Origin: Alkalihalobacillus sp. AL-G
Lineage (GTDB): Bacteria > Bacillota > Bacilli > Bacillales > Fictibacillaceae
Direction of reading: 5' to 3'
DNA length: 64,000 bases
NCBI RefSeq assembly: GCF_030643805.1
Contig: NZ_CP094656.1
Span: 3,968,001 to 4,032,000, forward strand
Shown one piece after another: positions 1 through 64,000 of this stretch. Made by a program: the position numbers and the translations under genes. Every line of letters starts with the position of its first letter. The stretch's first letter is position 1. The notes under the pieces were generated by a model. The model was not told the DNA's origin and ran no database searches. It worked only from the letters and a program-made list of their open reading frames with translations.

Positions 1-1
1 T

Positions 2-475
2 CTTTTAAAAGATAAGCAATTTTCAGCAGCACTTGCCTCTGTAACGAAAGGGCTATCCTATGAACCGGATAATGGAAAGCTGTTAAACTTGAAAACTACG
101 ATTAAAAGCGAACAAGAGGCTTTTGAACAAGCAGAACAAAACAGGATTGAACAGGCACTCTTAGCCGCATCCAAAGAAAAGGAACACAATCTGAACAACG
201 CAATCGAAGTAACTGAAATCCAAGCTTCGTTGAATGAATTTGGAGATATTATCGTAGCCGGAACTGTAAAAAGCAACGCAACGGTTCCTGTTACTTCAAT
301 TATGATTTCTTATACACTTTTTCAAAAAGATGGCCAAGAATATGGTGAGAATGAGGCTTACGTCTTTCCGGATGTTTTGTATCCAGGTGAAACTGGCTCA
401 TTCGAATACACGCATTTTCTCGTAAATGAGGCCTTAAACGTAAAGCTTAATGAAGCAACCTGGTATCTTCAGTAG
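2..475 (+). CDS. C-terminal part of an unidentified protein with an FxLYD-like beta domain (cut by window edge)
   Basis: The reading frame is open from base 2, so the gene starts left of the window; an internal TTG at 89 is not a credible start. The first visible third is charged and helical (Lys/Glu/Gln-rich). The last 80 or so residues alternate hydrophobic and polar residues around ASLNEFGDIIVAGTV and end in a beta-rich pattern (SIMISYTLF, then PGETGSFEY), which resembles FxLYD/DUF3426-type extracytoplasmic domains. It ends 48 nt before the HtrA-like protease start, on the same strand, so the two may share a transcript. The function is unknown and the domain match is from memory. Confidence 0.6.
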   Translation, partial: LLKDKQFSAALASVTKGLSYEPDNGKLLNLKTTIKSEQEAFEQAEQNRIEQALLAASKEKEHNLNNAIEVTEIQASLNEFGDIIVAGTVKSNATVPVTSIMISYTLFQKDGQEYGENEAYVFPDVLYPGETGSFEYTHFLVNEALNVKLNEATWYLQ

Positions 476-523
476 ACCACACTGATCAAATGACCAAAAA
501 CATTATGAAAGGTGGGTAAAGTC

Positions 524-1684
524 TTGCAACGTCCTGCCATCTTATCTCTCGTTGTTACCGTCCTGTTCCTTGCAGCAGGCGCAGGAGGCTTTTATGCCCT
601 CCATGATTATTTTAATGGATATCACGTTGAGGCGACCTCCTCATTAGGAAAAGTAGTCGAAACAACAAATCAACCCAAGCCCGATGAACCGAAAGAACTG
701 AAAACGATTATTTACGAAAGTCAAAAGAGTGTCGTTCAGCTTGAAGTGACCACTTCAACTGGGGAAAGTGTCGGTTCAGGGTTTCTCTATAATGATAAAG
801 GCGATATCGTTACCAATGCCCATGTCGTTAAAGGGGCAACGGAAATTATCGCGAAAACAGCAGATGCACAGCAATATGAGGGATATTTAATCGGAATGGG
901 TGAAACAACCGATGTTGCTGTCGTTCGATTTCCAGAGCTTGCCGGAAAAATGCCGTTGCCGCTCGAAAATAAAACACCTGCCGAAGTCGGAGATGAAGTC
1001 ATCGCCCTTGGAAGCCCAATCGGATTACAAAACACTGTCACAACAGGAATCATCAGCGGAGTAAACCGGCAGTTCACGATTGATAATTACACCTACTTGG
1101 ACGTATACCAAATATCTGCACCGATCGCTAAAGGAAACAGCGGTGGGCCATTAATCGATCAGACGACTGGAAAGGTGTTAGCAATCAATTCTGCTGGAAC
1201 AGAGGAAGGATCTATCGGTTTCAGTATTCCGATTCGCAATGTGTACGAAAAAATCATCGAATGGTCGGAGAACCCGGATGAAGTCCCTCCTGAAATGATG
1301 ACTGATGACGATCCCTCCCCCTCGAAGGAACCTTCAAAGCTTTTTCCTGGAGATGGCGAATACATCGTTGGATATTTTTATGAAAGCCTCTCAATTGGTG
1401 ATTATGTAACCGCCTATTCTTTACTCGGCAGCAAATGGCAAACGAGCATATCCTATGAGAAGTTTCGGGAAGGTTATATTCATACCGTTGATGTGACGAT
1501 CGATAAAATTAGCAGTATACGTTCTAAAGAAAACGAAGAGGCAACCGTCACCGTATTCATCAATGCACTAGAACGAGAAGAAAATCAAAAAACCAAATCA
1601 GTCCTGTATAAATGCACGTACCAGGTCGGATTTGAAAACAACCAATTGAAAATTCTTAGCGGTCAGGCTGAAGAGGTCGAATAA
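524..1684 (+). CDS. Membrane-anchored trypsin-like serine protease (HtrA/DegP, S1C type) without PDZ
   Basis: An S1C-family protease that probably degrades or processes misfolded extracytoplasmic proteins. From a TTG at 524 the protein has 386 residues. One N-terminal membrane segment lies near residues 5-27, followed by a linker and a chymotrypsin-fold domain. The triad is visible: His100 in TNAHVV, Asp130 in TTDVAVV, Ser206 in KGNSGGP. Instead of a PDZ domain there is a Pro/Ser-rich linker and a roughly 110-residue C-terminal domain I do not recognise. A longer GTG start at 512 exists, but the AAAGGTGGG box at 508-516 sits at proper distance only from the TTG. The unrecognised C-terminal domain may be a substrate- or partner-binding module. 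Confidence 0.85.
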   Translation: MQRPAILSLVVTVLFLAAGAGGFYALHDYFNGYHVEATSSLGKVVETTNQPKPDEPKELKTIIYESQKSVVQLEVTTSTGESVGSGFLYNDKGDIVTNAHVVKGATEIIAKTADAQQYEGYLIGMGETTDVAVVRFPELAGKMPLPLENKTPAEVGDEVIALGSPIGLQNTVTTGIISGVNRQFTIDNYTYLDVYQISAPIAKGNSGGPLIDQTTGKVLAINSAGTEEGSIGFSIPIRNVYEKIIEWSENPDEVPPEMMTDDDPSPSKEPSKLFPGDGEYIVGYFYESLSIGDYVTAYSLLGSKWQTSISYEKFREGYIHTVDVTIDKISSIRSKENEEATVTVFINALEREENQKTKSVLYKCTYQVGFENNQLKILSGQAEEVE

Positions 1685-1803
1685 GACATTCACTGTGATG
1701 ACAAAGGGGTTATTTACTAACAAAGCTCCTTTGTCCTTTTCTTTTCTGACAGGCTATTGCTATAATTTTTACAATGAGTGCTGGAAAAGGAGAGTCACCT
1801 GAG

Positions 1804-2352
1804 ATGAAAACGTTGTTGATTGATATGGATTCAGTAATCTGTGACCTGATGACCGAGTGGCACAGCCGATATAACCAAGAGTATGATGATACCCTTAGCG
1901 TACAGGATTTGAAATGCTGGAACAGTGAAAAATACGTGAAGGATGAATGCGGGACAAAGATCTATGACTACTTAGACGAACCAGGGATTTTCATAAAATT
2001 GGAGCCTCTTCCCCATGCGATCGAGGTCTTAAGCCGTTTACATGAAAAACATGAAATCCTTATCGTAACGACCAGCAGAACATATGCCTATACCGAAAAA
2101 GAAAAGTGGGTTGAAAAGCACCTTCCTTTTATCGGAAAAAGAAATCTTATTTTTACCCACCGGAAGGAAATGATCCGCGGGGACATCCTTTTTGATGATG
2201 CACCACATAACTTGACTGCGTTTCAACATACAGGTCGGACTGCTATTGCAATGGACTACCCTTATAACCGGGAAGTGGACGTTGAGCGGGTGAGTAATTG
2301 GCTTGAGTTTGAAGGATGGTTAGAGGCATATGAAAAGGGTGAGTATTTATGA
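1804..2352 (+). CDS. 5'(3')-deoxyribonucleotidase (NT5C, HAD superfamily)
   Basis: Predicted to dephosphorylate deoxyribonucleoside monophosphates in the cytoplasm. The 182-residue protein opens with the HAD motif I signature DMDSVICD, with the two Asp as nucleophile and acid/base. A TTSR segment serves as motif II and ILFDDAP near the C-terminus as the acidic motif III/IV. This matches the short NT5C family found in Bacillus. An in-frame ATG at 1774 lies upstream, but AAGGAG just before 1804 selects the later start. The stop overlaps the next ATG by 4 nt (ATGA), so translation of the downstream flavoprotein is probably coupled. Confidence 0.85.
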   Translation: MKTLLIDMDSVICDLMTEWHSRYNQEYDDTLSVQDLKCWNSEKYVKDECGTKIYDYLDEPGIFIKLEPLPHAIEVLSRLHEKHEILIVTTSRTYAYTEKEKWVEKHLPFIGKRNLIFTHRKEMIRGDILFDDAPHNLTAFQHTGRTAIAMDYPYNREVDVERVSNWLEFEGWLEAYEKGEYL

Positions 2353-3272
2353 AAGCTACAGACATCATCATAATCGGCGGCGGTCCTGCGGGAATTTCTG
2401 CTGCAATCTGGTGCGAGCGCCTCGGCCTGGACTATTTACTAATTGAAAAGTCTGAGCAGCTCGGTGGCCAATTGATTGATATACATAATCAGATTGTCGA
2501 TTACCCTGGACAAGTCTATGCAAACGGGAATGAATTCAAAAACCAGCTCGTTGATCATATTCAACAATTAAACTGTCGTTATACCGTTCAGGCTGATATT
2601 GAACAGATCGACATGACCGAACGAACGATGAAACTGCAGGGGGAGCCTTCCTCATTAAATTATCAGTATTTAATTGTTGCAACAGGCACCTCGGTACGGC
2701 GGCTGAATATTCCAGGTGAACAGGAAATGATCGATCGAGGGGAAATCTACTCTGCAACGAAGGATCGACATCGTTTTAAAGATAAAAAAGTCATTGTGGT
2801 CGGTGGCGGTGACCGTGCATTTGAGGGAGCATTGTTACTTGCTGAATGTGGTGCAGAAGTTGTTGTAGTGAATCGGTCTCGAAAGTTCCGTGCGCGCGAG
2901 GAGTTTCGAAAGCCTGTTCTCAGACATCCTGGGATTTCGATTATTGAAGATTCCATTGTAAAGCGGATCCACCATAATGGGTGCAATTTAGAGCATGTGG
3001 TTTTAGAAAGTGTGAGGGATGGATCACATCAGGAATTAACTGCCGATGGTGTATTCATTCGGATTGGTGTAGAACCGAATACGACGTTTGTAAAAGATTT
3101 CGTCCGGTTTGATGAAGACGGCTATATTAAGGTGGATACGTGCCAACGAACGAGCAACGCTTCAATCTATGCCGTTGGTGATGTGTGCACTCATCCTGTC
3201 TTCTCAAGTATCTCATCCGCTACTGGCCAAGGGATGATCGCCGCAAAGCATTTATCGTTGGAGCTTTCTTGA
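2349..3272 (+). CDS. TrxR-like FAD/NAD(P)-dependent oxidoreductase lacking the redox CxxC
   Basis: A flavoprotein of thioredoxin-reductase length (307 aa). FAD binding is shown by IIGGGPAG (residues 8-15), the ATGT segment near 111 and the C-terminal YAVGDVC. NAD(P) binding is shown by VVGGGDRAFEG near 150-160. Where thioredoxin reductases have YCATCDG, this protein reads YSATKDR (134-140), so both redox cysteines are replaced, by Ser135 and Lys138. It therefore cannot reduce thioredoxin by the normal route and more likely passes electrons from NAD(P)H to a different acceptor, as in ferredoxin-NADP reductase-like relatives. It overlaps the nucleotidase by 4 nt and is followed by a strong terminator. 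Confidence 0.8.
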   Translation: MKATDIIIIGGGPAGISAAIWCERLGLDYLLIEKSEQLGGQLIDIHNQIVDYPGQVYANGNEFKNQLVDHIQQLNCRYTVQADIEQIDMTERTMKLQGEPSSLNYQYLIVATGTSVRRLNIPGEQEMIDRGEIYSATKDRHRFKDKKVIVVGGGDRAFEGALLLAECGAEVVVVNRSRKFRAREEFRKPVLRHPGISIIEDSIVKRIHHNGCNLEHVVLESVRDGSHQELTADGVFIRIGVEPNTTFVKDFVRFDEDGYIKVDTCQRTSNASIYAVGDVCTHPVFSSISSATGQGMIAAKHLSLELS

Positions 3273-3363
3273 TTCGTCAACGTTCGAGGGTTTTTTTTTC
3301 GATTTTGCCTTCCGTCTCGTCTCAAAAAGCGAACGAGAACGCTTTTATACTTTTACCTATTAA

Positions 3364-3422
3364 AAAAGAACCAGACGCCTCCCCACTCGTTATAATTTAG
3401 TGGGGCCGGCGCTGGTTCTTTC
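3364..3422. terminator. Bidirectional rho-independent terminator
   Basis: A long hairpin pairs AAAGAACCAG, CGCC and CCCCAC on the left with GTGGGG, GGCG and CTGGTTCTTT on the right around an AT-rich loop. An A-run precedes it and a T-run follows, so it can end both the TrxR-like gene (+) and the convergent MFS gene (-). Confidence 0.85.
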
Positions 3423-3434
3423 TAGTATTAATTG

Positions 3435-4676
3435 TCAGGAAGCTTGTTTAGAATTTGCCGCCAGCGGGCTCTTCTTATTTACGGCATGAATGACAAACAT
3501 ACTAACTAAACCAGCAACTAGGATAACAAAACCACAGAGCACTATTACAAATTGAGGTGACAATAGTGTTCCTAATATACCGACGAGAGCCATCCCGATT
3601 AATGTTATTGCACTTAAAAAGCTCGTTATCGTACTGAAAAATCTGCCTAACTGTTCATACGGAATGGCAGTCTGCCAAAACGTCGAAGCGCTCATGTTAA
3701 AGCCTGCATTGAATATACCTAACAGGAATGCGGAGACCATCATAATAGATAAATTATTGGAAAATCCGATTCCTCCATAAAATAGTCCAAGTCCTAACGT
3801 ACCGCCTCCTAGCTGGACAGATAGAGGTAATTTCTTAATGAACGTTGAACCGAAGAAAGAGGTCAATACCATACCGATGCTCAACGCTCCAATCACATAT
3901 CCGACATATTCTGCCTCGTATCCGCTGTTGTTGACATGGGCAGTAAAGGTGACATCCACTCCTGCTATACCTAACATAATGAAAACATACATCAGCATCA
4001 CACTAATTACGATAGGTGACTTGATCGGCTTAAGCCCCTCAACCCATTTCTGCCAAAATGATTCTTTTACACCTGACCCATTTTCCTCCTGTATAGGCTC
4101 CATACTAGTAATAGAAATACCGATGAACATAAAGCACGCAATAACATAAGTCGCGGCATCGATCAGAAAGCCGATACCCTGTTGATTTTCAGGTAAAAGT
4201 GCAAGTACTGTTGCAGCAAGCCCGGGTCCAAGAACTTTAATGACTTCCCTTGTCGTTTGGAAAGCCGCATTCGCTTCCATCAGATTTTCTTGCTTAACAA
4301 CACTTACGATGTATTTACTGAACGCTGGTGTTCGAAACGATGATACGAGCGAGATAAAGAAAGCAGCAATATAATAAATCCAAATATCACTTGGCAGCCA
4401 GTACAGCATAGAAATTACAAAGGCACTCGCCATGTTTGTAGCAATGATCACTTTAGCTGGGTTTTTATTTTCAATGATAACCCCTGCCATCACACCACCT
4501 ACGATACTACCTATGCTTAAGCAGCCCGCAATCCCCATTGTCGTGAGCAGCGTTTCTGTTTTTGAATAGGTCATAACAATCAACAGCATATAGCTGAACC
4601 ATGACCCTAGCTCAGAAATGAATAACGATGAAGCCAGTCTTCTGAATAGTCCATTCTCTTTCAAAATATTAATCAT
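3435..4676 (-). CDS. MFS transporter (EntS/MFS_3-like exporter)
   Basis: A 12-helix-type major facilitator protein of 413 residues, predicted to export a small molecule by proton antiport. Hydrophobic segments are regularly spaced along the whole length, with short charged cytoplasmic loops (for example ENKNPAK) and a longer central loop around EEENGSGVKES between the two six-helix halves. The substrate cannot be read from the sequence. A TTG at 4691 extends the frame by five codons, but the ATG at 4676 has a GGGGG box 8 nt upstream and is preferred. It converges on the TrxR-like gene across a shared terminator. The 276 bases upstream hold a repeat patch. Confidence 0.85.
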   Translation of the reverse strand: MINILKENGLFRRLASSLFISELGSWFSYMLLIVMTYSKTETLLTTMGIAGCLSIGSIVGGVMAGVIIENKNPAKVIIATNMASAFVISMLYWLPSDIWIYYIAAFFISLVSSFRTPAFSKYIVSVVKQENLMEANAAFQTTREVIKVLGPGLAATVLALLPENQQGIGFLIDAATYVIACFMFIGISITSMEPIQEENGSGVKESFWQKWVEGLKPIKSPIVISVMLMYVFIMLGIAGVDVTFTAHVNNSGYEAEYVGYVIGALSIGMVLTSFFGSTFIKKLPLSVQLGGGTLGLGLFYGGIGFSNNLSIMMVSAFLLGIFNAGFNMSASTFWQTAIPYEQLGRFFSTITSFLSAITLIGMALVGILGTLLSPQFVIVLCGFVILVAGLVSMFVIHAVNKKSPLAANSKQAS

Positions 4677-4741
4677 ATAAACAACCCCCAATTAGTGACA
4701 GGGCTTTTCTATGTTGTTTGAATTTTATGTATGACCCCAAG

Positions 4742-4950
4742 TATGAATACATGAAAATACATAATGTAGTTTTCACACTTTATTGACGTCCATGAATGCA
4801 TGAAACTGCTTAAATGTACGATTCACCATCTCATTCGCCGAGTCTCTTTTATACCCTCAAGCTGCATAAAGTGCACAAAACGGGAACGCAAGACTCCTAT
4901 GAATACATGAAACAGCTCAAAATGCGCCTTTGGCCACTTCATTGACCCTT
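4742..4950. repeat. Degenerate intergenic tandem repeat, about 50-bp period (about 4 units)
   Basis: Units begin ATGAATACATGAAA (4743), ATGAATGCATGAAA (4792), a diverged copy around CTGCATAAAG (about 4861), and ATGAATACATGAAA (4899). The spacing is 49 bases and then 107 bases, i.e. two units. Several units end near GACTCC or GACCC. No convincing gene lies between the MFS start and the acylase stop. Confidence 0.55.
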
Positions 4951-4952
4951 TT

Positions 4953-7352
4953 TTACTCCTTTGGCAACAATCGTAAAGTGTCGCCATGCTTATATTCATC
5001 TTTAATGGTGCTCGTAATATGGTATTTACCTGTTGTCCATTCATCGATTTGATCATTGTAAAAGTCGCTTAACGGATGTCCTGATTGACCAGGAGCGACG
5101 ACATTATACGCATGATGGATATTTGATAGGTCTACAACCGTTCGCCACGCAGCACCATGATTCACATTGCCTGTCCCACGGTCCCATCCTGCTGCCATTA
5201 CTGTGACACGGCTACCTCCAAGTGGTGTATCATTCGAATCAACCAGCAAATTAAGCGGTTCGATTGATCCAAGCCGATGCTCAAAAGTGACAGAATGGTA
5301 GTCTCCCCACCGCCACTTTTCTGGATCTTCTCCTTGTAATTTCGATACTTTATCAACCGTACGCTCGAATGCAATGGATGCCACTATCGATAATCCACCT
5401 GCTTCCGTCATCCAAATGCCAGGGGCACTGTTATGTGCATGACGGATCAATTGATCGACTGTCTGTGCTCTTCCGTCAAACAGATCCATCATTTCCTTAT
5501 CGATCTGCTTTTCAAATAGAACATCACTGATTTCATACATCCAGAGATGGAAAACCAAGGGTGCACCTGAATCTTTATCGTCCATGTAATTCCAGTGGCC
5601 AAGCATGTTAAACGCTTCTTTTTCAAGCTGAGACATTGTTGTTTGGTAAAGCCTTGGCAGCAGGATCGGAATCATTTCTTCTGCCTGCAGGTTATATTGG
5701 TCGAACTGCAATTGCTGCATATCCTCTATCGTAAATTGACCGAGGCCTGATAGGACGTCCGTAATTCGTTCATGTCGATAAGGCTGAGCCCATGTATTTG
5801 TAATATGGTATGGATACTCCTCCCCGACGATTCTATTGTTAGCCGTGGCAATGAACCCTTGCACAGGGTCCTCAATTGTCGGAAGCTCCTCCCACGGAAT
5901 ATACCCTTCCCACTCGTACTCATCCGTCCATCCTGGAACCGGAAGCATCCCGTCCCCCTTTTTACGAATTGGAATCAAGCCGTTTGCTCTGTAGGCAATC
6001 TTTCCCTCTTTTGAAGCGAACACAAAGTTTTGTGCTGGTGTATGAAAATACGTGAGCGCCTCTTTAAACTCCTCCCAGTCTCCTGCCTTGTTCATTCGGA
6101 GAACCGCTTCAAGCTCAGTTGAAGGTTGCAGAGCTGTCCATTTCAAGGCTAAAGCCGTTTCGGTATCATCATGATGGGCAAACTCGGAAATAATGGGCCC
6201 ATGCCGAGTAATCATAACCGTATGCTCAACTGATTCAGTACCTTTTACGTGAATCATTTCCTTGATCACATTTGCTTTTTCCCACTCACCCATATATTTA
6301 AAAAGAGCTGGATCCTCTGGATGTCGTTTTTCAATGTATAGATCCTGAACGTCAGGTCCAACATTTGTGACACCCCAGCCGATTTTTTCATTATGACCGA
6401 CGATGATTCCTGGAATCCCGGCAAAAATTACGCCACTGACATTCAGGTCATTTGTTCTTAGATGTGTTTCGTACCAGATGGAGGGAGTACCAAGGCCGAG
6501 ATGAGGATCATTTGCTAGCAATGGTAAGCCGCTTTCCGTTTTTTGTCCGGAAACGACCCAATTATTACTCCCATTAAAAGTGTTTGGAACAACGGCATTT
6601 GCAAAGCTTTTTTTAAGATCGATCGGATAGTTCTTTATGGCTGAGATGATTGTCGAAGCATTTTTCGGATAGGAAGGAAATAGCTCTAGCGCTTTTTCTT
6701 CTGGAAACTTTTGAAGCAAATATTGGCGAAAAGCTTGTCCTTCCCAATGGCCGCCCAAATCAAAAGCCATATACTTCGCAATGGTCAGTGAGTCGAACGG
6801 TGTCCATAATTCAGGCTCATAGTTCATGATTAGAAATTCAACGGGGAGGGTGTTCTTCTTTTTCGCTTGGTTTATGTAGGCATTGACACCCTCAGCGTAA
6901 TAGTCCAACACATTCTTTGCTTGATCCGAATAATGCTCAAATGATGCCTCAGCCGCACGTCTCAATCCGAGTGTACGGAAAAACCGGTCGCTATCGATTG
7001 TTGCTTCGCCCACGACCTCGCTTAACCGGCCTGAGGCTAAACGGCGGCTAAGATCCATTTGAAATAATCGATCCTGAGCAGTTATGTATCCTTGCGTAAA
7101 ATAAAGATCTCGAATATTACTCGCTTCGATATGGGGAACGCCCGTATCATCACGATAGACGGTAACCGGTTCAGAAATTCCAGACAGCGTTACTGACCCA
7201 TTCGTAATCGGAAGACTTTTTTGAACGACATACACGCCAACAGATGATGCAACGATCAATAAAACGAGAACTATCATACTTGCCATGACTACGACCTTTT
7301 TGACAGACAGGCGGCGATTGACAACATACTCCTTTTGTACGACTTTCTCCAA
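4953..7352 (-). CDS. Penicillin/N-acyl-homoserine-lactone acylase family Ntn-hydrolase
   Basis: A member of the penicillin amidase (S45) family, which hydrolyses amide bonds of acylated small molecules such as beta-lactams or acyl-homoserine lactones. The 799-residue precursor has an N-terminal membrane segment (about residues 22-47), an alpha-chain region, a spacer, and the self-processing site NGSNNWVVSG. In that site Ser262 would become the N-terminal nucleophile of the beta chain. NDPHLGL and the VGHNEKIGWGVTN segment downstream are typical of the beta chain. An ATG lies at 7358, but AAAGGGG is only 2 nt from it and 8 nt from the TTG at 7352, so I chose the latter. The substrate is unknown; quorum quenching is possible but not shown. 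Confidence 0.85.
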   Translation of the reverse strand: MEKVVQKEYVVNRRLSVKKVVVMASMIVLVLLIVASSVGVYVVQKSLPITNGSVTLSGISEPVTVYRDDTGVPHIEASNIRDLYFTQGYITAQDRLFQMDLSRRLASGRLSEVVGEATIDSDRFFRTLGLRRAAEASFEHYSDQAKNVLDYYAEGVNAYINQAKKKNTLPVEFLIMNYEPELWTPFDSLTIAKYMAFDLGGHWEGQAFRQYLLQKFPEEKALELFPSYPKNASTIISAIKNYPIDLKKSFANAVVPNTFNGSNNWVVSGQKTESGLPLLANDPHLGLGTPSIWYETHLRTNDLNVSGVIFAGIPGIIVGHNEKIGWGVTNVGPDVQDLYIEKRHPEDPALFKYMGEWEKANVIKEMIHVKGTESVEHTVMITRHGPIISEFAHHDDTETALALKWTALQPSTELEAVLRMNKAGDWEEFKEALTYFHTPAQNFVFASKEGKIAYRANGLIPIRKKGDGMLPVPGWTDEYEWEGYIPWEELPTIEDPVQGFIATANNRIVGEEYPYHITNTWAQPYRHERITDVLSGLGQFTIEDMQQLQFDQYNLQAEEMIPILLPRLYQTTMSQLEKEAFNMLGHWNYMDDKDSGAPLVFHLWMYEISDVLFEKQIDKEMMDLFDGRAQTVDQLIRHAHNSAPGIWMTEAGGLSIVASIAFERTVDKVSKLQGEDPEKWRWGDYHSVTFEHRLGSIEPLNLLVDSNDTPLGGSRVTVMAAGWDRGTGNVNHGAAWRTVVDLSNIHHAYNVVAPGQSGHPLSDFYNDQIDEWTTGKYHITSTIKDEYKHGDTLRLLPKE

Positions 7353-7398
7353 TTGCATCTCCCCTTTTATAGCGTCTCTCTATCTCAGTTAATTAGCT

Positions 7399-8232
7399 TC
7401 ATTTAGCTCTTGGACGAACTGAACGAGCATTCATTTTCAAATCGTCTATATCAAGACTAGGAAATTCATTCTCAATTAAATGAATGGTTTCATTAATAAG
7501 GGATTCTAGTGCCCGTACCCCTTCTTCAGGCTGTAAATGCCCAAATATTTTTAACAGGCGTTGATGGAAATTCACTGGTTTTATTCGGAAGTTTTCGGAT
7601 GTTTCGTTTACCCATTTGAACCTTGGATGGTGGATGTATTCGTTGTTGATCGCACTTAGAACGGCCATAAGGTTCATACTTGCTTCGGTCATTGTCCTGT
7701 ATAGCATCAGATGGTCTCCGCGGTATAATAGAGCCTCCCTGTTCTGCCAAGGTCCTCCAAACTGAAGGTGTTCCTGGATCATGTTCGCTTTTAATTGATC
7801 AGGGTATTGTTGTAAAGCGGTTTTAAGCCCGTGCAGACGACTCTCTCCTTTTAACGGGATCCCATCAACAATTGCCCCGAGCAGGCATTGCTTTTCAAGT
7901 GAAGGATTACCATTGTGCACAACTTTTATATACTCCTCAACAGTCGAGGTAAGAAAGCTGCTGATCTCGAATTTCGTTTCATCGAATAAAAACGTTTCCG
8001 ACCATTCGTTATCTTCATACGGATGAAAGTCGAGGATGGTTCCGTTGGCCGATTTTATTGGTGTTAAACGATCCTCATCGGATGGAGGCTCGTCCCATAG
8101 CAAAAAAAGCTCAATATCCGAGTATTGATCTTGCCACCCTCTTGATACAGATCCACCAATGAATAAAACCGCTAGTTTATTATTTTCACGATAGTAAGTC
8201 GATATTTGCTTTGCTTTTTCTAACAGATTCAA
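7399..8232 (-). CDS. Nucleotidyltransferase-fold protein (aminoglycoside adenylyltransferase-like)
   Basis: A 277-residue protein whose N-terminus carries the pol-beta nucleotidyltransferase signature: FIGGSVSRGW (about residues 24-33) followed by YSDIELFLL, i.e. G-S-x10-D-x-E. The remaining helical domain resembles ANT-type transferases. It may transfer a nucleotide to a small molecule. Whether it gives antibiotic resistance cannot be told. Start is TTG, with GGAGAG 7 nt upstream. It sits between the acylase (same strand, 40 nt downstream) and a divergent methyltransferase. Confidence 0.7.
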   Translation of the reverse strand: MNLLEKAKQISTYYRENNKLAVLFIGGSVSRGWQDQYSDIELFLLWDEPPSDEDRLTPIKSANGTILDFHPYEDNEWSETFLFDETKFEISSFLTSTVEEYIKVVHNGNPSLEKQCLLGAIVDGIPLKGESRLHGLKTALQQYPDQLKANMIQEHLQFGGPWQNREALLYRGDHLMLYRTMTEASMNLMAVLSAINNEYIHHPRFKWVNETSENFRIKPVNFHQRLLKIFGHLQPEEGVRALESLINETIHLIENEFPSLDIDDLKMNARSVRPRAK

Positions 8233-8384
8233 TTAAAGTCTCTCCTTACGTGGTAACTACTTCCAATTATATATCAAAATTTTGTGAAAATATATTAAAT
8301 TTAAGGTAAAATGTTAAAAAGAGTTGGCAAAAGAGGCTAATCGCAAGACGATTTACGCCATGTTAACTAATTCGGAGGTGTATG

Positions 8385-9194
8385 ATGGGGAACTATAATG
8401 TTGAAAAACAATATGCAACGAGTAGCAATCTAAATGCGCGTATCCAACTACATGAACGGTTCAGCACAAATATAACAGGCTGGACGGAATGGTACTTTGG
8501 AGAAATGACCATACCTATGGATGCTAAAATCCTAGATGTCGGTTGTGGAACTGCAAGCTTCTGGAAGGAGAATGCTTCCCGTGTTCCCGACTCAATCGAA
8601 CTGGTTTTAGTAGACGCCTCGAAAGGGATGATAACGGAAGCCAAATCAAATATCGAATCAGTTGGCCTTAAAGCTGATTTTTCCGCTGCAAATTTATGTG
8701 CCCTACCGTTTCCCGACAATCATTTTGACATCGTGATGGCTAACCACATGCTTTATCATTTGGAGGATCAGGATCGTAAAAAGGGAATTAAAGAATTGAG
8801 CCGGGTGTTAAAAGGCGACGGTACATTGTATGCCTCAACAATCGGTGAAGGACATTTACGGGAATTCCCCGAACTTCTTTCAGCGTTTGACGCCTCTCTC
8901 GACTATCGAACAAAGAATATTTCTGATGCATTTAGTTTACAGAATGGATCGGAGCAACTATCCGTCAATTTTTCAAACGTAAAAGTAAAGCATTATGACT
9001 GCGATTTAGCGATTACAGAAGGAGCTCCAATTGTTCAATATGTCCAATCAACAATGAGTTCTGCCGCAGATCAACTTAAGCACAACAATAACGCAGAGAG
9101 ACTTACACAGTTTTTAAATAGGAGGATTATCGAAAACGGCCCGATTCATATTACGAAAGAAACTGGTTATCTTTCAGCCAAAAAGAAAATCTGA
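8385..9194 (+). CDS. Class I SAM-dependent methyltransferase
   Basis: A 269-residue protein with a standard Rossmann methyltransferase core. Motif I is ILDVGCGTASF (SAM-binding glycine loop, near residue 50), the acidic end of strand 2 is LVDAS, motif IV is FDIVMANHMLYH, and the post-motif is ELSRVLKGDGTLY. It fits the methyltransferase type 11/25 families acting on small molecules; the substrate is unknown. Two adjacent ATGs (8382 and 8385) follow GGAGGTG, and the second has the better spacing. It is divergent from the nucleotidyltransferase gene. Confidence 0.8.
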   Translation: MGNYNVEKQYATSSNLNARIQLHERFSTNITGWTEWYFGEMTIPMDAKILDVGCGTASFWKENASRVPDSIELVLVDASKGMITEAKSNIESVGLKADFSAANLCALPFPDNHFDIVMANHMLYHLEDQDRKKGIKELSRVLKGDGTLYASTIGEGHLREFPELLSAFDASLDYRTKNISDAFSLQNGSEQLSVNFSNVKVKHYDCDLAITEGAPIVQYVQSTMSSAADQLKHNNNAERLTQFLNRRIIENGPIHITKETGYLSAKKKI

Positions 9195-9350
9195 CATCGG
9201 CACCTCGCCATAAAAGATGGCCTGGCTGGTGAAAACCGATATCCGATGAAAAAACAGCAGATTCTCTTGAAAACATAAGCGAATTTTTTATTATATCGGT
9301 TTTTTATCATAATTATCAATTTCTCATGACCACACGCCTTTGCAAACATC

Positions 9351-9395
9351 AAAAAGGGGCTGGCCGACGGTGCCAACCGGATCGGATAGTCCCTT
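9351..9395 (-). terminator. Rho-independent terminator of the 55-aa gene
   Basis: Read on the minus strand, AAGGGACT, TCCGA and CCGG pair with CCG, TCGG and AGCCCCTT, followed by TTTTT. It lies 9 nt after the stop of the small gene at 9404-9571, which supports that gene being real. Confidence 0.7.
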
Positions 9396-9403
9396 AATCC
9401 TAC

Positions 9404-9571
9404 TTAGCGAGGGTCTGTTTCATCGAGGGATAAGGTCGTTACCTCGGTATAATCCCCCTCCTTGACTTCCTCCTCTGATGCATCCTGTTTCAATTGATGA
9501 TCGATATCCATCCCTGGTGCAAACGTCGGTTCATCGAATCGTTTCGTTTTATCATTCCGTTTCCTGGGCAT
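9404..9571 (-). CDS. Small acidic hydrophilic protein, 55 aa, unknown function
   Basis: This short gene reads ATG at 9571 to TAA at 9404. The start has a near-ideal GGAGGAGGT box 6-8 nt upstream, and a clear terminator follows the stop. The product begins MPRKRNDKTKRFDEPTF. It is basic at the N-terminus and rich in Asp/Glu afterwards (SEEEVKEGDY), with no membrane segment and no cysteine. It resembles the many small, probably sporulation- or stress-related hydrophilic proteins of Bacillaceae, but I do not recognise a family. Confidence 0.6.
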   Translation of the reverse strand: MPRKRNDKTKRFDEPTFAPGMDIDHQLKQDASEEEVKEGDYTEVTTLSLDETDPR

Positions 9572-9738
9572 CTTCTACCTCCTCCTTTTTCCGTTCGTCC
9601 CTTATAATTAACAAGAATCAGCATTTCAATGTACGATTTTACCCTTTAAGCTTTTTCTGCTAGATTGGAGAGTAGAAACTAATTAAAAACACGTTCAGAA
9701 TTACGTCTGACTTGAACATCTTGTAAAAGGAGTTAACA

Positions 9739-10938
9739 ATGCAGGAAATAATTGAAACTTTGGTAAACTGGACGACCGACCTTGAATTTTGGTATGACAT
9801 CGGCATTGCTTTAGCAATCTTTCTAGGCTTTGTGATATTCCGAAAAATTTTCACGAAATATATTTTTAAAATCATAACAAGGTTCACAAGCAAAACAAAA
9901 GCACAGATCTTTCATAAGGTTTTGCTCGCTTTTGAACGTCCGTTACGTGCATTTTTCATTTTTTTAGGACTCTATATTGCTTATGTCTCATTAGAATTCA
10001 GTGGTGATTTTATTACAATTCCGCGACAGTTTTTCCGTACAGCCATCATCGTATTGATTACCTGGGGGCTGATCAACCTGTCGTCAACCACTTCGGTTTT
10101 ATTTGAGCAAATACACCGTCGATTGAATATACAGGTTGACGCAATTTTGATCCCCTTTCTCTCGAAGGTATTGAAATTTATCATCGTAGCAATCAGCCTT
10201 AGCGTGATTGCTCAGGAATGGGGTTACGACGTCAATGGTTTCGTGGCAGGACTAGGAATTGGTGGTCTTGCAATTGCCTTTGCTGCGAAAGAATCGTTAG
10301 GAAACCTGTTAGGCGGGGTTGTCATCATCATTGAGAGACCTTTTTCGATTGGTGATTGGATTCAAACACCGTCAGTCGAAGGAGTTGTCGAGGATATCAA
10401 CTTCAGAAGTACTCAGGTACGGACTTTTGCCGATTCGTTAGTTACTGTGCCGAATGCGACAATTTCAAATGAGGCAATAACGAACTGGAGCAGAATGAGA
10501 AAGCGTCGTATCACCTTCAATTTAGGTCTTACATATAATACACCTAGGAATAAGATCAAGACTTGTGTCGAGCGGATAAGAACGATGATACGTGAACATG
10601 AAGGGGTTCATCCTGAATTTATCGTCGTTAACTTCGATCGTTATAACAGCAGCAGCCTTGACCTTCTTATTTACTTTTTCACGATTACAACAAGCTGGGA
10701 AAAGTATCTTACAATCAAAGAAGAAATCAACCTAAAAATCCTCGAGATTTTAGAAGAGGAAAATGTAGATGTGGCATTCCCGAGCACTAGTGTTTATATG
10801 GAAACCCAGTCTGAGTCGTATGAAAAATCTGACCTAAGTGAACGTACAACGATCGAACATAATGATGAAGCACAGGACAGACATCATGATAATAACGATG
10901 ACGATCAAACGGGACAACCTGAAGGTGAAAGAGGATGA
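9739..10938 (+). CDS. Small-conductance mechanosensitive channel (MscS family)
   Basis: A channel that opens under membrane tension to release solutes during osmotic downshock. The 399-residue protein has N-terminal hydrophobic helices (about residues 20-150). The pore helix is rich in small residues (AGLGIGGLAIAFAAKESLGN), followed directly by the conserved ERPFSIGDWI, the beta domain and VPNATISNEAITNWS. All these are hallmarks of MscS. A charged His/Asp-rich tail of about 40 residues (for example DRHHDNNDDD) extends past the usual C-terminus. AAAGGAG precedes the ATG. A terminator follows at 10999. Confidence 0.93.
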   Translation: MQEIIETLVNWTTDLEFWYDIGIALAIFLGFVIFRKIFTKYIFKIITRFTSKTKAQIFHKVLLAFERPLRAFFIFLGLYIAYVSLEFSGDFITIPRQFFRTAIIVLITWGLINLSSTTSVLFEQIHRRLNIQVDAILIPFLSKVLKFIIVAISLSVIAQEWGYDVNGFVAGLGIGGLAIAFAAKESLGNLLGGVVIIIERPFSIGDWIQTPSVEGVVEDINFRSTQVRTFADSLVTVPNATISNEAITNWSRMRKRRITFNLGLTYNTPRNKIKTCVERIRTMIREHEGVHPEFIVVNFDRYNSSSLDLLIYFFTITTSWEKYLTIKEEINLKILEILEEENVDVAFPSTSVYMETQSESYEKSDLSERTTIEHNDEAQDRHHDNNDDDQTGQPEGERG

Positions 10939-10998
10939 GTATAACAATCCGTCCTATTAAACAAAGGACGTCATGGTAATGAAACGAAACTAAAATAA

Positions 10999-11039
10999 AG
11001 GGGATGAACCTAATATTATAGGTTGTCCCATTTGTTTTT
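10999..11039 (+). terminator. Rho-independent terminator after the MscS gene
   Basis: GGGGATGAACCT pairs with AGGTTGTCCC around AATATTAT, followed by ATTTGTTTTT. It lies about 60 nt after the channel stop codon. Confidence 0.75.
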
Positions 11040-11112
11040 ATCTGGATTTAAATTCACACGATTTATTTCACATCAAGGAGGACAAGTTAACAACATGGAG
11101 GTGTTATTACGA

Positions 11113-11238
11113 ATGGCAAAAAAGAAAGCAAACCCCGCTACAATCGGACTCCCCTCTTCTCAGCCAGAAGATCAGGGTACGGGTTATGAAAAAGGAAAAG
11201 CGGTCGATTCAGCTCGGAAAAAGAAAAAAAGCTATTGA
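11113..11238 (+). CDS. YuzL-like small basic protein, 41 aa
   Basis: A 41-residue protein starting MAKKKANPATIGLPSSQ and ending in a lysine-rich tail. GGAGGTG at 11098-11104 is 8 nt from the ATG at 11113, so in-frame upstream starts are not needed. The N-terminal pattern (basic residues, then PxTIGL and SSQ) resembles the YuzL family of small Bacillaceae proteins, as I remember it. It has no membrane helix, and its function is unknown. Confidence 0.65.
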   Translation: MAKKKANPATIGLPSSQPEDQGTGYEKGKAVDSARKKKKSY

Positions 11239-11256
11239 ACTGTAACGGGGACAATA

Positions 11257-11451
11257 TTACAAACCTGTCCCCATTTCAAAAAATCGATCGACCAGCTGCT
11301 CAATTTCATCCTCGTTCGGCTTTTCACCTGAAAACTGAAACGGCAGCTCCTGAATGAATTTCCCATCTTGGTAAACATGTACCGCACCATTCTGATGAGA
11401 AACGCTGTATTCGACATCAAACGTGTATCCATCTCGTTGAATTGCTCCCAT
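11257..11451 (-). CDS. DUF5370 family protein (YbxH-like), 64 aa
   Basis: A small soluble protein, MGAIQRDGYTFDVEYS..., with a central HQNGAVHVYQDGKFI segment and an acidic C-terminal helix. This pattern fits DUF5370, to which Bacillus subtilis YbxH belongs. The start at 11451 has GGAGG 9 nt upstream; a TTG two codons earlier has poorer spacing. The gene converges on the 41-aa gene. A hairpin (GGGGACA/TGTCCCC, 11247-11272) overlaps its last codons and may serve as a shared weak terminator. Function unknown. Confidence 0.75.
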   Translation of the reverse strand: MGAIQRDGYTFDVEYSVSHQNGAVHVYQDGKFIQELPFQFSGEKPNEDEIEQLVDRFFEMGTGL

Positions 11452-11523
11452 ATGCAAACGCCTCCTTCACTCTACTACCGATTAGTATGGACAAGAGAAT
11501 GCGTTTCTTGCTTCATTTTTTAA

Positions 11524-11625
11524 AATTCGCGTTAAATATATTCCATTTTGCATGAAAAAATCTTATATCCGCGTCAAAAGTATCCACTATCGCGTGAAAT
11601 AATGATTTTCCGCGTGAAGTGGAAG
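11524..11625. repeat. Degenerate about 21-bp tandem repeat (5 units)
   Basis: Units begin CGCGTTAAATA (11528), GCATGAAAAAA (11550), CGCGTCAAAAG (11570), CGCGTGAAATA (11591) and CGCGTGAAGTG (11611). The spacing is 20-22 bases, about two helical turns. The patch fills the gap between the DUF5370 gene and ung, so the same face of the helix is presented repeatedly. Confidence 0.55.
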
Positions 11626-11681
11626 GTTGGTTTTGAATGATCAGCCTTGAAACGAGTGCAACAACTGCAAAAACGGAAAAT

Positions 11682-12371
11682 TTACTGCGAAACCGGCTTC
11701 TGCGGTAGAATTTCCCAATCGATTTCATCCAATCCGTTCTTTTTTAAAAATAGGTTCGCGCGGGAAAATGGTCGGCTCCCAAAAAAGCCTCGGTTTGCCG
11801 AAAATGGACTCGGGTGCGGAGATTTTAAGATGAAATGATCATTGTTCGTGATCAGTTCTTCCTTCTGTTGAGCATGGCGTCCCCACAAAATAAAGACAAC
11901 CGGTGTCGACCGCCGATTTAATTGCTTGATGACTGTGTTCGTAAACATCTCCCAACCCAAACCCTTATGTGAGTTCGGTTGACGTTCCTTAACCGTCAAA
12001 ACCGTATTCAGTAACAGGACTCCTTGCTTCGCCCATTGCACAAGTGAACCGTGATCAGGAATGTCGTGACCCAGATCGTCTTTCAGTTCTTTAAAAATGT
12101 TCCGTAATGACGGTGGATGCTTGACTCCTGGTTGGACAGAAAAGCTTAGGCCGTGCGCTTGTCCAGGACCATGGTAAGGATCCTGCCCTAAAATGACGAC
12201 CTTCGCCTCCTTGTAAGGTGTATAATTCAACGCATTGAAAATGTCGTTTATATCCGGATAAACCTTGTCTGTCTTATACTCTTCTTTTAACTGTTCAAGG
12301 AGACTTCTATAATAAGGTTTCTCAAACTCTTGTTTTAGTACATCCTGCCAATCATTTTGTAAAATCGCCAT
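11682..12371 (-). CDS. ung: Uracil-DNA glycosylase
   Basis: Removes uracil from DNA and starts base-excision repair in the cytoplasm. The 229-residue protein has the full family-1 signature: catalytic water-activating loop GQDPYHG (Asp64), the PPSL segment, and the minor-groove/leucine loop [13 protein letters not shown] (His186). Length and motif order are normal. The start ATG at 12371 begins MAILQNDW. It is followed by the flavin reductase-family gene upstream on the same strand (52-nt gap). The last codons end beside the 21-bp repeat patch. Confidence 0.97.
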
Positions 12372-12423
12372 TGTTCATCACCCATTAGTTATGAAATTCA
12401 GTGCTAGTTTAACATAAGCCCAA

Positions 12424-12978
12424 CTATACTCGAAACTGCTTGATCACACTTTTCGCATCTGCCCTCAAGTAACTAGAACGTCCCAAATAGAGTGGAATAT
12501 CCAGCTTGTCGAAATCGGGCAAGCCATTTTGTTGAAACAAATCCTCATCTCGATAAAACTTCGTAATCTCCCCGACAAACCAATCGTGGTCCCCGTAAGA
12601 ATTAACGTCGATCATTTTACACTCATAGGCGACATATGCGTCATGTAAAATAGGGGCATCAATCGTAATTCCCCTGTCGAACGTTACGCCGCCGAGTTCG
12701 AATTTATTCGTAGCGTTTCCTGAATATGTACCTGCTTGTTGAATGAACGCTGCTTTTTCATAAGGTAAAAAATTAACCGCAAAACAGCCCGCTTTTTTAA
12801 CGAGCTTATGGGTATGTCTTTCACGTCCAATCGCAACACCGTAAATAGCCGGGTCGTATGAAATGTACGAATGCCAGCCAGCTGCCATGACATTGTCTTC
12901 ACCCTCGTGTGCAACCGTTACGATTGCAACCATACCTGGATAGCTGTGCATGACCGTTTGATCTGTAGGTTTTCTCAT
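12424..12978 (-). CDS. Flavin reductase family protein (FMN-binding split barrel)
   Basis: A 184-residue protein with the features of the flavin reductase-like/FMN-binding split-barrel family. MVAIVTVAHEGEDNVMAAGW forms the FMN-binding strand, YGVAIGRERHTHKLV the phosphate-binding turn, and CFAVNFLPYE the third core strand. It probably uses NAD(P)H to reduce FMN or a flavin-dependent substrate. The partner oxygenase is not in the window. GGGGGAG lies upstream of the ATG. Confidence 0.8.
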   Translation of the reverse strand: MRKPTDQTVMHSYPGMVAIVTVAHEGEDNVMAAGWHSYISYDPAIYGVAIGRERHTHKLVKKAGCFAVNFLPYEKAAFIQQAGTYSGNATNKFELGGVTFDRGITIDAPILHDAYVAYECKMIDVNSYGDHDWFVGEITKFYRDEDLFQQNGLPDFDKLDIPLYLGRSSYLRADAKSVIKQFRV

Positions 12979-13101
12979 CGTTCTACTCCCCCTCTAAAAC
13001 TCTATTTCTTTAATTATCACATGAATTTGAATTGTTTGTCAGTTCGGTTGCCTAAAATGATATAATTAACTGGAAAAAAAATAGACAACAGGGGGCGTCA
13101 C

Positions 13102-14352
13102 ATGGAAATCAAAAAAATACCGTTAAATGAGATGGAACAGTTTGTTGCGATTGTCAGTCGATCGTATCCAGGCATTCACATTGTGTCAGAAGACGATCAT
13201 ACAAAAACAGCAGAACGGTTCTCAGAAATTCAGAAAAACGATCAAGCCTCTTCTTTTTATGGCGCCTATAAGGATGGAAAGATGGTCGGCGGGATGCGGC
13301 TTCTTGACTTTGAAATGATGTACCACAAGAAGATAGTCCCTATCGGTGGCATCGGCTCGGTTGCCGTCGACCTTTTACATAAAAAAGAACGCGTTGCTAA
13401 ATTGATGCTTGAATATTTTCACGAGCATTACCGCGATCGCGGGTTTCCACTAACCGCACTATACCCTTTCCGCCCAGATTTTTATAAACAGATGGGATAC
13501 GGGTACGGGACGAAGAAAAACCGTTATCGGGTGAAGCCTGAAAATCTGCCAAAAGGCTCCTCCAAAGCACATATCGCTTACATAACTCTTGATCAGGTCG
13601 ATACATTGGTAGATTGCTACAATCGGGTCGCAGCCAAGACACACGGGTATATGCTTCGTACGGACAAGGACTATATACGACCGATGAAACAGCAAGGGAA
13701 TTATACGATCGGCTATTTGAAAAATGGTGAAGTGAAAGGCTACGCAGGGTTTTCCTTTCAATCTGGTAAGGAAGGGAATTTCGTCATCAATGATATTTTG
13801 ATTCACGAATTCGTCTATGAAAATCAAGATGTGCTTACGGAGATGCTGACGTTTTTCCATAGTCAATTCGATCAGATTCGGTACATCCTGTTCGATACAC
13901 AAGACGAGCATTTTCATTACTTGTTCGCAGACCCACGAAATGGAACTGACGAAATGATCCCGCATGTGACACATGAATCGAATACACAGGGAATCGGCTT
14001 GATGTACCGAATCCTGGACGTGAAAGTGTTCATGGAATCGCTATCAAGCCATAATTTTAACGATAAGACGTGCCGCTTGAAATTGTCGGTTCGCGATACT
14101 TTTTTACCTAAAAATAACCAAAGTGTAACCATACATGTTGAAGACGGTCGCTTGAAGGTCGGTTCGGATTTAGAGACAGATGTTGAAGTCCAAATAAATG
14201 TATCCGAATTATCCTCGTGGCTGATGGGTGTTGTTCCATTCGATCGTCTTTATCAATACGGGCTGGCCAAAATTTCCGATCCGAACTACGTGAACGTGGT
14301 AAGTGACTTATTCCATTCACGACAAAAACCAGAATGCTTAAACCGTTTTTAA
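13102..14352 (+). CDS. Eis-like GNAT N-acetyltransferase with SCP2-type C-terminal domain
   Basis: A 416-residue protein with the three-part Eis layout: an N-terminal GNAT domain (acetyl-CoA loop around VAVDLLHKKERVAKLM), a second GNAT-like domain (from about residue 160), and a C-terminal sterol-carrier-type domain (LKLSVRDTFLP, then VEVQINVSELSSWLMG). Eis proteins acetylate amines, including lysine side chains and some aminoglycosides. The natural substrate here is unknown. The ATG at 13102 follows GGGGGCG. Another acetyltransferase gene starts 50 nt downstream on the same strand. Confidence 0.85.
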   Translation: MEIKKIPLNEMEQFVAIVSRSYPGIHIVSEDDHTKTAERFSEIQKNDQASSFYGAYKDGKMVGGMRLLDFEMMYHKKIVPIGGIGSVAVDLLHKKERVAKLMLEYFHEHYRDRGFPLTALYPFRPDFYKQMGYGYGTKKNRYRVKPENLPKGSSKAHIAYITLDQVDTLVDCYNRVAAKTHGYMLRTDKDYIRPMKQQGNYTIGYLKNGEVKGYAGFSFQSGKEGNFVINDILIHEFVYENQDVLTEMLTFFHSQFDQIRYILFDTQDEHFHYLFADPRNGTDEMIPHVTHESNTQGIGLMYRILDVKVFMESLSSHNFNDKTCRLKLSVRDTFLPKNNQSVTIHVEDGRLKVGSDLETDVEVQINVSELSSWLMGVVPFDRLYQYGLAKISDPNYVNVVSDLFHSRQKPECLNRF

Positions 14353-14402
14353 AGAGTCTTTATCTGTGATTCAATTACAGCACTATATGAGGGGGAGAAA
14401 AC

Positions 14403-14960
14403 ATGACTACACGAACGATTCGATATGGGGAACGAGTCTATCTTGGACGCTTCAAGGAGGAGGATCTTGAAACGGTATCCAAGTGGTATCAGGACGATGA
14501 ATATATGCGGTGCATGGATGCATTACCTTCATTTCCGATGCTTCCACGCGATTTTAAAGAATGGGTTGAACTTAAACCAAGAGAACAAAAAGGATATGTA
14601 TTTGCTATCCGATTAAAGGAGGACGACCGAGTTCTTGGCTGGGTTGATGTCAATGACATTCTTTGGCCGCATCGGAATGCATGGCTTGCGATCGGAATCG
14701 GCGAACGTGAGCTTTGGCAGAAAGGGATTGGCTATGAAACGATGCAGCTCGCACTCGACTTTGCTTTTAACGAACTGAACCTGCACCGGATCCAGCTGAC
14801 GGTCTTCAGTTACAACCAACGCGCCATTAAGCTTTATGAACGGCTCGGATTCACATTCGAAGGGGCGCAACGGGAATTCCTTTTCCGAGACGGAGAGGCA
14901 TATGACATGCACATGTACGGCTTACTTCGACGTGAGTGGGTTAAACAAGAGCAAGGGTAA
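14403..14960 (+). CDS. GNAT acetyltransferase (RimJ/RimL-type)
   Basis: A 185-residue single-domain GNAT protein. It starts RYGERVYLGRFKEED, typical of RimJ/RimL-type enzymes. It has the acetyl-CoA pyrophosphate loop GERELWQKGIGYE and the motif B pair FNELNLHRIQLTVFSYNQRA followed by LYERLGFTFEGAQR. Such enzymes acetylate protein N-termini or small amines; the target here is unknown. GAGGGGGAG precedes the ATG. It probably shares a transcript with the Eis-like gene. Confidence 0.85.
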   Translation: MTTRTIRYGERVYLGRFKEEDLETVSKWYQDDEYMRCMDALPSFPMLPRDFKEWVELKPREQKGYVFAIRLKEDDRVLGWVDVNDILWPHRNAWLAIGIGERELWQKGIGYETMQLALDFAFNELNLHRIQLTVFSYNQRAIKLYERLGFTFEGAQREFLFRDGEAYDMHMYGLLRREWVKQEQG

Positions 14961-15059
14961 AGCCAAAACGTTCGTTTTCAACAAAAAGATTGATATAATC
15001 AAACTATAAAAAATTAATCATACCTTTCCAATCGGATTGTAGCAGAGGAGGTTTTTTAA

Positions 15060-15869
15060 ATGAAAAAGGCATTGACGATTGCAGGTTCTGACAGTAGTGG
15101 CGGAGCTGGGATCCAGGCTGACCTGAAAACATTCCAAGAGCTGAACGTTTATGGAATGACTGCGTTGACAACAATTGTATCTATGGATCCGGATAACAAT
15201 TGGCACCATAACGTTTTCCCACAGGAATTAGGCACGGTTGAGGCACAGCTGAAGACGATTGTATCAGTCGGTGTAGATGCAGTGAAAACAGGTATGCTCG
15301 GCTCTCCTGATATCATTGGGCTTGCTGCGAAAACGATCAAAGAAAACCAACTTCCAAACGTCGTTATCGACCCGGTGATGGTTTGTAAAGGGGCTGAGGA
15401 AGTGCTTCACCCAGAGAACACCGATGCACTCCGCGATGTGCTCGTTCCAACAGCAGACGTTGCCACTCCGAACCTTTTTGAGGCAGCATTCCTTGCGAAT
15501 CAAAAACCGATTACAACGGTGGATGACATGAAGGAAGCGGCAAAGAAAATCCATGACACAGGCGCTAAGCATGTGTTGATCAAAGGCGGCTCCAAGCTCG
15601 AGCATAAAAACGCGATCGACCTTTTCTATGATGGAAACGAATTCAGCATCCTAGATTCAGAGAAGATTGATACACCTTACACACATGGTGCTGGATGTAC
15701 GTATTCTGCGGCCATTACAGCAAGCTTAGCACAAGGTAAATCGGTCAGAGAGGCGATTGAAACGGCAAAAGCATTCATCACTGAAGCGATCCGCCACTCC
15801 TTCCGTCTCAATGAATATGTCGGACCAACCAATCACGCATCATATAAACAACTCGTTTCAAGCCGATAA
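15060..15869 (+). CDS. pdxK: Pyridoxal/pyridoxine kinase (ThiD-like, Bacillus PdxK type)
   Basis: Phosphorylates pyridoxal/pyridoxine (and possibly hydroxymethylpyrimidine) in vitamin B6 salvage. The 269-residue ribokinase-fold protein has the substrate site IAGSDSSGGAGIQADLK at its start, the VIDPVMVCKG segment, and the anion hole THGAGCTYSAA with the cysteine typical of Bacillus PdxK. The overall sequence pattern matches B. subtilis PdxK better than true ThiD. GAGGAGG lies upstream of the ATG. It stands alone, closed by a terminator at 15877. Confidence 0.9.
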   Translation: MKKALTIAGSDSSGGAGIQADLKTFQELNVYGMTALTTIVSMDPDNNWHHNVFPQELGTVEAQLKTIVSVGVDAVKTGMLGSPDIIGLAAKTIKENQLPNVVIDPVMVCKGAEEVLHPENTDALRDVLVPTADVATPNLFEAAFLANQKPITTVDDMKEAAKKIHDTGAKHVLIKGGSKLEHKNAIDLFYDGNEFSILDSEKIDTPYTHGAGCTYSAAITASLAQGKSVREAIETAKAFITEAIRHSFRLNEYVGPTNHASYKQLVSSR

Positions 15870-15876
15870 AATGATC

Positions 15877-15917
15877 GGATGGGCTGGGACCTCATGAAGG
15901 AAACCCAGTCCATTTTT
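15877..15917 (+). terminator. Rho-independent terminator of pdxK
   Basis: ATGGGCTGGG pairs with CCCAGTCCAT across a loop of about 14 nt, followed by TTTTT. It lies just after the pdxK stop. Confidence 0.8.
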
Positions 15918-16013
15918 AAGTGAAAAAATCGTTTCATAAGCAGCCATACATACATCCACCTCTATTTTTTAGTACAATATAAGGACGATGGCTTTACATA
16001 GGAGGAATTCAGT

Positions 16014-16361
16014 TTGGATCCGATAGATGTGTCAAAAGTACAAAACCTTATCGAGCGGTTTGTTGATAAAGATGTCTATATTCACCTTGAAACGACGAAT
16101 GGTGCTTACGCCTCTCATTTCGATGAATCCTTTTTCTCAGCAGGAGCTTATATCCGTAATGGGAAAATCCGCTATACACGTGGAAAAATAACTGGTGCTG
16201 GACCGTATCGAGTCGGGTTGAAAATAGAACTCGGTTGGATTTATGCAGAGGGGCTTACCGATTGGGAGCTTGAAGGGAAAAATAGACTGCTGATGGCTGG
16301 TCACGATAAAGATGGAAAGCTTGCCGTTGCACTCGAAATTAGCGAAACCCCTTTTGATTAA
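16014..16361 (+). CDS. yojF: YojF family protein (DUF1806), bacillithiol-gene partner
   Basis: A 115-residue soluble protein with the DUF1806 pattern (NLIERFVDKDVYIHLETTNG; AGPYRVGLKIELGWIYAEGL). In Bacillus it precedes the bacillithiol deacetylase gene yojG/bshB2. Its own biochemical role is not established. The start is TTG at 16014 with GGAGG 8 nt upstream. The stop directly abuts a structured repeat that separates it from bshB2, where these two genes are normally close together. Confidence 0.88.
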   Translation: MDPIDVSKVQNLIERFVDKDVYIHLETTNGAYASHFDESFFSAGAYIRNGKIRYTRGKITGAGPYRVGLKIELGWIYAEGLTDWELEGKNRLLMAGHDKDGKLAVALEISETPFD

Positions 16362-16475
16362 GAAAAGCGTAAGTGCCCTGGTCAGCACCACAGGTCACTG
16401 GAAGACCACTGAGGAGACTGTCGCCCCACAAGAGGTCTGAAGTGACCCAAGGAACTGGGCGCTGGAGCTAGACAT
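16362..16475. repeat. Bacillaceae-type structured intergenic repeat (about 114 nt)
   Basis: The element runs from GAAAAGCGTAAGTGCC to GGGCGCTGGAGCTAGACA, end sequences I recognise from a dispersed repeat in Bacillaceae genomes. It can fold into three nested stems: AGTGCCC/GGGCGCT (16372-16378 with 16457-16463, one G-U), GGTCACT/AGTGACC (16393-16399 with 16441-16447) and AGACC/GGTCT (16403-16407 with 16434-16438). It sits inside the yojF-bshB2 transcript. Confidence 0.75.
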
Positions 16476-16521
16476 TGCATTTTCGTAGCAATTGTTATAT
16501 AAAATGAAAGGAGTGGACGAG

Positions 16522-17190
16522 ATGGAAGCGCATGAGCATGTCCTTGTCGTATTCCCTCATCCCGATGATGAAGCATTCGGTGTTTCCGGTTCGATTGCAG
16601 GTTTTATCAAGAATGGAACACCGGTGACCTATATGTGCTTAACCCTTGGCGAGATGGGCCGAAACATGGGAAACCCACCATTTGCGAATCGGGAAACTCT
16701 CCCATTGATCCGTAAAAAAGAACTTGAAACCGCCTGTAAGGTACTCGGAATCAAAGACGTACGCATGATGGGCTATCGTGATAAAACAATTGAATTCGAA
16801 GACCCTGTTATCATCGCCGACCATGTGACTGAGGTGATTATGGAAGTAAAGCCGACCCTCATCATCACTTTTTACCCTGGTTACAGCGTGCATCCCGATC
16901 ACGATGCGTGTGGCGAGGCAGTGATTGAGGCAGTAAGGCAGCTTCCCGAATCCGAACGACCGCCAGTCGAATGTGTTGCCTTCTCCAATGACTGTGTCGA
17001 AAAGCTGGGAGAACCCGATGTCATTCGTGATGTAGCTGATGTCCAAGACAAGAAAATCGCAACGATTGAAGCACACCGTTCTCAAACAGCCGGGCTCGTC
17101 GCGGGCATGAAAAAACGTCTCGAGGCAAATGAGGAAGAAGTGATCAACCGGCTTCAAAGGGAACGTTTCTGGACGTATAAATTTAATTAA
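16522..17190 (+). CDS. bshB2: Bacillithiol biosynthesis deacetylase BshB2
   Basis: Removes the acetyl group from N-acetylglucosaminyl-malate in bacillithiol synthesis. The 222-residue LmbE-like protein has the zinc site PHPDDEAFG (His, Asp, Asp) near the N-terminus, the second zinc His in SVHPDHDAC, and GEMGRNMGNP, which is characteristic of the BshB2/YojG branch. The ATG at 16522 has AAAGGAGTG upstream, so an in-frame ATG at 16504 is not needed. It is separated from yojF by the structured repeat and ended by a terminator at 17226. Confidence 0.93.
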   Translation: MEAHEHVLVVFPHPDDEAFGVSGSIAGFIKNGTPVTYMCLTLGEMGRNMGNPPFANRETLPLIRKKELETACKVLGIKDVRMMGYRDKTIEFEDPVIIADHVTEVIMEVKPTLIITFYPGYSVHPDHDACGEAVIEAVRQLPESERPPVECVAFSNDCVEKLGEPDVIRDVADVQDKKIATIEAHRSQTAGLVAGMKKRLEANEEEVINRLQRERFWTYKFN

Positions 17191-17225
17191 GAATTTAATA
17201 GTACATCCTTGCAATATATATAAAA

Positions 17226-17257
17226 TAAACAGCCTACCAGTGTGAGGCTGTTTTTTT
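17226..17257 (+). terminator. Rho-independent terminator of bshB2
   Basis: AAACAGCCT and AGGCTGTTT pair around CCAGTGTG, followed by seven T's. Confidence 0.85.
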
Positions 17258-17350
17258 CAATTTTACAGATGGTAAATTAAAAATCAGGTGTCATAAAACA
17301 TGAATTTAGTCGTCTACTTATATGAGTTTCTCAAATGGAGGAAATGTCCC

Positions 17351-17854
17351 ATGTCTAGAAAAAGTACGATATCCCAATGGTTTTATTTATATGGAAATGA
17401 TGTCTATCGTTATTTGGTTTACTTTACAGGAAGTTCAGATGTAGAAGATCTAGTCCAAGAGGTATTCATTAAAGCTTTAAAGAGTTTAAATACATTCAAG
17501 AATCATTCAAGTCCTAAAACCTGGCTTTTTACTATTGCTAGAAATCTAGCTATTGATGAAATGAAAAGTAAAAAAAAGAGTATGTGGAAAAAACTAATAC
17601 CAATAGATGAAAATCTATCATCAAACGAGCAAAATCCTGAAATGGTATTTCTAAATGACCAGAGTGCAAAAGAACTTCATGATGTTATCCAGTTATTAAA
17701 CAATAATTACAGAGATGTAGTTATATTAAGAGGGGTTAATCAGTTTTCTGTAGCCGAGGCAGCCTCTGTATTAAATTGGCCTGAGGAAAAAGTGAGAACC
17801 AATTATCACAGAGCATTAAAAGCATTACGAAAACAATGGAGGGAAGAACCATGA
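17351..17854 (+). CDS. ECF-type sigma-70 factor
   Basis: A 167-residue group IV sigma factor that should redirect RNA polymerase to a small regulon. Region 2 is visible as DVYRYLVYFTGSSDVEDLVQEVFIKALKSL and SPKTWLFTIARNLAIDE. Region 4 (HTH) is NNYRDVVILRGVNQFSVAEAASVLNWPEEKVRTNYHRALKALR. The ATG at 17351 has GGAGG 9 nt upstream; an in-frame ATG at 17300 lacks one. It overlaps the next gene by ATGA, the usual sigma/anti-sigma layout. The pair is clearly more AT-rich than its neighbours, which suggests later acquisition. The nearest known sigma group is not identifiable by eye. Confidence 0.88.
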   Translation: MSRKSTISQWFYLYGNDVYRYLVYFTGSSDVEDLVQEVFIKALKSLNTFKNHSSPKTWLFTIARNLAIDEMKSKKKSMWKKLIPIDENLSSNEQNPEMVFLNDQSAKELHDVIQLLNNNYRDVVILRGVNQFSVAEAASVLNWPEEKVRTNYHRALKALRKQWREEP

Positions 17855-18591
17855 ATAGAAGGGATGGCTTAAAGGACCTTGAACAAAAAATAAAAAGTCA
17901 ATCAAGGATAAGAATAGGCGAAAAGAAATTTAATTACATTCATCAAAACCTAATGAATGTTGCTGAAAGTATTGATCGAAAAGAAAGAAGAGGTGGATTT
18001 CTGAAAAAGCTTGCTTTCGGATTTGGAAGTGTTGCAGCAGGTTTGTTAATTTTAGTTTTGTGTCTTTCATTAAGTGATATTACAGATTCAGATGCCGGTC
18101 AAGCTAGTAGAGGAAGTGATAATGAAGCTTCATCAGAACAATCTAAAGTATCATATAATGACAAAGAGTCAGAGAATGCTAGTCAAAATTATACTACAGT
18201 AGAGGGTGCTATAGGAGATGCTAAAGTCATTGAAAGTGAATTTGACCCTTCGTTGATTGGATTTTACACAGGAAAACCGATGAAATTCGATCAGTACAAT
18301 TTGGATGATGTTGAGGCAGGCGTATATGTTCATGGTGTTAAAACTCATTCTGATCAACAGGCTTTTACAGTCTATTCAAAGGTGAGTAAGAACACAGCTC
18401 AAACAGTAAGTTTAAAGATAGAAGAAGAAATACTTAAGATTATTGTTCAAGTAGAACAAGCTAGCTCAGAAAGCGAAGCAGAGCAAAACAAAGTACTACA
18501 AACACTACTAAATGAAAAACCAACAAAATTTGAAGTATATAGGAATGGAGTTCTAGAAAAAAAAGAAGAAATTATCTATGCAATTGAATAG
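17851..18591 (+). CDS. Single-pass membrane protein, putative anti-sigma factor
   Basis: A 246-residue protein with a basic cytoplasmic N-terminus (about 60 residues, GLKDLEQKIKSQSRIRIGEKKF), one membrane helix near residues 70-92 (FGSVAAGLLILVLCL), and an extracytoplasmic Ser/Glu-rich linker with a roughly 120-residue C-terminal domain. Position, 4-nt overlap with the sigma gene and topology argue that it holds the sigma factor at the membrane. I see no zinc-binding HxxxCxxC motif, so it is not a ZAS-type anti-sigma. The role is inferred from context. Confidence 0.65.
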   Translation: MNRRDGLKDLEQKIKSQSRIRIGEKKFNYIHQNLMNVAESIDRKERRGGFLKKLAFGFGSVAAGLLILVLCLSLSDITDSDAGQASRGSDNEASSEQSKVSYNDKESENASQNYTTVEGAIGDAKVIESEFDPSLIGFYTGKPMKFDQYNLDDVEAGVYVHGVKTHSDQQAFTVYSKVSKNTAQTVSLKIEEEILKIIVQVEQASSESEAEQNKVLQTLLNEKPTKFEVYRNGVLEKKEEIIYAIE

Positions 18592-18670
18592 AACGTATTT
18601 ATAAACAAGGATTCTGTTATTCCTGTTCCACTAAGGATGCTATTCAGGAAGAAGACATATACATTATAGT

Positions 18671-18762
18671 AAAAAACGCTCGGATAGGTGGTTACCCCTG
18701 AAAGTTAAATTTTTTACTCTAACCTTCGGGGGTCGGTACCATAACTACCCAAGCGTTTTTTT
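18671..18762. terminator. Bidirectional long-hairpin terminator
   Basis: AAAAAACGCT at 18671 pairs with AGCGTTTTTTT at 18752, with further imperfect pairing inside (GGATAGGTGG with CTACCC; ACCCCTGAAAG with CTTCGGGGGT). It can close both the sigma/anti-sigma operon (+) and nsrR (-). Confidence 0.75.
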
Positions 18763-18816
18763 GTGATAGATATATTCTATTATTTCATACTGATTAGACG
18801 CTCTCCTTTTACTTCT

Positions 18817-19263
18817 TTATTCAGTATTATGCATTGAGAATAGCTGCTGAAACGCCGCCTTATTGAACGCCAAATCCGCAAGAGTATATCCATCCAGCAC
18901 TTTGAAATAAGCTTCCAACGCCTCATTCAGTACACCTTTCAATCCACAAACCGGACTGATGATACAACCATTCTCCGTTTCATTAAAGCACTCCACAAGG
19001 TAGAAGTCTTCCTCCGTCTTACGGATAAGGGTACCGATATTGATTGCCTCTGGTCGTTTATCCAGACGGATTCCACCATTACGGCCACGAACCGTTTCAA
19101 TCAATCCAAGCTTACCTAACTCATGAATGACCTTCATCAGGTGGTTTTTCGAGATCTGATAGGTATCGGCTATATCTTTAATGTTAACGAGCCGATCTTC
19201 CTTTTGAGTGGCCAGAAAAATCAATACCCGTAAGGAATAATCGGTAAAGTTCGTAAGTCTCAT
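18817..19263 (-). CDS. nsrR: Nitric-oxide-sensing repressor NsrR (Rrf2 family)
   Basis: An iron-sulfur transcription repressor that releases DNA when NO attacks its cluster. The 148-residue protein begins MRLTNFTDYSLRVLIFLA with the Rrf2 winged helix (ISKNHLMKVIHELGKLGLIETVRGRNGGIRL). The three conserved cluster cysteines are Cys92, Cys100 and Cys106 (VECFNETENGCIISPVCGLKG region). It is divergent from hmp, the classical NsrR target, and two NsrR-like dyads lie between them. The repressor itself looks intact. Confidence 0.92.
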   Translation of the reverse strand: MRLTNFTDYSLRVLIFLATQKEDRLVNIKDIADTYQISKNHLMKVIHELGKLGLIETVRGRNGGIRLDKRPEAINIGTLIRKTEEDFYLVECFNETENGCIISPVCGLKGVLNEALEAYFKVLDGYTLADLAFNKAAFQQLFSMHNTE

Positions 19264-19352
19264 TTAGAATCCTCTTCCCTTTTCTATTGCTCCTATTCTA
19301 TCATTCAATTCCCTCTTAGAGAAGAAACTCCTTTAACAAATGTGAGCGATGT

Positions 19353-19402
19353 TTGACGACAATTATGGCGGAAATATGAAAGATGCATTTGAAATATTTC
19401 TT
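19353..19402 (+). promoter_or_regulatory. hmp promoter with first NsrR-type box
   Basis: TTGACG at 19353 and TATGAA at 19375 form a plausible -35/-10 pair with a 16-nt spacer. Immediately downstream, AAGATGCATTTGAAATATTTCTT (19380-19402, dyad of two 11-mers around one base, 8/11 symmetric) matches the NsrR consensus as I know it. Repressor bound here would block open-complex formation. Confidence 0.65.
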
Positions 19403-19426
19403 TAAAAAGCAACCGGTCGTAGTATA

Positions 19427-19449
19427 AAGGTGTATTTAAAATACTTCTT
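19427..19449 (+). promoter_or_regulatory. Second NsrR-type box upstream of hmp
   Basis: AAGGTGTATTT and AAATACTTCTT flank one A (9/11 dyad symmetry). The box lies 47 bp downstream of the first and ends 23 nt before the hmp start. Confidence 0.65.
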
Positions 19450-19472
19450 TTTTGATGAAAGGGGCTACCATT

Positions 19473-20677
19473 ATGTTAGAACAAAAAACCATCGATACGA
19501 TAAAAGCGACTGTACCGGTACTGAAGGAGCATGGAACGACGATTACGAACTGCTTTTTTCAAACCACCCGAAGCTTCTGAATATTTTCAACTATTCCAAT
19601 CAACAAAAAGGTCATCAACAAGAGGCGCTTACAAATGCGGTCTATACAGCAGCTGTTCATATCGACCGTCTTGAGGAAATTCTTCCTGCAGTTAAACAAA
19701 TAGCACATAAACATAGAAGTTTAGGCGTTCAACCCGAGCATTATCCGATTGTCGGTGAAACGTTACTCAAAGCAATTAAGGATGTACTGGGAGATGCAGC
19801 GACCGATGACATCATCAATGCATGGGCGGATGCTTATCAAGTGATTGCAGATGCGTTCATCGGCGTTGAAAAAGAGATGTATACCGAAGCCAAGCAACAA
19901 CGAGGAGGATGGGAAGGCGATCGCGAGTTCAAGCTTGTGAAAAAACAGGTTGAGAGCAACGTTATTACATCTTTCTACTTAAAACCGACTGATGGCGGTG
20001 AACTTGCAGGCTTTGAACCTGGTCAATATGTCAGTGTGAAGGTGAAGATTCCGAACGATCCTTACACATATATCCGCCAATACAGCCTTTCCGATGCACC
20101 TGGAAAAGACTATTACCGATTGAGTATTAAACGCGAGGGTACTGTGTCCACCTATCTTCATGATTCTGTTGAGGAAGGTGATACGATTCTACTAAGTGCA
20201 CCTGCTGGGAACTTTACGTTAAAAAGAAAGGAAGATTGTCCGCTTGTGCTAATCGGTGCCGGCGTTGGATTAACGCCACTCATCAGCATGCTTGAAACGA
20301 GCCTGACGGAATCTCCGAACCGGGACATCTATTACATCCATGCTGCCGTAAACGGAGATTTCCAAGCGATGGGACATCATGTTCTTGAACTGACCGAACA
20401 CCATGATCAATTGAAAACGTACTTCTGTTTTGAAAAACCGACTGAACAAGACCGTCTTAATAAATGCTTTGAAAAGGAAGGCTATATTGACCTTCCATGG
20501 CTGCAAACGGTACTTCCAAGTGAAGATGCTGATTTTTATATTTGCCGTCCAGAAGGCTTCATGAAAGCGATCATCAGCAGTTTGCGTGCATGGGGTGTAG
20601 ATGCAGACCGAATCAACTTCGAATTTTTCGGACCAGCCATCGACCTCTCAAAAGAACTCGAACCAGTGGGAAGCTAA
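19473..20677 (+). pseudogene. hmp: Flavohemoprotein (NO dioxygenase) gene with out-of-frame gap in the globin domain
   Basis: Hmp oxidises NO to nitrate using heme, FAD and NADH. The natural start is ATG 19473 ([21 protein letters not shown]), but this frame stops soon after ITNCFF. The rest of the protein ([11 protein letters not shown] onward) continues in another frame from about 19559. Compared with known Hmp, about 13 nt are missing at the six-T run 19554-19559, which removes the segment equivalent to FYDRM, including the distal-pocket tyrosine (Tyr29 in E. coli). Downstream, the proximal His region (AHKHRSLG), FAD site (RQYSLSD) and GAGVGLTPLISM are intact. The NADH motif usually written CGP reads CRP (YICRPEGF). 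Two independent lesions suggest decay. A sequencing error or slippage on the T-run is possible but would still leave about four residues missing. Confidence 0.75.
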
Positions 20678-20687
20678 ATGCATAACG

Positions 20688-20717
20688 AAGGGATGACGCT
20701 TGATTGCGCCATCCCTT
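20688..20717. terminator. Hairpin between convergent hmp and msrAB
   Basis: AAGGGATG and CATCCCTT pair, with GCGC-type extension, around TTGATT. T-runs on both sides are short, so strength is uncertain. Confidence 0.55.
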
Positions 20718-20719
20718 TC

Positions 20720-21685
20720 TCATTCAAATAACTGTTTATATTCACTTAGTCCTTCTTTTTCAAGGTCCTCTTTCGGAATGAACCGTAATGCCGCCGAATT
20801 GATGCAATAACGTATCCCTTTAGGTCCTGGTCCGTCTGGGAAAACGTGCCCGAGGTGAGAATCGCCGTCCTTACTGCGCACCTCTGTCCGAATCATCCCG
20901 TGGCTCAAATCTTCTTTTTCCTCAACTTGTGCTTTACGGATCGGCTTCGTGAAGCTTGGCCAACCGCAACCCGCATCGTATTGATCGGTTGAGCTGAAAA
21001 GCGGTTCACCAGAAACGACATCGACATAGATCCCCTCTTTTTCATTGTTCCAGAATTCGTTATTAAAAGCGGGTTCTGTTCCATTTTTCTGAGTAACGTT
21101 GTATTGCATTTCCGTCAAACGTTCTCGGAGGTCTTTTTCGTCCTTTTCAGCCTTCCAGTTACTCTCGATGAAGTCTTTCCGTCCTGACCCTTTATGAAAT
21201 TGGTTGTAATGCAACGGATTCTTTTTATAGTAGCCCTGGTGATAGTCCTCGGCTTCGTAAAAGGCTGATGCAGGGAAAATGTCGGTCGCAATCGGCTTTT
21301 GGAACTTCCCGCTTTCCTCCAGATCCTTTTTCGAAGCTTCAGCCATTTCCTTCTGAGCCTCGTTATGATAGTAAATCGCTGTTTTATACGACTCTCCTCG
21401 ATCGTAAAATTGCCCACCCGGATCTGTCGGGTCGATTTGCTGCCAATAAAGCTTCAGTAGTTTTTCATACGGAAAAATGGCAGGATCAAAGGTAATTTGT
21501 ACCGCTTCACGATGTCCCGTCGTATCCGATTTTACTTCTTCGTACGTCGGATTTTCCTTTTGTCCGCCTGTATAACCTGACACGACTTTTTCAATCCCAG
21601 GCATTTCATCGAATGGCTTGACCATGCACCAGAAACAGCCGCCGGCAAAGGTTGCAAGCTCGAAACGATCATTATTTTCCGTCAT
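20720..21685 (-). CDS. msrAB: Fused peptide-methionine (S)/(R)-S-oxide reductase MsrAB
   Basis: Repairs oxidised methionine in proteins; both stereoisomer activities are in one 321-residue chain. The MsrA half has GGCFWC with nucleophile Cys17, and YTGG and YHQGYY segments. The MsrB half (from about residue 178) has [15 protein letters not shown] and the catalytic [11 protein letters not shown] with Cys294. The two CxxC zinc motifs of many MsrB proteins are absent (SGEPLFSS), a common variant. GGAGGG precedes the ATG. It is convergent with hmp and fits the oxidative/nitrosative stress theme of this segment. Confidence 0.93.
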
Positions 21686-21816
21686 GTGAATCCCTCCAAA
21701 AGAAAATCAGCTTTTTCATTAAGATAACCTGTTTTCAGAAGGAATTACAGAAAAATGCTCGAAACATACAAAATCTAAAATTTTCCCTTCCTGAATTGAA
21801 CCCTTAGTGGGTCTTG

Positions 21817-22995
21817 CTACACCTTTTTCATATCAAAAATACGTTGATCGATCAGTCGTTTCTCACCATTTTTTATCGTACCTGGCTTCACCCTTGTCAA
21901 AACTGGTCTAACCCGAATGGCGTCCTGTAATCTGGAGAGAAGTTCCGAATGCAGTTCCTCTAATGATTCTATCAATATTTCGAATTTGTCCAAGTAATTT
22001 TCTCTAGTGACAACTCCCTGGAATTCGGAATATCCCTCCTGCTTTAACACACGAGCCAATTGTTTCTCTCTAACGAACATTCCCTTCACTTTCACACCGT
22101 CACTGACTCTGCCTAGAACGCCAGCGACCCTCTCGCCATCATATCCATCCACCCAACGTGATAAATCTCCTGTCCCAAACCGGATGAGCGGGTAGCTCTT
22201 GTCAAACAGGGTGACCACAACCTCTCCTTCACCACTTGTGTCTTCCCCTGTTAATGGGTCGCAAATTTGTACAATAGCGGAGGATGTCACTTTTAATCCC
22301 GGACCTTGTTTATCTTCATATGCAATACAACCACAATCTGCAGTTCCATACCCTTCAAATATCGAAATCCCGATAGCCTCACATCTTTCTCTCATTTCCG
22401 TTGTCAGCATTTCTGCTGTAAAAAATGCTTTCTTGAGATTAAGTTCTTTTCCGACCGTATACCCTGACTTTTCAGCAGTATCTAGCAGAATTGAAAAGAA
22501 ACTTGGTGTTCCGACATAACCCGTCACTTGTAAATCTTTCATCACCTGTACTTGAAGTTCGGTATTACCTGTTCCAGCTGGCACAACCGTAGCACCCAAA
22601 TCCCTAAGTGCAGAGTCGAACATAAAACCCGCAGGAGATAAGTGATAGGAAAACGTATTTTGTACAATGTCTCCTTCGTCAAAACCAGCTACGCGAAGCG
22701 CCTCTGAAAATCGCCAAAAATCACTTTCAACAGTCTGAGGATCATAGATTGGACCAGGGGACATAAAGATCCTCGCAAATGTTGATGGAGCAATTGTCGC
22801 CAACTCTCCGAACGGAGCACCTGCCTTTTGTAAATCAGGCAAGTCATCTTTTTTCAACACAGGAAGTTTATGCAAATCCTCTTTGTCAGATATTTCTTCC
22901 GGTAAGAGTCCTGCACGTTTCATATGCTCCCTGAAACCATTTGCATTCTCATAAGCATGTCGGATTACTTCTTGCAGAGAACCCATTACAGCCAT
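21817..22995 (-). CDS. Phenylacetate-CoA ligase-like (PaaK family) acyl-CoA ligase
   Basis: A 392-residue adenylate-forming ligase predicted to convert a carboxylic acid to its CoA ester via an acyl-AMP. PaaK-type hallmarks are the N-terminal EVIRHAYENANGFREHM, the LPVLKKDDL turn, FFTAEMLTTEMRE, the adenylate site EGYGTADCG, LIRFGTGDLS, and the C-terminal VKVKGMFVRE hinge. It is somewhat shorter than typical PaaK (about 430-440). The substrate may be an aromatic acid but is not proven. It is the last gene of the Liv/ligase cluster, overlapping the LivF stop by 10 nt. Confidence 0.82.
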   Translation of the reverse strand: MAVMGSLQEVIRHAYENANGFREHMKRAGLLPEEISDKEDLHKLPVLKKDDLPDLQKAGAPFGELATIAPSTFARIFMSPGPIYDPQTVESDFWRFSEALRVAGFDEGDIVQNTFSYHLSPAGFMFDSALRDLGATVVPAGTGNTELQVQVMKDLQVTGYVGTPSFFSILLDTAEKSGYTVGKELNLKKAFFTAEMLTTEMRERCEAIGISIFEGYGTADCGCIAYEDKQGPGLKVTSSAIVQICDPLTGEDTSGEGEVVVTLFDKSYPLIRFGTGDLSRWVDGYDGERVAGVLGRVSDGVKVKGMFVREKQLARVLKQEGYSEFQGVVTRENYLDKFEILIESLEELHSELLSRLQDAIRVRPVLTRVKPGTIKNGEKRLIDQRIFDMKKV

Positions 22996-23774
22996 CTCTT
23001 TCTTCTTTTATATGACTTGATATTTTTATAGTTCTTTCTCCCTTTATCACCAATTCCAAGATAAAACTCCCGGACATCCTGGTTCTCCAATAGTCTGTCA
23101 ACCGTACCATCCATCACAATCCGACCGTTTTCCATTATGTATCCGTAGTCAGCAATGGATAACGCCACTTTTGCATTTTGTTCCACTACTAAAATTGTTG
23201 TGCCTTCTTCTTCGTTAATACGCTTAATAATAGCAAAAATTTCTTTTACGAGCAGTGGTGCTAAGCCTAGAGAAGGTTCATCCAGCAGAAGTACTTTTGG
23301 TTTCGCCATCAGTCCCCTTCCGATTGCCAGCATCTGTTGTTCTCCTCCAGAAAGATAACCAGCTTGTCGGTTCTTAAGTATTTGCAGCTTCGGAAAATAT
23401 TGATATACCTTTTGAAGGTCAGCTTTGATGTTTCTTCGATCCTTTCTTGTATGGGCTCCAGCAAGCAGGTTTTCTTCTACTGTCAAATGTTCAAAAACAC
23501 GGCGGCCTTCCATGCACTGGAAGATTCCTTTTTTGACAATCGTTTCTGCATCAGTGACATCGATTCGCTCTCCATAAAGTTCAATGTACCCGTCAGTAAC
23601 TTCGCCATTTTCACTCTTTAACAGCCCTGAAATCGCCTTCAGAGTCGTGGTTTTTCCTGCGCCATTGCTTCCTAGCAATGCGACGATCTTCCCTTTTGGA
23701 ATGACCATCGACATTCCTTTTAAAACCAGGATGACCCGATCATACATGACTTCTACATTGTTTAAGGTCAGCAT
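22986..23774 (-). CDS. LivF-type ABC transporter ATPase
   Basis: Second ATPase of a branched-chain-amino-acid-type (HAAT) importer, 262 residues. It has Walker A GSNGAGKTT, Q-loop FQCMEGRRVF (the QxxEGRR form typical of LivF), signature LSGGEQQM, Walker B VLLLDEPSLGLAP, and the switch histidine replaced in the VVEQN segment as usual in LivF. After the normal end near FYLG it carries a basic tail of about 23 residues ending KSYKRRKRWL. I recall this tail as frequent in Liv ATPases that travel with acyl-CoA ligases. The ATG at 23774 has GGAGGG upstream. It overlaps the PaaK-like gene. Confidence 0.88.
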   Translation of the reverse strand: MLTLNNVEVMYDRVILVLKGMSMVIPKGKIVALLGSNGAGKTTTLKAISGLLKSENGEVTDGYIELYGERIDVTDAETIVKKGIFQCMEGRRVFEHLTVEENLLAGAHTRKDRRNIKADLQKVYQYFPKLQILKNRQAGYLSGGEQQMLAIGRGLMAKPKVLLLDEPSLGLAPLLVKEIFAIIKRINEEEGTTILVVEQNAKVALSIADYGYIMENGRIVMDGTVDRLLENQDVREFYLGIGDKGRKNYKNIKSYKRRKRWL

Positions 23775-23792
23775 ACGTTCTCCCTCCATTTC

Positions 23793-23913
23793 AAAGAAAA
23801 CTTGGCAAAGCCAAGCATTAGCGCCGGCTGAGCCTTAGCCCTAAAGGATGACCTAAAGGCCCTTGCCTTGTACTATAGAAAGTATTTTTATATTTTCTTA
23901 ACGTGTAAAAAAG
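23793..23913. repeat. Dispersed intergenic repeat, copy A
   Basis: About 120 nt, from AAAGAAAACT to TTCTTAACGTGTAAAAAAG. It matches copy B at 30032-30128 along its length, with indels in the middle (shared blocks GCCAAGC, GAGCC, GCCCTT, TAGAAAGTATT and TTCTTAACGTGTAAAAAAG). It contains a near-palindrome around AGAAAGTAT. Its right end is the T-run of the livK-like gene's terminator on the minus strand. Confidence 0.75.
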
Positions 23914-23938
23914 AGGGGTGTCAGCATAGCACCCCTTT
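23907..23938 (-). terminator. Rho-independent terminator of the substrate-binding protein gene
   Basis: On the minus strand, AAGGGGTG and CACCCCT pair around CTATGCTGA, followed by CTTTTTT. It lies just after the stop at 23944, so livF and the PaaK-like gene may depend on readthrough or a promoter inside repeat copy A. Confidence 0.8.
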
Positions 23939-23943
23939 ACTTA

Positions 23944-25116
23944 TCAGTAGCCGATATAATCTGTAAAGGCTTCAAACTTCCCGTTCTTCACCTCTGCTAA
24001 ACGAATCTGGTTTGTTCCAGCATGGCTTTCTGATGTAAAAGTAACTGGAGCAGCAAGTCCGCCTAGATCAAGTTCTTTTATCTTTTCTAAACCAGCCCGG
24101 ATTCCTTCACCAGTCGTAGGGTCGTCTGCAAGTTTGATTCCTTCAACCAAAATCTTTGCTGATACCCAGCCCTGCACGAATTTCTGATCTATATCTTCCA
24201 ACTTTTTATCTTTACTTTCAAGGTATTCTTCAATCTCCGCCATTCCTTCCAGATCCTCATAAGGGAAAGCATGTGTTACAACTCCGATAAACCCTTCTGA
24301 GGCATCTGGCGCAAGTGAAATCAAGCCTTCACCAGTGGCCCAGTTCAACCCGATGAATTGGGTGTCGATTCCCAATTTTTTTGCATCCTTCAAGATTGTC
24401 GCTGTAGCTCCCCATGTTTCCTGGATAATCGCATAGTCGGGGTCTTTCTTTTCCATATTCAATAATTGAGAGGTAGCATCAAGTGCTGTCAAATCGACGA
24501 CTTGTTCATCAACAACTTCAATTCCGATTTCCTTGGCAAACTCTTTTGCATCCTCTACCGGTGATTTTCCAAAGGCTGTATCATTGTAAATGAGAGCAAC
24601 TGTCGGTGAACCACCACTATGATTATCTTTTATCCATTGCAGTACAGAACGCGCCTGGTCAGAGTAGGAAGCTGCCGCTAAGAAGTTATATGGGCTTTCT
24701 TCCATATTTTTAAGATTCTCAGAATAAGAGGCTGAGATGAATGGAAGCTTATCTTTAGCAACCTGTTGCCGGAGGGCTTCCGTATCACCAGTACCCCAGC
24801 CTAAAATAGCGACGGCATTTTCCTTTGATTTATATTTTTGGTACAGCTTTTGTGCTTCGGGAATCTTGTAAGCATAATCCTCTCCAACTAATCTAAGCTT
24901 ATAGCCATTGACCTTTCCTTTAGAGTTGATGTATTCAAAATAAGCTTTCTCTCCTTCTGCATAAGGTGCCCCCACATCCCCAGTTCCTCCGGTAATGTCA
25001 AATAGTCCACCTATTGTAATCGTATCTCCCTCTCCACCAGATGTACCTTCTGAACATCCAGCTAATATTCCGAATACCAACAGAACCATCAACAGACTCG
25101 TCCACAATTTTTTCAT
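23944..25116 (-). CDS. Liv-type substrate-binding lipoprotein
   Basis: The extracytoplasmic receptor (390 aa) of the importer. A lipoprotein signal ends at LAGC with Cys21 as the lipid-bearing residue. The mature part has the type I periplasmic-binding fold seen in LivJ/K proteins: TITIGGLFDITGG, GKVNGYKLRLV, SYSENLKN, YNDTAFGKSPVEDAKEFA. The ligand may be a branched-chain amino acid or, given the two linked CoA ligases, an organic acid. GGGGGAG precedes the ATG. Fifteen bases upstream ends a 33-residue membrane ORF. Confidence 0.88.
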   Translation of the reverse strand: MKKLWTSLLMVLLVFGILAGCSEGTSGGEGDTITIGGLFDITGGTGDVGAPYAEGEKAYFEYINSKGKVNGYKLRLVGEDYAYKIPEAQKLYQKYKSKENAVAILGWGTGDTEALRQQVAKDKLPFISASYSENLKNMEESPYNFLAAASYSDQARSVLQWIKDNHSGGSPTVALIYNDTAFGKSPVEDAKEFAKEIGIEVVDEQVVDLTALDATSQLLNMEKKDPDYAIIQETWGATATILKDAKKLGIDTQFIGLNWATGEGLISLAPDASEGFIGVVTHAFPYEDLEGMAEIEEYLESKDKKLEDIDQKFVQGWVSAKILVEGIKLADDPTTGEGIRAGLEKIKELDLGGLAAPVTFTSESHAGTNQIRLAEVKNGKFEAFTDYIGY

Positions 25117-25131
25117 GCTTCTCCCCCTACG

Positions 25132-25233
25132 TCAGAATAGTTTATAAAAACGATAACCTATCAGGATGCTTATCGTAATTACTAATAACAAACCTACTAG
25201 AAATAGTATCAACGCTAATACGAAAATGGCCAT
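25132..25233 (-). CDS. Putative 33-aa single-helix membrane protein between livM and the binding-protein gene
   Basis: ATG at 25233, inside the last codons of the permease gene in another frame, to TGA at 25132. The product starts MAIFVLALILFLVGLLLV, is almost wholly hydrophobic for about 26 residues, and ends with a basic/aromatic GYRFYKLF tail, as expected of a one-helix membrane protein. It exactly fills the gap between the permease stop (25215) and the binding-protein ribosome site. The start lacks a clear Shine-Dalgarno, so it would rely on coupling to the permease. Confidence 0.5.
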   Translation of the reverse strand: MAIFVLALILFLVGLLLVITISILIGYRFYKLF

Positions 25234-26276
25234 AGTTTGAAGTAATCTTTGATGTTCTTCCATGTTTTCGCAAGTCCTTCCGGTTCATAGATGAGGAACA
25301 GGATGATGACTAATCCAAATACGACCTCCTTCAATCCGACTAGCACTGCAGCTATATCCGGGAAAAAGCCGCTTAACGTACTTACACCTGATCGCAGGAA
25401 CACCGGAAGTAAGGTAATGAAAACCGCACCATAAATCGAACCGAAAACACTGCCTAGACCACCTACAAGGATGATCGCCAAATATTCGATTGATACGGTG
25501 ATACTGTATAGTTCCGGACTGACAATCATCGTGTAATGTCCGAGTAACGCCCCTGCTACACCGATGAAAAAAGAACTAATCGCAAAGGCGAGTACCTTGT
25601 ACTTAAACAAATCGATTCCTATGACTTCCGCAGCAATGTCCCGGTCCCTGACAGCGATAAACGCACGGCCTACCCGAGAACGAAAAAGATTTAACGAAAA
25701 TATTGTAGTGAACACTAAAACTCCAAACATCAAATAGTAGAAGCTCATTTCACTATAGAAGGCAAATCCGCCGATTTCAGGCCTGCTTAATACGAGACCA
25801 GCCGTTCCACCAGTTAAACTATCCCACCTTGAAATGATAAAGAGGATGATCACTTGAGTTGCCAGTGTCGCAATCGCTAAATACAAACCCTTCAACCGGA
25901 GGGACGGTAGCCCGAACAAACCGCCGATGATGGCTGTAATTATACCCGCAACCGGTAATGCAATAAAAAAGCTCATGCCCAATTTTGTTGTCAATATAGC
26001 AGAAGTATAACCGCCAACCCCTAAGGATGCTCCGGTCCCAATCGAGATTTGCCCTGTGAAGCCTGTCAAAATATTCAACCCGATCGCACCTATTGCCGCA
26101 ATACCGCATAATGTCGCAAGCCCTACAATGTATTCAGAAGCAAAGAGAGGAAAGATGGCAAATAATGCAACGAATGCGATAACACGCATTCTTACCCGTA
26201 CGATACTCCAAAGGGCCATATCCTGCTTATAATTTACATGGAATTCTCCACATTCCATGACAAATGGATTCCGCAT
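25215..26276 (-). CDS. LivM-type ABC permease
   Basis: A 353-residue inner-membrane subunit of the importer with 8-10 predicted helices. LivM marks are GIAAIGAIGLNILTGFTGQISIG near the N-terminus, RLKGLYLAIATLA, and the EAA-like cytoplasmic loop RDRDIAAEVIGIDLFKYK. Then come EYLAIILVGGLGSVFGSIYGAVF and a C-terminus LVIILFLIYEPEGLA. The N-terminal roughly 25 residues before the first helix are unusually long, so a later start is possible. The gene lies 7 nt after livH. Confidence 0.88.
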   Translation of the reverse strand: MRNPFVMECGEFHVNYKQDMALWSIVRVRMRVIAFVALFAIFPLFASEYIVGLATLCGIAAIGAIGLNILTGFTGQISIGTGASLGVGGYTSAILTTKLGMSFFIALPVAGIITAIIGGLFGLPSLRLKGLYLAIATLATQVIILFIISRWDSLTGGTAGLVLSRPEIGGFAFYSEMSFYYLMFGVLVFTTIFSLNLFRSRVGRAFIAVRDRDIAAEVIGIDLFKYKVLAFAISSFFIGVAGALLGHYTMIVSPELYSITVSIEYLAIILVGGLGSVFGSIYGAVFITLLPVFLRSGVSTLSGFFPDIAAVLVGLKEVVFGLVIILFLIYEPEGLAKTWKNIKDYFKLWPFSY

Positions 26277-26283
26277 ATCCCTC

Positions 26284-27168
26284 TCACACCCTTTCTATTT
26301 CTTTTTTGCCATAAAGTCCATATGGTTTAAACATCAGAATAAAGATCAGAATTACAAATGGCATGACATCCTTTAACCCTCCACCTACCATCGGATCTAA
26401 ATAACCGCCAGTCAAACTCTCTATGAGACCGATGATCAACCCTCCGATGATAGCACCAGGAATGCTGTCTAATCCTCCGAGTATTGCAACAGGCAAAACC
26501 TTTAACCCAATTGCTGATAAGGAGGCGTTCACTCCATTGATATTTCCAAGCAGTATACCGCCGACTGCAGATACAATAGCGGCAATCGCCCAGGCAACTG
26601 CAAAAATCACTTTTACACTGATTCCCATCGACATTGCAGCCTGTTGATCATCAGCCGTTGCCCGCATCGCTATTCCAAGCTTTGAATATTTAAAGAAAAG
26701 TGTAAAAAGGACAAGCATTACTACCACAATAGCAAGCGACCAGAGATAAAGCGGAGTTACGATGACATTGCCGAATTCTATTGGTTGCTTAGAAAAGGTT
26801 TCAGGGAATACTCTCGTTTCATGCCCCCATATGATATGGACAAACCCTGCTAACATACTAGAAAGTCCAATGGTCGCCATAATCATCGAAATAATAGGTT
26901 CACCGATAAAATGCCGCAGTACGATACGCTCAATCACAAGGCCAAGTATTGCACTGAATATAAGAGCTAGGAATAATGAAGCAATGAACGGAATGTTGTA
27001 AGCGGTAATTAGCGTAAGGCACACATATGTACCGATCAACAGAAACTCCCCTTGTGCGAAGTTGATCGTATCACTAGCTTTATAGATTAGGACAAATCCT
27101 AAGGCTACCAGTGCATATACACTACCTACTACGATTCCTGTAACTACCATTTGCAGAAAAAAAGTCAT
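26284..27168 (-). CDS. LivH-type ABC permease
   Basis: A 294-residue permease pairing with LivM. It has the LivH start GIVVGSVYALVALGFVLIYKASDTINFAQGEF. It also has ERIVLRHFIGEPIISMIMATIGL, the cytoplasmic loop MRATADDQQAAMSMGI, and ILGGLDSIPGAIIGGLIIGLIE. Its ATG overlaps the stop of the upstream acyl-CoA ligase by one base (TAATG), so the ligase and permease are translated in tandem. Confidence 0.9.
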   Translation of the reverse strand: MTFFLQMVVTGIVVGSVYALVALGFVLIYKASDTINFAQGEFLLIGTYVCLTLITAYNIPFIASLFLALIFSAILGLVIERIVLRHFIGEPIISMIMATIGLSSMLAGFVHIIWGHETRVFPETFSKQPIEFGNVIVTPLYLWSLAIVVVMLVLFTLFFKYSKLGIAMRATADDQQAAMSMGISVKVIFAVAWAIAAIVSAVGGILLGNINGVNASLSAIGLKVLPVAILGGLDSIPGAIIGGLIIGLIESLTGGYLDPMVGGGLKDVMPFVILIFILMFKPYGLYGKKEIERV

Positions 27169-29084
27169 TAAGCTGCCCCCTCGCCTTCATCCATGAAAAT
27201 CACCTGGAGTGTCGTTTGAATGACCTGTTCATTTCCATCACGGTATTTGATCCTACCTTCTACATCTATTCGTTCATCAGAGGTATACATGCCTTCAATG
27301 AGTGTTTGATATTTTTCTCCGACAAATTGGCGGCGGACTTTCTTTGTACGCGTCAGTTCTTCATCATCTGCATCCAACTCCTTGTATAACAAAACAAATT
27401 TCTTAATCCGTGCTTTTACCGGCAAAGATTGATTGAGTTCCATCACTTGATTGTGAATCAACTCGAGAACCTCCAGCTTCGAAGATAAATCGGTATATGT
27501 TGTATAACCGATCTGTTTCCGTTCTGCCCAGCGCCCGACATTCTCCATATCGATGTTGATCATCGCCACAACATATGGGCGTTCCCTCCCGATCGCTACA
27601 GCTTCCTTGATAAACGAACTGAACTTTAGTTTATTCTCAATAAATTGAGGGGAAAACATTTCACCGGTATCTAATCGGATGACATCCTTTAAACGATCGA
27701 TGATATACAAATGCCCATCTTTGTCCAACCGTCCCGCATCTCCTGTATGTAACCAGCCATCCTCTAACGTTGCTTGTGTAGATTTCTGATTTTTAAAATA
27801 GCCTTTAAATACGCTTGAACTTTTGATGAGTATTTCACCCTTATTAGAAACTTTAACTTCTGTTCCAGGCAACGGTATTCCAACACTGTCAAATTTGATA
27901 TCCCCGTCACGATGTACGATGGATATCCCGGAAACCTCTGTCTGTCCATAAATACTCTTTATATTGACACCGATACTATGAAAAAATTGAAACACATCGG
28001 GTCCAAGCGGCGCACCGCCAGTATAGGCACGCCTCATCCGCAGCAGGCCGAGATGATCCCTTATCGCACTAAGCATGAGATAATCTGCTAACTTGTATAA
28101 CAGGCTTGTTCCGAAACTGACTTGCTTATTTTCAAAATTTGCATTTGCAACCTTTTCACCAATCGACTTGCACCATTCGTATGACTTTCTTTTGAACCAG
28201 CTGGAATCCTGAATTTTGACTTGAAACTTAGAGACCATATCTTCGTAGATTCTAGGAGGAGAGAACATTACATGAGGTCCGATTTCACGCATATTTTCTA
28301 AAACAGTGGAAGGTTCTTCAGGAAAATTTATCGTGATTCCATTATAGAGGCCGATTGCAATCGACATCATTTGCTCGCCAATCCATGCCAGAGGCAGGAA
28401 GGACAAATATTCATCCTTTTCAGATAAAGGATCGATCGATGATAGATTTTTTGCCATATCCATCAAATTCTGATAGGTCAACATCGTTCCTTTCGGATTA
28501 CCTGTTGTACCGGAAGTATATGATAGTATAGCAACATCGTCATAAGATCCTTTTTTTATCTCAGTCTTAAAATAGCTTGGAGCTTCTTTCTCATAGGCTA
28601 TTCCTAACTCCTGTACGTCTTTGAAGTATATTAGAGATTCATCCTTATAGTTCCTCATCCCCCGGGGGTCATAATAAATAATTGTTTTTACCTTTTTTAT
28701 TTCTTCTCTTATTTCTAAAAGTTTATCAACCTGTTCTTGATCCTCTACGACAACAATCGATGCATCGCAATTATTAAGGATATAACTTATTTCATTCGGA
28801 AGGGATTCCTGATAGATTCCAACTGAAATTCCACCAAGGCTTTGAACTGCCAACTCACTGAAAACCCATTCTGGTCGGTTATCGCCAATGATGGCAAGTG
28901 TTTCTTCTCTTTTCAATCCTAGCTTCGCCAACCCTAATCCAAACGTTTTCATTTGTTCAAAGTATTGTTCATATGTAAATTCATTCCATATTCCGTAGTC
29001 CTTCTCTCGTAACGCTACTTTGCTTCCTTCATTTTCAGCTCTTTCTAAAAGTGATTGAGGAAAAGTAATGTTCGATTTCGCCAT
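27168..29084 (-). CDS. Long-chain-type acyl-CoA synthetase (AMP-binding) in the Liv cluster
   Basis: A 638-residue adenylate-forming ligase that should activate a carboxylic acid to acyl-CoA. It has the P-loop-like AMP motif LSYTSGTTGNPKGTM, the adenine site SIYGQTEVSG, GWLHTGDAG with the ribose-binding Asp, and RLKDVIRLDTGE before the C-terminal lid. It resembles the FadD15/long-chain type (about 600-650 aa). The ATG at 29084 has GGGAGGG upstream; in-frame ATGs 13-14 codons earlier would overlap livG. A ligase wedged between the ATPase and permease genes suggests import coupled to CoA trapping. Confidence 0.88.
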   Translation of the reverse strand: MAKSNITFPQSLLERAENEGSKVALREKDYGIWNEFTYEQYFEQMKTFGLGLAKLGLKREETLAIIGDNRPEWVFSELAVQSLGGISVGIYQESLPNEISYILNNCDASIVVVEDQEQVDKLLEIREEIKKVKTIIYYDPRGMRNYKDESLIYFKDVQELGIAYEKEAPSYFKTEIKKGSYDDVAILSYTSGTTGNPKGTMLTYQNLMDMAKNLSSIDPLSEKDEYLSFLPLAWIGEQMMSIAIGLYNGITINFPEEPSTVLENMREIGPHVMFSPPRIYEDMVSKFQVKIQDSSWFKRKSYEWCKSIGEKVANANFENKQVSFGTSLLYKLADYLMLSAIRDHLGLLRMRRAYTGGAPLGPDVFQFFHSIGVNIKSIYGQTEVSGISIVHRDGDIKFDSVGIPLPGTEVKVSNKGEILIKSSSVFKGYFKNQKSTQATLEDGWLHTGDAGRLDKDGHLYIIDRLKDVIRLDTGEMFSPQFIENKLKFSSFIKEAVAIGRERPYVVAMINIDMENVGRWAERKQIGYTTYTDLSSKLEVLELIHNQVMELNQSLPVKARIKKFVLLYKELDADDEELTRTKKVRRQFVGEKYQTLIEGMYTSDERIDVEGRIKYRDGNEQVIQTTLQVIFMDEGEGAA

Positions 29085-29106
29085 TATATCGTTCCCTCCC
29101 AAAGGT

Positions 29107-29877
29107 TTAGACTGCATCTTCATCACCTAAATAAGCTTCTATCACCTTCTGATCATTTTGGATTTCCTGCGGTGTTCCGTATGCAATGAGTTTTCCGAAA
29201 TCAAGAACCGCAATGTGATCTGACAAGTCCATTACCACACCCATATCATGTTCTATCAGAATGATCGTCGTCTTGATTTCCTCATGTATATCGATAATAT
29301 AACGTGCCATGTCTTCTTTTTCTTCACTGTTCATACCGGCCATCGGCTCGTCCAAAAGTAAGATTTCAGGTTCTAAAGCAAGAGCCCTTCCTACTTCCAC
29401 CCGTTTTTGCAATCCATATGACAGTCTACCTACAGGAATATTTCGTATATGCTCAATCTCGAGAAAATCAATTACGTCCTCAACCTTCTTACGGTGTTCC
29501 ACTTCCTCCTTTTGAGCTTTTCCCCAGTATATTCCGCTCGAAAGAAGTCCTGCCTTCATACGTATGTGCCGACCAAGTAACAGATTGTCCAATACCGACA
29601 AGTGCGGAAACAACTCTATGTTCTGAAATGCTCTGGCAATCCCGAGACCCGCTCTTTTGTAGGGCTTTAAATTCGTAATCTCTTCCCCTTTAAAAGATAT
29701 AGAACCTTCTGCGGGGCGGTATAAACCGCTGATGCAGTTCAGCATACTTGTTTTACCGGCACCGTTGGGTCCAATTAAGGAAAAAATTTCACCCTCTGTT
29801 ACTTTATAAGAGACGTGATCCAGTGCTACGACTCCTCCAAATCGCATAGTGACATCCTTGATTTCTAAAATCCCCAA
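29107..29877 (-). CDS. LivG-type ABC transporter ATPase
   Basis: First gene of the importer cluster, 256 residues. It has Walker A GPNGAGKTS, signature LSYGLQKRVE (the LSxGxQ form of LivG), Walker B ILLLDEPMAGMN, and the switch IEHDMGVVM. The long insertion after the Q-loop (RHIRMKAGLLSSGIYWGKAQKEE) is typical of LivG. The start is TTG at 29877 with GGGAGG 7 nt upstream. It is preceded by 300 bases containing repeat copy B and the terminator of the next gene, so the cluster promoter is probably between 29880 and 30030. Confidence 0.9.
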   Translation of the reverse strand: MGILEIKDVTMRFGGVVALDHVSYKVTEGEIFSLIGPNGAGKTSMLNCISGLYRPAEGSISFKGEEITNLKPYKRAGLGIARAFQNIELFPHLSVLDNLLLGRHIRMKAGLLSSGIYWGKAQKEEVEHRKKVEDVIDFLEIEHIRNIPVGRLSYGLQKRVEVGRALALEPEILLLDEPMAGMNSEEKEDMARYIIDIHEEIKTTIILIEHDMGVVMDLSDHIAVLDFGKLIAYGTPQEIQNDQKVIEAYLGDEDAV

Positions 29878-30031
29878 TACGGTTCCTCCCTTTTATTTAT
29901 ATGAAAACGTAGAATACATTTAATCTTTCGAATATTTAGAAATTCTTTATAAATGTCTTTAATCCTCTATTTATGTAATGACTTTCAGAAAGTTTTTAGT
30001 ACAAACCTTATGATTAAAATCCAGAATAAAT

Positions 30032-30128
30032 AAAGAAAACTCAGCGATTGCCAAGCTTTAAGCGAAGGAGAGCCGTAGTTGCCCTTATACTTTAGAAAGT
30101 ATTCATACTTTCTTAACGTGTAAAAAAG
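30032..30128. repeat. Dispersed intergenic repeat, copy B
   Basis: 97 nt homologous to copy A (23793-23913), in the same orientation, from AAAGAAAACT to CTTAACGTGTAAAAAAG. It contains a perfect palindrome, AGAAAGTAT-TC-ATACTTTCT. As with copy A, it abuts a minus-strand terminator whose T-run is the end of the repeat. Confidence 0.75.
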
Positions 30129-30176
30129 GACCGACCAACATCTACTTTCAACCGATGTTTTAGGGTCAGTCCCTTC
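30122..30176 (-). terminator. Rho-independent terminator of the methyltransferase fusion gene
   Basis: On the minus strand, AAGGGACTGACC and AAACATC pair with GATGTTGGTCGGTCCTT, followed by TTTTTT. It lies 7 nt after the stop at 30183. Confidence 0.75.
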
Positions 30177-30182
30177 ATTAAT

Positions 30183-31355
30183 TTAAATGATTTTTTGTGC
30201 GACTAAAGTGAAGGTTTTCGGTAGTCCGAAGTCATGAGTTTTCTGATTTGGTTCTTCTTCTAACACCTTTATGGCGAGCCCTTCTGCTGCGACTGCTGTA
30301 ATCAACTCACCTAACGTCCACTTCCGCTGTAAAACATTTGTAATTGGTGTGTCTCCATTTGATGCGTACTTTGTAAACGCAACCTGTCTGCTCTGGATTG
30401 TCGGATCGAAGTAATTACCTGTCACCTTGTGCTTCTTTCCGTTCGAGGTGATCAATTTTGTAGAAATCGGATGGAATTCATGCAAAACAAACTTTCCACC
30501 CGGTCTTAATAATGATGTGATTTTCTGCATCAACGGCTTTAGATCAATAAAATAATGCAAAACTCCAAGCTCCATCAATACGATGTCGAAATCACCTTCT
30601 GCTTCAAGTGACAAAACATCCGATACGATATAATCGATCGTAATGCCTGTTGCATCCGCTACCTCTCCAGCGTATGCCGCATTTTCCTGAGAGAAATCCA
30701 CGACAGTGACCTCTGCTCCAAGCAGCGATAAGCCAGCTGCTTTTATGCCATTCGAGCCCATCAAATGAGCAATCCGCTTTCCTTCGACAGGATCCATATA
30801 CGAATAAAAGGCCCCTATTCTCGCTTCTGGGTTCCGTTTTATTTTTTCTGCAACCTGATCGGGTGTTCCGTATCGATTGATCAATGCCTGGTAGTTGTTC
30901 TGGTTCCAGGCTGATTCATTTTGTTCGGTGATGCCTCTTTGCTGGTGACCTAAATGTTCCCGCACAAGATTGGTAAATTTAGATGGTGGTGACATTTCCG
31001 AATAAAACGAGCGGCACCAGTACGTGCTTCCTTCATGCTTCACTTGTATTCGGTAAGGATCGGTCCTCAGTGCTGTATTATATTTGCATAATACCTCAAC
31101 ATTAATACCGTTCATGCCGAATTGGAAACGGCCAGATGACTGATCCCTTTCTAATGGTGTGGGGTTGTATGATTTCACATGGTCATGGACATTCTCGATT
31201 AAGTCCCATTGCACTTCTACTAGGATTTTTCCTAGCTCTACCGGCACTCCTTGTAAAAACAACGCCGTTTCAGCAATAAATTGATATGGTATGGACTGCT
31301 CCTCCAATAAAGCAGCTAGATTGTATAGGTTTGCAGTATAATTCATCGTATTCAT
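30183..31355 (-). CDS. Methyltransferase with an N-terminal nucleotidyltransferase-like domain
   Basis: A 390-residue two-domain protein. The C-terminal half (from about residue 185) is a class I SAM methyltransferase: LMGSNGIKAAGLSLLGAEVTVVDFS (motif I/II), FDIVLMELGVLHYF (motif IV), LLRPGGKFVLHEFHP. The first 140 or so residues resemble a nucleotidyltransferase fold (ALFLQGVPV, then ILVEVQWDLIE), but the catalytic acidic pair is not clearly conserved, so this part may only bind ligand. Substrate unknown. GGAGG precedes the ATG. It stands alone between two terminators. Confidence 0.72.
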   Translation of the reverse strand: MNTMNYTANLYNLAALLEEQSIPYQFIAETALFLQGVPVELGKILVEVQWDLIENVHDHVKSYNPTPLERDQSSGRFQFGMNGINVEVLCKYNTALRTDPYRIQVKHEGSTYWCRSFYSEMSPPSKFTNLVREHLGHQQRGITEQNESAWNQNNYQALINRYGTPDQVAEKIKRNPEARIGAFYSYMDPVEGKRIAHLMGSNGIKAAGLSLLGAEVTVVDFSQENAAYAGEVADATGITIDYIVSDVLSLEAEGDFDIVLMELGVLHYFIDLKPLMQKITSLLRPGGKFVLHEFHPISTKLITSNGKKHKVTGNYFDPTIQSRQVAFTKYASNGDTPITNVLQRKWTLGELITAVAAEGLAIKVLEEEPNQKTHDFGLPKTFTLVAQKII

Positions 31356-31554
31356 GCTTGCCTCCGTAAAGATTACTGCTTCTAAAATGACAGATTCTCA
31401 ACTGGAAAGCAACAAATGAAGGATTTCAATCGGAAACTGGGTATCAGCCAAGCTCACTATCAGATATAACACACACCAAAAATCCATATAAGAGGAAAAA
31501 TCTAATTTTGTGAGTAATTATCAAAAATTTGGGTTAGAGGCTGCCTGGACAACA

Positions 31555-31592
31555 GAAAAAACCAGACAGCCTCCATTCCTGGAGGTGTCTGG
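31555..31592 (-). terminator. Rho-independent terminator of the giant subtilase gene
   Basis: On the minus strand, CCAGACACCTCC pairs with GGAGGCTGTCTGG around AGGAAT, followed by TTTTTT. Confidence 0.88.
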
Positions 31593-31611
31593 CTCTCACC
31601 TTTCTCATTTC

Positions 31612-34600
31612 TTATTGAGTTACAGGTTCTTCCTCTTCCTTCGCTTTCTTCTCACTTGGCTGCCCTGCAACAATAACCTGCAAGGTTCCTTCACTTTCGG
31701 CCTCGCCAGAAAAGTTTTTCGCGACTGCCCTCAAGAAGTAGCTTCCATTGTGAAGCTCCAACTCAAGCTCGAACGTACCATCTGGTTTCGTCCTTACCGA
31801 ACCTAGCTCTACTGCATCTTTTCCTCGTTCATTGAATACATGAACAGTTGTACCTGGTGTTGCTTTTCCAGTGACAACAACCGGTTCGCCTTTGAATTTA
31901 AGCTCTTCCGCATCCCAAGTCGGCTGCCCCGGCAATTGTTGTTCTGCATCCATCGCCCAATTCAGTGCATTGACAAACAAGTGTTTTCCTTCGGTAGTCC
32001 ATCCGTATTCTGGTCCGATGATGTTCGTCACTGCGAAGGAGGAAAGCAACAGGTGCATATGCTCCTTACTTCTGAATTCGTACGCGATTGATGATCCCTT
32101 CACCTCGTCCTCAACACTCAGGTTCGCAAGCGGGATTCCTGGATACCCTTTGAAGGTTGCGTAAGGACTTTTAGCGGTATGAATGTTGATCGCCTCTCCA
32201 TCCAAACCTAATCCTTCAAAAATCGGATGATCCTGAATCGGCTGTATATAAATCGCTCCTACATCATAACCATGCTGATCAAGCTGTGGAGAGCCTTCCA
32301 CGCTTTCAAGGAACTGGATCGACCCTTCACCAACACCCCATGTTCCGACAAAGACGACGCTCACATTTGCTTCATCACTCTTAGCAAGAAGCTGTTCAAC
32401 CTGATCCGCAGTTCCCTCGTTGGTATTGACAAGGACCGCTTCATACCTTCCAATGTCATCAACAACATCCCAGCCACGTGATTCTGCATATACCGCTTCG
32501 TCGTTGAGGAACGTTACTAGTGCCTCTTTAATATCGCCAAGTACAGCGACACGATACTTATTGATTGGCACATCCTTCGTAACATCATCATCCGTAATTG
32601 TGATCGTTTCTGTTGCCGGTAAATAGCCTTCAACCTCCAGCTTCAGCTCATAATTACCTGGAAGGAGGTGGTCAAATGCATAGTTCCCTGTTGCGTCCGT
32701 TGTCGTTTCTTCCACAAAGCCTTCCGGATCCTCCGGTGTCAGCGTCAGCTTCACACCTTCGATCGGATCACCTGAAACGGAATCGGCTACTGTACCTGAT
32801 AAGGTCACTCCTTCAATCGCATCTAACGTGAAGTTCAATTGTACGGCGTCGCCGAGCTGCTCGACGTCAGCCTCTTTCGCCTGTTCGACAAAGCCCCTAG
32901 CCTGTACTTTCACCTCATAGTGCCCGACTCCGACCCCGAGACGATAAGTTCCGTCTGCCGCCGTTACTGCCTCAACACCTTCTGAAGCAACCGACACTTT
33001 CGCGTTGGCAACCGGGTTTCCTTCGTTATCCGTAATTGTTCCGCGAATTTCCCCGAGACTTGCCGTGATCGCAAAGTCAATCGCATTCAAATAAATTTGT
33101 TTTGCATCCTCTGTCCATCTTTCCTCTGGTGAACCATATCCACCAACCTGGAATCCGGATAAAAGGACGTGAACGCTGTTTGCAGTTCGGTACTTATAGC
33201 CAATGCCTTGTCCGAGCACACCTTCTTCATTATGAGTCAATGATCCAATCGTTGTACCGCTGTAGCCTTCGTAAACCGCATACTGCTGGCTTGCATCTTC
33301 ACGTACTAAAATTTCGATCACATCATCGACTTCATAGCCTCTGAAAATCGGGTGCTCCTTCTCGACTTTTACATTGATTGCCCGATCGACGAACGTGGAG
33401 GACACATCCTCTGGATCTCCATAAATATCAGTGAGGTCTTCAATCGTTCCTCCCCCCCATTGGCTTGGGAAGATGATACTTACCTGCAGCTCATCCGCTT
33501 TTTCAACGAATGCCTTGAACTGATCGTCTGTCATACCCCAATATTTATCGTTAAAAATGATCAGCTGGTAATCGACCATCGCCTCCTGTAACGCTGCAAA
33601 ATCCTCTCGCTGATAAAAGTCGACGTCATAGCCATTCGCTTCAAGGAACGGTACGAGTCTTTCTTCATTCCTGTCATAAGCTATTACAGCAATTTTCTCT
33701 GAAACTTGCATCGCAAAGCTCAACGCTGCTTCTTCCCCAGCAACGACCTGAACATTCGCTTGCGTGCTTGGCGCATAGCCTGACGCTAAAACACGAACAT
33801 CGTACTCTTCTGCTGGTGCTGATACACGGAATCTTCCTTGTTCGTCGGTTTTAGCCTCTAATGGTGTACCGAGCAATGTAACGGAAGCGTCCGCAATCGG
33901 CTCTCCTGATTCCCCATCTTTTACAATACCGGATACGATACCAGCATTGTCAGCAGTCAATTCAAACGTTTGATTAAGACTTTCTCCGTTCTCAATCGTA
34001 ATGCTGAACGTTTTTTCCTCATGACCAAATGCAGTTATCGTAAGCTCATAGGTTCCAGCCTCTAATCCAGCGAAAAATGTACCATCTGCCTCGGTCTTGA
34101 TTGTTTTACCAGATTCAGAGATCGTCACATTTGCTTGAACTGAGACCCCTTGATCGTTGACGACCTCGCCATGTAATTCCCCTACAAGCGCTTCTTCATT
34201 ATCCAGCGCCCAGAGAATTGCATTGTTAAGGAGCTTTTCCCTGATTGGGTCGAACGATTGTTCCGGATTATACACATGGCTGATCGTCATGTTCGCTAGT
34301 AAAATTTCGACTGAATCGATCGTCCTGCCTTGGTAAGCGACCATACTGCCTTGTTCATTCGTTGCGTCGTTCGAAAACCCGACTAAGGTTTTACCAGAAT
34401 AACCATCAAAACCGTAGTAATACCCGAACCGAGAAGCAATTTCAAAGGACTCACCGACTTCAAGGCCAGCCGTAATCGGGTGTTCCTCAACAACTTTACC
34501 CATCGTCCCATCTTCAGAACCGGAGTATTCAACTGCTGGATCGTTCAGATAGTCATGCAAATAGCGGATCGATCCTCTCCCGCCATGTTGTCCCGTCCAA

Positions 34601-37600
34601 ATGACCGAAGTCCCGGACTCATCCAATGCCTTCAAAAAGGCTTTGAACTCAATTTTAGTCGGTTCCAGATCGTTATTATAATCAGCATTTGCAAATACGA
34701 GATCGACTTCCTTAAGTTTTTCGAGCTCTGTGAATGTCATATCGGTAACGACATACCCACGCCCCTCGAGGTAATCCCGGAGTGTTGCGTCAGATCCGGT
34801 GTTATCGACAATCACCCCGACTGTTGGAGATGGCTTCAATGAAATGTTCAATTCAACATTCTCGCCCTCGCCGACCTCAATCTCAATATCCTTACGTACG
34901 TATCCTTCTTTTTCGATTCGTAGCGTGTATGTGCCAGGCATCAACCGTTCAAGGTCATAATGCCCTTGCGTTGTCGTTACCGCTTCACGAGGGACATCAA
35001 GAACGTTAATCTGTGCTCCCTCAACAGCATTTCCGTCTCGTTCATTTTCAACGACTCCGGAAATTGATCCGACTGTTTGATCAACTTCCAATGTAATCGA
35101 GAGCGTTTCACTATTTTCAGAAACACTCACCGCTACTGTTTTCGTTTGATAGCCAAATGCACTCACTTCGACTTCATAATCACCATCTAAAATTGCGATG
35201 GAGTACGAGCCGTCCTCTGGATTCGTCTGATCCGAGAACTCTGCTCCCTTCACTTTGACATCCGCAAGTAATGGATTTCCGTCTGCATCTGTTACCGTGC
35301 CGCTGATCGTATTGAAGTTCGCCTTCGCTGCCCATAGCACGGTACGTACGAGCAAGTCTTTCGCTTCGTCTGTATACTCACTTGCATCATGCGAGAAGTA
35401 GAAGCCGTGACCGCCCATCAATACCTCCATACTACCTGAGGTTCTTGGCTTATAGGCGAATCCAGTGCCATGCGTTTCTGCATTGCCTTCATGTGTAATA
35501 TCAGCTAGCGGATAACCACTATAACCTTCAAAGTATCCGATATCACTTGCTGCAGGGATGAGCAGCTCGATGAAATCTCCCTCTTTTGCACCGTTAAAAA
35601 TCGGGTGCTCTTCGGTGACGACATAGCCTGCTGGCGCTAATGAGCCGTCTGCTGTGTCACGCGTTTCAGGGTCTCCACGGTATTCAGTGAGAATGTCGAT
35701 ACCTGAACCGCTCCATCCTGTTTCACCGAAAATGATGCTCGTCTGATGCTCGTCTGCCGCCTTCATCATCCGGTCAAAATCGGATTTGTTAAAATAGTAA
35801 CCCGAATCATTGAAGAAAACGACATCAAAATCACCGATTCGGTCCGCAATTTCGTCGTCAGATACTGCAGTGACAGGTACATCGATCGCATTAAAGATTG
35901 AAGCAAAATTACGCTCATCTGACCAGTAATCCTCTACTACCGCAATCGATGGCACTTGATTAAGAGAGACATTGATCTCACCTTCGACACGCGCGACATC
36001 AATCGTCTGTGAGTGAGTCACATACCCATCCTTTGAAATCGAAAGAGTATATTCGACCTCTTCAAGCTCTGTGAACTCATAACGACCATTTGTCGCAGTA
36101 ACGGTTTCAGCAACAACCTCCTCGCTCTGATTCGTTATCGTTACCATTGCACCTTCAAGTTCTTGACCTGTTTTTACATCAGTAACAATACCAGTGACTG
36201 TTCCACCATCAGATGCACCAATTGTCAGGTTCAATTCAACAGGCTCTCCGTGGGTGAAGGTGACTTCCACGGTTTCTGTCGCATAGCTGGATGCCCTGAT
36301 TTCCATCGTGTACGTTCCTTCATCATGAAACAGTTCATACGTTGATTGAGCACCAGAACCTTCACCGAGTAAGGTTTCCGTTTTAACGCCTGTTTCCAAT
36401 ATTTCGATCTGTGCTTCAACCGATTCACCTGTTGTGCTCATGATCGTACCTGAAACACTTCCGAATTTTGCATCCCTCAAGAAATCGATGCTATTGAATA
36501 AAATTTGCTGCTGGTCTGGCAGCCATCCTTGCATTGGAGAAATCCATGGTGCTGCTGCGTGCGTCGACAGAAGTAAGTGGGCACTATCGTTTGATACCGC
36601 TTTATATGCAACACCGGTACCGACAATTCCCATTTCTGTATTGCCGACCGATCCGAGATGGCGTCCCGAATATTGGTTGAACCAGGTGAGATCACCGGTA
36701 CTGTCGAATAACGTCATTCGGTCACCGACCTGATACCCTGCAAAAATCGGGTGCTCCACGTCAACCTGTAATCGAACAGCTCCCCCATCATATTGCTGGA
36801 ATAGCTCTTTCGGATCCTGTAAATATTCAGTCAAATGCTCAATTGTACCGTAGCTTCCTCCCCATTGATCCGCAAAAATCAAGTTGACACCATGCTCTTT
36901 AGCCGCATCGATCAGGGAAAGGACTTGTGCTGCGCTTGGCTGTTCTCCACCTGATCCATATGCGCCATTCAAGTAGATGACTTGATATCTGTCAATCGTT
37001 TCAATGATGCCCCAGCCACGTTCCTCTGCTGAATAACCATTCATTTGTAAAAGCTTCGTCACTTCCGAATTCCAGTCATTCAGCACCGCAATATCAATCG
37101 GATGCATTTCCACCGATAACGCAGTCTCTGACCCAGATTCTATCGTGACATCCATCACCTTTTTCACATAGCCGTCATAGGCTAAGGTCAGTTCATAGCT
37201 TCCTTCAAACACCTCTGACGCAGTAAATGCACCGGTTCCATTCGTCGTCCCTGCAACAGACGTATCTTCAAGGGTAATGTCCACCCCTTCAATCGTTTCC
37301 TGTGTTCGTTTGTCTGTTACTTCGACTTTCAATGAACCTGCTTGTGCATCCGTTAAAACATATGCTTTTGTCATTTTAAATCCAGAGATGAAGGATACGG
37401 TTTCTTCAACCTGTTTCAAGCCATACTTCGAAACTTTTAACGTGTATTCACCAGGTTTATGTTCTAACGTGAAGTTCCCTTCAGCATCAGACTCAACCTC
37501 GACACCTGTCTCAAGCACGGTTACCTTTCCTTCAACTGGATTACCATCGCTGTCCTTGATCGAGCCCTGTAAAATACCAGGAGATTGATAGCTTACCACT

Positions 37601-40600
37601 CCACTTAAATATGGAACGATCAGCTTTCCTGCAATAATCGGTAACCCCGATGTGCTGTATTCAGGTAGGGTGAACTCTTTTAACGAGTTCCCTGTATATA
37701 CATCAAGCGCATACAATGTTCCGTTCGTTCCAGTTACGAACAAAATTCCATTTGCGGTTACTGAACCGTTGTTCAAAATGGTTCCGACCGCACGATTGTT
37801 CCACTTCTCTTCCCCTGTTTCCTTATCAAATGCGCGAAGTACCGGCTGTGAAGCAGAACTCATGATGACAAGGTCCTCGTAGACAATTGGCGAGGCAGCC
37901 TGTGTGTCACCGATTCCTTCTGCTCTCCAAAGCTCTTCACCCGTATTCGCATCAAGGGCATATAGCGTTCCGCCGCCCGAATCGAAGTTTGTCCCAATTG
38001 CGTAGAGCTTACCATCCTTGTAAACTGGTCGTGCTGCAATTCCTTCATCGGTTAGCTGCTTCGACCAAACCTCTGAACCATCAGATAGATTCAAAGCTCG
38101 TAACGTCTGGTTATCATAGCTACCGATAAATAGCTTTCCATCCCCAGCACTTGGACCAAAAAAGGTTGGTGCTCCTAGAGGAACGCTCCATAACTCATCA
38201 CCGGTAGCGGCGTTTAATGCAGTCACCTTCGCATTTTCATCGAGCCCCGAGCTGACATATAATGTTCCATCCAGATAAAGTGGAGATTCATAGACTGTAT
38301 ACGTGCCTGTTTCATAGTTCCAAAGAATACTGCCGTTATCTAAATCAAGTGCGTAGATCCGTCCGTCTGCTCCACCAGAAAGATAAACGACACCATCCTC
38401 AATCGTCGGTGAAGATCGGTTCGTATCGCCAAGCCTGATACTCCATCTTTCTTTCCCGCTTTCGGAATCAAGGCTCACGATCCAACCCCGATCGGTCACT
38501 AGAACGACCGTTTGCTCTGCTGCTGCAGGGGTCGAGAACAAAATATCCCCTTTTGATCCGAGTTCATACTCCCAGCCGAGCTTCAACTCATTGAGATCGA
38601 TTGCTTCCGGTGAAACGGCATTGCGATGAATGTTATTATTCGCTGTCTTCCATTCCTGATTGGATTGAGACGGCTTCGATTGGACTTCGATTTGAAGCGT
38701 CTGATCTGCATCAACGTTGAGCCGTTGCTCAACCCCTTTAATCCCTTCTCCAGAAACCTGAAGCGTATACGTTCCTACAGGGACATGTTCAATGTTAAAA
38801 TTCCCGTTTTCATCAGTACGTGCAATCGGAATCGGTGTATTCTTGATCTGTACATAGCTGAACGCAACACCTTCCCCGGAATCTGAATGAACGACTTGTC
38901 CTTGAACCGCATAGGAGTCTGCCCGCTCAAGCTCCCATGTCACGTTCGTTGTTTCACCTCGAGTAATTTCAAGGTTCAACTCCATTATTTGATAGCCGAA
39001 GGATTCAAGAATAACCCCATGACTACCTTCACGGATTTTAAAATCAACGACACCATCTTCACCGATGTCGTATTCGGTGTTCTCATCAGCGATTTTCAGT
39101 GTCCCAGAAACCGGTTCTCCCTCTTGATTTGTCAGGGTACCTTTTAATTCACCAGAAAATGCGGCTTCGGTCACGGCCTGATAAATATTGACGATTCCTC
39201 TTCCGTATAAATCATTCGGAACACTTCCCATGTGTGGTTCCACACGCGTAGTGCTTTTCAGGAGGTTTTTGACTTCTTCAACGGTCAAATCTGGATTTGC
39301 CTGTTCAAGGAGTGCGATCGCCCCGGTAACATGCGGTGTCGCCATTGACGTACCACTGATCGTCACATATTTCCCTTCACCCAAATCGACAGGCCATGCG
39401 GAATAGATTTGGTGTCCAGGTGCCGATACATCCGGCTTGAACAACCGGATCTGGTTCCCGTTCTCATCCTCCCAGAATACTGGACCACGACTTGAAAAAG
39501 ATGCGACCTGATCGTAGATGTCTGTTGCTCCAACTGCAAACGATTGTGGAAAGCTTCCCGGCGCACCGATCGTTTGTGACCCTGGTCCATCATTTCCTGC
39601 AGCGAAGTTAGGAAAAATCCCTGCTGCTACCCATGCTTCAACATCCTCATAAAATTCGGTGCTGTACGTGTTCGAATTTCCCCACGAGTTGTTGACGACA
39701 TCTGGTGCTTTTGATGGATCGCCGCCTGGAGCCATGAACCATTGGAACGCAGCGTGGATTGCAGAAGTCGTCGTCGAGCCTCCGTCTGTAAAAATTTTCG
39801 CCGCAATCCATTCGGCTTCAGGTGCGACGCCAATCGGATCTCCTTCTCCACCACCGACTGCAGTGCCGGCAACATGTGTTCCATGACCATGACCATCCTG
39901 TGGTGTCTCATACCCTTGCCCGGACAGGTCAATCCATGAATACTGGTGGTTCCCGTCATTTCCCCGGTAATTATGTCGAAGTGCCTCGTGCGTCATATCG
40001 ACACCACTATCCATAATACCGACGACAACACCATCACCCTTAAGACCATATTGACCCCACACCTTCGGAGCACGGATCTTTTCTAAACCCCATTGTGGCA
40101 GCTTCGGTGGATTTTCATCAACCGTAACCTCTGGAAGCTGCAATGTACGATCCAAGGATATCCGCTCAATGTCATCCCGTTTCTTCAGTTGTTCCAGAGC
40201 ATCTTTACTGACCGTTGCAGACAGCCCGTTAATGATCCAAAACGACTGTTTCTTTTTCGCTTTTCCTTGCTGTTCAAGTGCTTTTAATGCTTGTTTGAGT
40301 CCTTTTTGAGAGGTTTGTGTCTTTTCTTCGAGGTGGCTTTTGATAATCTTGATTTTCTCGCTGCGTTTAGACTTCGCTTTAACCTGAGGATAAATTTCTT
40401 TAACGGTAGGACGTTCCTTCATTCGGATAATGACGTCGACTTTCTCCTGTTTTTCAAGGGCTTTTGTGACATCATCCCCGACCTTTTGTGGGTTCTTAGA
40501 GGATTCTACTTTCGACTTTCCAGATAGAGGCGGCGGCTCCCAGCCTAATCCTTGCATCAAGCTCGCAAGGCCACCTTCCTCTTTACTCGTTTCGTTCTCT

Positions 40601-40800
40601 GTCGTTTCTTCGTTGTTTTGCGATCTGTTCAGATATTCCTTTTCACGTTCTTTCTCAAGTTCTTTTTCGTCTGCCCCGATACTTAAATTTCCTTCTGATG
40701 TCGCAAGCGCACTATGTGGTGCGATCAGTGAAAATACCAACAAGAGACTAAATAACAATGCATAGTATCTCCGTACGGACTTTCGTTTTGTCCATGACAA
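31612..40800 (-). CDS. Giant secreted subtilase (S8) with PQQ-type propeller and five tandem GATase1-like/carboxypeptidase-regulatory modules
   Basis: A 3,062-residue exported protease. The TTG at 40800 has GGGGGTG 8 nt upstream, and the signal peptide (ALLFSLLLVFSLIAPHSALA) then sits at the N-terminus; a GTG at 40845 is less likely. After a charged linker and an I9-like propeptide comes a bacillopeptidase-F-like catalytic domain (about 235-547) with Asp264 (GIMDSG), His306 (GHGTHVAG), Asn403 (AAGN) and Ser485 (SGTSMATPH). Carboxypeptidase-regulatory-like beta domains follow (about 548-710). A PQQ-type propeller with YALD-x-TGxxLW repeats spans about 715-1075. Five modules of about 378 residues start near 1236, 1617, 1992, 2369 and 2749. 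Each has a Rossmann/GATase1-like domain with an EHPIFxGY motif; paired regulatory-like domains precede the first and lie between successive ones. The C-terminus is a short Ig-like domain; no LPxTG or SLH anchor. Regulation is not visible. Confidence 0.85.
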   Translation of the reverse strand: MSWTKRKSVRRYYALLFSLLLVFSLIAPHSALATSEGNLSIGADEKELEKEREKEYLNRSQNNEETTENETSKEEGGLASLMQGLGWEPPPLSGKSKVESSKNPQKVGDDVTKALEKQEKVDVIIRMKERPTVKEIYPQVKAKSKRSEKIKIIKSHLEEKTQTSQKGLKQALKALEQQGKAKKKQSFWIINGLSATVSKDALEQLKKRDDIERISLDRTLQLPEVTVDENPPKLPQWGLEKIRAPKVWGQYGLKGDGVVVGIMDSGVDMTHEALRHNYRGNDGNHQYSWIDLSGQGYETPQDGHGHGTHVAGTAVGGGEGDPIGVAPEAEWIAAKIFTDGGSTTTSAIHAAFQWFMAPGGDPSKAPDVVNNSWGNSNTYSTEFYEDVEAWVAAGIFPNFAAGNDGPGSQTIGAPGSFPQSFAVGATDIYDQVASFSSRGPVFWEDENGNQIRLFKPDVSAPGHQIYSAWPVDLGEGKYVTISGTSMATPHVTGAIALLEQANPDLTVEEVKNLLKSTTRVEPHMGSVPNDLYGRGIVNIYQAVTEAAFSGELKGTLTNQEGEPVSGTLKIADENTEYDIGEDGVVDFKIREGSHGVILESFGYQIMELNLEITRGETTNVTWELERADSYAVQGQVVHSDSGEGVAFSYVQIKNTPIPIARTDENGNFNIEHVPVGTYTLQVSGEGIKGVEQRLNVDADQTLQIEVQSKPSQSNQEWKTANNNIHRNAVSPEAIDLNELKLGWEYELGSKGDILFSTPAAAEQTVVLVTDRGWIVSLDSESGKERWSIRLGDTNRSSPTIEDGVVYLSGGADGRIYALDLDNGSILWNYETGTYTVYESPLYLDGTLYVSSGLDENAKVTALNAATGDELWSVPLGAPTFFGPSAGDGKLFIGSYDNQTLRALNLSDGSEVWSKQLTDEGIAARPVYKDGKLYAIGTNFDSGGGTLYALDANTGEELWRAEGIGDTQAASPIVYEDLVIMSSASQPVLRAFDKETGEEKWNNRAVGTILNNGSVTANGILFVTGTNGTLYALDVYTGNSLKEFTLPEYSTSGLPIIAGKLIVPYLSGVVSYQSPGILQGSIKDSDGNPVEGKVTVLETGVEVESDAEGNFTLEHKPGEYTLKVSKYGLKQVEETVSFISGFKMTKAYVLTDAQAGSLKVEVTDKRTQETIEGVDITLEDTSVAGTTNGTGAFTASEVFEGSYELTLAYDGYVKKVMDVTIESGSETALSVEMHPIDIAVLNDWNSEVTKLLQMNGYSAEERGWGIIETIDRYQVIYLNGAYGSGGEQPSAAQVLSLIDAAKEHGVNLIFADQWGGSYGTIEHLTEYLQDPKELFQQYDGGAVRLQVDVEHPIFAGYQVGDRMTLFDSTGDLTWFNQYSGRHLGSVGNTEMGIVGTGVAYKAVSNDSAHLLLSTHAAAPWISPMQGWLPDQQQILFNSIDFLRDAKFGSVSGTIMSTTGESVEAQIEILETGVKTETLLGEGSGAQSTYELFHDEGTYTMEIRASSYATETVEVTFTHGEPVELNLTIGASDGGTVTGIVTDVKTGQELEGAMVTITNQSEEVVAETVTATNGRYEFTELEEVEYTLSISKDGYVTHSQTIDVARVEGEINVSLNQVPSIAVVEDYWSDERNFASIFNAIDVPVTAVSDDEIADRIGDFDVVFFNDSGYYFNKSDFDRMMKAADEHQTSIIFGETGWSGSGIDILTEYRGDPETRDTADGSLAPAGYVVTEEHPIFNGAKEGDFIELLIPAASDIGYFEGYSGYPLADITHEGNAETHGTGFAYKPRTSGSMEVLMGGHGFYFSHDASEYTDEAKDLLVRTVLWAAKANFNTISGTVTDADGNPLLADVKVKGAEFSDQTNPEDGSYSIAILDGDYEVEVSAFGYQTKTVAVSVSENSETLSITLEVDQTVGSISGVVENERDGNAVEGAQINVLDVPREAVTTTQGHYDLERLMPGTYTLRIEKEGYVRKDIEIEVGEGENVELNISLKPSPTVGVIVDNTGSDATLRDYLEGRGYVVTDMTFTELEKLKEVDLVFANADYNNDLEPTKIEFKAFLKALDESGTSVIWTGQHGGRGSIRYLHDYLNDPAVEYSGSEDGTMGKVVEEHPITAGLEVGESFEIASRFGYYYGFDGYSGKTLVGFSNDATNEQGSMVAYQGRTIDSVEILLANMTISHVYNPEQSFDPIREKLLNNAILWALDNEEALVGELHGEVVNDQGVSVQANVTISESGKTIKTEADGTFFAGLEAGTYELTITAFGHEEKTFSITIENGESLNQTFELTADNAGIVSGIVKDGESGEPIADASVTLLGTPLEAKTDEQGRFRVSAPAEEYDVRVLASGYAPSTQANVQVVAGEEAALSFAMQVSEKIAVIAYDRNEERLVPFLEANGYDVDFYQREDFAALQEAMVDYQLIIFNDKYWGMTDDQFKAFVEKADELQVSIIFPSQWGGGTIEDLTDIYGDPEDVSSTFVDRAINVKVEKEHPIFRGYEVDDVIEILVREDASQQYAVYEGYSGTTIGSLTHNEEGVLGQGIGYKYRTANSVHVLLSGFQVGGYGSPEERWTEDAKQIYLNAIDFAITASLGEIRGTITDNEGNPVANAKVSVASEGVEAVTAADGTYRLGVGVGHYEVKVQARGFVEQAKEADVEQLGDAVQLNFTLDAIEGVTLSGTVADSVSGDPIEGVKLTLTPEDPEGFVEETTTDATGNYAFDHLLPGNYELKLEVEGYLPATETITITDDDVTKDVPINKYRVAVLGDIKEALVTFLNDEAVYAESRGWDVVDDIGRYEAVLVNTNEGTADQVEQLLAKSDEANVSVVFVGTWGVGEGSIQFLESVEGSPQLDQHGYDVGAIYIQPIQDHPIFEGLGLDGEAINIHTAKSPYATFKGYPGIPLANLSVEDEVKGSSIAYEFRSKEHMHLLLSSFAVTNIIGPEYGWTTEGKHLFVNALNWAMDAEQQLPGQPTWDAEELKFKGEPVVVTGKATPGTTVHVFNERGKDAVELGSVRTKPDGTFELELELHNGSYFLRAVAKNFSGEAESEGTLQVIVAGQPSEKKAKEEEEPVTQ

Positions 40801-41288
40801 ATGTCTTGCACCCCCATTCGGTTCTAAGGACAAATTACCGCACAAAATGGGAAAATCCTTTTAACTTTCTAATAATTGGTACTATTCTGACAAAAATCAT
40901 TCGAAGGTATGATAACATTTTTCGAAACAAGGAAAGAAGAACGGAATAACGAACGGGACTATAGAACTATAAAAGAGGAAGGAGAAAGCGGGGATGAATT
41001 TGAGGGAGAATTGAGAAAATGAATGATCGATGAAGTGAGGAAGGTGAACTAAAAAGAGGCGATTCGGTAAGGAGGTTAACGGCTGTATTATCGTTAAAGC
41101 AGTTGGAAGAAAAGAAACTTCTCGTAGTCATCAATCATCAAGGAATCAGCGCCGATCATCTGATCATATTTACTTTCACCACTGACCCTCCCTATGTAAA
41201 AAACGATATAACCTTTTCCTCAACAATGTGTATTCACCCTGTTGAAAAGGTTAATCCTTCTCCAGAAAAAATAATCTTGTCTCAGCTA
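40801..41288. other. Non-coding stretch upstream of the giant subtilase gene
   Basis: About 490 bases with no credible gene on either strand. It should contain the promoter of the subtilase gene near 40850-40900, but no confident -35/-10 pair is visible. The rightmost part leads into the 52-bp repeat array. Confidence 0.4.
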
Positions 41289-41590
41289 ACGAGGAGCATG
41301 AACCCTTCATAGAGACACTTTGACTCGGTTTTCGCTCCAAATTGTCCGTATGAACCCTTCATGGAGACACTCTGACTCGGTTTTCGCTCTAAACTGTCCG
41401 TATGAACCCTTCATAGAGACACTCTGACTCGGTTTTCGCTCTAAACTGTCCGTATGAACCCTTCATAGAGACACTCTGACTCGGTTTTCGCTCTAAACTG
41501 TCCGTATGAACCTTTCATAGAGACACTCTGACTCGGTTTTCGCTCTAAACTGTCCGTATGAACCTTTCATAGAGACACTTCGGCTGGATT
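41289..41590. repeat. 52-bp tandem repeat array (5 full units plus a partial sixth)
   Basis: TGAACCCTTC/TGAACCTTTC recurs at 41299, 41351, 41403, 41455, 41507 and 41559, exactly 52 bases apart. The first five copies differ from each other by only a few bases. Each unit junction forms an imperfect palindrome, TGTCCGTATGAA-CCC-TTCATAGAGACA. There are no unique spacers, so it is not a CRISPR array. The sixth unit breaks down after about 32 bases. Confidence 0.92.
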
Positions 41591-41593
41591 TTC

Positions 41594-41629
41594 TCATAAA
41601 AGTGTCCTCATGCACCATCATGAGGACAC
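41594..41629 (-). terminator. Rho-independent terminator of the double P-loop gene
   Basis: GTGTCCTCATG (41602-41612) and CATGAGGACAC (41619-41629) form a perfect 11-bp stem. On the minus strand it is followed by TTTTATG. It resembles the palindrome inside the neighbouring 52-bp units and may be their origin or descendant. Confidence 0.75.
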
Positions 41630-41649
41630 TTCAGCTGGGCTTTTAATCC

Positions 41650-42756
41650 TTAATATGCCTGGACCGCTCCAATCAGCTGTTCAATCTGCTTGTGGATCTC
41701 ACTCTTAATCTCATCGACCTTATTGAAATCCATCGCTTCGATATAATACTGCTCCAATTCATCATGCAGCTCTTTAGCTCTTGCTAGACAGGCGATCGCA
41801 TCCTTCATTTTACCTGAATAGCGAGATGTTATATCTTCAAGTTCAACCTCATATTTATCATCTGTTCCAGGTGTGATCGTCCGTTTGTACATATCAACAA
41901 TCTCATCATTTTCACGGTCCGGAAAATATTCATGCGGTGCTGTGCTGTCGAAAATCGCAAACCCTAGCTCTCGTACAATCACCATATCAAGACTGTTCGG
42001 ATCAAATCCGCAATGATAGATCTCCACATCAAACCCTTTATCCTCTGCCGCAGCAGCGATTTTCTTCAACATCGTCGATTTTCCAGATCCAGGACGTCCT
42101 TTAATGAAATAGCGTTTATAAACATCCTCGGTCAAGTTCTGGATAAAATCGACCGCTCCTTCAGGTGTCGCTGCACCAAGATACCGATGCCGTACGTCGG
42201 CTGTTTTTTTCAAACCTTTACCGGCAAAAAAGTGCTCTAACAACTCTTCGGTCAACTGATCTGCTTTATTAAAATCCATGTTTTCGATGTAGATCTTCTC
42301 CCACTCATCATGGACAGCCAATGCATCTGCAAAATTCGCATAAGCAGATTGAAAGGATGTGTCAATTTTGTCGTTCAGCTCGAGGATCCGTTCTTTATAA
42401 GGAGCTAGCAAGTCGGAGTTCCAGGCAACGCCGAGATTCACATATTCCTCAACGACACCTGGAGCTTTCGGTTCAATGACGTGTGGTGCTGTGCCATCCA
42501 CAACACCGACCTTTAAAGCAGGGAGAATGAACCCATCGATCGACTGATTGTCTGAAGCGCAATGCAAGTATTCGATATCAAAGCCATTTTCATTCCATGC
42601 GTCACCGATTTCTTTCATGAGCGTTGATTTTCCAGTCCCGGGGCCACCTTTTAAAATAAATAACCGGTCCAAGCCAGCAAGACTAGACTCGTATAAGCTA
42701 TAAAACCCTTTCGCTGTATTGCCCCCAGCATAATAGTTTTTGATTTTTCCAACCAA
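41650..42756 (-). CDS. Tandem double P-loop ATPase of unknown role (PRK06851-like)
   Basis: A 368-residue cytoplasmic protein made of two homologous halves. Each half has a Walker A motif (GGPGTGKST at 37-45; GRPGSGKST at 220-228). Each then has a matching HC-x-D-x2-S-x-D block ending in TAPH (around 55-92 and 248-275), and a helical EKIYIENMDFNK / EQYYIEAMDFNK segment. This repeated layout is known in an uncharacterised ATPase family of Bacillus and clostridia. The conserved His-Cys and TAPH blocks suggest a nucleotide-dependent function with a metal or redox aspect, which I cannot name. The start is TTG at 42756, following GGAGGGGAG. Confidence 0.75.
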   Translation of the reverse strand: MVGKIKNYYAGGNTAKGFYSLYESSLAGLDRLFILKGGPGTGKSTLMKEIGDAWNENGFDIEYLHCASDNQSIDGFILPALKVGVVDGTAPHVIEPKAPGVVEEYVNLGVAWNSDLLAPYKERILELNDKIDTSFQSAYANFADALAVHDEWEKIYIENMDFNKADQLTEELLEHFFAGKGLKKTADVRHRYLGAATPEGAVDFIQNLTEDVYKRYFIKGRPGSGKSTMLKKIAAAAEDKGFDVEIYHCGFDPNSLDMVIVRELGFAIFDSTAPHEYFPDRENDEIVDMYKRTITPGTDDKYEVELEDITSRYSGKMKDAIACLARAKELHDELEQYYIEAMDFNKVDEIKSEIHKQIEQLIGAVQAY

Positions 42757-42950
42757 TTAAAGCACTCCCCTCCACGGTAATTTCACTAAGTCGGCCTGCC
42801 TTCATTACCATATGCACTAAAGCTCGAATGGGTGAATGCCTAGGAGTATGTATTGAAATACTCTATTTCTATTTTTAAGGGAAAAGCACCGTTTAAACTG
42901 CACATTAGTAAGGTACTATAATACTAGGACAACTAATGGAGGATTATTAT

Positions 42951-43301
42951 ATGGCTATAACACTTAAACGAATCTATCAAACTGACGGTAAAAAAGATGG
43001 AAAAAGAATTCTCGTTGATCGAGTGTGGCCGCGTGGCGTCTCAAAGGAAGAGGCGAATTTGGATGTATGGCTCAAGGAGGTAGCACCAAGCCCAGATTTG
43101 CGTAAATGGTTCGGACATGACCCCGAAAAATTCGGATCGTTCAAGGAGAAGTACAATAAGGAACTCGACAATGATCAAGAGAAATCAGACGCATTTCAAA
43201 AGCTGAAGGAACTCGCGAAAAACGAAGATCTTATTCTCCTTTATGGTGCAAAGGATGAAGAACACAACCATGCCATTGTGCTGAAGGAACTTCTGGATTA
43301 A
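42951..43301 (+). CDS. DUF488 family protein (YeaO-like)
   Basis: A 116-residue cytoplasmic protein with the DUF488 pattern: LKRIYQTDGKKDGKRILVDRVWPRGVSKEEA near the N-terminus and LKELAKNEDLILLYGAKDEEHNHAIVLKELL at the end. The fold is known from structures, but the biochemical role is not. The ATG at 42951 has GGAGG 8 nt upstream, so an in-frame ATG at 42936 is not needed. It is divergent from the P-loop gene and stands alone. Confidence 0.85.
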   Translation: MAITLKRIYQTDGKKDGKRILVDRVWPRGVSKEEANLDVWLKEVAPSPDLRKWFGHDPEKFGSFKEKYNKELDNDQEKSDAFQKLKELAKNEDLILLYGAKDEEHNHAIVLKELLD

Positions 43302-43535
43302 TCGGTTGTACTTGTAGAGTCCTGCGCAAAGAATATGCTTAATCGTCTACACAATTACTCTAGAATAATTTGGTCCGATTAGAGCTTATTATGTATTAGC
43401 AGCATGATACGAGCACAAATCGGCCAAAATCATGAACATTTCGTGACATTTCCGTGGATAATTTGTACAATGAATTGTAAGAATACGATTTTCACTGGAC
43501 AATTTTGAACATCCTCTAATAAGGAGATGTATTCC

Positions 43536-43808
43536 ATGAGTATCATCCTAATGTTCATGCTGACAGCAACCGTAACGCCATTCGTATTTATGCATTTGAA
43601 AAAAACAGTGTTGGCCATACTGCAAACCGTCCTTCTCGTCGGGATGTGGCTATACTTTTTCCAAGCGGCATTCGGTGTTGCACCCGCGGTTCTGTCTGTA
43701 CTGTGGATCATGTTCTATGCGGGGCTTACCGTTTCGTTCGTGGCCTGGGTCATGATGATCATCCATATGGTAGAAACACCTGCCGAACATAACAGAAGCT
43801 ATCAATAA
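43536..43808 (+). CDS. Small three-helix membrane protein, unknown
   Basis: A 90-residue hydrophobic protein with three predicted helices (about residues 2-18, 24-45 and 50-80) and a short polar tail. AAGGAGA is 8 nt from the ATG at 43536; the ATG at 43527 overlaps the ribosome site. It faces the qox operon across a shared terminator, so a link to the respiratory chain is possible but only by position. I recognise no family. Confidence 0.65.
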   Translation: MSIILMFMLTATVTPFVFMHLKKTVLAILQTVLLVGMWLYFFQAAFGVAPAVLSVLWIMFYAGLTVSFVAWVMMIIHMVETPAEHNRSYQ

Positions 43809-43813
43809 TAATC

Positions 43814-43855
43814 TCCAAAAAGCTCCTTTCCTAAATCGGAAAGGAGCTTTTTTAT
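43814..43855. terminator. Bidirectional terminator between the small membrane protein and qox operon
   Basis: AAAAAGCTCCTTTCC and GGAAAGGAGCTTTTTT form a long perfect stem around TAAATC, with an A-run before and a T-run after. Confidence 0.92.
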
Positions 43856-43858
43856 TCC

Positions 43859-44083
43859 TCAGGTCCGGTGAGGTGCGTTGATATGAAACAAATTCAGTAT
43901 TGCTTGTGAAAAGGCTACGACTGAAATCAGTACAAAAAGGAGTTTCATCGAATGCCCTGTATAGAACACCGTCCAAAGTGAAAATGCCGACAATATAACC
44001 GATAACACGAAACCGACTACATGCTTCCACGGCAAGCTTTCGTACCCATCTGCGTGCTTCTTATTAAAATTGTTGTTTTGCAT
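43859..44083 (-). CDS. Shortened QoxD-like (oxidase subunit IV) paralogue
   Basis: A 74-residue protein with two membrane helices. From LPWKHVVGFVLSVILSAFSLW it aligns with the start of the adjacent QoxD (LPVKHVIGFILSIALTLLAIW), and the second helix (KLLFVLISVVAFSQAILNLF) aligns with QoxD helix 2. The third helix of QoxD is missing, and the protein ends INAPHRT. It has its own start (ATG at 44083 or 44086) and is the last gene of the operon, 26 nt after qoxD. It may be an accessory or replacement subunit, or a decaying duplicate. Confidence 0.65.
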   Translation of the reverse strand: MQNNNFNKKHADGYESLPWKHVVGFVLSVILSAFSLWTVFYTGHSMKLLFVLISVVAFSQAILNLFHINAPHRT

Positions 44084-44109
44084 CATATCACATCACCATT
44101 CCTGTTTTA

Positions 44110-44472
44110 CTAGTGTTGATTATGTCCGCCATGCTTTTGTTCATGCTGCTGATCGCCGCCATGATCTCCGGAACCATGCCCAGAGTACATCGTGAACAAG
44201 GAGCCAGCGACGACGATCGCTGCTAAAACCAATCCGTGAAAGATCATGTTCCAAGGTACGTGTCCATTCCGGCTTTCTGATTCTGTCATGTGCATAAACA
44301 TGAACAGCTGGATTCCTGCCTGAATGACTGCCAACACCATGATCGAAACGATGATCCACTTTGTCGACAAACCAGATTCGAACGCTGCCCAAATTGCCAG
44401 CAACGTCAATGCAATCGATAAAATAAAGCCTATGACATGCTTGACTGGTAAACGTTTTGGTTGTCCTGCCAT
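44110..44472 (-). CDS. qoxD: Menaquinol oxidase aa3 subunit IV
   Basis: A 120-residue subunit of the aa3-type quinol oxidase with three helices: PVKHVIGFILSIALTLLAIWAAF, WIIVSIMVLAVIQAGIQLFMFMHM and MIFHGLVLAAIVVAGSLFTMY. The tail is His/Gly-rich (HGSGDHGGDQQHEQKHGG), an unusual extension that may bind metal. It directly follows qoxC (the qoxC stop and qoxD start are one base apart). Confidence 0.92.
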   Translation of the reverse strand: MAGQPKRLPVKHVIGFILSIALTLLAIWAAFESGLSTKWIIVSIMVLAVIQAGIQLFMFMHMTESESRNGHVPWNMIFHGLVLAAIVVAGSLFTMYSGHGSGDHGGDQQHEQKHGGHNQH

Positions 44473-44473
44473 G

Positions 44474-45079
44474 TTAAACCACCATCCCGATCAAATAGAC
44501 GCTAGTAAAGATGAAAATCCAAATGACGTCTAAAAAGTGCCAATACAAGCTGATGATGAAGACTTTCTGACTCGTCACAGGTGTAAGCCCTCTTTTTACA
44601 AGCTGGATCAACAAGAGAATTGCCCAGCCAATCCCGAGTGTTACGTGCAGACCGTGGGTTCCTGTCAGTACGAAAAACGCGGACCAGAAGGCGCTGGACT
44701 GTAGCGTTGCCCCTTCATGTGTGTAATGTGCGAACTCATAGATTTCAAAGCCGAGGAATCCGAGCCCCAAGGCGAGTGTGATGATCAGCCACGTAATGAG
44801 GCCTTTCACAGAGCCCCTGCGCATTTCATTGACGGCTACTCCGCACGTGAAGCTACTTACAAGCAGAAGGAACGTCATGATGAGCACTGTCTTGATTTCA
44901 AACAGCTCGCCAGGTAATGGTGCATCTGCTGTCCTGCCGAACAACACGGCATACGTGGCAAACAGTGTTGAAAACAGCACTATTTCTGCAGCGAGAAAGA
45001 TCCAGAATCCAAGAATGTTCATTCGTCCTTGCGATGTTCGATATTCCAATGGACCAGATTTCAATTCATGTGCACTCAT
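44474..45079 (-). CDS. qoxC: Menaquinol oxidase aa3 subunit III
   Basis: A 201-residue heme-copper oxidase subunit III with five helices. Hallmarks are GFWIFLAAEIVLFSTLFATYAV, the glutamate in GFLGFEIYEFAHYTHEGA, FFVLTGTHGLHVTLG and LYWHFLDVIWIFIFTSVYL. It stabilises the catalytic subunit. It lies between qoxB and qoxD with one-base gaps on both sides. Confidence 0.95.
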   Translation of the reverse strand: MSAHELKSGPLEYRTSQGRMNILGFWIFLAAEIVLFSTLFATYAVLFGRTADAPLPGELFEIKTVLIMTFLLLVSSFTCGVAVNEMRRGSVKGLITWLIITLALGLGFLGFEIYEFAHYTHEGATLQSSAFWSAFFVLTGTHGLHVTLGIGWAILLLIQLVKRGLTPVTSQKVFIISLYWHFLDVIWIFIFTSVYLIGMVV

Positions 45080-45080
45080 A

Positions 45081-47015
45081 TCACAGCCCCCTCACTTTGC
45101 GCTCGGTACGCTTGATTTCATCGACTTTAACGTAAAAACCGTCATCATAATCGAATGAGCGAATAGCCATCATGATAATACCCGCAATAAGACCAGCAAC
45201 AGCCATCCATATCCACTCAAAAACAAGTCCGAAACTGGCGATAAACATGAAGGACATCATAATTATTGGCTGTCCTGTACTGCTCGGCATATGAATCGGC
45301 TCCAACTTTTCCTCTTCAAAGGTCGTTTCCCCTTTTTCCTTCATTGCCAAAAATGCATCGGGTCCATCAACTTTCGGTACGGTCGCAAAATTATAGAACG
45401 GTACTGGTGTTGGTGTTGCCCATTCGAGCGTCCGACCATCCCAAGAGTCACCAGTTTTTTCACGTTCGTTATACCTTAGGCTGTAGTAGATGCTGTAGAC
45501 GAAGATAGCAAATCCAGCACCCATTCCGAATGCGCCAACCGTCGAAATGACATTAAGCGGCATCCATTCTGGCATGATAGTGAACACCCTGCGCGGCATA
45601 CCATCTAGTCCGACGAAATACTGCGGGAAGAAGCATACGTGAAAACCGATGACAAAGAACCAGAGGCTCAACTTACCGAGTTTTTCATTAAGCTTATGAC
45701 CGAACATTTTCGGATACCAATAAACGAGGCCGGCAAAACAAGCGAATACGGTACCAGAAATCAGGACGTAATGGAAGTGAGCAACCAAGAAATACGAATT
45801 GTGAAACTGGTAATCCGCTGCTGCCATACCTAACATGACACCAGTCACCCCACCGATAACAAAGCTAGGGATGAAAGCAAGCGACCAAAGCATCGGAGTC
45901 GTTAATTGAATTCGTCCTTTGTGCAGGGTACCTAACCAGTTGAATATCTTAACCCCTGTCGGAACGGCAATCAGCATTGTCGATATCGAGAATACCGAGT
46001 TGACGAATGCGCCCATACCCATCGTAAAAAAGTGATGGACCCAGACTAGGAAGCTCAGTCCCGCAATGACGATCATCGACAAGACCATCGCCTTGTAGCC
46101 GAAAAGCTGCTTTCGGGCGAATGTCGAAATGATTTCCGAAAAGATACCGAAGGCCGGCAAAACGACGATATAGACTTCCGGGTGACCCCACATCCAGAAT
46201 AAGTTTACCCACATCATCGGCATCCCTTCACCTGTCAACGTAAAGAACTGGGAGCCGAAGATCCGGTCAATTGTCATCAACGCCAGAGCAACCGTCAAAA
46301 TCGGAAACGCAAAAACGATGATGAATGATGTGACCAATGTCGACCAACTGAAAATCGGCATCTGGAACATCTTCATGCCTGGTGCACGCATTTTGATGAT
46401 CGTCACCATAAAGTTGATCCCTGTTGCCAATGTCCCTATCCCTGAAAGCTGTAAGCCTAGCAAGTAAAAGTTCTGACCTGGGCCAGGATTCATAGCTGCA
46501 CCTGCGAGCGGTGTGTAACTGGTCCAACCCGCATCAGGTGAACCGCCGATAACGAATGAAATATTAAATAACATCGCTCCGAAAAAGAACGACCAGAAGC
46601 TTAACGCGTTCAAATACGGAAACGCTACATCCCGCGCGCCGATTTGCAACGGTACGACGATGTTCATCAATCCGATCAAGAAAGGCATCGCCATAAAGAT
46701 GATCATGATCGTACCGTGTGTTGTGAATATTTCGTCATAATGTTGTGCGCTCAAGAAATTCATATCTGGGAATGCCAGTTGTGTCCGCAGCATCAAGGCG
46801 TCCATACCACCGCGGAACAACATAGCTAACGCACTGATTATATACATGATGCCAATTCTTTTATGATCTACCGTCGTCAACCATTCACGCCACAACCATC
46901 CCCACTTTTTAAAATAGAACAAAGTGAACATGATCGCAGCGGATACGAGTGCAATCGAGACCATCGCTCCATAGATCAACGGCTCGCCGGTTACAAAAAA
47001 TTCATCCCATTGCAT
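45081..47015 (-). CDS. qoxB: Menaquinol oxidase aa3 subunit I (catalytic)
   Basis: Catalytic subunit (644 aa) that reduces O2 to water and pumps protons. It carries the low-spin heme ligand in FTTHGTIMI, the CuB site WGHPEVYIVVLPAFG with the His-Tyr crosslink pair, WVHHFFTMG with two CuB histidines, and LVAHFHYVLISG with the heme ligands. The GHPEVYI...FGIFSE stretch carries the E-x-x-E/D-channel glutamate region. About 15 membrane helices are predicted. It follows qoxA by 23 nt. Confidence 0.97.
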   Translation of the reverse strand: MQWDEFFVTGEPLIYGAMVSIALVSAAIMFTLFYFKKWGWLWREWLTTVDHKRIGIMYIISALAMLFRGGMDALMLRTQLAFPDMNFLSAQHYDEIFTTHGTIMIIFMAMPFLIGLMNIVVPLQIGARDVAFPYLNALSFWSFFFGAMLFNISFVIGGSPDAGWTSYTPLAGAAMNPGPGQNFYLLGLQLSGIGTLATGINFMVTIIKMRAPGMKMFQMPIFSWSTLVTSFIIVFAFPILTVALALMTIDRIFGSQFFTLTGEGMPMMWVNLFWMWGHPEVYIVVLPAFGIFSEIISTFARKQLFGYKAMVLSMIVIAGLSFLVWVHHFFTMGMGAFVNSVFSISTMLIAVPTGVKIFNWLGTLHKGRIQLTTPMLWSLAFIPSFVIGGVTGVMLGMAAADYQFHNSYFLVAHFHYVLISGTVFACFAGLVYWYPKMFGHKLNEKLGKLSLWFFVIGFHVCFFPQYFVGLDGMPRRVFTIMPEWMPLNVISTVGAFGMGAGFAIFVYSIYYSLRYNEREKTGDSWDGRTLEWATPTPVPFYNFATVPKVDGPDAFLAMKEKGETTFEEEKLEPIHMPSSTGQPIIMMSFMFIASFGLVFEWIWMAVAGLIAGIIMMAIRSFDYDDGFYVKVDEIKRTERKVRGL

Positions 47016-47038
47016 GCAGTTTCACCCGCTTTCCCTGA

Positions 47039-47974
47039 TTACTTATCATGGTGTCCCGTTCCTTTTCCATTTTCTAAATGCAAAAGCTCTTTGTATTCGT
47101 CTCTATGTCGTTTGATTGCATAATCTCGCCCTTCCATCATGCCATGATGCACCCATTGTAAATGCGTGGACGAAAACGTCATTTCATTGAGCAGTCCAGG
47201 CTTTAAAAGTTCATTATACTTATCTTGGGTTAAATCAGGAGCGTTGTTTTGCGTTTCTTTTACCCATTCAGAGAATGTTTCGTCACTCTCGGCATAGACT
47301 TCAAACGTTTGCTTCGTAAAACCTTCCCCATTGAAGTTGGCATTACGGCCCTTATAAACGCCGGGTTCATCCGCCTGAAGGTAAAGTTTCGTCTCCATAC
47401 CCGCCATCGTGTACTTCTGCCCGCCGAGTACCGGAATCCAGAGCGCCTGCATCGAATCGGCGGAGGACATTCGGAATTCAATGGCACGGTCTGTCGGAAT
47501 GTGCAAATAGTTGACGGTTTCAATATCCTGCTCCGGGTAACTGAAGAACCATTTCCAATCTGCCGATGTCGCATAAATGACAAGCGGTTCTTTATCACTG
47601 GCTTTTTCCGGAGGTTTTTCCAACTCAAAAAGGGTTTGAACATTCGGTACCGACAAAACAATGATGATGATAAGCGGGATGATTGTCCAAACAACTTCAA
47701 GTTTCGTATTTCCGTGTATATTCGGATCATAGTCCTTGTTTCCCCTTCCAGGTCGGTCCCTGTATTTCACGACCATGTAAGTAAACAAGCCGAATATGAC
47801 GACAATGATCAGCAGCATGAAAATGATTGAGAACATGATCAAATCTTTCTGACTACGTGCAACTGGTCCTTTCGGATCGAGCACGGCCAGTTCACTACAA
47901 CCGCTTAAAAATAATATCAGGCCAAGTGGGAGCAAACTTAGCCATTTCATAAAGTGTATCTTCTTAAGTTTCAC
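47039..47974 (-). CDS. qoxA: Menaquinol oxidase aa3 subunit II (lipoprotein)
   Basis: A 311-residue subunit II with a lipoprotein signal (FLSGC, Cys26) and two further helices (IMFSIIFMLLIIVVIFGLFTYMVVKY; VVWTIIPLIIIIVLSVPNV). The external cupredoxin domain has ATSADWKWFFSYPEQDIETVN but no CuA cysteines, so the electron donor is menaquinol and not cytochrome c. The start is GTG at 47974 with AAAGGAG upstream. It is the first gene of the operon. Confidence 0.95.
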   Translation of the reverse strand: MKLKKIHFMKWLSLLPLGLILFLSGCSELAVLDPKGPVARSQKDLIMFSIIFMLLIIVVIFGLFTYMVVKYRDRPGRGNKDYDPNIHGNTKLEVVWTIIPLIIIIVLSVPNVQTLFELEKPPEKASDKEPLVIYATSADWKWFFSYPEQDIETVNYLHIPTDRAIEFRMSSADSMQALWIPVLGGQKYTMAGMETKLYLQADEPGVYKGRNANFNGEGFTKQTFEVYAESDETFSEWVKETQNNAPDLTQDKYNELLKPGLLNEMTFSSTHLQWVHHGMMEGRDYAIKRHRDEYKELLHLENGKGTGHHDK

Positions 47975-48309
47975 AGGATGCGACGCTCCTTTCTATTTAA
48001 AATTCAATTTGTGTCAGTAAATAAAAGCTGGTCATTCTAGAGGGTTCACTACCCCTTTACCCATATCGTAGCAAACGATAAACTGTTCGGAACCGCATCT
48101 GAACAAGTGTCAACGGATTATCACCGTTTGCTCATAATTTCGCAACAAGTTCGCCATTAAATGTTCAAATCAATGAAAAGTGCACATGGAGTAGAGAAGG
48201 ATTGACTCGTTTGAGAGGGGTTTTGGATATTTCGGCCACTATAACGTCTGAAAAGTGTACAGACGACACCTCGAGGGACATAATAGGAGATTAATTGGAT
48301 CAACAGTGC
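47975..48309. other. qox operon upstream region, non-coding
   Basis: About 330 bases with no credible gene. The operon promoter must lie here. Two similar short blocks, TGAAAAGTGCACATGG (48175) and TGAAAAGTGTACAGAC (48251), occur, the second inside GTCTG-n9-CAGAC. I cannot assign a known operator. Confidence 0.4.
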
Positions 48310-48355
48310 AAAAAGGCTGATCCGCATCTGCATAGAGATGCTGGATCAGCCTTCC
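48310..48355 (-). terminator. Rho-independent terminator of the SGNH hydrolase gene
   Basis: On the minus strand, AAGGCTGATCC and GCATCT pair with AGATGC and GGATCAGCCTT, followed by TTTGC. It lies 24 nt after the stop at 48379. Confidence 0.85.
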
Positions 48356-48378
48356 TTTATTTGTTTTGATTTTTTGAG

Positions 48379-49161
48379 TTAATCTAAGTCAAAGGCCGTG
48401 ATGCCTGCCTTGGCAAGTTCCTGATGCCCCATTTGATTCGGGTGGACATTGTCTCCTGGTAAAAGAGGGGTTGCACCGGAGTTAACTAACCCAGCAAATC
48501 GACCGAAAGCATCTGCAAAATACACATCCCCAAACGCCCAGTGATTTGCAACCACTACATCATGAATATAGGTGTTGATACCATTGACTCCAAATAGTTC
48601 GTTACCAACTGAAAATAATACGTGTACATACTTGTAAGTATTAATTGCTTGTGATTTTATCGGGTTATAAATGTTATAAACAGCAACCGGAGCATCCGAA
48701 AGACTGCGAATCTCGATAATCGTTTGATTGAGGTTTCTTGTCATCGAACCAATTGCAGCTTGTAACAACAAAGGGTCAATGCCACTCGGATTGTAATTAG
48801 CTGCCTTCAATACATTCAACAAGTCATTCCCACCGATGTTCAATGTTATATAGTCTGCATGGCGAATTGCATCCCGGTATGTTTTGTCAGATTTTACTGC
48901 TTCCAAAAGTTCCCCAGATGTCATACCCGGAACACCCAGATTTCGAACCCTGAGATCCATTGCATCTCCAATTAAATGTGGAAAGGCTTGCTTATTCGGA
49001 TCCTTCCCGTTAACCCCTAGCCCTGACCCATATGTAATCGAATCACCTAATGCAACTAACGATTTCTTCGCATGATCACTTTTCGCATATGCCCCTGGAC
49101 TTAGCAAAGCCATAACTAAAAAAAACGCAGTCAAAACCACCCATAGCTTTTTCATTTTCAT
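48379..49161 (-). CDS. Secreted SGNH/GDSL-family esterase or lipase
   Basis: A 260-residue exported hydrolase. A signal peptide (LWVVLTAFFLVMALLSPGAYA) is followed by block I ALGDSITYGSG with Ser41. Block II is LGVPGMTSGEL (Gly), block III NIGGNDLL (Asn), and block V GDNVHPNQMGH has the Asp/His pair. The family cleaves ester bonds of lipids or acylated sugars; the substrate is unknown. The ATG follows GGGAGAAAGAG. Confidence 0.87.
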   Translation of the reverse strand: MKMKKLWVVLTAFFLVMALLSPGAYAKSDHAKKSLVALGDSITYGSGLGVNGKDPNKQAFPHLIGDAMDLRVRNLGVPGMTSGELLEAVKSDKTYRDAIRHADYITLNIGGNDLLNVLKAANYNPSGIDPLLLQAAIGSMTRNLNQTIIEIRSLSDAPVAVYNIYNPIKSQAINTYKYVHVLFSVGNELFGVNGINTYIHDVVVANHWAFGDVYFADAFGRFAGLVNSGATPLLPGDNVHPNQMGHQELAKAGITAFDLD

Positions 49162-49465
49162 CTCTTTCTCCCTTTCATTTATAGATTGCTTTTATTATAA
49201 GGTGGAAACGCGTTTAGGTCTGTCGAAATAAGCCTTATTGCCTAATTTTTTTATAAAAACTTATGTCGATTGATGCTCTATGTAAATTCACATCGTAGTA
49301 CCTATTATCAATAATTTACAAAATTCTGAACATGATGTATCCTTTGAAACATGGAAGTGATTTCCTGATGGAATCATCACTTTATTGTCGAATTTTCAAA
49401 CTTTATAACTAAATGATGCGAGGGGGAGTAGCTGGTCTAGGAAAAAATAAAGGCCAGTTCATAAT

Positions 49466-50398
49466 ATGGGTATCCTTAAAAGTGTAAAGCCAATTGATAT
49501 TAATCGAACCTACATAAGCGATTCCTTTCGAAATTTACAGGATGAAATCTGTACAGAACTCGAGCATTGTGATGGTCAGGGAGCTTTTAAAGAGGAGCTT
49601 TGGGGCCGTGACGAAGGTGGTGGAGGCAGGACCCGCATTCTTCAAAACGGAAACATCATCGAAAAGGGTGGCGTTAATTTTTCTGAAGTGTATGGACCTC
49701 TTTCGGATCAGATTGCTGACGGTCTAAAAGTCAGCCGCGGCAATGATTTTTTCGCCACCGGTGTATCGGTCATCATGCATCCGATTAGCCCTATGATCCC
49801 TATTATCCATATGAATGTACGCTATTTTGAAGTTTCTAGCGGGGAAAAATGGTTTGGTGGTGGGATTGACTTAACACCTATTTACATTGATGTCAATCAA
49901 ACAAAACAGTTTCATTCTAACTTGAAATCTATTTGTGACCGACACCATCATTCCTATTACCCAGCGTTTAAAAAGTGGGCAGATGACTATTTTTATATAA
50001 AACACAGAAACGAAACACGTGGAGTTGGCGGAATATTTTTCGATCGACTTGGGAGCGATGATGAGATTACTTTAGAAGAACGATTCGCATTTGTCGAAGA
50101 GATTGGAAAATCCTTTGTGCCGATCTACACGTCCATCATCAATGAAAATAGAAACCTTCCTTATGAGGATCTAGAACAGACATGGCAAAAAGTCCGAAGA
50201 GGGAGATATGTTGAGTTCAATCTTGTCTATGACAAAGGAACAAAATTCGGGTTGGATTCTGGTGGAAGAATTGAATCCATCTTCATGAGTTTACCTCCAG
50301 AGGTTTCATGGCTTTATAATTATCAACCAGAACCCGATAGCAATGAAGCTATAACCTCCAGCCTGTTGAGGAAAAATATAGACTGGATTAATTTTTAG
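49466..50398 (+). CDS. hemF: Oxygen-dependent coproporphyrinogen III oxidase (HemF)
   Basis: Converts coproporphyrinogen III to protoporphyrinogen IX with O2 and loss of two CO2. The 310-residue protein has the family signatures GGGGRTR (51-57), EKGGVNFSEV, the active-site histidine in HMNVRYFEV (His115), WFGGGIDLTP (Asp135), GVGGIFFDRL and the C-terminal RRGRYVEFNLVYDKGTKFGL followed by SLPPEVSW. Length is normal for bacterial HemF. Most Firmicutes instead use the coproporphyrin-dependent route and radical-SAM HemN/HemZ, so the gene is out of place and may be acquired. There is a stop just upstream in frame, so 49466 is the first ATG. The ribosome site is weak. Confidence 0.93.
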   Translation: MGILKSVKPIDINRTYISDSFRNLQDEICTELEHCDGQGAFKEELWGRDEGGGGRTRILQNGNIIEKGGVNFSEVYGPLSDQIADGLKVSRGNDFFATGVSVIMHPISPMIPIIHMNVRYFEVSSGEKWFGGGIDLTPIYIDVNQTKQFHSNLKSICDRHHHSYYPAFKKWADDYFYIKHRNETRGVGGIFFDRLGSDDEITLEERFAFVEEIGKSFVPIYTSIINENRNLPYEDLEQTWQKVRRGRYVEFNLVYDKGTKFGLDSGGRIESIFMSLPPEVSWLYNYQPEPDSNEAITSSLLRKNIDWINF

Positions 50399-50464
50399 AA
50401 TCAAACTTCAAGAAGTACATTTAGAAGGAGAGGGCCGATGTTTCATTTGCTCTCTCCGATAGAG

Positions 50465-51463
50465 TTACAGACTTAATTCACTTTTAGTTGTCATTTCTAT
50501 TTCTACTCTTTGTTTCTTTATATCTGCTTTCCCTTTCGATTCAAGACGATAGTAGCAGAGGAATAGTCCATAGCCTGCTAATAAAACCACGCCTGTAAAA
50601 GCGATAAGCTTTGAAACAAAATCGATGAATGCGGTATGTATAACCCCTATCAAATTATCCTCGAGTCCAGAAAATTGCTGAGGAAAATCGAAAATGCCAG
50701 TCAATCTACTTACACCAATAAGTTCAACCGCAATCAATAGGACAAACAGAATCCCGAATGAAATGAAGCACACTGAGGACAGCATTTTTAACACGAACCT
50801 AGAATTTGACGTTACTAAAAAACTGAGTCCAATTAAAATCACAAGGACAATCCCATTCCAAATGATGATTGAGATCAACCGGTTGTAGTAGGTTTGCGCT
50901 GTGTCCATTTTTTTCTGGTCAAGCTTATAAAACGCCGCCCAATCAATAGCGGAGACGAATTTTTCAGAGTAAATTGTATCATCAGCCAGTATTTCGCTCG
51001 TTCGTGCCTCGACAAGAATCGCTGAGCGAATGTCTGAGATTTCCAGTTTATCCAGCACCTCGTCTTTTCCAACAACATAGTCCCATAGCTCATTATGTAT
51101 GAAATCCACGACTACTGAAATTCGTTCAACGTTTATTTGTTCAGCTAGTACCTGATCGACGACATCGCTTATTCCTGGATCGGATTGAACCTTTTGAAAA
51201 GATTGGTCTTGTTTAATCGTTTCTGGTATTGTTTGTTGAAGCTCTTCATAAATCCCACTATTTTCGACATAATCCAGTGTATGATATGGCTTTAGAATGC
51301 TTTGCTGAATCGCCAGTAAGAAAGCCGTTGCTGGTATAATCAATATCATTAATAAACTGCAGATCATCAACACAATCTTTTGGAATACCTTTAAAATTAA
51401 AATCACTTCCCCTCCCCTAATCATTCTTAATCGTTTTGAAAAAACCCTCTTTTTTCTCATCAA
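50465..51463 (-). CDS. Membrane protein of unknown function with an extracellular loop domain
   Basis: A protein of up to 332 residues with an N-terminal helix (IVLMICSLLMILIIPATAFLLA). A roughly 140-residue extracellular domain follows (SGIYEELQQTIPETIKQ, DQVLAEQINVERISVVVDFIHNELW). Three further helices lie toward the C-terminus and the tail is charged. It resembles uncharacterised Bacillus proteins with a large loop after helix 1. The start is uncertain. The first ATG at 51463 gives a basic 20-residue lead, whereas AGGGGAGGGG lies inside the frame and may serve a start near GTG/TTA codons at about 51405. Convergent with hemF. Confidence 0.6.
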   Translation of the reverse strand: MMRKKRVFSKRLRMIRGGEVILILKVFQKIVLMICSLLMILIIPATAFLLAIQQSILKPYHTLDYVENSGIYEELQQTIPETIKQDQSFQKVQSDPGISDVVDQVLAEQINVERISVVVDFIHNELWDYVVGKDEVLDKLEISDIRSAILVEARTSEILADDTIYSEKFVSAIDWAAFYKLDQKKMDTAQTYYNRLISIIIWNGIVLVILIGLSFLVTSNSRFVLKMLSSVCFISFGILFVLLIAVELIGVSRLTGIFDFPQQFSGLEDNLIGVIHTAFIDFVSKLIAFTGVVLLAGYGLFLCYYRLESKGKADIKKQRVEIEMTTKSELSL

Positions 51464-51589
51464 AGCAAAGCAATAAGGTCTATGATTAAGGCAGGGGGCT
51501 TACTGCCCACAGCTTTATGATGACCTCGATCTGCGTTTTTTCTGCCTGAAGGGATCATACTTCTCCAATAAAAAGCTACTTTTCAGCAT

Positions 51590-51642
51590 AAAAAAGAGCC
51601 CTGCATTCCGAAGCGTACTTATAGCTCGGGTGGCAGGACTCC
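51590..51642 (-). terminator. Rho-independent terminator of the antiporter gene
   Basis: On the minus strand, GAGTCCTGC pairs with GCAGGGCTC (one G-U) over a long loop, followed by TTTTTTAT. Confidence 0.7.
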
Positions 51643-51651
51643 AGATTACAG

Positions 51652-53520
51652 TTAATTCACTTTACCATTGCTTTTCAATTGTTCATTCGATAAGCTTTTG
51701 AATTTCTCTTGAACGCGATCCTGACCCTTATTAGGTGGGCCAAGACTGACAACAATATCCCCTACTTCCCCTCGTATATCGTTTTCTTCTGTGAAAAATT
51801 CCAGCTTTCCCGAAGATCTGTAAATGAAAAGAAGCTCTGCATCAGGTGCCCGTTCACGAACATATTGATCAAAAGGATATAGTTCAGAGAGCGTTGTTTT
51901 TCGGAACACGAATCCACTTTCCACCTTCTTATTCAGCACCTCCCAAGTTGCACCGTCATGGAAGATGATATTTCCACCAACCGTCGGGTCCAAGCCTTGA
52001 ATGTTATCAACAAGCTGATTATGCAAGCTTAATTGATAGACATCCATACGCCCGAAAGATGGAACAAATGTTGTACAAACGAGAGCGTTATAAGAGTCGA
52101 TATCAGTTGAAGCGAGCAAATAATCATAGGGTGTCAGGTCAAGTTGATAGTCAGTTTGGTCGGATAAGATTTCTCCTCGGTGATACGGCACTCCTAAATT
52201 CCTGGCAACCACGAGCCGATCCCATGATGAATCGGTAATGAGGACTGGAATCTTCAAGTCCCTCAGCACTTCCCCAAATTTTGCACTAAAGCTGCTGCCT
52301 CCAACTATAAGGACACCAGGCTGATCGTCAACTGCTAATCCGAGTTTACCGGCAACACCACGAATCGAGAACCCATGTGCACATACAGTTGCAACCACAA
52401 GTGCCAAGGTTAACGAGGTTAAAATACCGGCATCTTCATAGCCTGCATCAAGAAGTGAACCTGCAAAGTATCCAGACACTGTCAATGCGACGATACCTCG
52501 TGGTGCAATCCATCCGAGAAGTGTTTTTTCCTGCCAAGAAAGATCTGTTCCAATCGTCGATAAGAAAATCGATAACGGCCGGACGAGGAACATCATCGCT
52601 AATACGTAACCACCTATCTGCCAGTTGAAGACTTGAAATAATGTATCCCATGATAAGGAAGCCGTAAGCATAACGAAAACGGCTGAAATAAGCATGACTG
52701 ACATATTTTCCTTGAAATGACGCATATCGTCGATCGAGGAAATATGCATATTGGCCATCGTAATCCCCATTGCTGTTACTGCCAGAAGCCCTGTTTCGTG
52801 CATGAGTTCATCCGAAAGAGTAAAACATGTGAGGACGAACGCGAACACAATCGGTGACTTAAGGAACTCTGGCACATGCCCCTTTTCCATCATCCAGCCT
52901 GCAATCCGGCCGCATGCCCAGCCTAAAAACCCCGCAAAAATGGAGGCTGCAAAGAACATAAGAAGTGCGATTATCGTTACTTCTTGGACTAGTAAAAATT
53001 TTATGATTTCAAACGTAAATACTGCCAGCAATGCCCCAAGCGGATCAACAATAATCCCTTCCCATTTTAAAATAGCAGCTGGCCTTGGCTTTAGCTTTGC
53101 CTGTCTAAGTAGTGGAAGAATTACAGTTGGACCAGTCACGATAAAGAGACCGCCAATAACGGAAGAGACCGCCCATGAAAGTCCCGCCAAATAATGGGCT
53201 GCCAGCGATCCAAGGATCCAGGCTATCAGTGCACCAAACGTAACAATTCGTACGATCGGCCGCCCGAGGCCTTTAATTTCTCGATAATCAAGATTTAAGC
53301 TGCCCTCAAATAAAATGATTGCAACAGCAGCAGAGACCACTGTATTAAATATATTGCCAAAATCCTCTGCAGGGTTAATGAACCCGAGTAATGGACCTGC
53401 AATTAATCCTGAAACAGTCATAATAACGATTGCAGGCATCCCAAAACGCCACGAAAGCCATTGGGAGCCAATACCGAGTGCGACAATTAACATGATGGTG
53501 AATAAAACAGAATCGAACAT
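51652..53520 (-). CDS. CPA1-type Na+/H+ antiporter with C-terminal nucleotide-binding/TrkA-C-like domains
   Basis: A cation/proton antiporter (622 aa) that exchanges Na+ (or K+) for H+. The first about 400 residues form some 12 helices. They contain the conserved SGLIAGPLLGFI, VVSAAVAIILFEGSL, the TGPTVILPLLR pair, and the essential acidic IIVDPLGALLAV motif. The cytoplasmic part (from about 400) begins LGLAVDDQPGVLIVGGSSFSAKFGEVL, a Rossmann RCK-like domain, and ends with a TrkA-C-like segment. This suggests control by nucleotide. GGAGAAG precedes the ATG. Such transporters suit salt or alkaline habitats. Confidence 0.87.
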   Translation of the reverse strand: MFDSVLFTIMLIVALGIGSQWLSWRFGMPAIVIMTVSGLIAGPLLGFINPAEDFGNIFNTVVSAAVAIILFEGSLNLDYREIKGLGRPIVRIVTFGALIAWILGSLAAHYLAGLSWAVSSVIGGLFIVTGPTVILPLLRQAKLKPRPAAILKWEGIIVDPLGALLAVFTFEIIKFLLVQEVTIIALLMFFAASIFAGFLGWACGRIAGWMMEKGHVPEFLKSPIVFAFVLTCFTLSDELMHETGLLAVTAMGITMANMHISSIDDMRHFKENMSVMLISAVFVMLTASLSWDTLFQVFNWQIGGYVLAMMFLVRPLSIFLSTIGTDLSWQEKTLLGWIAPRGIVALTVSGYFAGSLLDAGYEDAGILTSLTLALVVATVCAHGFSIRGVAGKLGLAVDDQPGVLIVGGSSFSAKFGEVLRDLKIPVLITDSSWDRLVVARNLGVPYHRGEILSDQTDYQLDLTPYDYLLASTDIDSYNALVCTTFVPSFGRMDVYQLSLHNQLVDNIQGLDPTVGGNIIFHDGATWEVLNKKVESGFVFRKTTLSELYPFDQYVRERAPDAELLFIYRSSGKLEFFTEENDIRGEVGDIVVSLGPPNKGQDRVQEKFKSLSNEQLKSNGKVN

Positions 53521-53644
53521 GCACTTCTCCTTTAATCGGGTTTTAAAAAGTTTCCCTAAACTATATACAGCATTGGATTAGAACATAACAAATATACTTA
53601 CTTAGTTTTCAGGTAAAGCTCATAACCTATTCATAGTTTTCAAC

Positions 53645-53745
53645 AAAAAAAGAGACTGACTCTAACCAGTACCTTATTACTATTGTTCAGATCCCTTAAG
53701 ATCCTTGAGCAACAAGAATACAGCACTGTGAGCCAGTCTTTTTTC
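53645..53745 (-). terminator. Complex hairpin terminator of the M14 peptidase gene
   Basis: On the minus strand, AGACTGGCTC pairs with GAGTCAGTCT at the far ends of about 90 nt, with CAGT/ACTG extension, followed by CTTTTTTT. A second small hairpin (GATC-CCTTAA-GATC) is inside. The loop is unusually large. Confidence 0.65.
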
Positions 53746-53765
53746 AGTATATTATTCAGTTAGAT

Positions 53766-56174
53766 TCAGTCGGTAAAAATGGTATTAGAGAGTAGACGGT
53801 AAAGGTAGTCGGTGTGATCACGGAATCCTGCTTCAAGCCCGATTAAGGTCACATCCTCATCCTTTTCTTTTACGATGACCGGTTTACCTTGTGCCGCGGA
53901 ACGGTTCTCCCAGTGACCCGCCATAAAGAAGCTTTCATCGTTTATGAACGATGCATGAACAGTCATATCGTCTGTATTCGTGTACCAAACAGGTCTGTAC
54001 ACAAATCCGAAATCCGTTGCTTCATACCCTGCAGTCAAAAGAGACTCAGAATCATAATTCACCTTGACGATTCCGTTGCTGCTGTAGCCTCCTTTATTAA
54101 CGGTCACATCCGTTATACCTAGCTGCTTAGTCGCATCTGAGGCACCGGCTCCGACAGCAATATATTTCCCTCCGCCTTCAACAAAGGCTTGTAGGTTTTG
54201 TTTCAGCGCGTTGTATTGTTCTGCAGATTCGAGACCGAATTCAGCATTGGCACGTGAAAGATCATAGGAAATCAATCGCGATGTACCGCTGTATATAAAT
54301 ACATCCGTGTCACCAAGACCCTCTTCTGCAAGTTGTTGTGGCGTGATCTCCTCAACATTGAAGCCAAGTCGTTCTAACGCCAACAACGTTCCCGAATGAG
54401 ATTGCCCTTTGTATATTCCGCCATCTCTTAAGATGGTGATATTCTGTTCTGATAACGATGCGGTTTCACCCTGCGTTTCTTCTGTTTTTACGATGATGCC
54501 TGAATCCTTTATGGTTTTTTTCAAATCTGCAGACGATTCAGCATAGACCACAAATTCCCCATTTTCACCGCGGCTTACTTCATATCCGTTTTCTATTAGT
54601 GTGTTCGCAAGATTTACAGCTTTAACGGATGAATCAGGGATGACATATGGCCCATTTCCAACCAATTCACCATCATCGGTTGTCACTTTTTTCACACCGA
54701 ACATTTTCAGATTGAAATTACTGTCGGCTTCTACTTCAATTGCTTCAAATCCCCATAGTTCGGGCAGGTTCCAAGCTGAAATATCGTACATCGCTGGTGT
54801 GATATCAGTAATATCCTCTCCGTCCCAGAGCATTGTGTTCGCAAGCCCAGCTTTCGCCTGACTCATGTCAACAATGTACGTCCCAGCTGGATAGGTTTGT
54901 CCATCATATTCAAATGACTTTTTCGCTCTCGAGACATCAACATCATTGAACATAAGATGCTCCACTGCTTTTTCAGTCGAAGTCGGATCGGTTTCATCTA
55001 CAGGTAAAATATAAGCCTTAGGGAAAAAGCCTTCCTCGTGATATGGATGGTCGAACTGGATCCCTCGTTTGAACATGTTAATCTGATCCTTGATCATTTC
55101 CGTTTTGTGTTCACTGGAAAATTCCAATGCACCCATAACGGCATCATAGTGCCATTTTACACCGTCCCAATCGTTAGTCGGTGTCTCAAGCGTGTATCCA
55201 TATGCACCATGATACATCGCATACATAGGCGTGAAAATCGGAGGATAATCGTCCCAGCCCCATGCATCATCACGCAGAGGAATATACGTCCCTGTCATAT
55301 TTTGATAGTCGACATTGGATGTATTCGTATTTTCGTATTGTTCACGATGTTCGACAATATTGTCTTCCATCGCTTCGGCTTGATCCATTGCCCACTTAGA
55401 GTAAAGATCATATTCGTAGTTGGGATTATGTGGTGGTGTACATGGCTCGATCAAGCCTGGATGGTCTGGCCCGCCGTATGATTGTACATATCCATGGAGA
55501 TCGAGGAGTACCATCGGATTCCACTCTGTAATCAACTCTACTGTATGCCTTGTTTCGGGTTGAGACTGAGTTATAAAATCTCGGTTGAGGTCGATGCCAT
55601 TTCCATTGAATCTAGTAGCATCGATACGACCATCTGGGTTGGCGACAACATTGAAGATTAAAATGTGATCTTCAAGAATTTGTTTCGTCTTTTCGTCATC
55701 AGCAGTCGCAAAACGTTGGATTAATTGGAGTGCTGCATCGGATCCAGAAAATTCAGTTCCATGAATTGAGGCATTGATCATAACAGGTACTTTAAAATCA
55801 GGATGCTTTTCGATGAAGGATTCAGCTTTGTTCGGATTTTTGAACATCTTTTTTCGGAGTCCCTTATAATAGCCATACTTGCCTTTAGCGGATGGCTCGG
55901 AAATGGTTACGACGAATAAGTCGTGTCCTTGTGAAGATTCAGCAGGAGTTTCGATTGTAATCCGGTTGCTTTGTGCATCAATGTTTTGTAGGTAGTTATC
56001 CACCTTTGAATACTTTACAAAGTCATAGTTTTCACTGTTGAATAGACTCCCATCCTCCTCTTGGAGGGTTTCGTTCACATTGACATTGTGCCACTTCGGT
56101 GTATCTGCAACGGCCGTGAACGGTGCAACTAGTAAACTAAGTGCTGCAATTCCAGAGATTAATTTATGATTCAT
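53766..56174 (-). CDS. Secreted M14 zinc carboxypeptidase with C-terminal GATase1-like domain
   Basis: An 802-residue exported metallopeptidase. A signal peptide (LISGIAALSLLVAPFTAVA) is followed by an M14 catalytic domain with zinc ligands His138 and Glu141 (NASIHGTEFSG) and His227 (LLDLHGY). The substrate residues are GIDLNRDF, and the catalytic glutamate lies in YTLETPTNDW. It should remove C-terminal residues from peptides or hydrolyse cell-wall peptides. The last about 200 residues (NITILRDGGIYKGQSHSGTLLALERLGF, then VFIYSGTS, then FVEGGGKYIAVGAGA) have an amidotransferase-like Rossmann pattern without a clear catalytic Cys. This resembles the modules of the giant subtilase. GGGAGG precedes the ATG. 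Confidence 0.85.
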   Translation of the reverse strand: MNHKLISGIAALSLLVAPFTAVADTPKWHNVNVNETLQEEDGSLFNSENYDFVKYSKVDNYLQNIDAQSNRITIETPAESSQGHDLFVVTISEPSAKGKYGYYKGLRKKMFKNPNKAESFIEKHPDFKVPVMINASIHGTEFSGSDAALQLIQRFATADDEKTKQILEDHILIFNVVANPDGRIDATRFNGNGIDLNRDFITQSQPETRHTVELITEWNPMVLLDLHGYVQSYGGPDHPGLIEPCTPPHNPNYEYDLYSKWAMDQAEAMEDNIVEHREQYENTNTSNVDYQNMTGTYIPLRDDAWGWDDYPPIFTPMYAMYHGAYGYTLETPTNDWDGVKWHYDAVMGALEFSSEHKTEMIKDQINMFKRGIQFDHPYHEEGFFPKAYILPVDETDPTSTEKAVEHLMFNDVDVSRAKKSFEYDGQTYPAGTYIVDMSQAKAGLANTMLWDGEDITDITPAMYDISAWNLPELWGFEAIEVEADSNFNLKMFGVKKVTTDDGELVGNGPYVIPDSSVKAVNLANTLIENGYEVSRGENGEFVVYAESSADLKKTIKDSGIIVKTEETQGETASLSEQNITILRDGGIYKGQSHSGTLLALERLGFNVEEITPQQLAEEGLGDTDVFIYSGTSRLISYDLSRANAEFGLESAEQYNALKQNLQAFVEGGGKYIAVGAGASDATKQLGITDVTVNKGGYSSNGIVKVNYDSESLLTAGYEATDFGFVYRPVWYTNTDDMTVHASFINDESFFMAGHWENRSAAQGKPVIVKEKDEDVTLIGLEAGFRDHTDYLYRLLSNTIFTD

Positions 56175-56440
56175 TACGTTCCTCCCTTGTGTATATGTAA
56201 AAATTTCAACCTACATTTACTAGTGTAGTATATTTATTCATATAATTGTATAAACAATTTATCCTGATTATTGGTTGTGGCTTTTGGACTAGAGGATCTA
56301 TTTATAAAAAGGGGGAATTTACCTGAGGGCTTTGGGGGAATTACGGTCCTAAATACACATTTAAACACTGAACCTTCCGTCAAAAAGCCTTTTATAATGG
56401 AGATTTTCTAATGCAAATCAACCTTTTTGCTTAGGAACGA
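56175..56440. other. Non-coding region upstream of the M14 peptidase gene
   Basis: About 270 bases lacking a credible gene, AT-rich near 56210-56260, probably holding the peptidase promoter. It continues into the 52-bp repeat pair. Confidence 0.4.
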
Positions 56441-56545
56441 GGTCATTTGTGATATATGAACACGTCATACGGCACTTTCCACATTTCCACAGTGTCATTC
56501 GTGCTCTATGAACACGTCAAACTAGGCTTTAAACGGAAATTCGGC
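56441..56545. repeat. 52-bp-period repeat pair
   Basis: GTCATTTGTGATATATGAACACGTCATAC is repeated 52 bases later as GTCATTCGTGCTCTATGAACACGTCAAAC (the GAACACGTCA core at 56458 and 56510). The period equals that of the array at 41289-41590, and the TATGAAC-x-C-x-TCATA core is similar, although the rest differs. Confidence 0.65.
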
Positions 56546-56568
56546 TACAACTCGCGGATCAAACCAAC

Positions 56569-56606
56569 AAAAAAGCTGACCCACAATCGAATCGGGTCAG
56601 CTTTAA
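56569..56606 (-). terminator. Rho-independent terminator of the desaturase gene
   Basis: On the minus strand, AAAGCTGACCC and GGGTCAGCTTT pair around GATTCGATTGT, followed by TTTTG. Confidence 0.88.
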
Positions 56607-56614
56607 GCTCTATA

Positions 56615-57676
56615 CTACTCTTTCTCTGGTTTCAAGATTCGTGCCTTTATATTTTTCGGATCGAGTCCATTACCGAGTGAACCGAATAAGCTTCCACGAT
56701 ACGGGTCGCCAAGCTCATGGTTTTCGTAATAAACACGAGGCGTTTTGAACAGTGCTATGAGTGCACGTCCGAAGTTCATTTCATGATAGCGTTCTGGCCA
56801 CATCTGCTTAATATGCTTTTTCACCATCGGATAATATTTCGGGTTCATTCCAGGAAACAAATGGTGTTCCGTATGGTAAGAGAAGTTAAAGTGAAGCACA
56901 TCAACCCATTTTGGCGTAACTACGGACAGACTGTTTGCAAGTGGATCGTTCACTGGGACAAGCGGATTCAAACGATGATTCGTTGAAATATAGCACATCA
57001 CAATAAAGTTCGCGATCAAGAGCGGCAGTAAAAAGGCAAAGAACCACTTTCCAAAGCCTATCCATGCAAGTAAACCAAGCCATGTCGCCCATGGTAATAC
57101 TGCTTCAAGCCATACGGCTGGGCGCTTTTTCGGGTTAAAATCCTTTAAATATGTCCAGAACATATGAATGGAATGCAGCGTAAACGTTACGGCTAAGAAA
57201 GCAAACGCTGCAACCGCACGAATAAAGAAAGGAATCTTGTAAATCCATTTTAGAAAGCGGCTTTTCTTAAACTTCTGAAGACTTGGCCATGCGTCTGGAT
57301 CATGCTCTTCATCTTGCGTATGAAGGTGATGGTTCATGTTGTGCCACTTTCTCCAAAGCCTCGGGCCTGTGGTTAATGGCCAAAAGGCTATCGCACCAAG
57401 TAAATCGCGTAACCACGGCTTTCTTACAACGGTTCCGTGCAAGATTTCATGACCTAAGAAACCCATACCCGCAAAGCTTGATCCTAAAATGATACTAATT
57501 AAAAGGTTTAACCAGATGTTTAAATCAAAGAAAATAATCGTAAAGAAACTTGCAATGGTAACAAGTAAATAAGCTAGTCCACCTAAAAGTCGTGCTGGTG
57601 CTGGTTTAAACGCTTTCTTTGGAAGATGTGGAGCAATTCTCGCTGCATACCAACCAAATGAATGAAGATCTTTCAT
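56615..57676 (-). CDS. Membrane fatty acid desaturase
   Basis: A 353-residue di-iron desaturase that introduces a double bond into membrane lipid acyl chains. The three histidine boxes are present: HEILHG (76-81), HNMNHH (112-117) and HTEHH near residue 270-285. Two pairs of helices lie between them. The ATG at 57676 has GAAGGG about 9 nt upstream; a longer frame to 57748 has no ribosome site. The desaturase may respond to cold, but no regulatory gene is next to it. The preceding 330 bases contain only the SwrC terminator and an AT-rich stretch. Confidence 0.9.
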   Translation of the reverse strand: MKDLHSFGWYAARIAPHLPKKAFKPAPARLLGGLAYLLVTIASFFTIIFFDLNIWLNLLISIILGSSFAGMGFLGHEILHGTVVRKPWLRDLLGAIAFWPLTTGPRLWRKWHNMNHHLHTQDEEHDPDAWPSLQKFKKSRFLKWIYKIPFFIRAVAAFAFLAVTFTLHSIHMFWTYLKDFNPKKRPAVWLEAVLPWATWLGLLAWIGFGKWFFAFLLPLLIANFIVMCYISTNHRLNPLVPVNDPLANSLSVVTPKWVDVLHFNFSYHTEHHLFPGMNPKYYPMVKKHIKQMWPERYHEMNFGRALIALFKTPRVYYENHELGDPYRGSLFGSLGNGLDPKNIKARILKPEKE

Positions 57677-57748
57677 GAAAATCATCCCTTCTGTTGTTCC
57701 ATCTATTCTGTCAAGGCCATATGCGGCGCAACCCTTTATTCCACCCAT

Positions 57749-58078
57749 TACCTGAAACCGAATATATTGAAAACTATCTTTTAGTTAATATTCGAAATCC
57801 AAATGTATTTTATTACAATTTTAATCAACAAATCATATTACTAAACGCTATCAGCATACTAAGTGCTTGTCAATTAAAAGTATCGACATATAATTATCAT
57901 AGTGCAAACTCGGTGCACCACCATCCATATCCTGAGATTCCCTTTCCAATGCTTCGGCAAAATAGAAAGAGCCAGACGCACCTCTCATACAACCGTTGTG
58001 TTGTAGAGGAGTCTGGCTCCAATGATTCAAATTTAGTCAAACAAATGACCTAGGTGTAATCCCATCATTCCTCAAAAA
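57749..58078 (-). terminator. Intergenic region with the SwrC terminator
   Basis: The stem AGCCAGACTCCTCT with AGAGGTGCGTCTGGCT lies at 57966-58019 on the minus strand, followed by CTTTCTATTTT. The rest (57749-57960) is AT-rich, with no credible gene, and probably contains the desaturase promoter. Confidence 0.8.
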
Positions 58079-61000
58079 TTACTCCGTACTCTTTTTACGG
58101 CGGAACTTGCTTAAAATTTCATAGACGACTGGTACGATAATCAATGTTAACAGCGTAGAGCTTGCTAATCCTCCAATAACTGTTACTCCAAGTCCTTTGG
58201 AAATGAAGCCACTTTCTTCAAATCCTAATGCGAGTGGAAGTAAAGCACCAATGGTAGCAAGAGCCGTCATCAATATCGGACGAAGTCGGGTTGCACCAGC
58301 TTCCAACAACGCTTCTCGGGTTGCTAGCCCTTCCTCTTCCTTATGAATGACTCGATCCACTAAGACAATTGCATTCGTAACGACAATACCGATTAACATG
58401 AGTGCACCAATCATAGCAGAAATACTCAACGTCTCACCTGAAATGAGCAACCCGAGTACACCGCCAATTACACTGAATGGAAGTGAGAAAAGAATTGCAA
58501 ATGGTGCAAGTGCTCCACCAAATGTCACCACGAGAACGAAATAGACAATGGCGATTGCCGCAAGCATCGCTATTCCAAGCTGGGTGAAGGATTCTTGGAT
58601 ATCCTCGGTCACACCGCCAATGTCAACTTCGACACCTGCTGGTAAGTCCACCTCATTTATTTGATCTTGAAGAATAGCGGATGCCTCTGCGACATTTTCT
58701 GAAGACGGAACACCACTTACTTCTACGTATACTTTTCCATCACGTCGAGTTACGGTATTTGATGTACTGCCTTCCTGAACCTCAACAACGTCTTTAATTG
58801 CAATTTCCGAACCGAGCGGGGTTTGGACCTTCTGTTCAATTAAATCATCAATGCTGTTATACGTTTCTACTCCAACACCTACATGAACATTGAGTTCTTC
58901 TCCATCCTTCTCAATCGTTGTCAAAACAGATTGTTGCCTATTCGGACTAAGTGCCATACCAATCTGACCCGCTGTTAGTCCAAGCTCACTCAGTTTTTCA
59001 TGATTGACGACTAATGTGTACTCATCATAGGTTTCGGACATACTTGAGCTTACCTTTTTAAACGTATCTCCTTCCTCCATTTTCTGCTGGAGTTCATCAA
59101 CGACAGGCTTTAACTCTTCGAGGTTATCCCCATAGACGAATAATTTAATTTTATTACTGCTTCCTGTTGCCCCAAAACTCTGGGAGGCCCATTCACCAGT
59201 CGAAGATATTTTCTTAAGGTCTTCGATGACTTGATCTTTTTCCTCTGCAAAGTTTTCGGTATTTTCATCATATCCGACAAAGAAAAGCGCTTGATTCGTT
59301 TGACCTGGGCTCATTGGGTTTTCACCGCCAATGGATAATTGAACGGTTTCTACCCCTTCTCGACCAATAAAATAGTCTTCCGCTTTTTTGGCCTGTGCCT
59401 TAACTTCCTCAAGTGTTTGGCCTGGTTCAGGGTTATACGTGGCCACCACCATTTTTTCTTGCCCAGAAGATAAGAAGCTTACACCAACGATAGGGATGAG
59501 TGCAAGACTTCCAACAAACATTGCAATCGCTAAAATCGAGGTTATGATTTTATGATTAAGTGTCCAGCTGAGCACTCGTTCGTACCCGGCAGCTAACTTC
59601 CCAGGATGTTGTTCATCATGTTGATGTTTCAGCTTCACTCCTTTTTTAAACAAGCCATGTGCAAGCATCGGTACAATTGTAACGGCTACGAGTAATGAGG
59701 CAAGAAGAGCAAAGACGATCGTCAATGCGAACGGTAAGAACAATTCCCCAACCATACCTTTTACGAGTGCTAATGGTAAAAACACAGCGATTGTTACAAT
59801 TGTTGAGGACATAATCGGTTTAAACATTTCTTTCGTTGCTTCCCTAACCAACGCTTTTCCTTTAAGCTGTTCGTCTTTTAAAGACATACGGCGGTAGATG
59901 TTTTCAACGACTACAATCGAATCATCAACAACACGTCCGATTGCAACCGTCATTGCTCCAAGTGTCATAATATTAAGGGTGATATCCATCTGATTCAGTA
60001 AAAGAACAGCGATCAATAGCGATAACGGAATTGAGATAACGGATATTAACGTCGTTCGAAGGTTTCTTAAAAATAACAGGATGATGATCACAGCAAAGAG
60101 TGCTCCAAATAACGCTTTGCTTAGCATTGTATTGACCGATTCCTCAATCGGCTCACCCTGGTCAAACGTCGATATGACCGTTAAGCTTTCTTCCTCTGCC
60201 TCAAATTCTTCAGCTTGCTGTTTCACTGCATTGACAACATCCACCGTGTTTGCATCAGCTGCTTTTACGATTTGAAGTCCGATTGCTTCCTGCCCATTTG
60301 TACGTGAAATCGATTCCGCTTTCCCCAACAATTCGATTTCAGCAATCTCACTTAGCTGAACAGTAGGAATAACGGAATTTTGTTCAGTTTGTATTTTTCC
60401 TTGTCCCGCAGGAGGAAGTGTCCCCCCGCTTTCGGATGGTGATATCCCTTGTGGGATACCATTTCCACGCGCTGGAACTACAGGTATTTCAAGTGATTTC
60501 AGATCCTCAAGTGTCGTAATGTTCCCATCAACAACAACAGATTTCTCTTGATCCTTAAACGTATACAATCCAAGTGGAAAGGTTACATCATTACCTTTAA
60601 TCAGGTTTTTAACAGTCTCTTGATCTAAATTAAACTCTTCCATTTTTTCTTGATTAAAGTTGAGTTGAACCTCTTCAACTTGTTGCCCTGAAACTTGAAC
60701 AGTCGCAACGCCTTCAAGTCCTTCAAGTGCAGGTGCGATTTCCTCCTCTACACGCTTTGTAAGCTGAGCCAAGGATTCGTTTTCGTTGGCTATACTTAAT
60801 GAGATGACCGGAAACGCATTAAAGCTGAGTCTAGAAACATCCGGTTCATTCACTTTATCTGGCAAGGTCAAATTGGACAATGCCTCCTCTACCTCTAATT
60901 CAGCCTCATCCATGTTTTTATCAAATTTATATTGAATTTGGATATTTGAAACGTTTTGAAAAGAGGAAGAATTTATGACGCTGACTCCATTCAAATTTTG

Positions 61001-61216
61001 CACCTTTTTTTCAATCGGTTTTGTTACGTGATCGGCTACTTCCTCTGGTGTTGCCCCAGGGTAGATCGTCGATACACTTACGATTGGTGTCGTAATATTC
61101 GGTATCGTTTCAAGCTTCATATTCATCCCCGAATAAATACCGGCCACAGTAATGATGATCGTCAGTAACCATACTGCAAACTTATTTTTTAATGAAAAGT
61201 TAATGATTCTGTTCAT
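58079..61216 (-). CDS. swrC: RND efflux permease (SwrC/YerP)
   Basis: An AcrB-family proton-driven exporter, 1,045 residues. In B. subtilis the relative YerP/SwrC exports surfactin and is needed for swarming. It starts MNRIINFSLKNKFAVWLLT with the first helix, followed by IYPGATPEEVADHVTKPIE, the external porter domain, and helix cluster LLFLRNLRTTLISVISIPLSLL. Then come the conserved TLGAMTVAIGRVVDDSIVVVENI (with the proton-relay Asp pair) and a second half repeating the layout. GGGAGAGG precedes the ATG. It is divergent from its likely TetR regulator, with two operator-like dyads between them. Confidence 0.93.
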   Translation of the reverse strand: MNRIINFSLKNKFAVWLLTIIITVAGIYSGMNMKLETIPNITTPIVSVSTIYPGATPEEVADHVTKPIEKKVQNLNGVSVINSSSFQNVSNIQIQYKFDKNMDEAELEVEEALSNLTLPDKVNEPDVSRLSFNAFPVISLSIANENESLAQLTKRVEEEIAPALEGLEGVATVQVSGQQVEEVQLNFNQEKMEEFNLDQETVKNLIKGNDVTFPLGLYTFKDQEKSVVVDGNITTLEDLKSLEIPVVPARGNGIPQGISPSESGGTLPPAGQGKIQTEQNSVIPTVQLSEIAEIELLGKAESISRTNGQEAIGLQIVKAADANTVDVVNAVKQQAEEFEAEEESLTVISTFDQGEPIEESVNTMLSKALFGALFAVIIILLFLRNLRTTLISVISIPLSLLIAVLLLNQMDITLNIMTLGAMTVAIGRVVDDSIVVVENIYRRMSLKDEQLKGKALVREATKEMFKPIMSSTIVTIAVFLPLALVKGMVGELFLPFALTIVFALLASLLVAVTIVPMLAHGLFKKGVKLKHQHDEQHPGKLAAGYERVLSWTLNHKIITSILAIAMFVGSLALIPIVGVSFLSSGQEKMVVATYNPEPGQTLEEVKAQAKKAEDYFIGREGVETVQLSIGGENPMSPGQTNQALFFVGYDENTENFAEEKDQVIEDLKKISSTGEWASQSFGATGSSNKIKLFVYGDNLEELKPVVDELQQKMEEGDTFKKVSSSMSETYDEYTLVVNHEKLSELGLTAGQIGMALSPNRQQSVLTTIEKDGEELNVHVGVGVETYNSIDDLIEQKVQTPLGSEIAIKDVVEVQEGSTSNTVTRRDGKVYVEVSGVPSSENVAEASAILQDQINEVDLPAGVEVDIGGVTEDIQESFTQLGIAMLAAIAIVYFVLVVTFGGALAPFAILFSLPFSVIGGVLGLLISGETLSISAMIGALMLIGIVVTNAIVLVDRVIHKEEEGLATREALLEAGATRLRPILMTALATIGALLPLALGFEESGFISKGLGVTVIGGLASSTLLTLIIVPVVYEILSKFRRKKSTE

Positions 61217-61295
61217 ACAGCCTCTCCCTTTATCTATTAAAATGCTTGTAGCCTTTGCATTGAACTACATGTTAAGATGTGGTTGGACATACATT

Positions 61296-61309
61296 TGACC
61301 AACCAGTCA
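61296..61309. promoter_or_regulatory. TetR-type operator half-site pair 1 (TGAC-N6-GTCA)
   Basis: TGACCAACCAGTCA: an inverted TGAC/GTCA pair with a 6-base gap, in the swrC-yerO intergenic region. It lies on the swrC side of operator 2, 33 bp away centre to centre. Confidence 0.65.
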
Positions 61310-61328
61310 TTCCACTTTACAATATAAA

Positions 61329-61342
61329 TGACCAGTCAGTCA
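61329..61342. promoter_or_regulatory. TetR-type operator half-site pair 2 (TGAC-N6-GTCA)
   Basis: TGACCAGTCAGTCA: same inverted pair and gap as operator 1, extended by A/T to ATGAC...GTCAT. The 33-bp distance is about three helical turns, so two dimers could bind the same face. Confidence 0.65.
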
Positions 61343-61447
61343 TAAGTCAATGGATTAACGTATGTTTTTTCCATTCTTAAGTAGGAACATGAAAAAATTC
61401 ACGAATCCGCCATACTAATAATAGATCTTTCATAAGGAGATTAGAAA

Positions 61448-62305
61448 ATGAAAGAAAAGGAAATTCAGATCATTGAAGCAGCCATCAAGCTATTTGCCAC
61501 AAAAGGTTTTAATTCAACATCAATTCAGGAAATTGCGAGTGAAAGCGGAATCTCGAAAGGTGCCTTTTACTTACACTTTAAGTCAAAGGATTCGTTGCTT
61601 CTTGCTATTTTAAAATACTATACGGAACGAATTTTCAGTAAGATTGAGAAAATTGAGCATGAATCACTTCCCGCAAGAGATAAATTCCAAAAACAATTGA
61701 CCAGTTTGTTTGAAGAGATTCAAAATCAGCGAGAATTCATCATTATGCAGATGAGAGAACAGGCCGTTCCGTTTAACAAAGACATTGAACGGTTTATCCG
61801 GAGTCAACGGAGTAAGTCTCATCAATTTTATCAACGGGGCCTCCAGGCGATCTACGGCTCCGAGATCGAAGAGTACTTATGGGATTTATCACTCATTTTA
61901 CAAGGTATTTTCCACTCCTATTTTGAATTGATCATATTTGATAGAGCCCAGTTTAATCTCGGTCAGCTTGCAGGCTTTATTCTAAATCGAGCAGATGATC
62001 TTGTTACTGGTCTTAAACAATCGAAGGAACAACCGATTTTTTCACCGGAAATGATCCAACGGGCCTCACTATTTCAGAATGAAAACACAAATTCAGATGA
62101 ACTAATCGAGCAGATTGAGAACGTTAAGAGTGAAACAAACAATGAAGACTTACTGGTCACGCTGGACGTACTGAAGTCAGAAATCGAAAGCGAAAACGCA
62201 CGAATCCCCGTTATACAAGGAATGCTATCAAACTTAAACGCACACCCCGAACTCGGATCTCTATCCAACCGAATTATTGAATATTTTCAAATAACTAAAG
62301 AGTAA
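61448..62305 (+). CDS. yerO: TetR/AcrR-family regulator (YerO-like)
   Basis: A 285-residue repressor. The N-terminal helix-turn-helix is EAAIKLFATKGFNSTSIQEIASESGISKGAFYLHFKSKDSLLLAIL. The long C-terminal ligand domain (about 230 residues) ends in an acidic, coiled-coil-like segment (ELIEQIENVKSETNNEDLL). It is divergent from swrC as in B. subtilis (yerO-yerP), so it probably represses swrC and itself through the two TGAC-N6-GTCA sites. GGAG precedes the ATG. A terminator follows. Confidence 0.85.
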   Translation: MKEKEIQIIEAAIKLFATKGFNSTSIQEIASESGISKGAFYLHFKSKDSLLLAILKYYTERIFSKIEKIEHESLPARDKFQKQLTSLFEEIQNQREFIIMQMREQAVPFNKDIERFIRSQRSKSHQFYQRGLQAIYGSEIEEYLWDLSLILQGIFHSYFELIIFDRAQFNLGQLAGFILNRADDLVTGLKQSKEQPIFSPEMIQRASLFQNENTNSDELIEQIENVKSETNNEDLLVTLDVLKSEIESENARIPVIQGMLSNLNAHPELGSLSNRIIEYFQITKE

Positions 62306-62310
62306 ACGGA

Positions 62311-62342
62311 GGGAAATGCGATCTATCGTGTTTCCCTTTTTT
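62311..62342 (+). terminator. Rho-independent terminator of yerO
   Basis: GGGAAATGCG pairs with CGTGTTTCCC (G-U allowed) around ATCTAT, followed by TTTTTT. Confidence 0.75.
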
Positions 62343-62416
62343 CTAATGTTCTCATACATGAAATTGCACTTTTTGGAAAAATTATATACAGATACATATA
62401 ACAAGGAGGACTTTTC

Positions 62417-63943
62417 ATGAAAGAGCAACATCAGATGCCTCAATACCCAGAGCCATACTGGAGAGATGGGATTGACTTCCCTTCTTTCGATGCTGTAAAT
62501 GAAGATCAAAATGTTGATGTAGCTATCATCGGGGCTGGAATTTCCGGGATCACTACCGCTTATTTGTTATCAAAGGAAGGTTTAAAGGTGGGGTTGATCG
62601 ATGCTGGAAAAATATTAAATGGAACAACCGGCCATACAACTGCAAAAATCAGCGCACAGCACGACCTCATTTATGATGAATTGATTCAGCATGTTGGTGT
62701 GGAGAAAGCAAAACTTTATTACCAATCCAATGATGAAGCGTTGCAATTCATTAAGCAAATCGTTTCCGAAAAAAGTATTGATTGTGACCTCAGCAAGGAA
62801 GATGCGTACCTATATTCTACGACTGAGCAGTATGACCGCAAGATCGAAAAGGAATGGAAAGCATACGAAAAGCTCGGAATCCCTGGTGAAACGAAAACCT
62901 CAATCCCCTTCGATGCGGGAGCCACATCCGCTCTTGTGATGAAGGATCAAGCACAATTTCACCCTATCAAATATTTGCTTCCTTTGGTTAAGGAGATTGA
63001 AGCAGCAGGTGGGTTGTTTTTCGAAAATACAACAGCGGTTGACGTTCAAAATGGCGCAAAACCGATCGTCCTCACAAGAGAAGGGTTCCGTATTACATGC
63101 AATTATGTCGTTTCTTGCTCTCACTTCCCTTTTTATGATAGCGGTTTTTATTTTGCGAGAATGTATGCTGAACGATCTTATGTAGTCGCGGTTGAAGCCG
63201 ATAAGGAATACCCTGGTGGAATGTACTTAAGTGTGGATAACCCGAGCCGATCCTTACGTTCGACCCCTTACAATGGTGGAAAACTTATTTTAATTGGAGC
63301 AGAAAACCATAAAACCGGTCAAGGAATCAACACGATGAAGCATTACGAAGCTTTGCAAGACTGGGGAAGCAAGGTGCTCGGAATCAAATCATTCCCATAT
63401 AGATGGTCGACCCAAGACTTAGTAACACTTGATAAGATCCCATATATCGGACAAATGAGTTCAAAAGAGGAAAACATTTTTGTTGCAACGGGGTATAAAA
63501 AATGGGGAATGACAACGAGTGCAGTTGCTGCCCGACTTATAACAGATACAATACTTAGAAAACAAAACCCATATAAAGAGCTATACACGCCATCCAGATT
63601 TATTGCTGACCCTAGCTTGAAAAACTTCTTGATACAAAACGTAGACGTAGCTGGCCACTTAATTGCCGGTAAGGTCCAAACAGCCGAAAAAAAAGTTGAT
63701 GAGCTGACCAATGATGAAGCTGCGGTTGTAAAAGTCCAAGGAAAACGTGCCGGTGCCTACAAAGATACGGGTGGAAATCTTCACATCGTTGATACAACAT
63801 GTACGCATATGGGATGTGAGTGTGAATGGAACGGCGGTGATCGGACGTGGGACTGCCCTTGTCACGGTTCAAGGTACACAGTTGACGGCGATGTTATTGA
63901 AGGGCCAGCAGAAAAACCGCTTACGAAGATTAACTTCAATTAA
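62417..63943 (+). CDS. yhfW: FAD-dependent oxidoreductase with C-terminal Rieske domain (YhfW type)
   Basis: A 508-residue two-domain flavoprotein. The N-terminal DAO-type FAD domain starts VDVAIIGAGISGITTAYLL with the glycine-rich loop, and carries TGHTTAKIS and, near residue 350, IFVATGYKKWGMTTS. The C-terminal Rieske domain binds a 2Fe-2S cluster: Cys462 and His464 (CTHMGC), then Cys480 and His483 (CPCHGSRY). Cys467 and Cys482 probably form the Rieske disulfide. The substrate is not known. GGAGGA precedes the ATG. Confidence 0.9.
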   Translation: MKEQHQMPQYPEPYWRDGIDFPSFDAVNEDQNVDVAIIGAGISGITTAYLLSKEGLKVGLIDAGKILNGTTGHTTAKISAQHDLIYDELIQHVGVEKAKLYYQSNDEALQFIKQIVSEKSIDCDLSKEDAYLYSTTEQYDRKIEKEWKAYEKLGIPGETKTSIPFDAGATSALVMKDQAQFHPIKYLLPLVKEIEAAGGLFFENTTAVDVQNGAKPIVLTREGFRITCNYVVSCSHFPFYDSGFYFARMYAERSYVVAVEADKEYPGGMYLSVDNPSRSLRSTPYNGGKLILIGAENHKTGQGINTMKHYEALQDWGSKVLGIKSFPYRWSTQDLVTLDKIPYIGQMSSKEENIFVATGYKKWGMTTSAVAARLITDTILRKQNPYKELYTPSRFIADPSLKNFLIQNVDVAGHLIAGKVQTAEKKVDELTNDEAAVVKVQGKRAGAYKDTGGNLHIVDTTCTHMGCECEWNGGDRTWDCPCHGSRYTVDGDVIEGPAEKPLTKINFN

Positions 63944-64000
63944 GAAGTCGTTCACGCATCGCTGAATAAGTTCCGCTTACCAACTTTAAATTTGAAGGTT

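Follow-up and report, generated by a model that had tools for sequence, protein, structure and literature searches.

A giant subtilase that appears to join a bacillopeptidase F-type chassis to an undescribed arm of ThuA-like modules, five in every carrier found

Why would a subtilisin-like (S8) protease carry a long arm in which one type of module is repeated five times, and what could such modules do? The question is raised by a gene in a 64,000-nucleotide stretch of the Alkalihalobacillus sp. AL-G genome (contig NZ_CP094656.1, positions 3,968,001 to 4,032,000), referred to here as the window and numbered from its first letter. The open reading frame (ORF) occupies 31612..40800 on the minus strand, as do all of its features given below, from a TTG start at 40800 with GGGGGTG just 5′ of it to a stop at 31612, and encodes 3062 amino acids. 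A signal-peptide-like N-terminus (residues 1-34; 40699..40800), read by eye, agrees with an earlier note on this DNA, and the protein is probably secreted. It is followed by an Inhibitor_I9 propeptide (residues 124-222; 40135..40431; Pfam E 7.3e-6) and a Peptidase_S8 domain (residues 255-519; 39244..40038; Pfam E 1.1e-58), the latter scoring 199.3 bits against a cut-off of 21.8. The intact S8 triad and the PQQ-type propeller of the earlier note are both found. The triad residues D264, H306, and S485 are assigned by motif, and the PQQ/BamB-type beta-propeller, whose limits at about residues 713-1072 (37585..38664) are approximate, is matched at E 1.4e-45 (PQQ_2/BamB-type) and 6.5e-50. Asp-His-Ser triad motifs are present in all 31 proteins of this kind that were dissected (the giants), lying in the N-terminal ORF piece of the one whose gene is split (G313). 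Between protease and propeller lies a carboxypeptidase-regulatory-like domain (residues 632-714; 38659..38907; Pfam E 1.2e-16), with a second candidate, for which there was no Pfam match, at about residues 546-631.

Beyond the propeller, each of five units consists of two transthyretin-like (carboxypeptidase-regulatory-like) domains and one module of 209-216 residues (~213). The domain pairs were placed by Pfam and a five-unit alignment, that of unit 1 also by a structural model, and they lie ahead of each module as had been noted; the whole protein contains 12 CarboxypepD_reg stretches. The pair at 37102..37581 precedes module M1 (residues 1234-1446; 36463..37101), which was modelled and has a predicted ThuA-like fold. 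Next come the pair at 35953..36462 and M2 (residues 1617-1829; 35314..35952), and then the pair at 34825..35313 and M3 (residues 1993-2205; 34186..34824). The pair at 33700..34185 leads to M4 (residues 2368-2583; 33052..33699), the second modelled module, again with a predicted ThuA-like fold, and the pair at 32563..33051 leads to M5 (residues 2747-2955; 31936..32562). The folds of M2, M3, and M5 are assigned by homology to M4. Five modules had been counted before, and the count stands; their starts (1234, 1617, 1993, 2368, and 2747) are 375-383 residues apart, slightly more than the 375-381 first given. The protein ends in an Ig-like domain (Big_6; Pfam E 4.7e-7) and a tail without CWB2 (31615..31935).

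Structural models bear on what the modules are. The AlphaFold2 model of M4, made from an alignment of ten rows from the window and locus L015, is confident, with a pLDDT of 91.5 and a pTM of 0.91, as is that of a unit (two linker domains plus M1), with a pLDDT of 90.2 and a pTM of 0.73. When VIA-align was run on Foldseek's best-ranked chains (1000 aligned for M4 and 998 for the M1 unit), the closest of these chains was in both cases the ThuA-like 1t0b, with Z 18.1 and rmsd 3.0 over 197 residues for M4 and Z 17.8 and rmsd 3.0 over 191 residues for M1. The runner-up chains trail it by 2.8 Z units for M1 and by 1.1 for M4, so that the lead of M4 over other GATase1-like proteins is small. In profile-profile comparison, the modules align with ThuA over 172 columns, HPI on HPI, with a probability of 91.3% and a pairwise E of 9.5e-7, the ThuA profile being built from 11 proteins (12 loci listed, L113 excluded), of which ten are closely related among themselves. 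Because 1t0b tops both models and the profiles agree, the term GATase1-like, which the earlier note had used and proposed to check by structure prediction, is right as a description of the fold, with ThuA-like as its nearest kind, and M1 and M4 are predicted to have this fold. Further matches of M4 are the N-terminal domain of IFT52 (5fmr_A, Z 15.8), Agd3 (6nwz, Z 15.4), and a levan SGBP (8aa2_G, Z 14.8) that also matches the M1 unit (Z 14.0). General class I glutamine amidotransferase folds are matched as well (2a9v, 7d97, and 1i1q). The linker domains resemble the transthyretin-like domains of carboxypeptidases (2nsm, Z 14.3, rmsd 1.1 over 77 residues; 5aq0, Z 14.2, rmsd 1.2 over 80).

The search of a viral structure library with M4 gave two matches at E ≤0.001, both to long uncultured-phage proteins. 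The two best are annotated as peptidoglycan-binding-like and as an autotransporter beta-domain, so ThuA-like domains may also be carried by phage surface or lysis proteins. A phage or plasmid origin of the modules was considered and rejected, as tblastn with M4 only found no match in either the phage or the plasmid collection at E ≤0.1.

At the level of sequence, the modules belong to no convincing Pfam family. This holds for the five of the window and for 55 modules from eleven genomes, whose best matches were NARF (E 0.0019, 3 of 55), UPF0180 (E 0.005, 6 of 55), and ThuA (E 0.012, 1 of 55). That one match to ThuA (PF06283) is far below the curated cut-off of 33.4 bits, and the family is absent from the other 54 modules at E ≤1. 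A profile search of PDB sequences with the modules returned nothing convincing (best E 0.017, an arginine repressor), and the 24 NCBIfam models listed for the whole window protein each fall under their own cut-off. The HMM search that had been proposed thus reveals no named, well-characterised repeat family: ThuA is the nearest, yet the modules miss it in Pfam. Of the two motifs reported before, EHPIF is present by eye in M1, M2, and M4 but reads EHPIT in M3 and DHPIF in M5, and Y-x-GY-x-G holds strictly only in M4, with F replacing the first Y in M2, M3, and M5 and FNQYSG in M1.

Could the array be a product of recent tandem duplication or of faulty assembly? The comparison of the modules that the earlier note had called for gives pairwise identities of 26-35% within the window, far from near-identical copies, and no exact direct repeat of at least 16 bases was found within the giant gene. 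On these two grounds the recent-duplication alternative is out, and the duplication of the modules is judged from their divergence to be old. The same five modules in 40 of 40 genomes tell against it too, leaving this explanation a negligible probability.

These 40 distinct carrier genomes were gathered from overlapping samples. Strong module matches occurred within the family in 3 of 34 genomes, at order level in 27 of 397 sampled genomes, at class level in 5 of 398, and at phylum level in 3 of 398; in two single genera, they occurred in 15 of 21 and 9 of 16 genomes. Weak matches were removed before counting (G068 and G109 in the order sample, G068 and G485 in the class sample, and G972 and G1144 in the phylum sample). 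Up to seven candidates were scored per genome in the order, class, and phylum samples, and all candidates in the two genus samples, with the same result: every genome with strong matches has exactly five modules. In G001, a one-module query gave four, and a purpose-built HMM gave five. A match in the Hyphomicrobiaceae (L016) was dismissed as chance, since a long ORF on the opposite strand there reads by eye like ComEC.

Carriers span several families and extend beyond the order to G659 (another order of the same class) and G929 (another class of the same phylum). In the 31 dissected proteins, all five modules sit in the giant gene, and in G313 they sit in its C-terminal piece. When the 145 modules of 29 proteins are placed in one tree, M1, M2, M3, M4, and M5 form one clade each (99-100/99-100), and the branching order among the five clades is poorly supported. 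The search for orthologues with the same layout therefore returned the same five modules in the same order, by the count of 40 carriers and the position clades of 29 proteins. Copy number is often variable in tandem extracellular domains. Number and order alike in every carrier genome suggest that each domain has its own job, and five constant, position-specific clades across several families, a second order, and a second class make this a testable case for module-specific tasks. Two giants are split: in G313 (L062), overlapping ORFs in different frames of 1181 and 1961 amino acids (about 5237-8780, the second from 8593) part between propeller and modules, and in G1157, from the genus search, the pieces have 1880 and 1176 amino acids.

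Amidotransferase chemistry, the other half of the GATase1-like claim, did not survive. Model position 81 is located at the elbow where GATases hold their nucleophile, and none of 155 modules from 31 giants has a Cys at model positions 76-84; glutamine amidotransferase activity was rejected on this ground. There are no cysteines at all in 145 modules of 29 proteins. Two more distant proteins bring the set to 155 modules of 31 proteins, with four cysteines, all in G929. The G929 protein (L115) is also the sole giant of 31 with Cys past residue 60, eight in number (the N-terminal piece of G313 being uncounted). All 31 copies of M1 and all 31 of M5 have Trp at position 81, which is F, Y, or W in 28 of 31 copies of M4, 16 of 31 of M2, and 1 of 31 of M3. 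When position 82 is counted as well, an aromatic residue is found in 31 copies of M1, 31 of M5, 28 of M4, 26 of M2, and 1 of M3, out of 31 each.

The loops at the C-terminal edge of the sheet, with limits set by hand from the M4 model, differ in the same family of modules. Against 215 shifted profiles, their conservation is reached by 11 for M1 and 5 for M5, by 38 for M3, and by 126 for M4 and 148 for M2; it is high in M1 and M5 and weakly raised in M3, and M2 and M4 show no increase. The mean over all five modules is 0.628 for these loops, little above the 0.598 of the opposite edge. Against eleven relatives, median conservation is 49-56% in the modules, 38-47% in the linkers, and 77% in the S8 domain. 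Since the edge loops of M1 and M5 are conserved beyond shifted profiles, these two modules look like working sites, and M2, M3, and M4 may be spacers or may bind in other ways. The data do not establish one sugar site shared by all five modules, because the edges of M2 and M4 are not raised, that of M3 is weak, and the aromatic residue of M3 is present in one protein of 31.

What kind of protease carries this arm? A new class had been thought possible, and the wholly new class is not borne out. A tree of 38 S8 domains was made from 15 giants, 12 of the 13 other S8 domains of the window genome (L125 omitted), and 11 neighbours or matches from the plasmid collection; its row G659_nb1531 is not of the bacillopeptidase F (Bpr) type. 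The 15 giants form one clade (99/98), not inside the Bpr clade but as a separate sister of the bacillopeptidase F types, with the joint clade at 100/99. The S8 gene that lies between ftsZ and spoIIGA in a B. velezensis record serves as the reference for Bpr, this interval being the position of bpr in B. subtilis. The neighbours of the window giant are an NTPase and a methyltransferase rather than ftsZ and spoIIGA as for Bpr, a weak criterion given that the neighbours of the window genome's own Bpr-type ORF are by eye unlike ftsZ and spoIIGA too. That genome has 14 S8 protease domains, including the giant and this Bpr-type ORF of 1453 amino acids, and because it holds both, the giant is a separate paralogue, not a lengthened Bpr. 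From tree and domain content, the giant reads as a cousin of bacillopeptidase F on a bacillopeptidase F-type chassis. An excerpted survey of Bacillaceae subtilases treats bacillopeptidase F as a group of its own, with accessory domains excluded from the analysis (PMC9549277).

The giants fall into two lineages by their tails. CWB2 repeats bind secondary wall polymers. Three of them stand at the C-terminus of 7 of the 31 giants, proteins of 3503-3619 amino acids (Pfam E 2.2e-58 to 3.3e-64). They are absent from the tail of the window protein by Pfam, and no known anchor was seen in the tails of the 24 without CWB2 (the window, G226, and G033 by Pfam, the rest by eye). In a whole-protein tree of 30 giants, from which the split G313 was excluded, a fully supported branch (SH-aLRT 100, quick method) separates the seven from the rest. 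Genus g14 holds giants with and without CWB2, and both lineages in one genus point to transfer or to old paralogy with loss. G001 groups with family f47, away from its own family. Lineages with and without wall-binding repeats offer a natural comparison.

Flanks of 0.5 to 10 kb a side (one side short in G146 and G034) hold a Bpr-type S8 gene on the same strand for all seven CWB2 giants (L058, L059, L060, L064, L065, L114, and L115) and for none of the other 24; in G033, which lacks CWB2, the flanking S8 gene is of another type. Both Bpr-type neighbours checked by Pfam also carry CWB2, so that giant and neighbour may work as a pair. Across 29 loci, no neighbour is conserved beyond a genus or close lineage, except for broad ABC-transporter and S8 clusters. 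In the window, nothing about the neighbours, viewed by eye and four of them by Pfam, suggests a sugar pathway. Downstream of the giant on the same strand, 21817-29877 contains ORFs resembling a branched-chain amino-acid-type ABC transporter and two acyl-CoA-ligase-like genes (by eye), with one AMP-binding Pfam match. Upstream, a 368-amino-acid ORF at 41650-42756 has two P-loop ATPase halves and is common, among the 29 loci, to G033 only.

The explanation that we favour, at a probability of about 0.5, is that the giant is a protease of the Bpr type, secreted or placed on the surface, and that its ThuA-like modules dock without catalysis, glycans being their most likely ligands. The chassis consists of the I9 propeptide, the S8 domain, and transthyretin-like and Ig-like domains, and carries the BamB-type propeller and five units of two transthyretin-like domains and a module each. 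The protease would be exported, its arm stretching away from the catalytic domain, and the five old, individually conserved modules, having no GATase nucleophile, would serve as docking sites. Their target would most likely be glycans, which could belong to a glycosylated substrate or to the wall or matrix of the producing cell, with M1 and M5 the best candidates. In lineages without CWB2, the window included, the arm may itself do the holding, and the propeller, at a guess, may add docking surface. The glycan part of this proposal is drawn from two published ThuA-like domains that bind glycans. As described in excerpts of the respective papers, the domain of Agd3 is without the GATase triad, has conserved aromatic residues at the C-terminal sheet edge, and binds galactosaminogalactan, with a 12.7-fold increase in Kd in W344A (PMC7229062); in the levan SGBP, two Ig-like domains are followed by a ThuA-like domain that binds levan through W297 and W359 (PMC7618045). 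Presentation of a ligand or substrate, as the earlier note proposed for the arm, is possible, and these published domains would make glycans the likely ligand. Conservation supports a glycan role for M1 and M5 and does not do so for M2 and M4.

The same fold makes protein contacts in IFT52 and is found in enzymes elsewhere, so that other roles have to be weighed. The modules might be protein-protein docking or spacing domains in the manner of the IFT52 GIFT domain, which would fix the protease within an assembly or keep it at a given distance with no sugar involved. The closeness of the IFT52 N-terminal domain to M4 fits this, constant number and order would suit an assembly or a ruler too, and M2 and M4 show no increase in sheet-edge conservation; the invariant edge Trp and conserved edge loops of M1 and M5 argue against it, as does the lack, in 29 loci, of a candidate partner gene conserved beyond single genera or close lineages, and it is possible but unlikely. 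For relatives of this fold the excerpted literature leaves both roles in view, sugar binding being proposed for GIFT domains (PMC7226087) and sugar binding or protein contact being suggested for PelA (PMC12022489).

Catalysis on sugars beside the protease would agree with the ThuA fold, the common HPI motif, and a His that 30 of 31 copies of M1 and 29 of 31 of M2 have at model position 183, adjacent to where the PGHE His of ThuA is located. Against it, about ten His are invariant or nearly so among ThuA relatives, and most of these have no counterpart in the modules (alignments by eye), and the elbow is free of Cys throughout, so that an enzymatic role is very unlikely. Binding of small molecules is within the reach of GATase1-like folds, and with each of the five modules conserved separately, the arm could read several soluble ligands and regulate the protease allosterically; the modules are, however, at least 700 residues from the S8 domain and behind the propeller, and the drop in pTM from single module to unit hints at hinge freedom, which makes this a decidedly poor prospect. 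Docking on glycans could also take a bolder form, in which the arm is a glycan reader whose five module specificities, fixed before the families split, read one feature after another along a single composite glycan or glycoprotein and so set the protease at a defined place on it. This is distinctly speculative and rather improbable. If true, a protease would be guided by a five-site sugar code, and ThuA-like domains would be an unrecognised family of bacterial carbohydrate-binding modules.

For the favoured docking of a Bpr-type protease on glycans, the nearest known systems are informative on both halves of the protein. On the side of the arm, ThuA and ThuA-like proteins (PF06283, 1t0b) share with the modules the fold of M4 and M1, the HPI motif, and a collinear profile match. 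In contrast to ThuA, the His-rich positions are mostly gone from the modules (by eye), and the modules form a tandem array in a giant protein, whereas ThuA ORFs mostly have about 240-290 amino acids. Class I glutamine amidotransferases share the general fold but have the elbow Cys that all modules lack. Agd3 and the levan SGBP have non-catalytic ThuA-like domains with sheet-edge aromatics, a candidate parallel to the modules, and the latter, like the units of the giant, also places two beta-sandwich (Ig-like) domains ahead of the ThuA-like domain; structure alignments with the modules have 10-13% identity. A domain type published as a glycan binder in two unrelated systems is hereby extended to a giant bacterial protease, and with the modules comes a domain family that no Pfam entry matches convincingly.

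On the side of the chassis, bacillopeptidase F (Bpr, MEROPS S08.017) shares with the giants the I9 and S8 domains, CarboxypepD_reg, and an Ig-like or Glucodextran_B-type tail, Glucodextran_B being seen among giants in the CWB2 lineage. B. velezensis Bpr has 1431 amino acids with I9, S8, an InhA-like MAM part, two CarboxypepD_reg domains, and Glucodextran_B, and no propeller among its Pfam matches. In residues 520-1072 of the giant, conversely, the MAM model is absent among 16 Pfam families at E ≤0.1. No description of the giant's architecture was found in titles and abstracts of the open-licence literature, and while its chassis is that of a known protease, its ThuA-like arm, with five modules in all carriers found, appears to be undescribed; a propeller and five units stand where Bpr has its MAM part.
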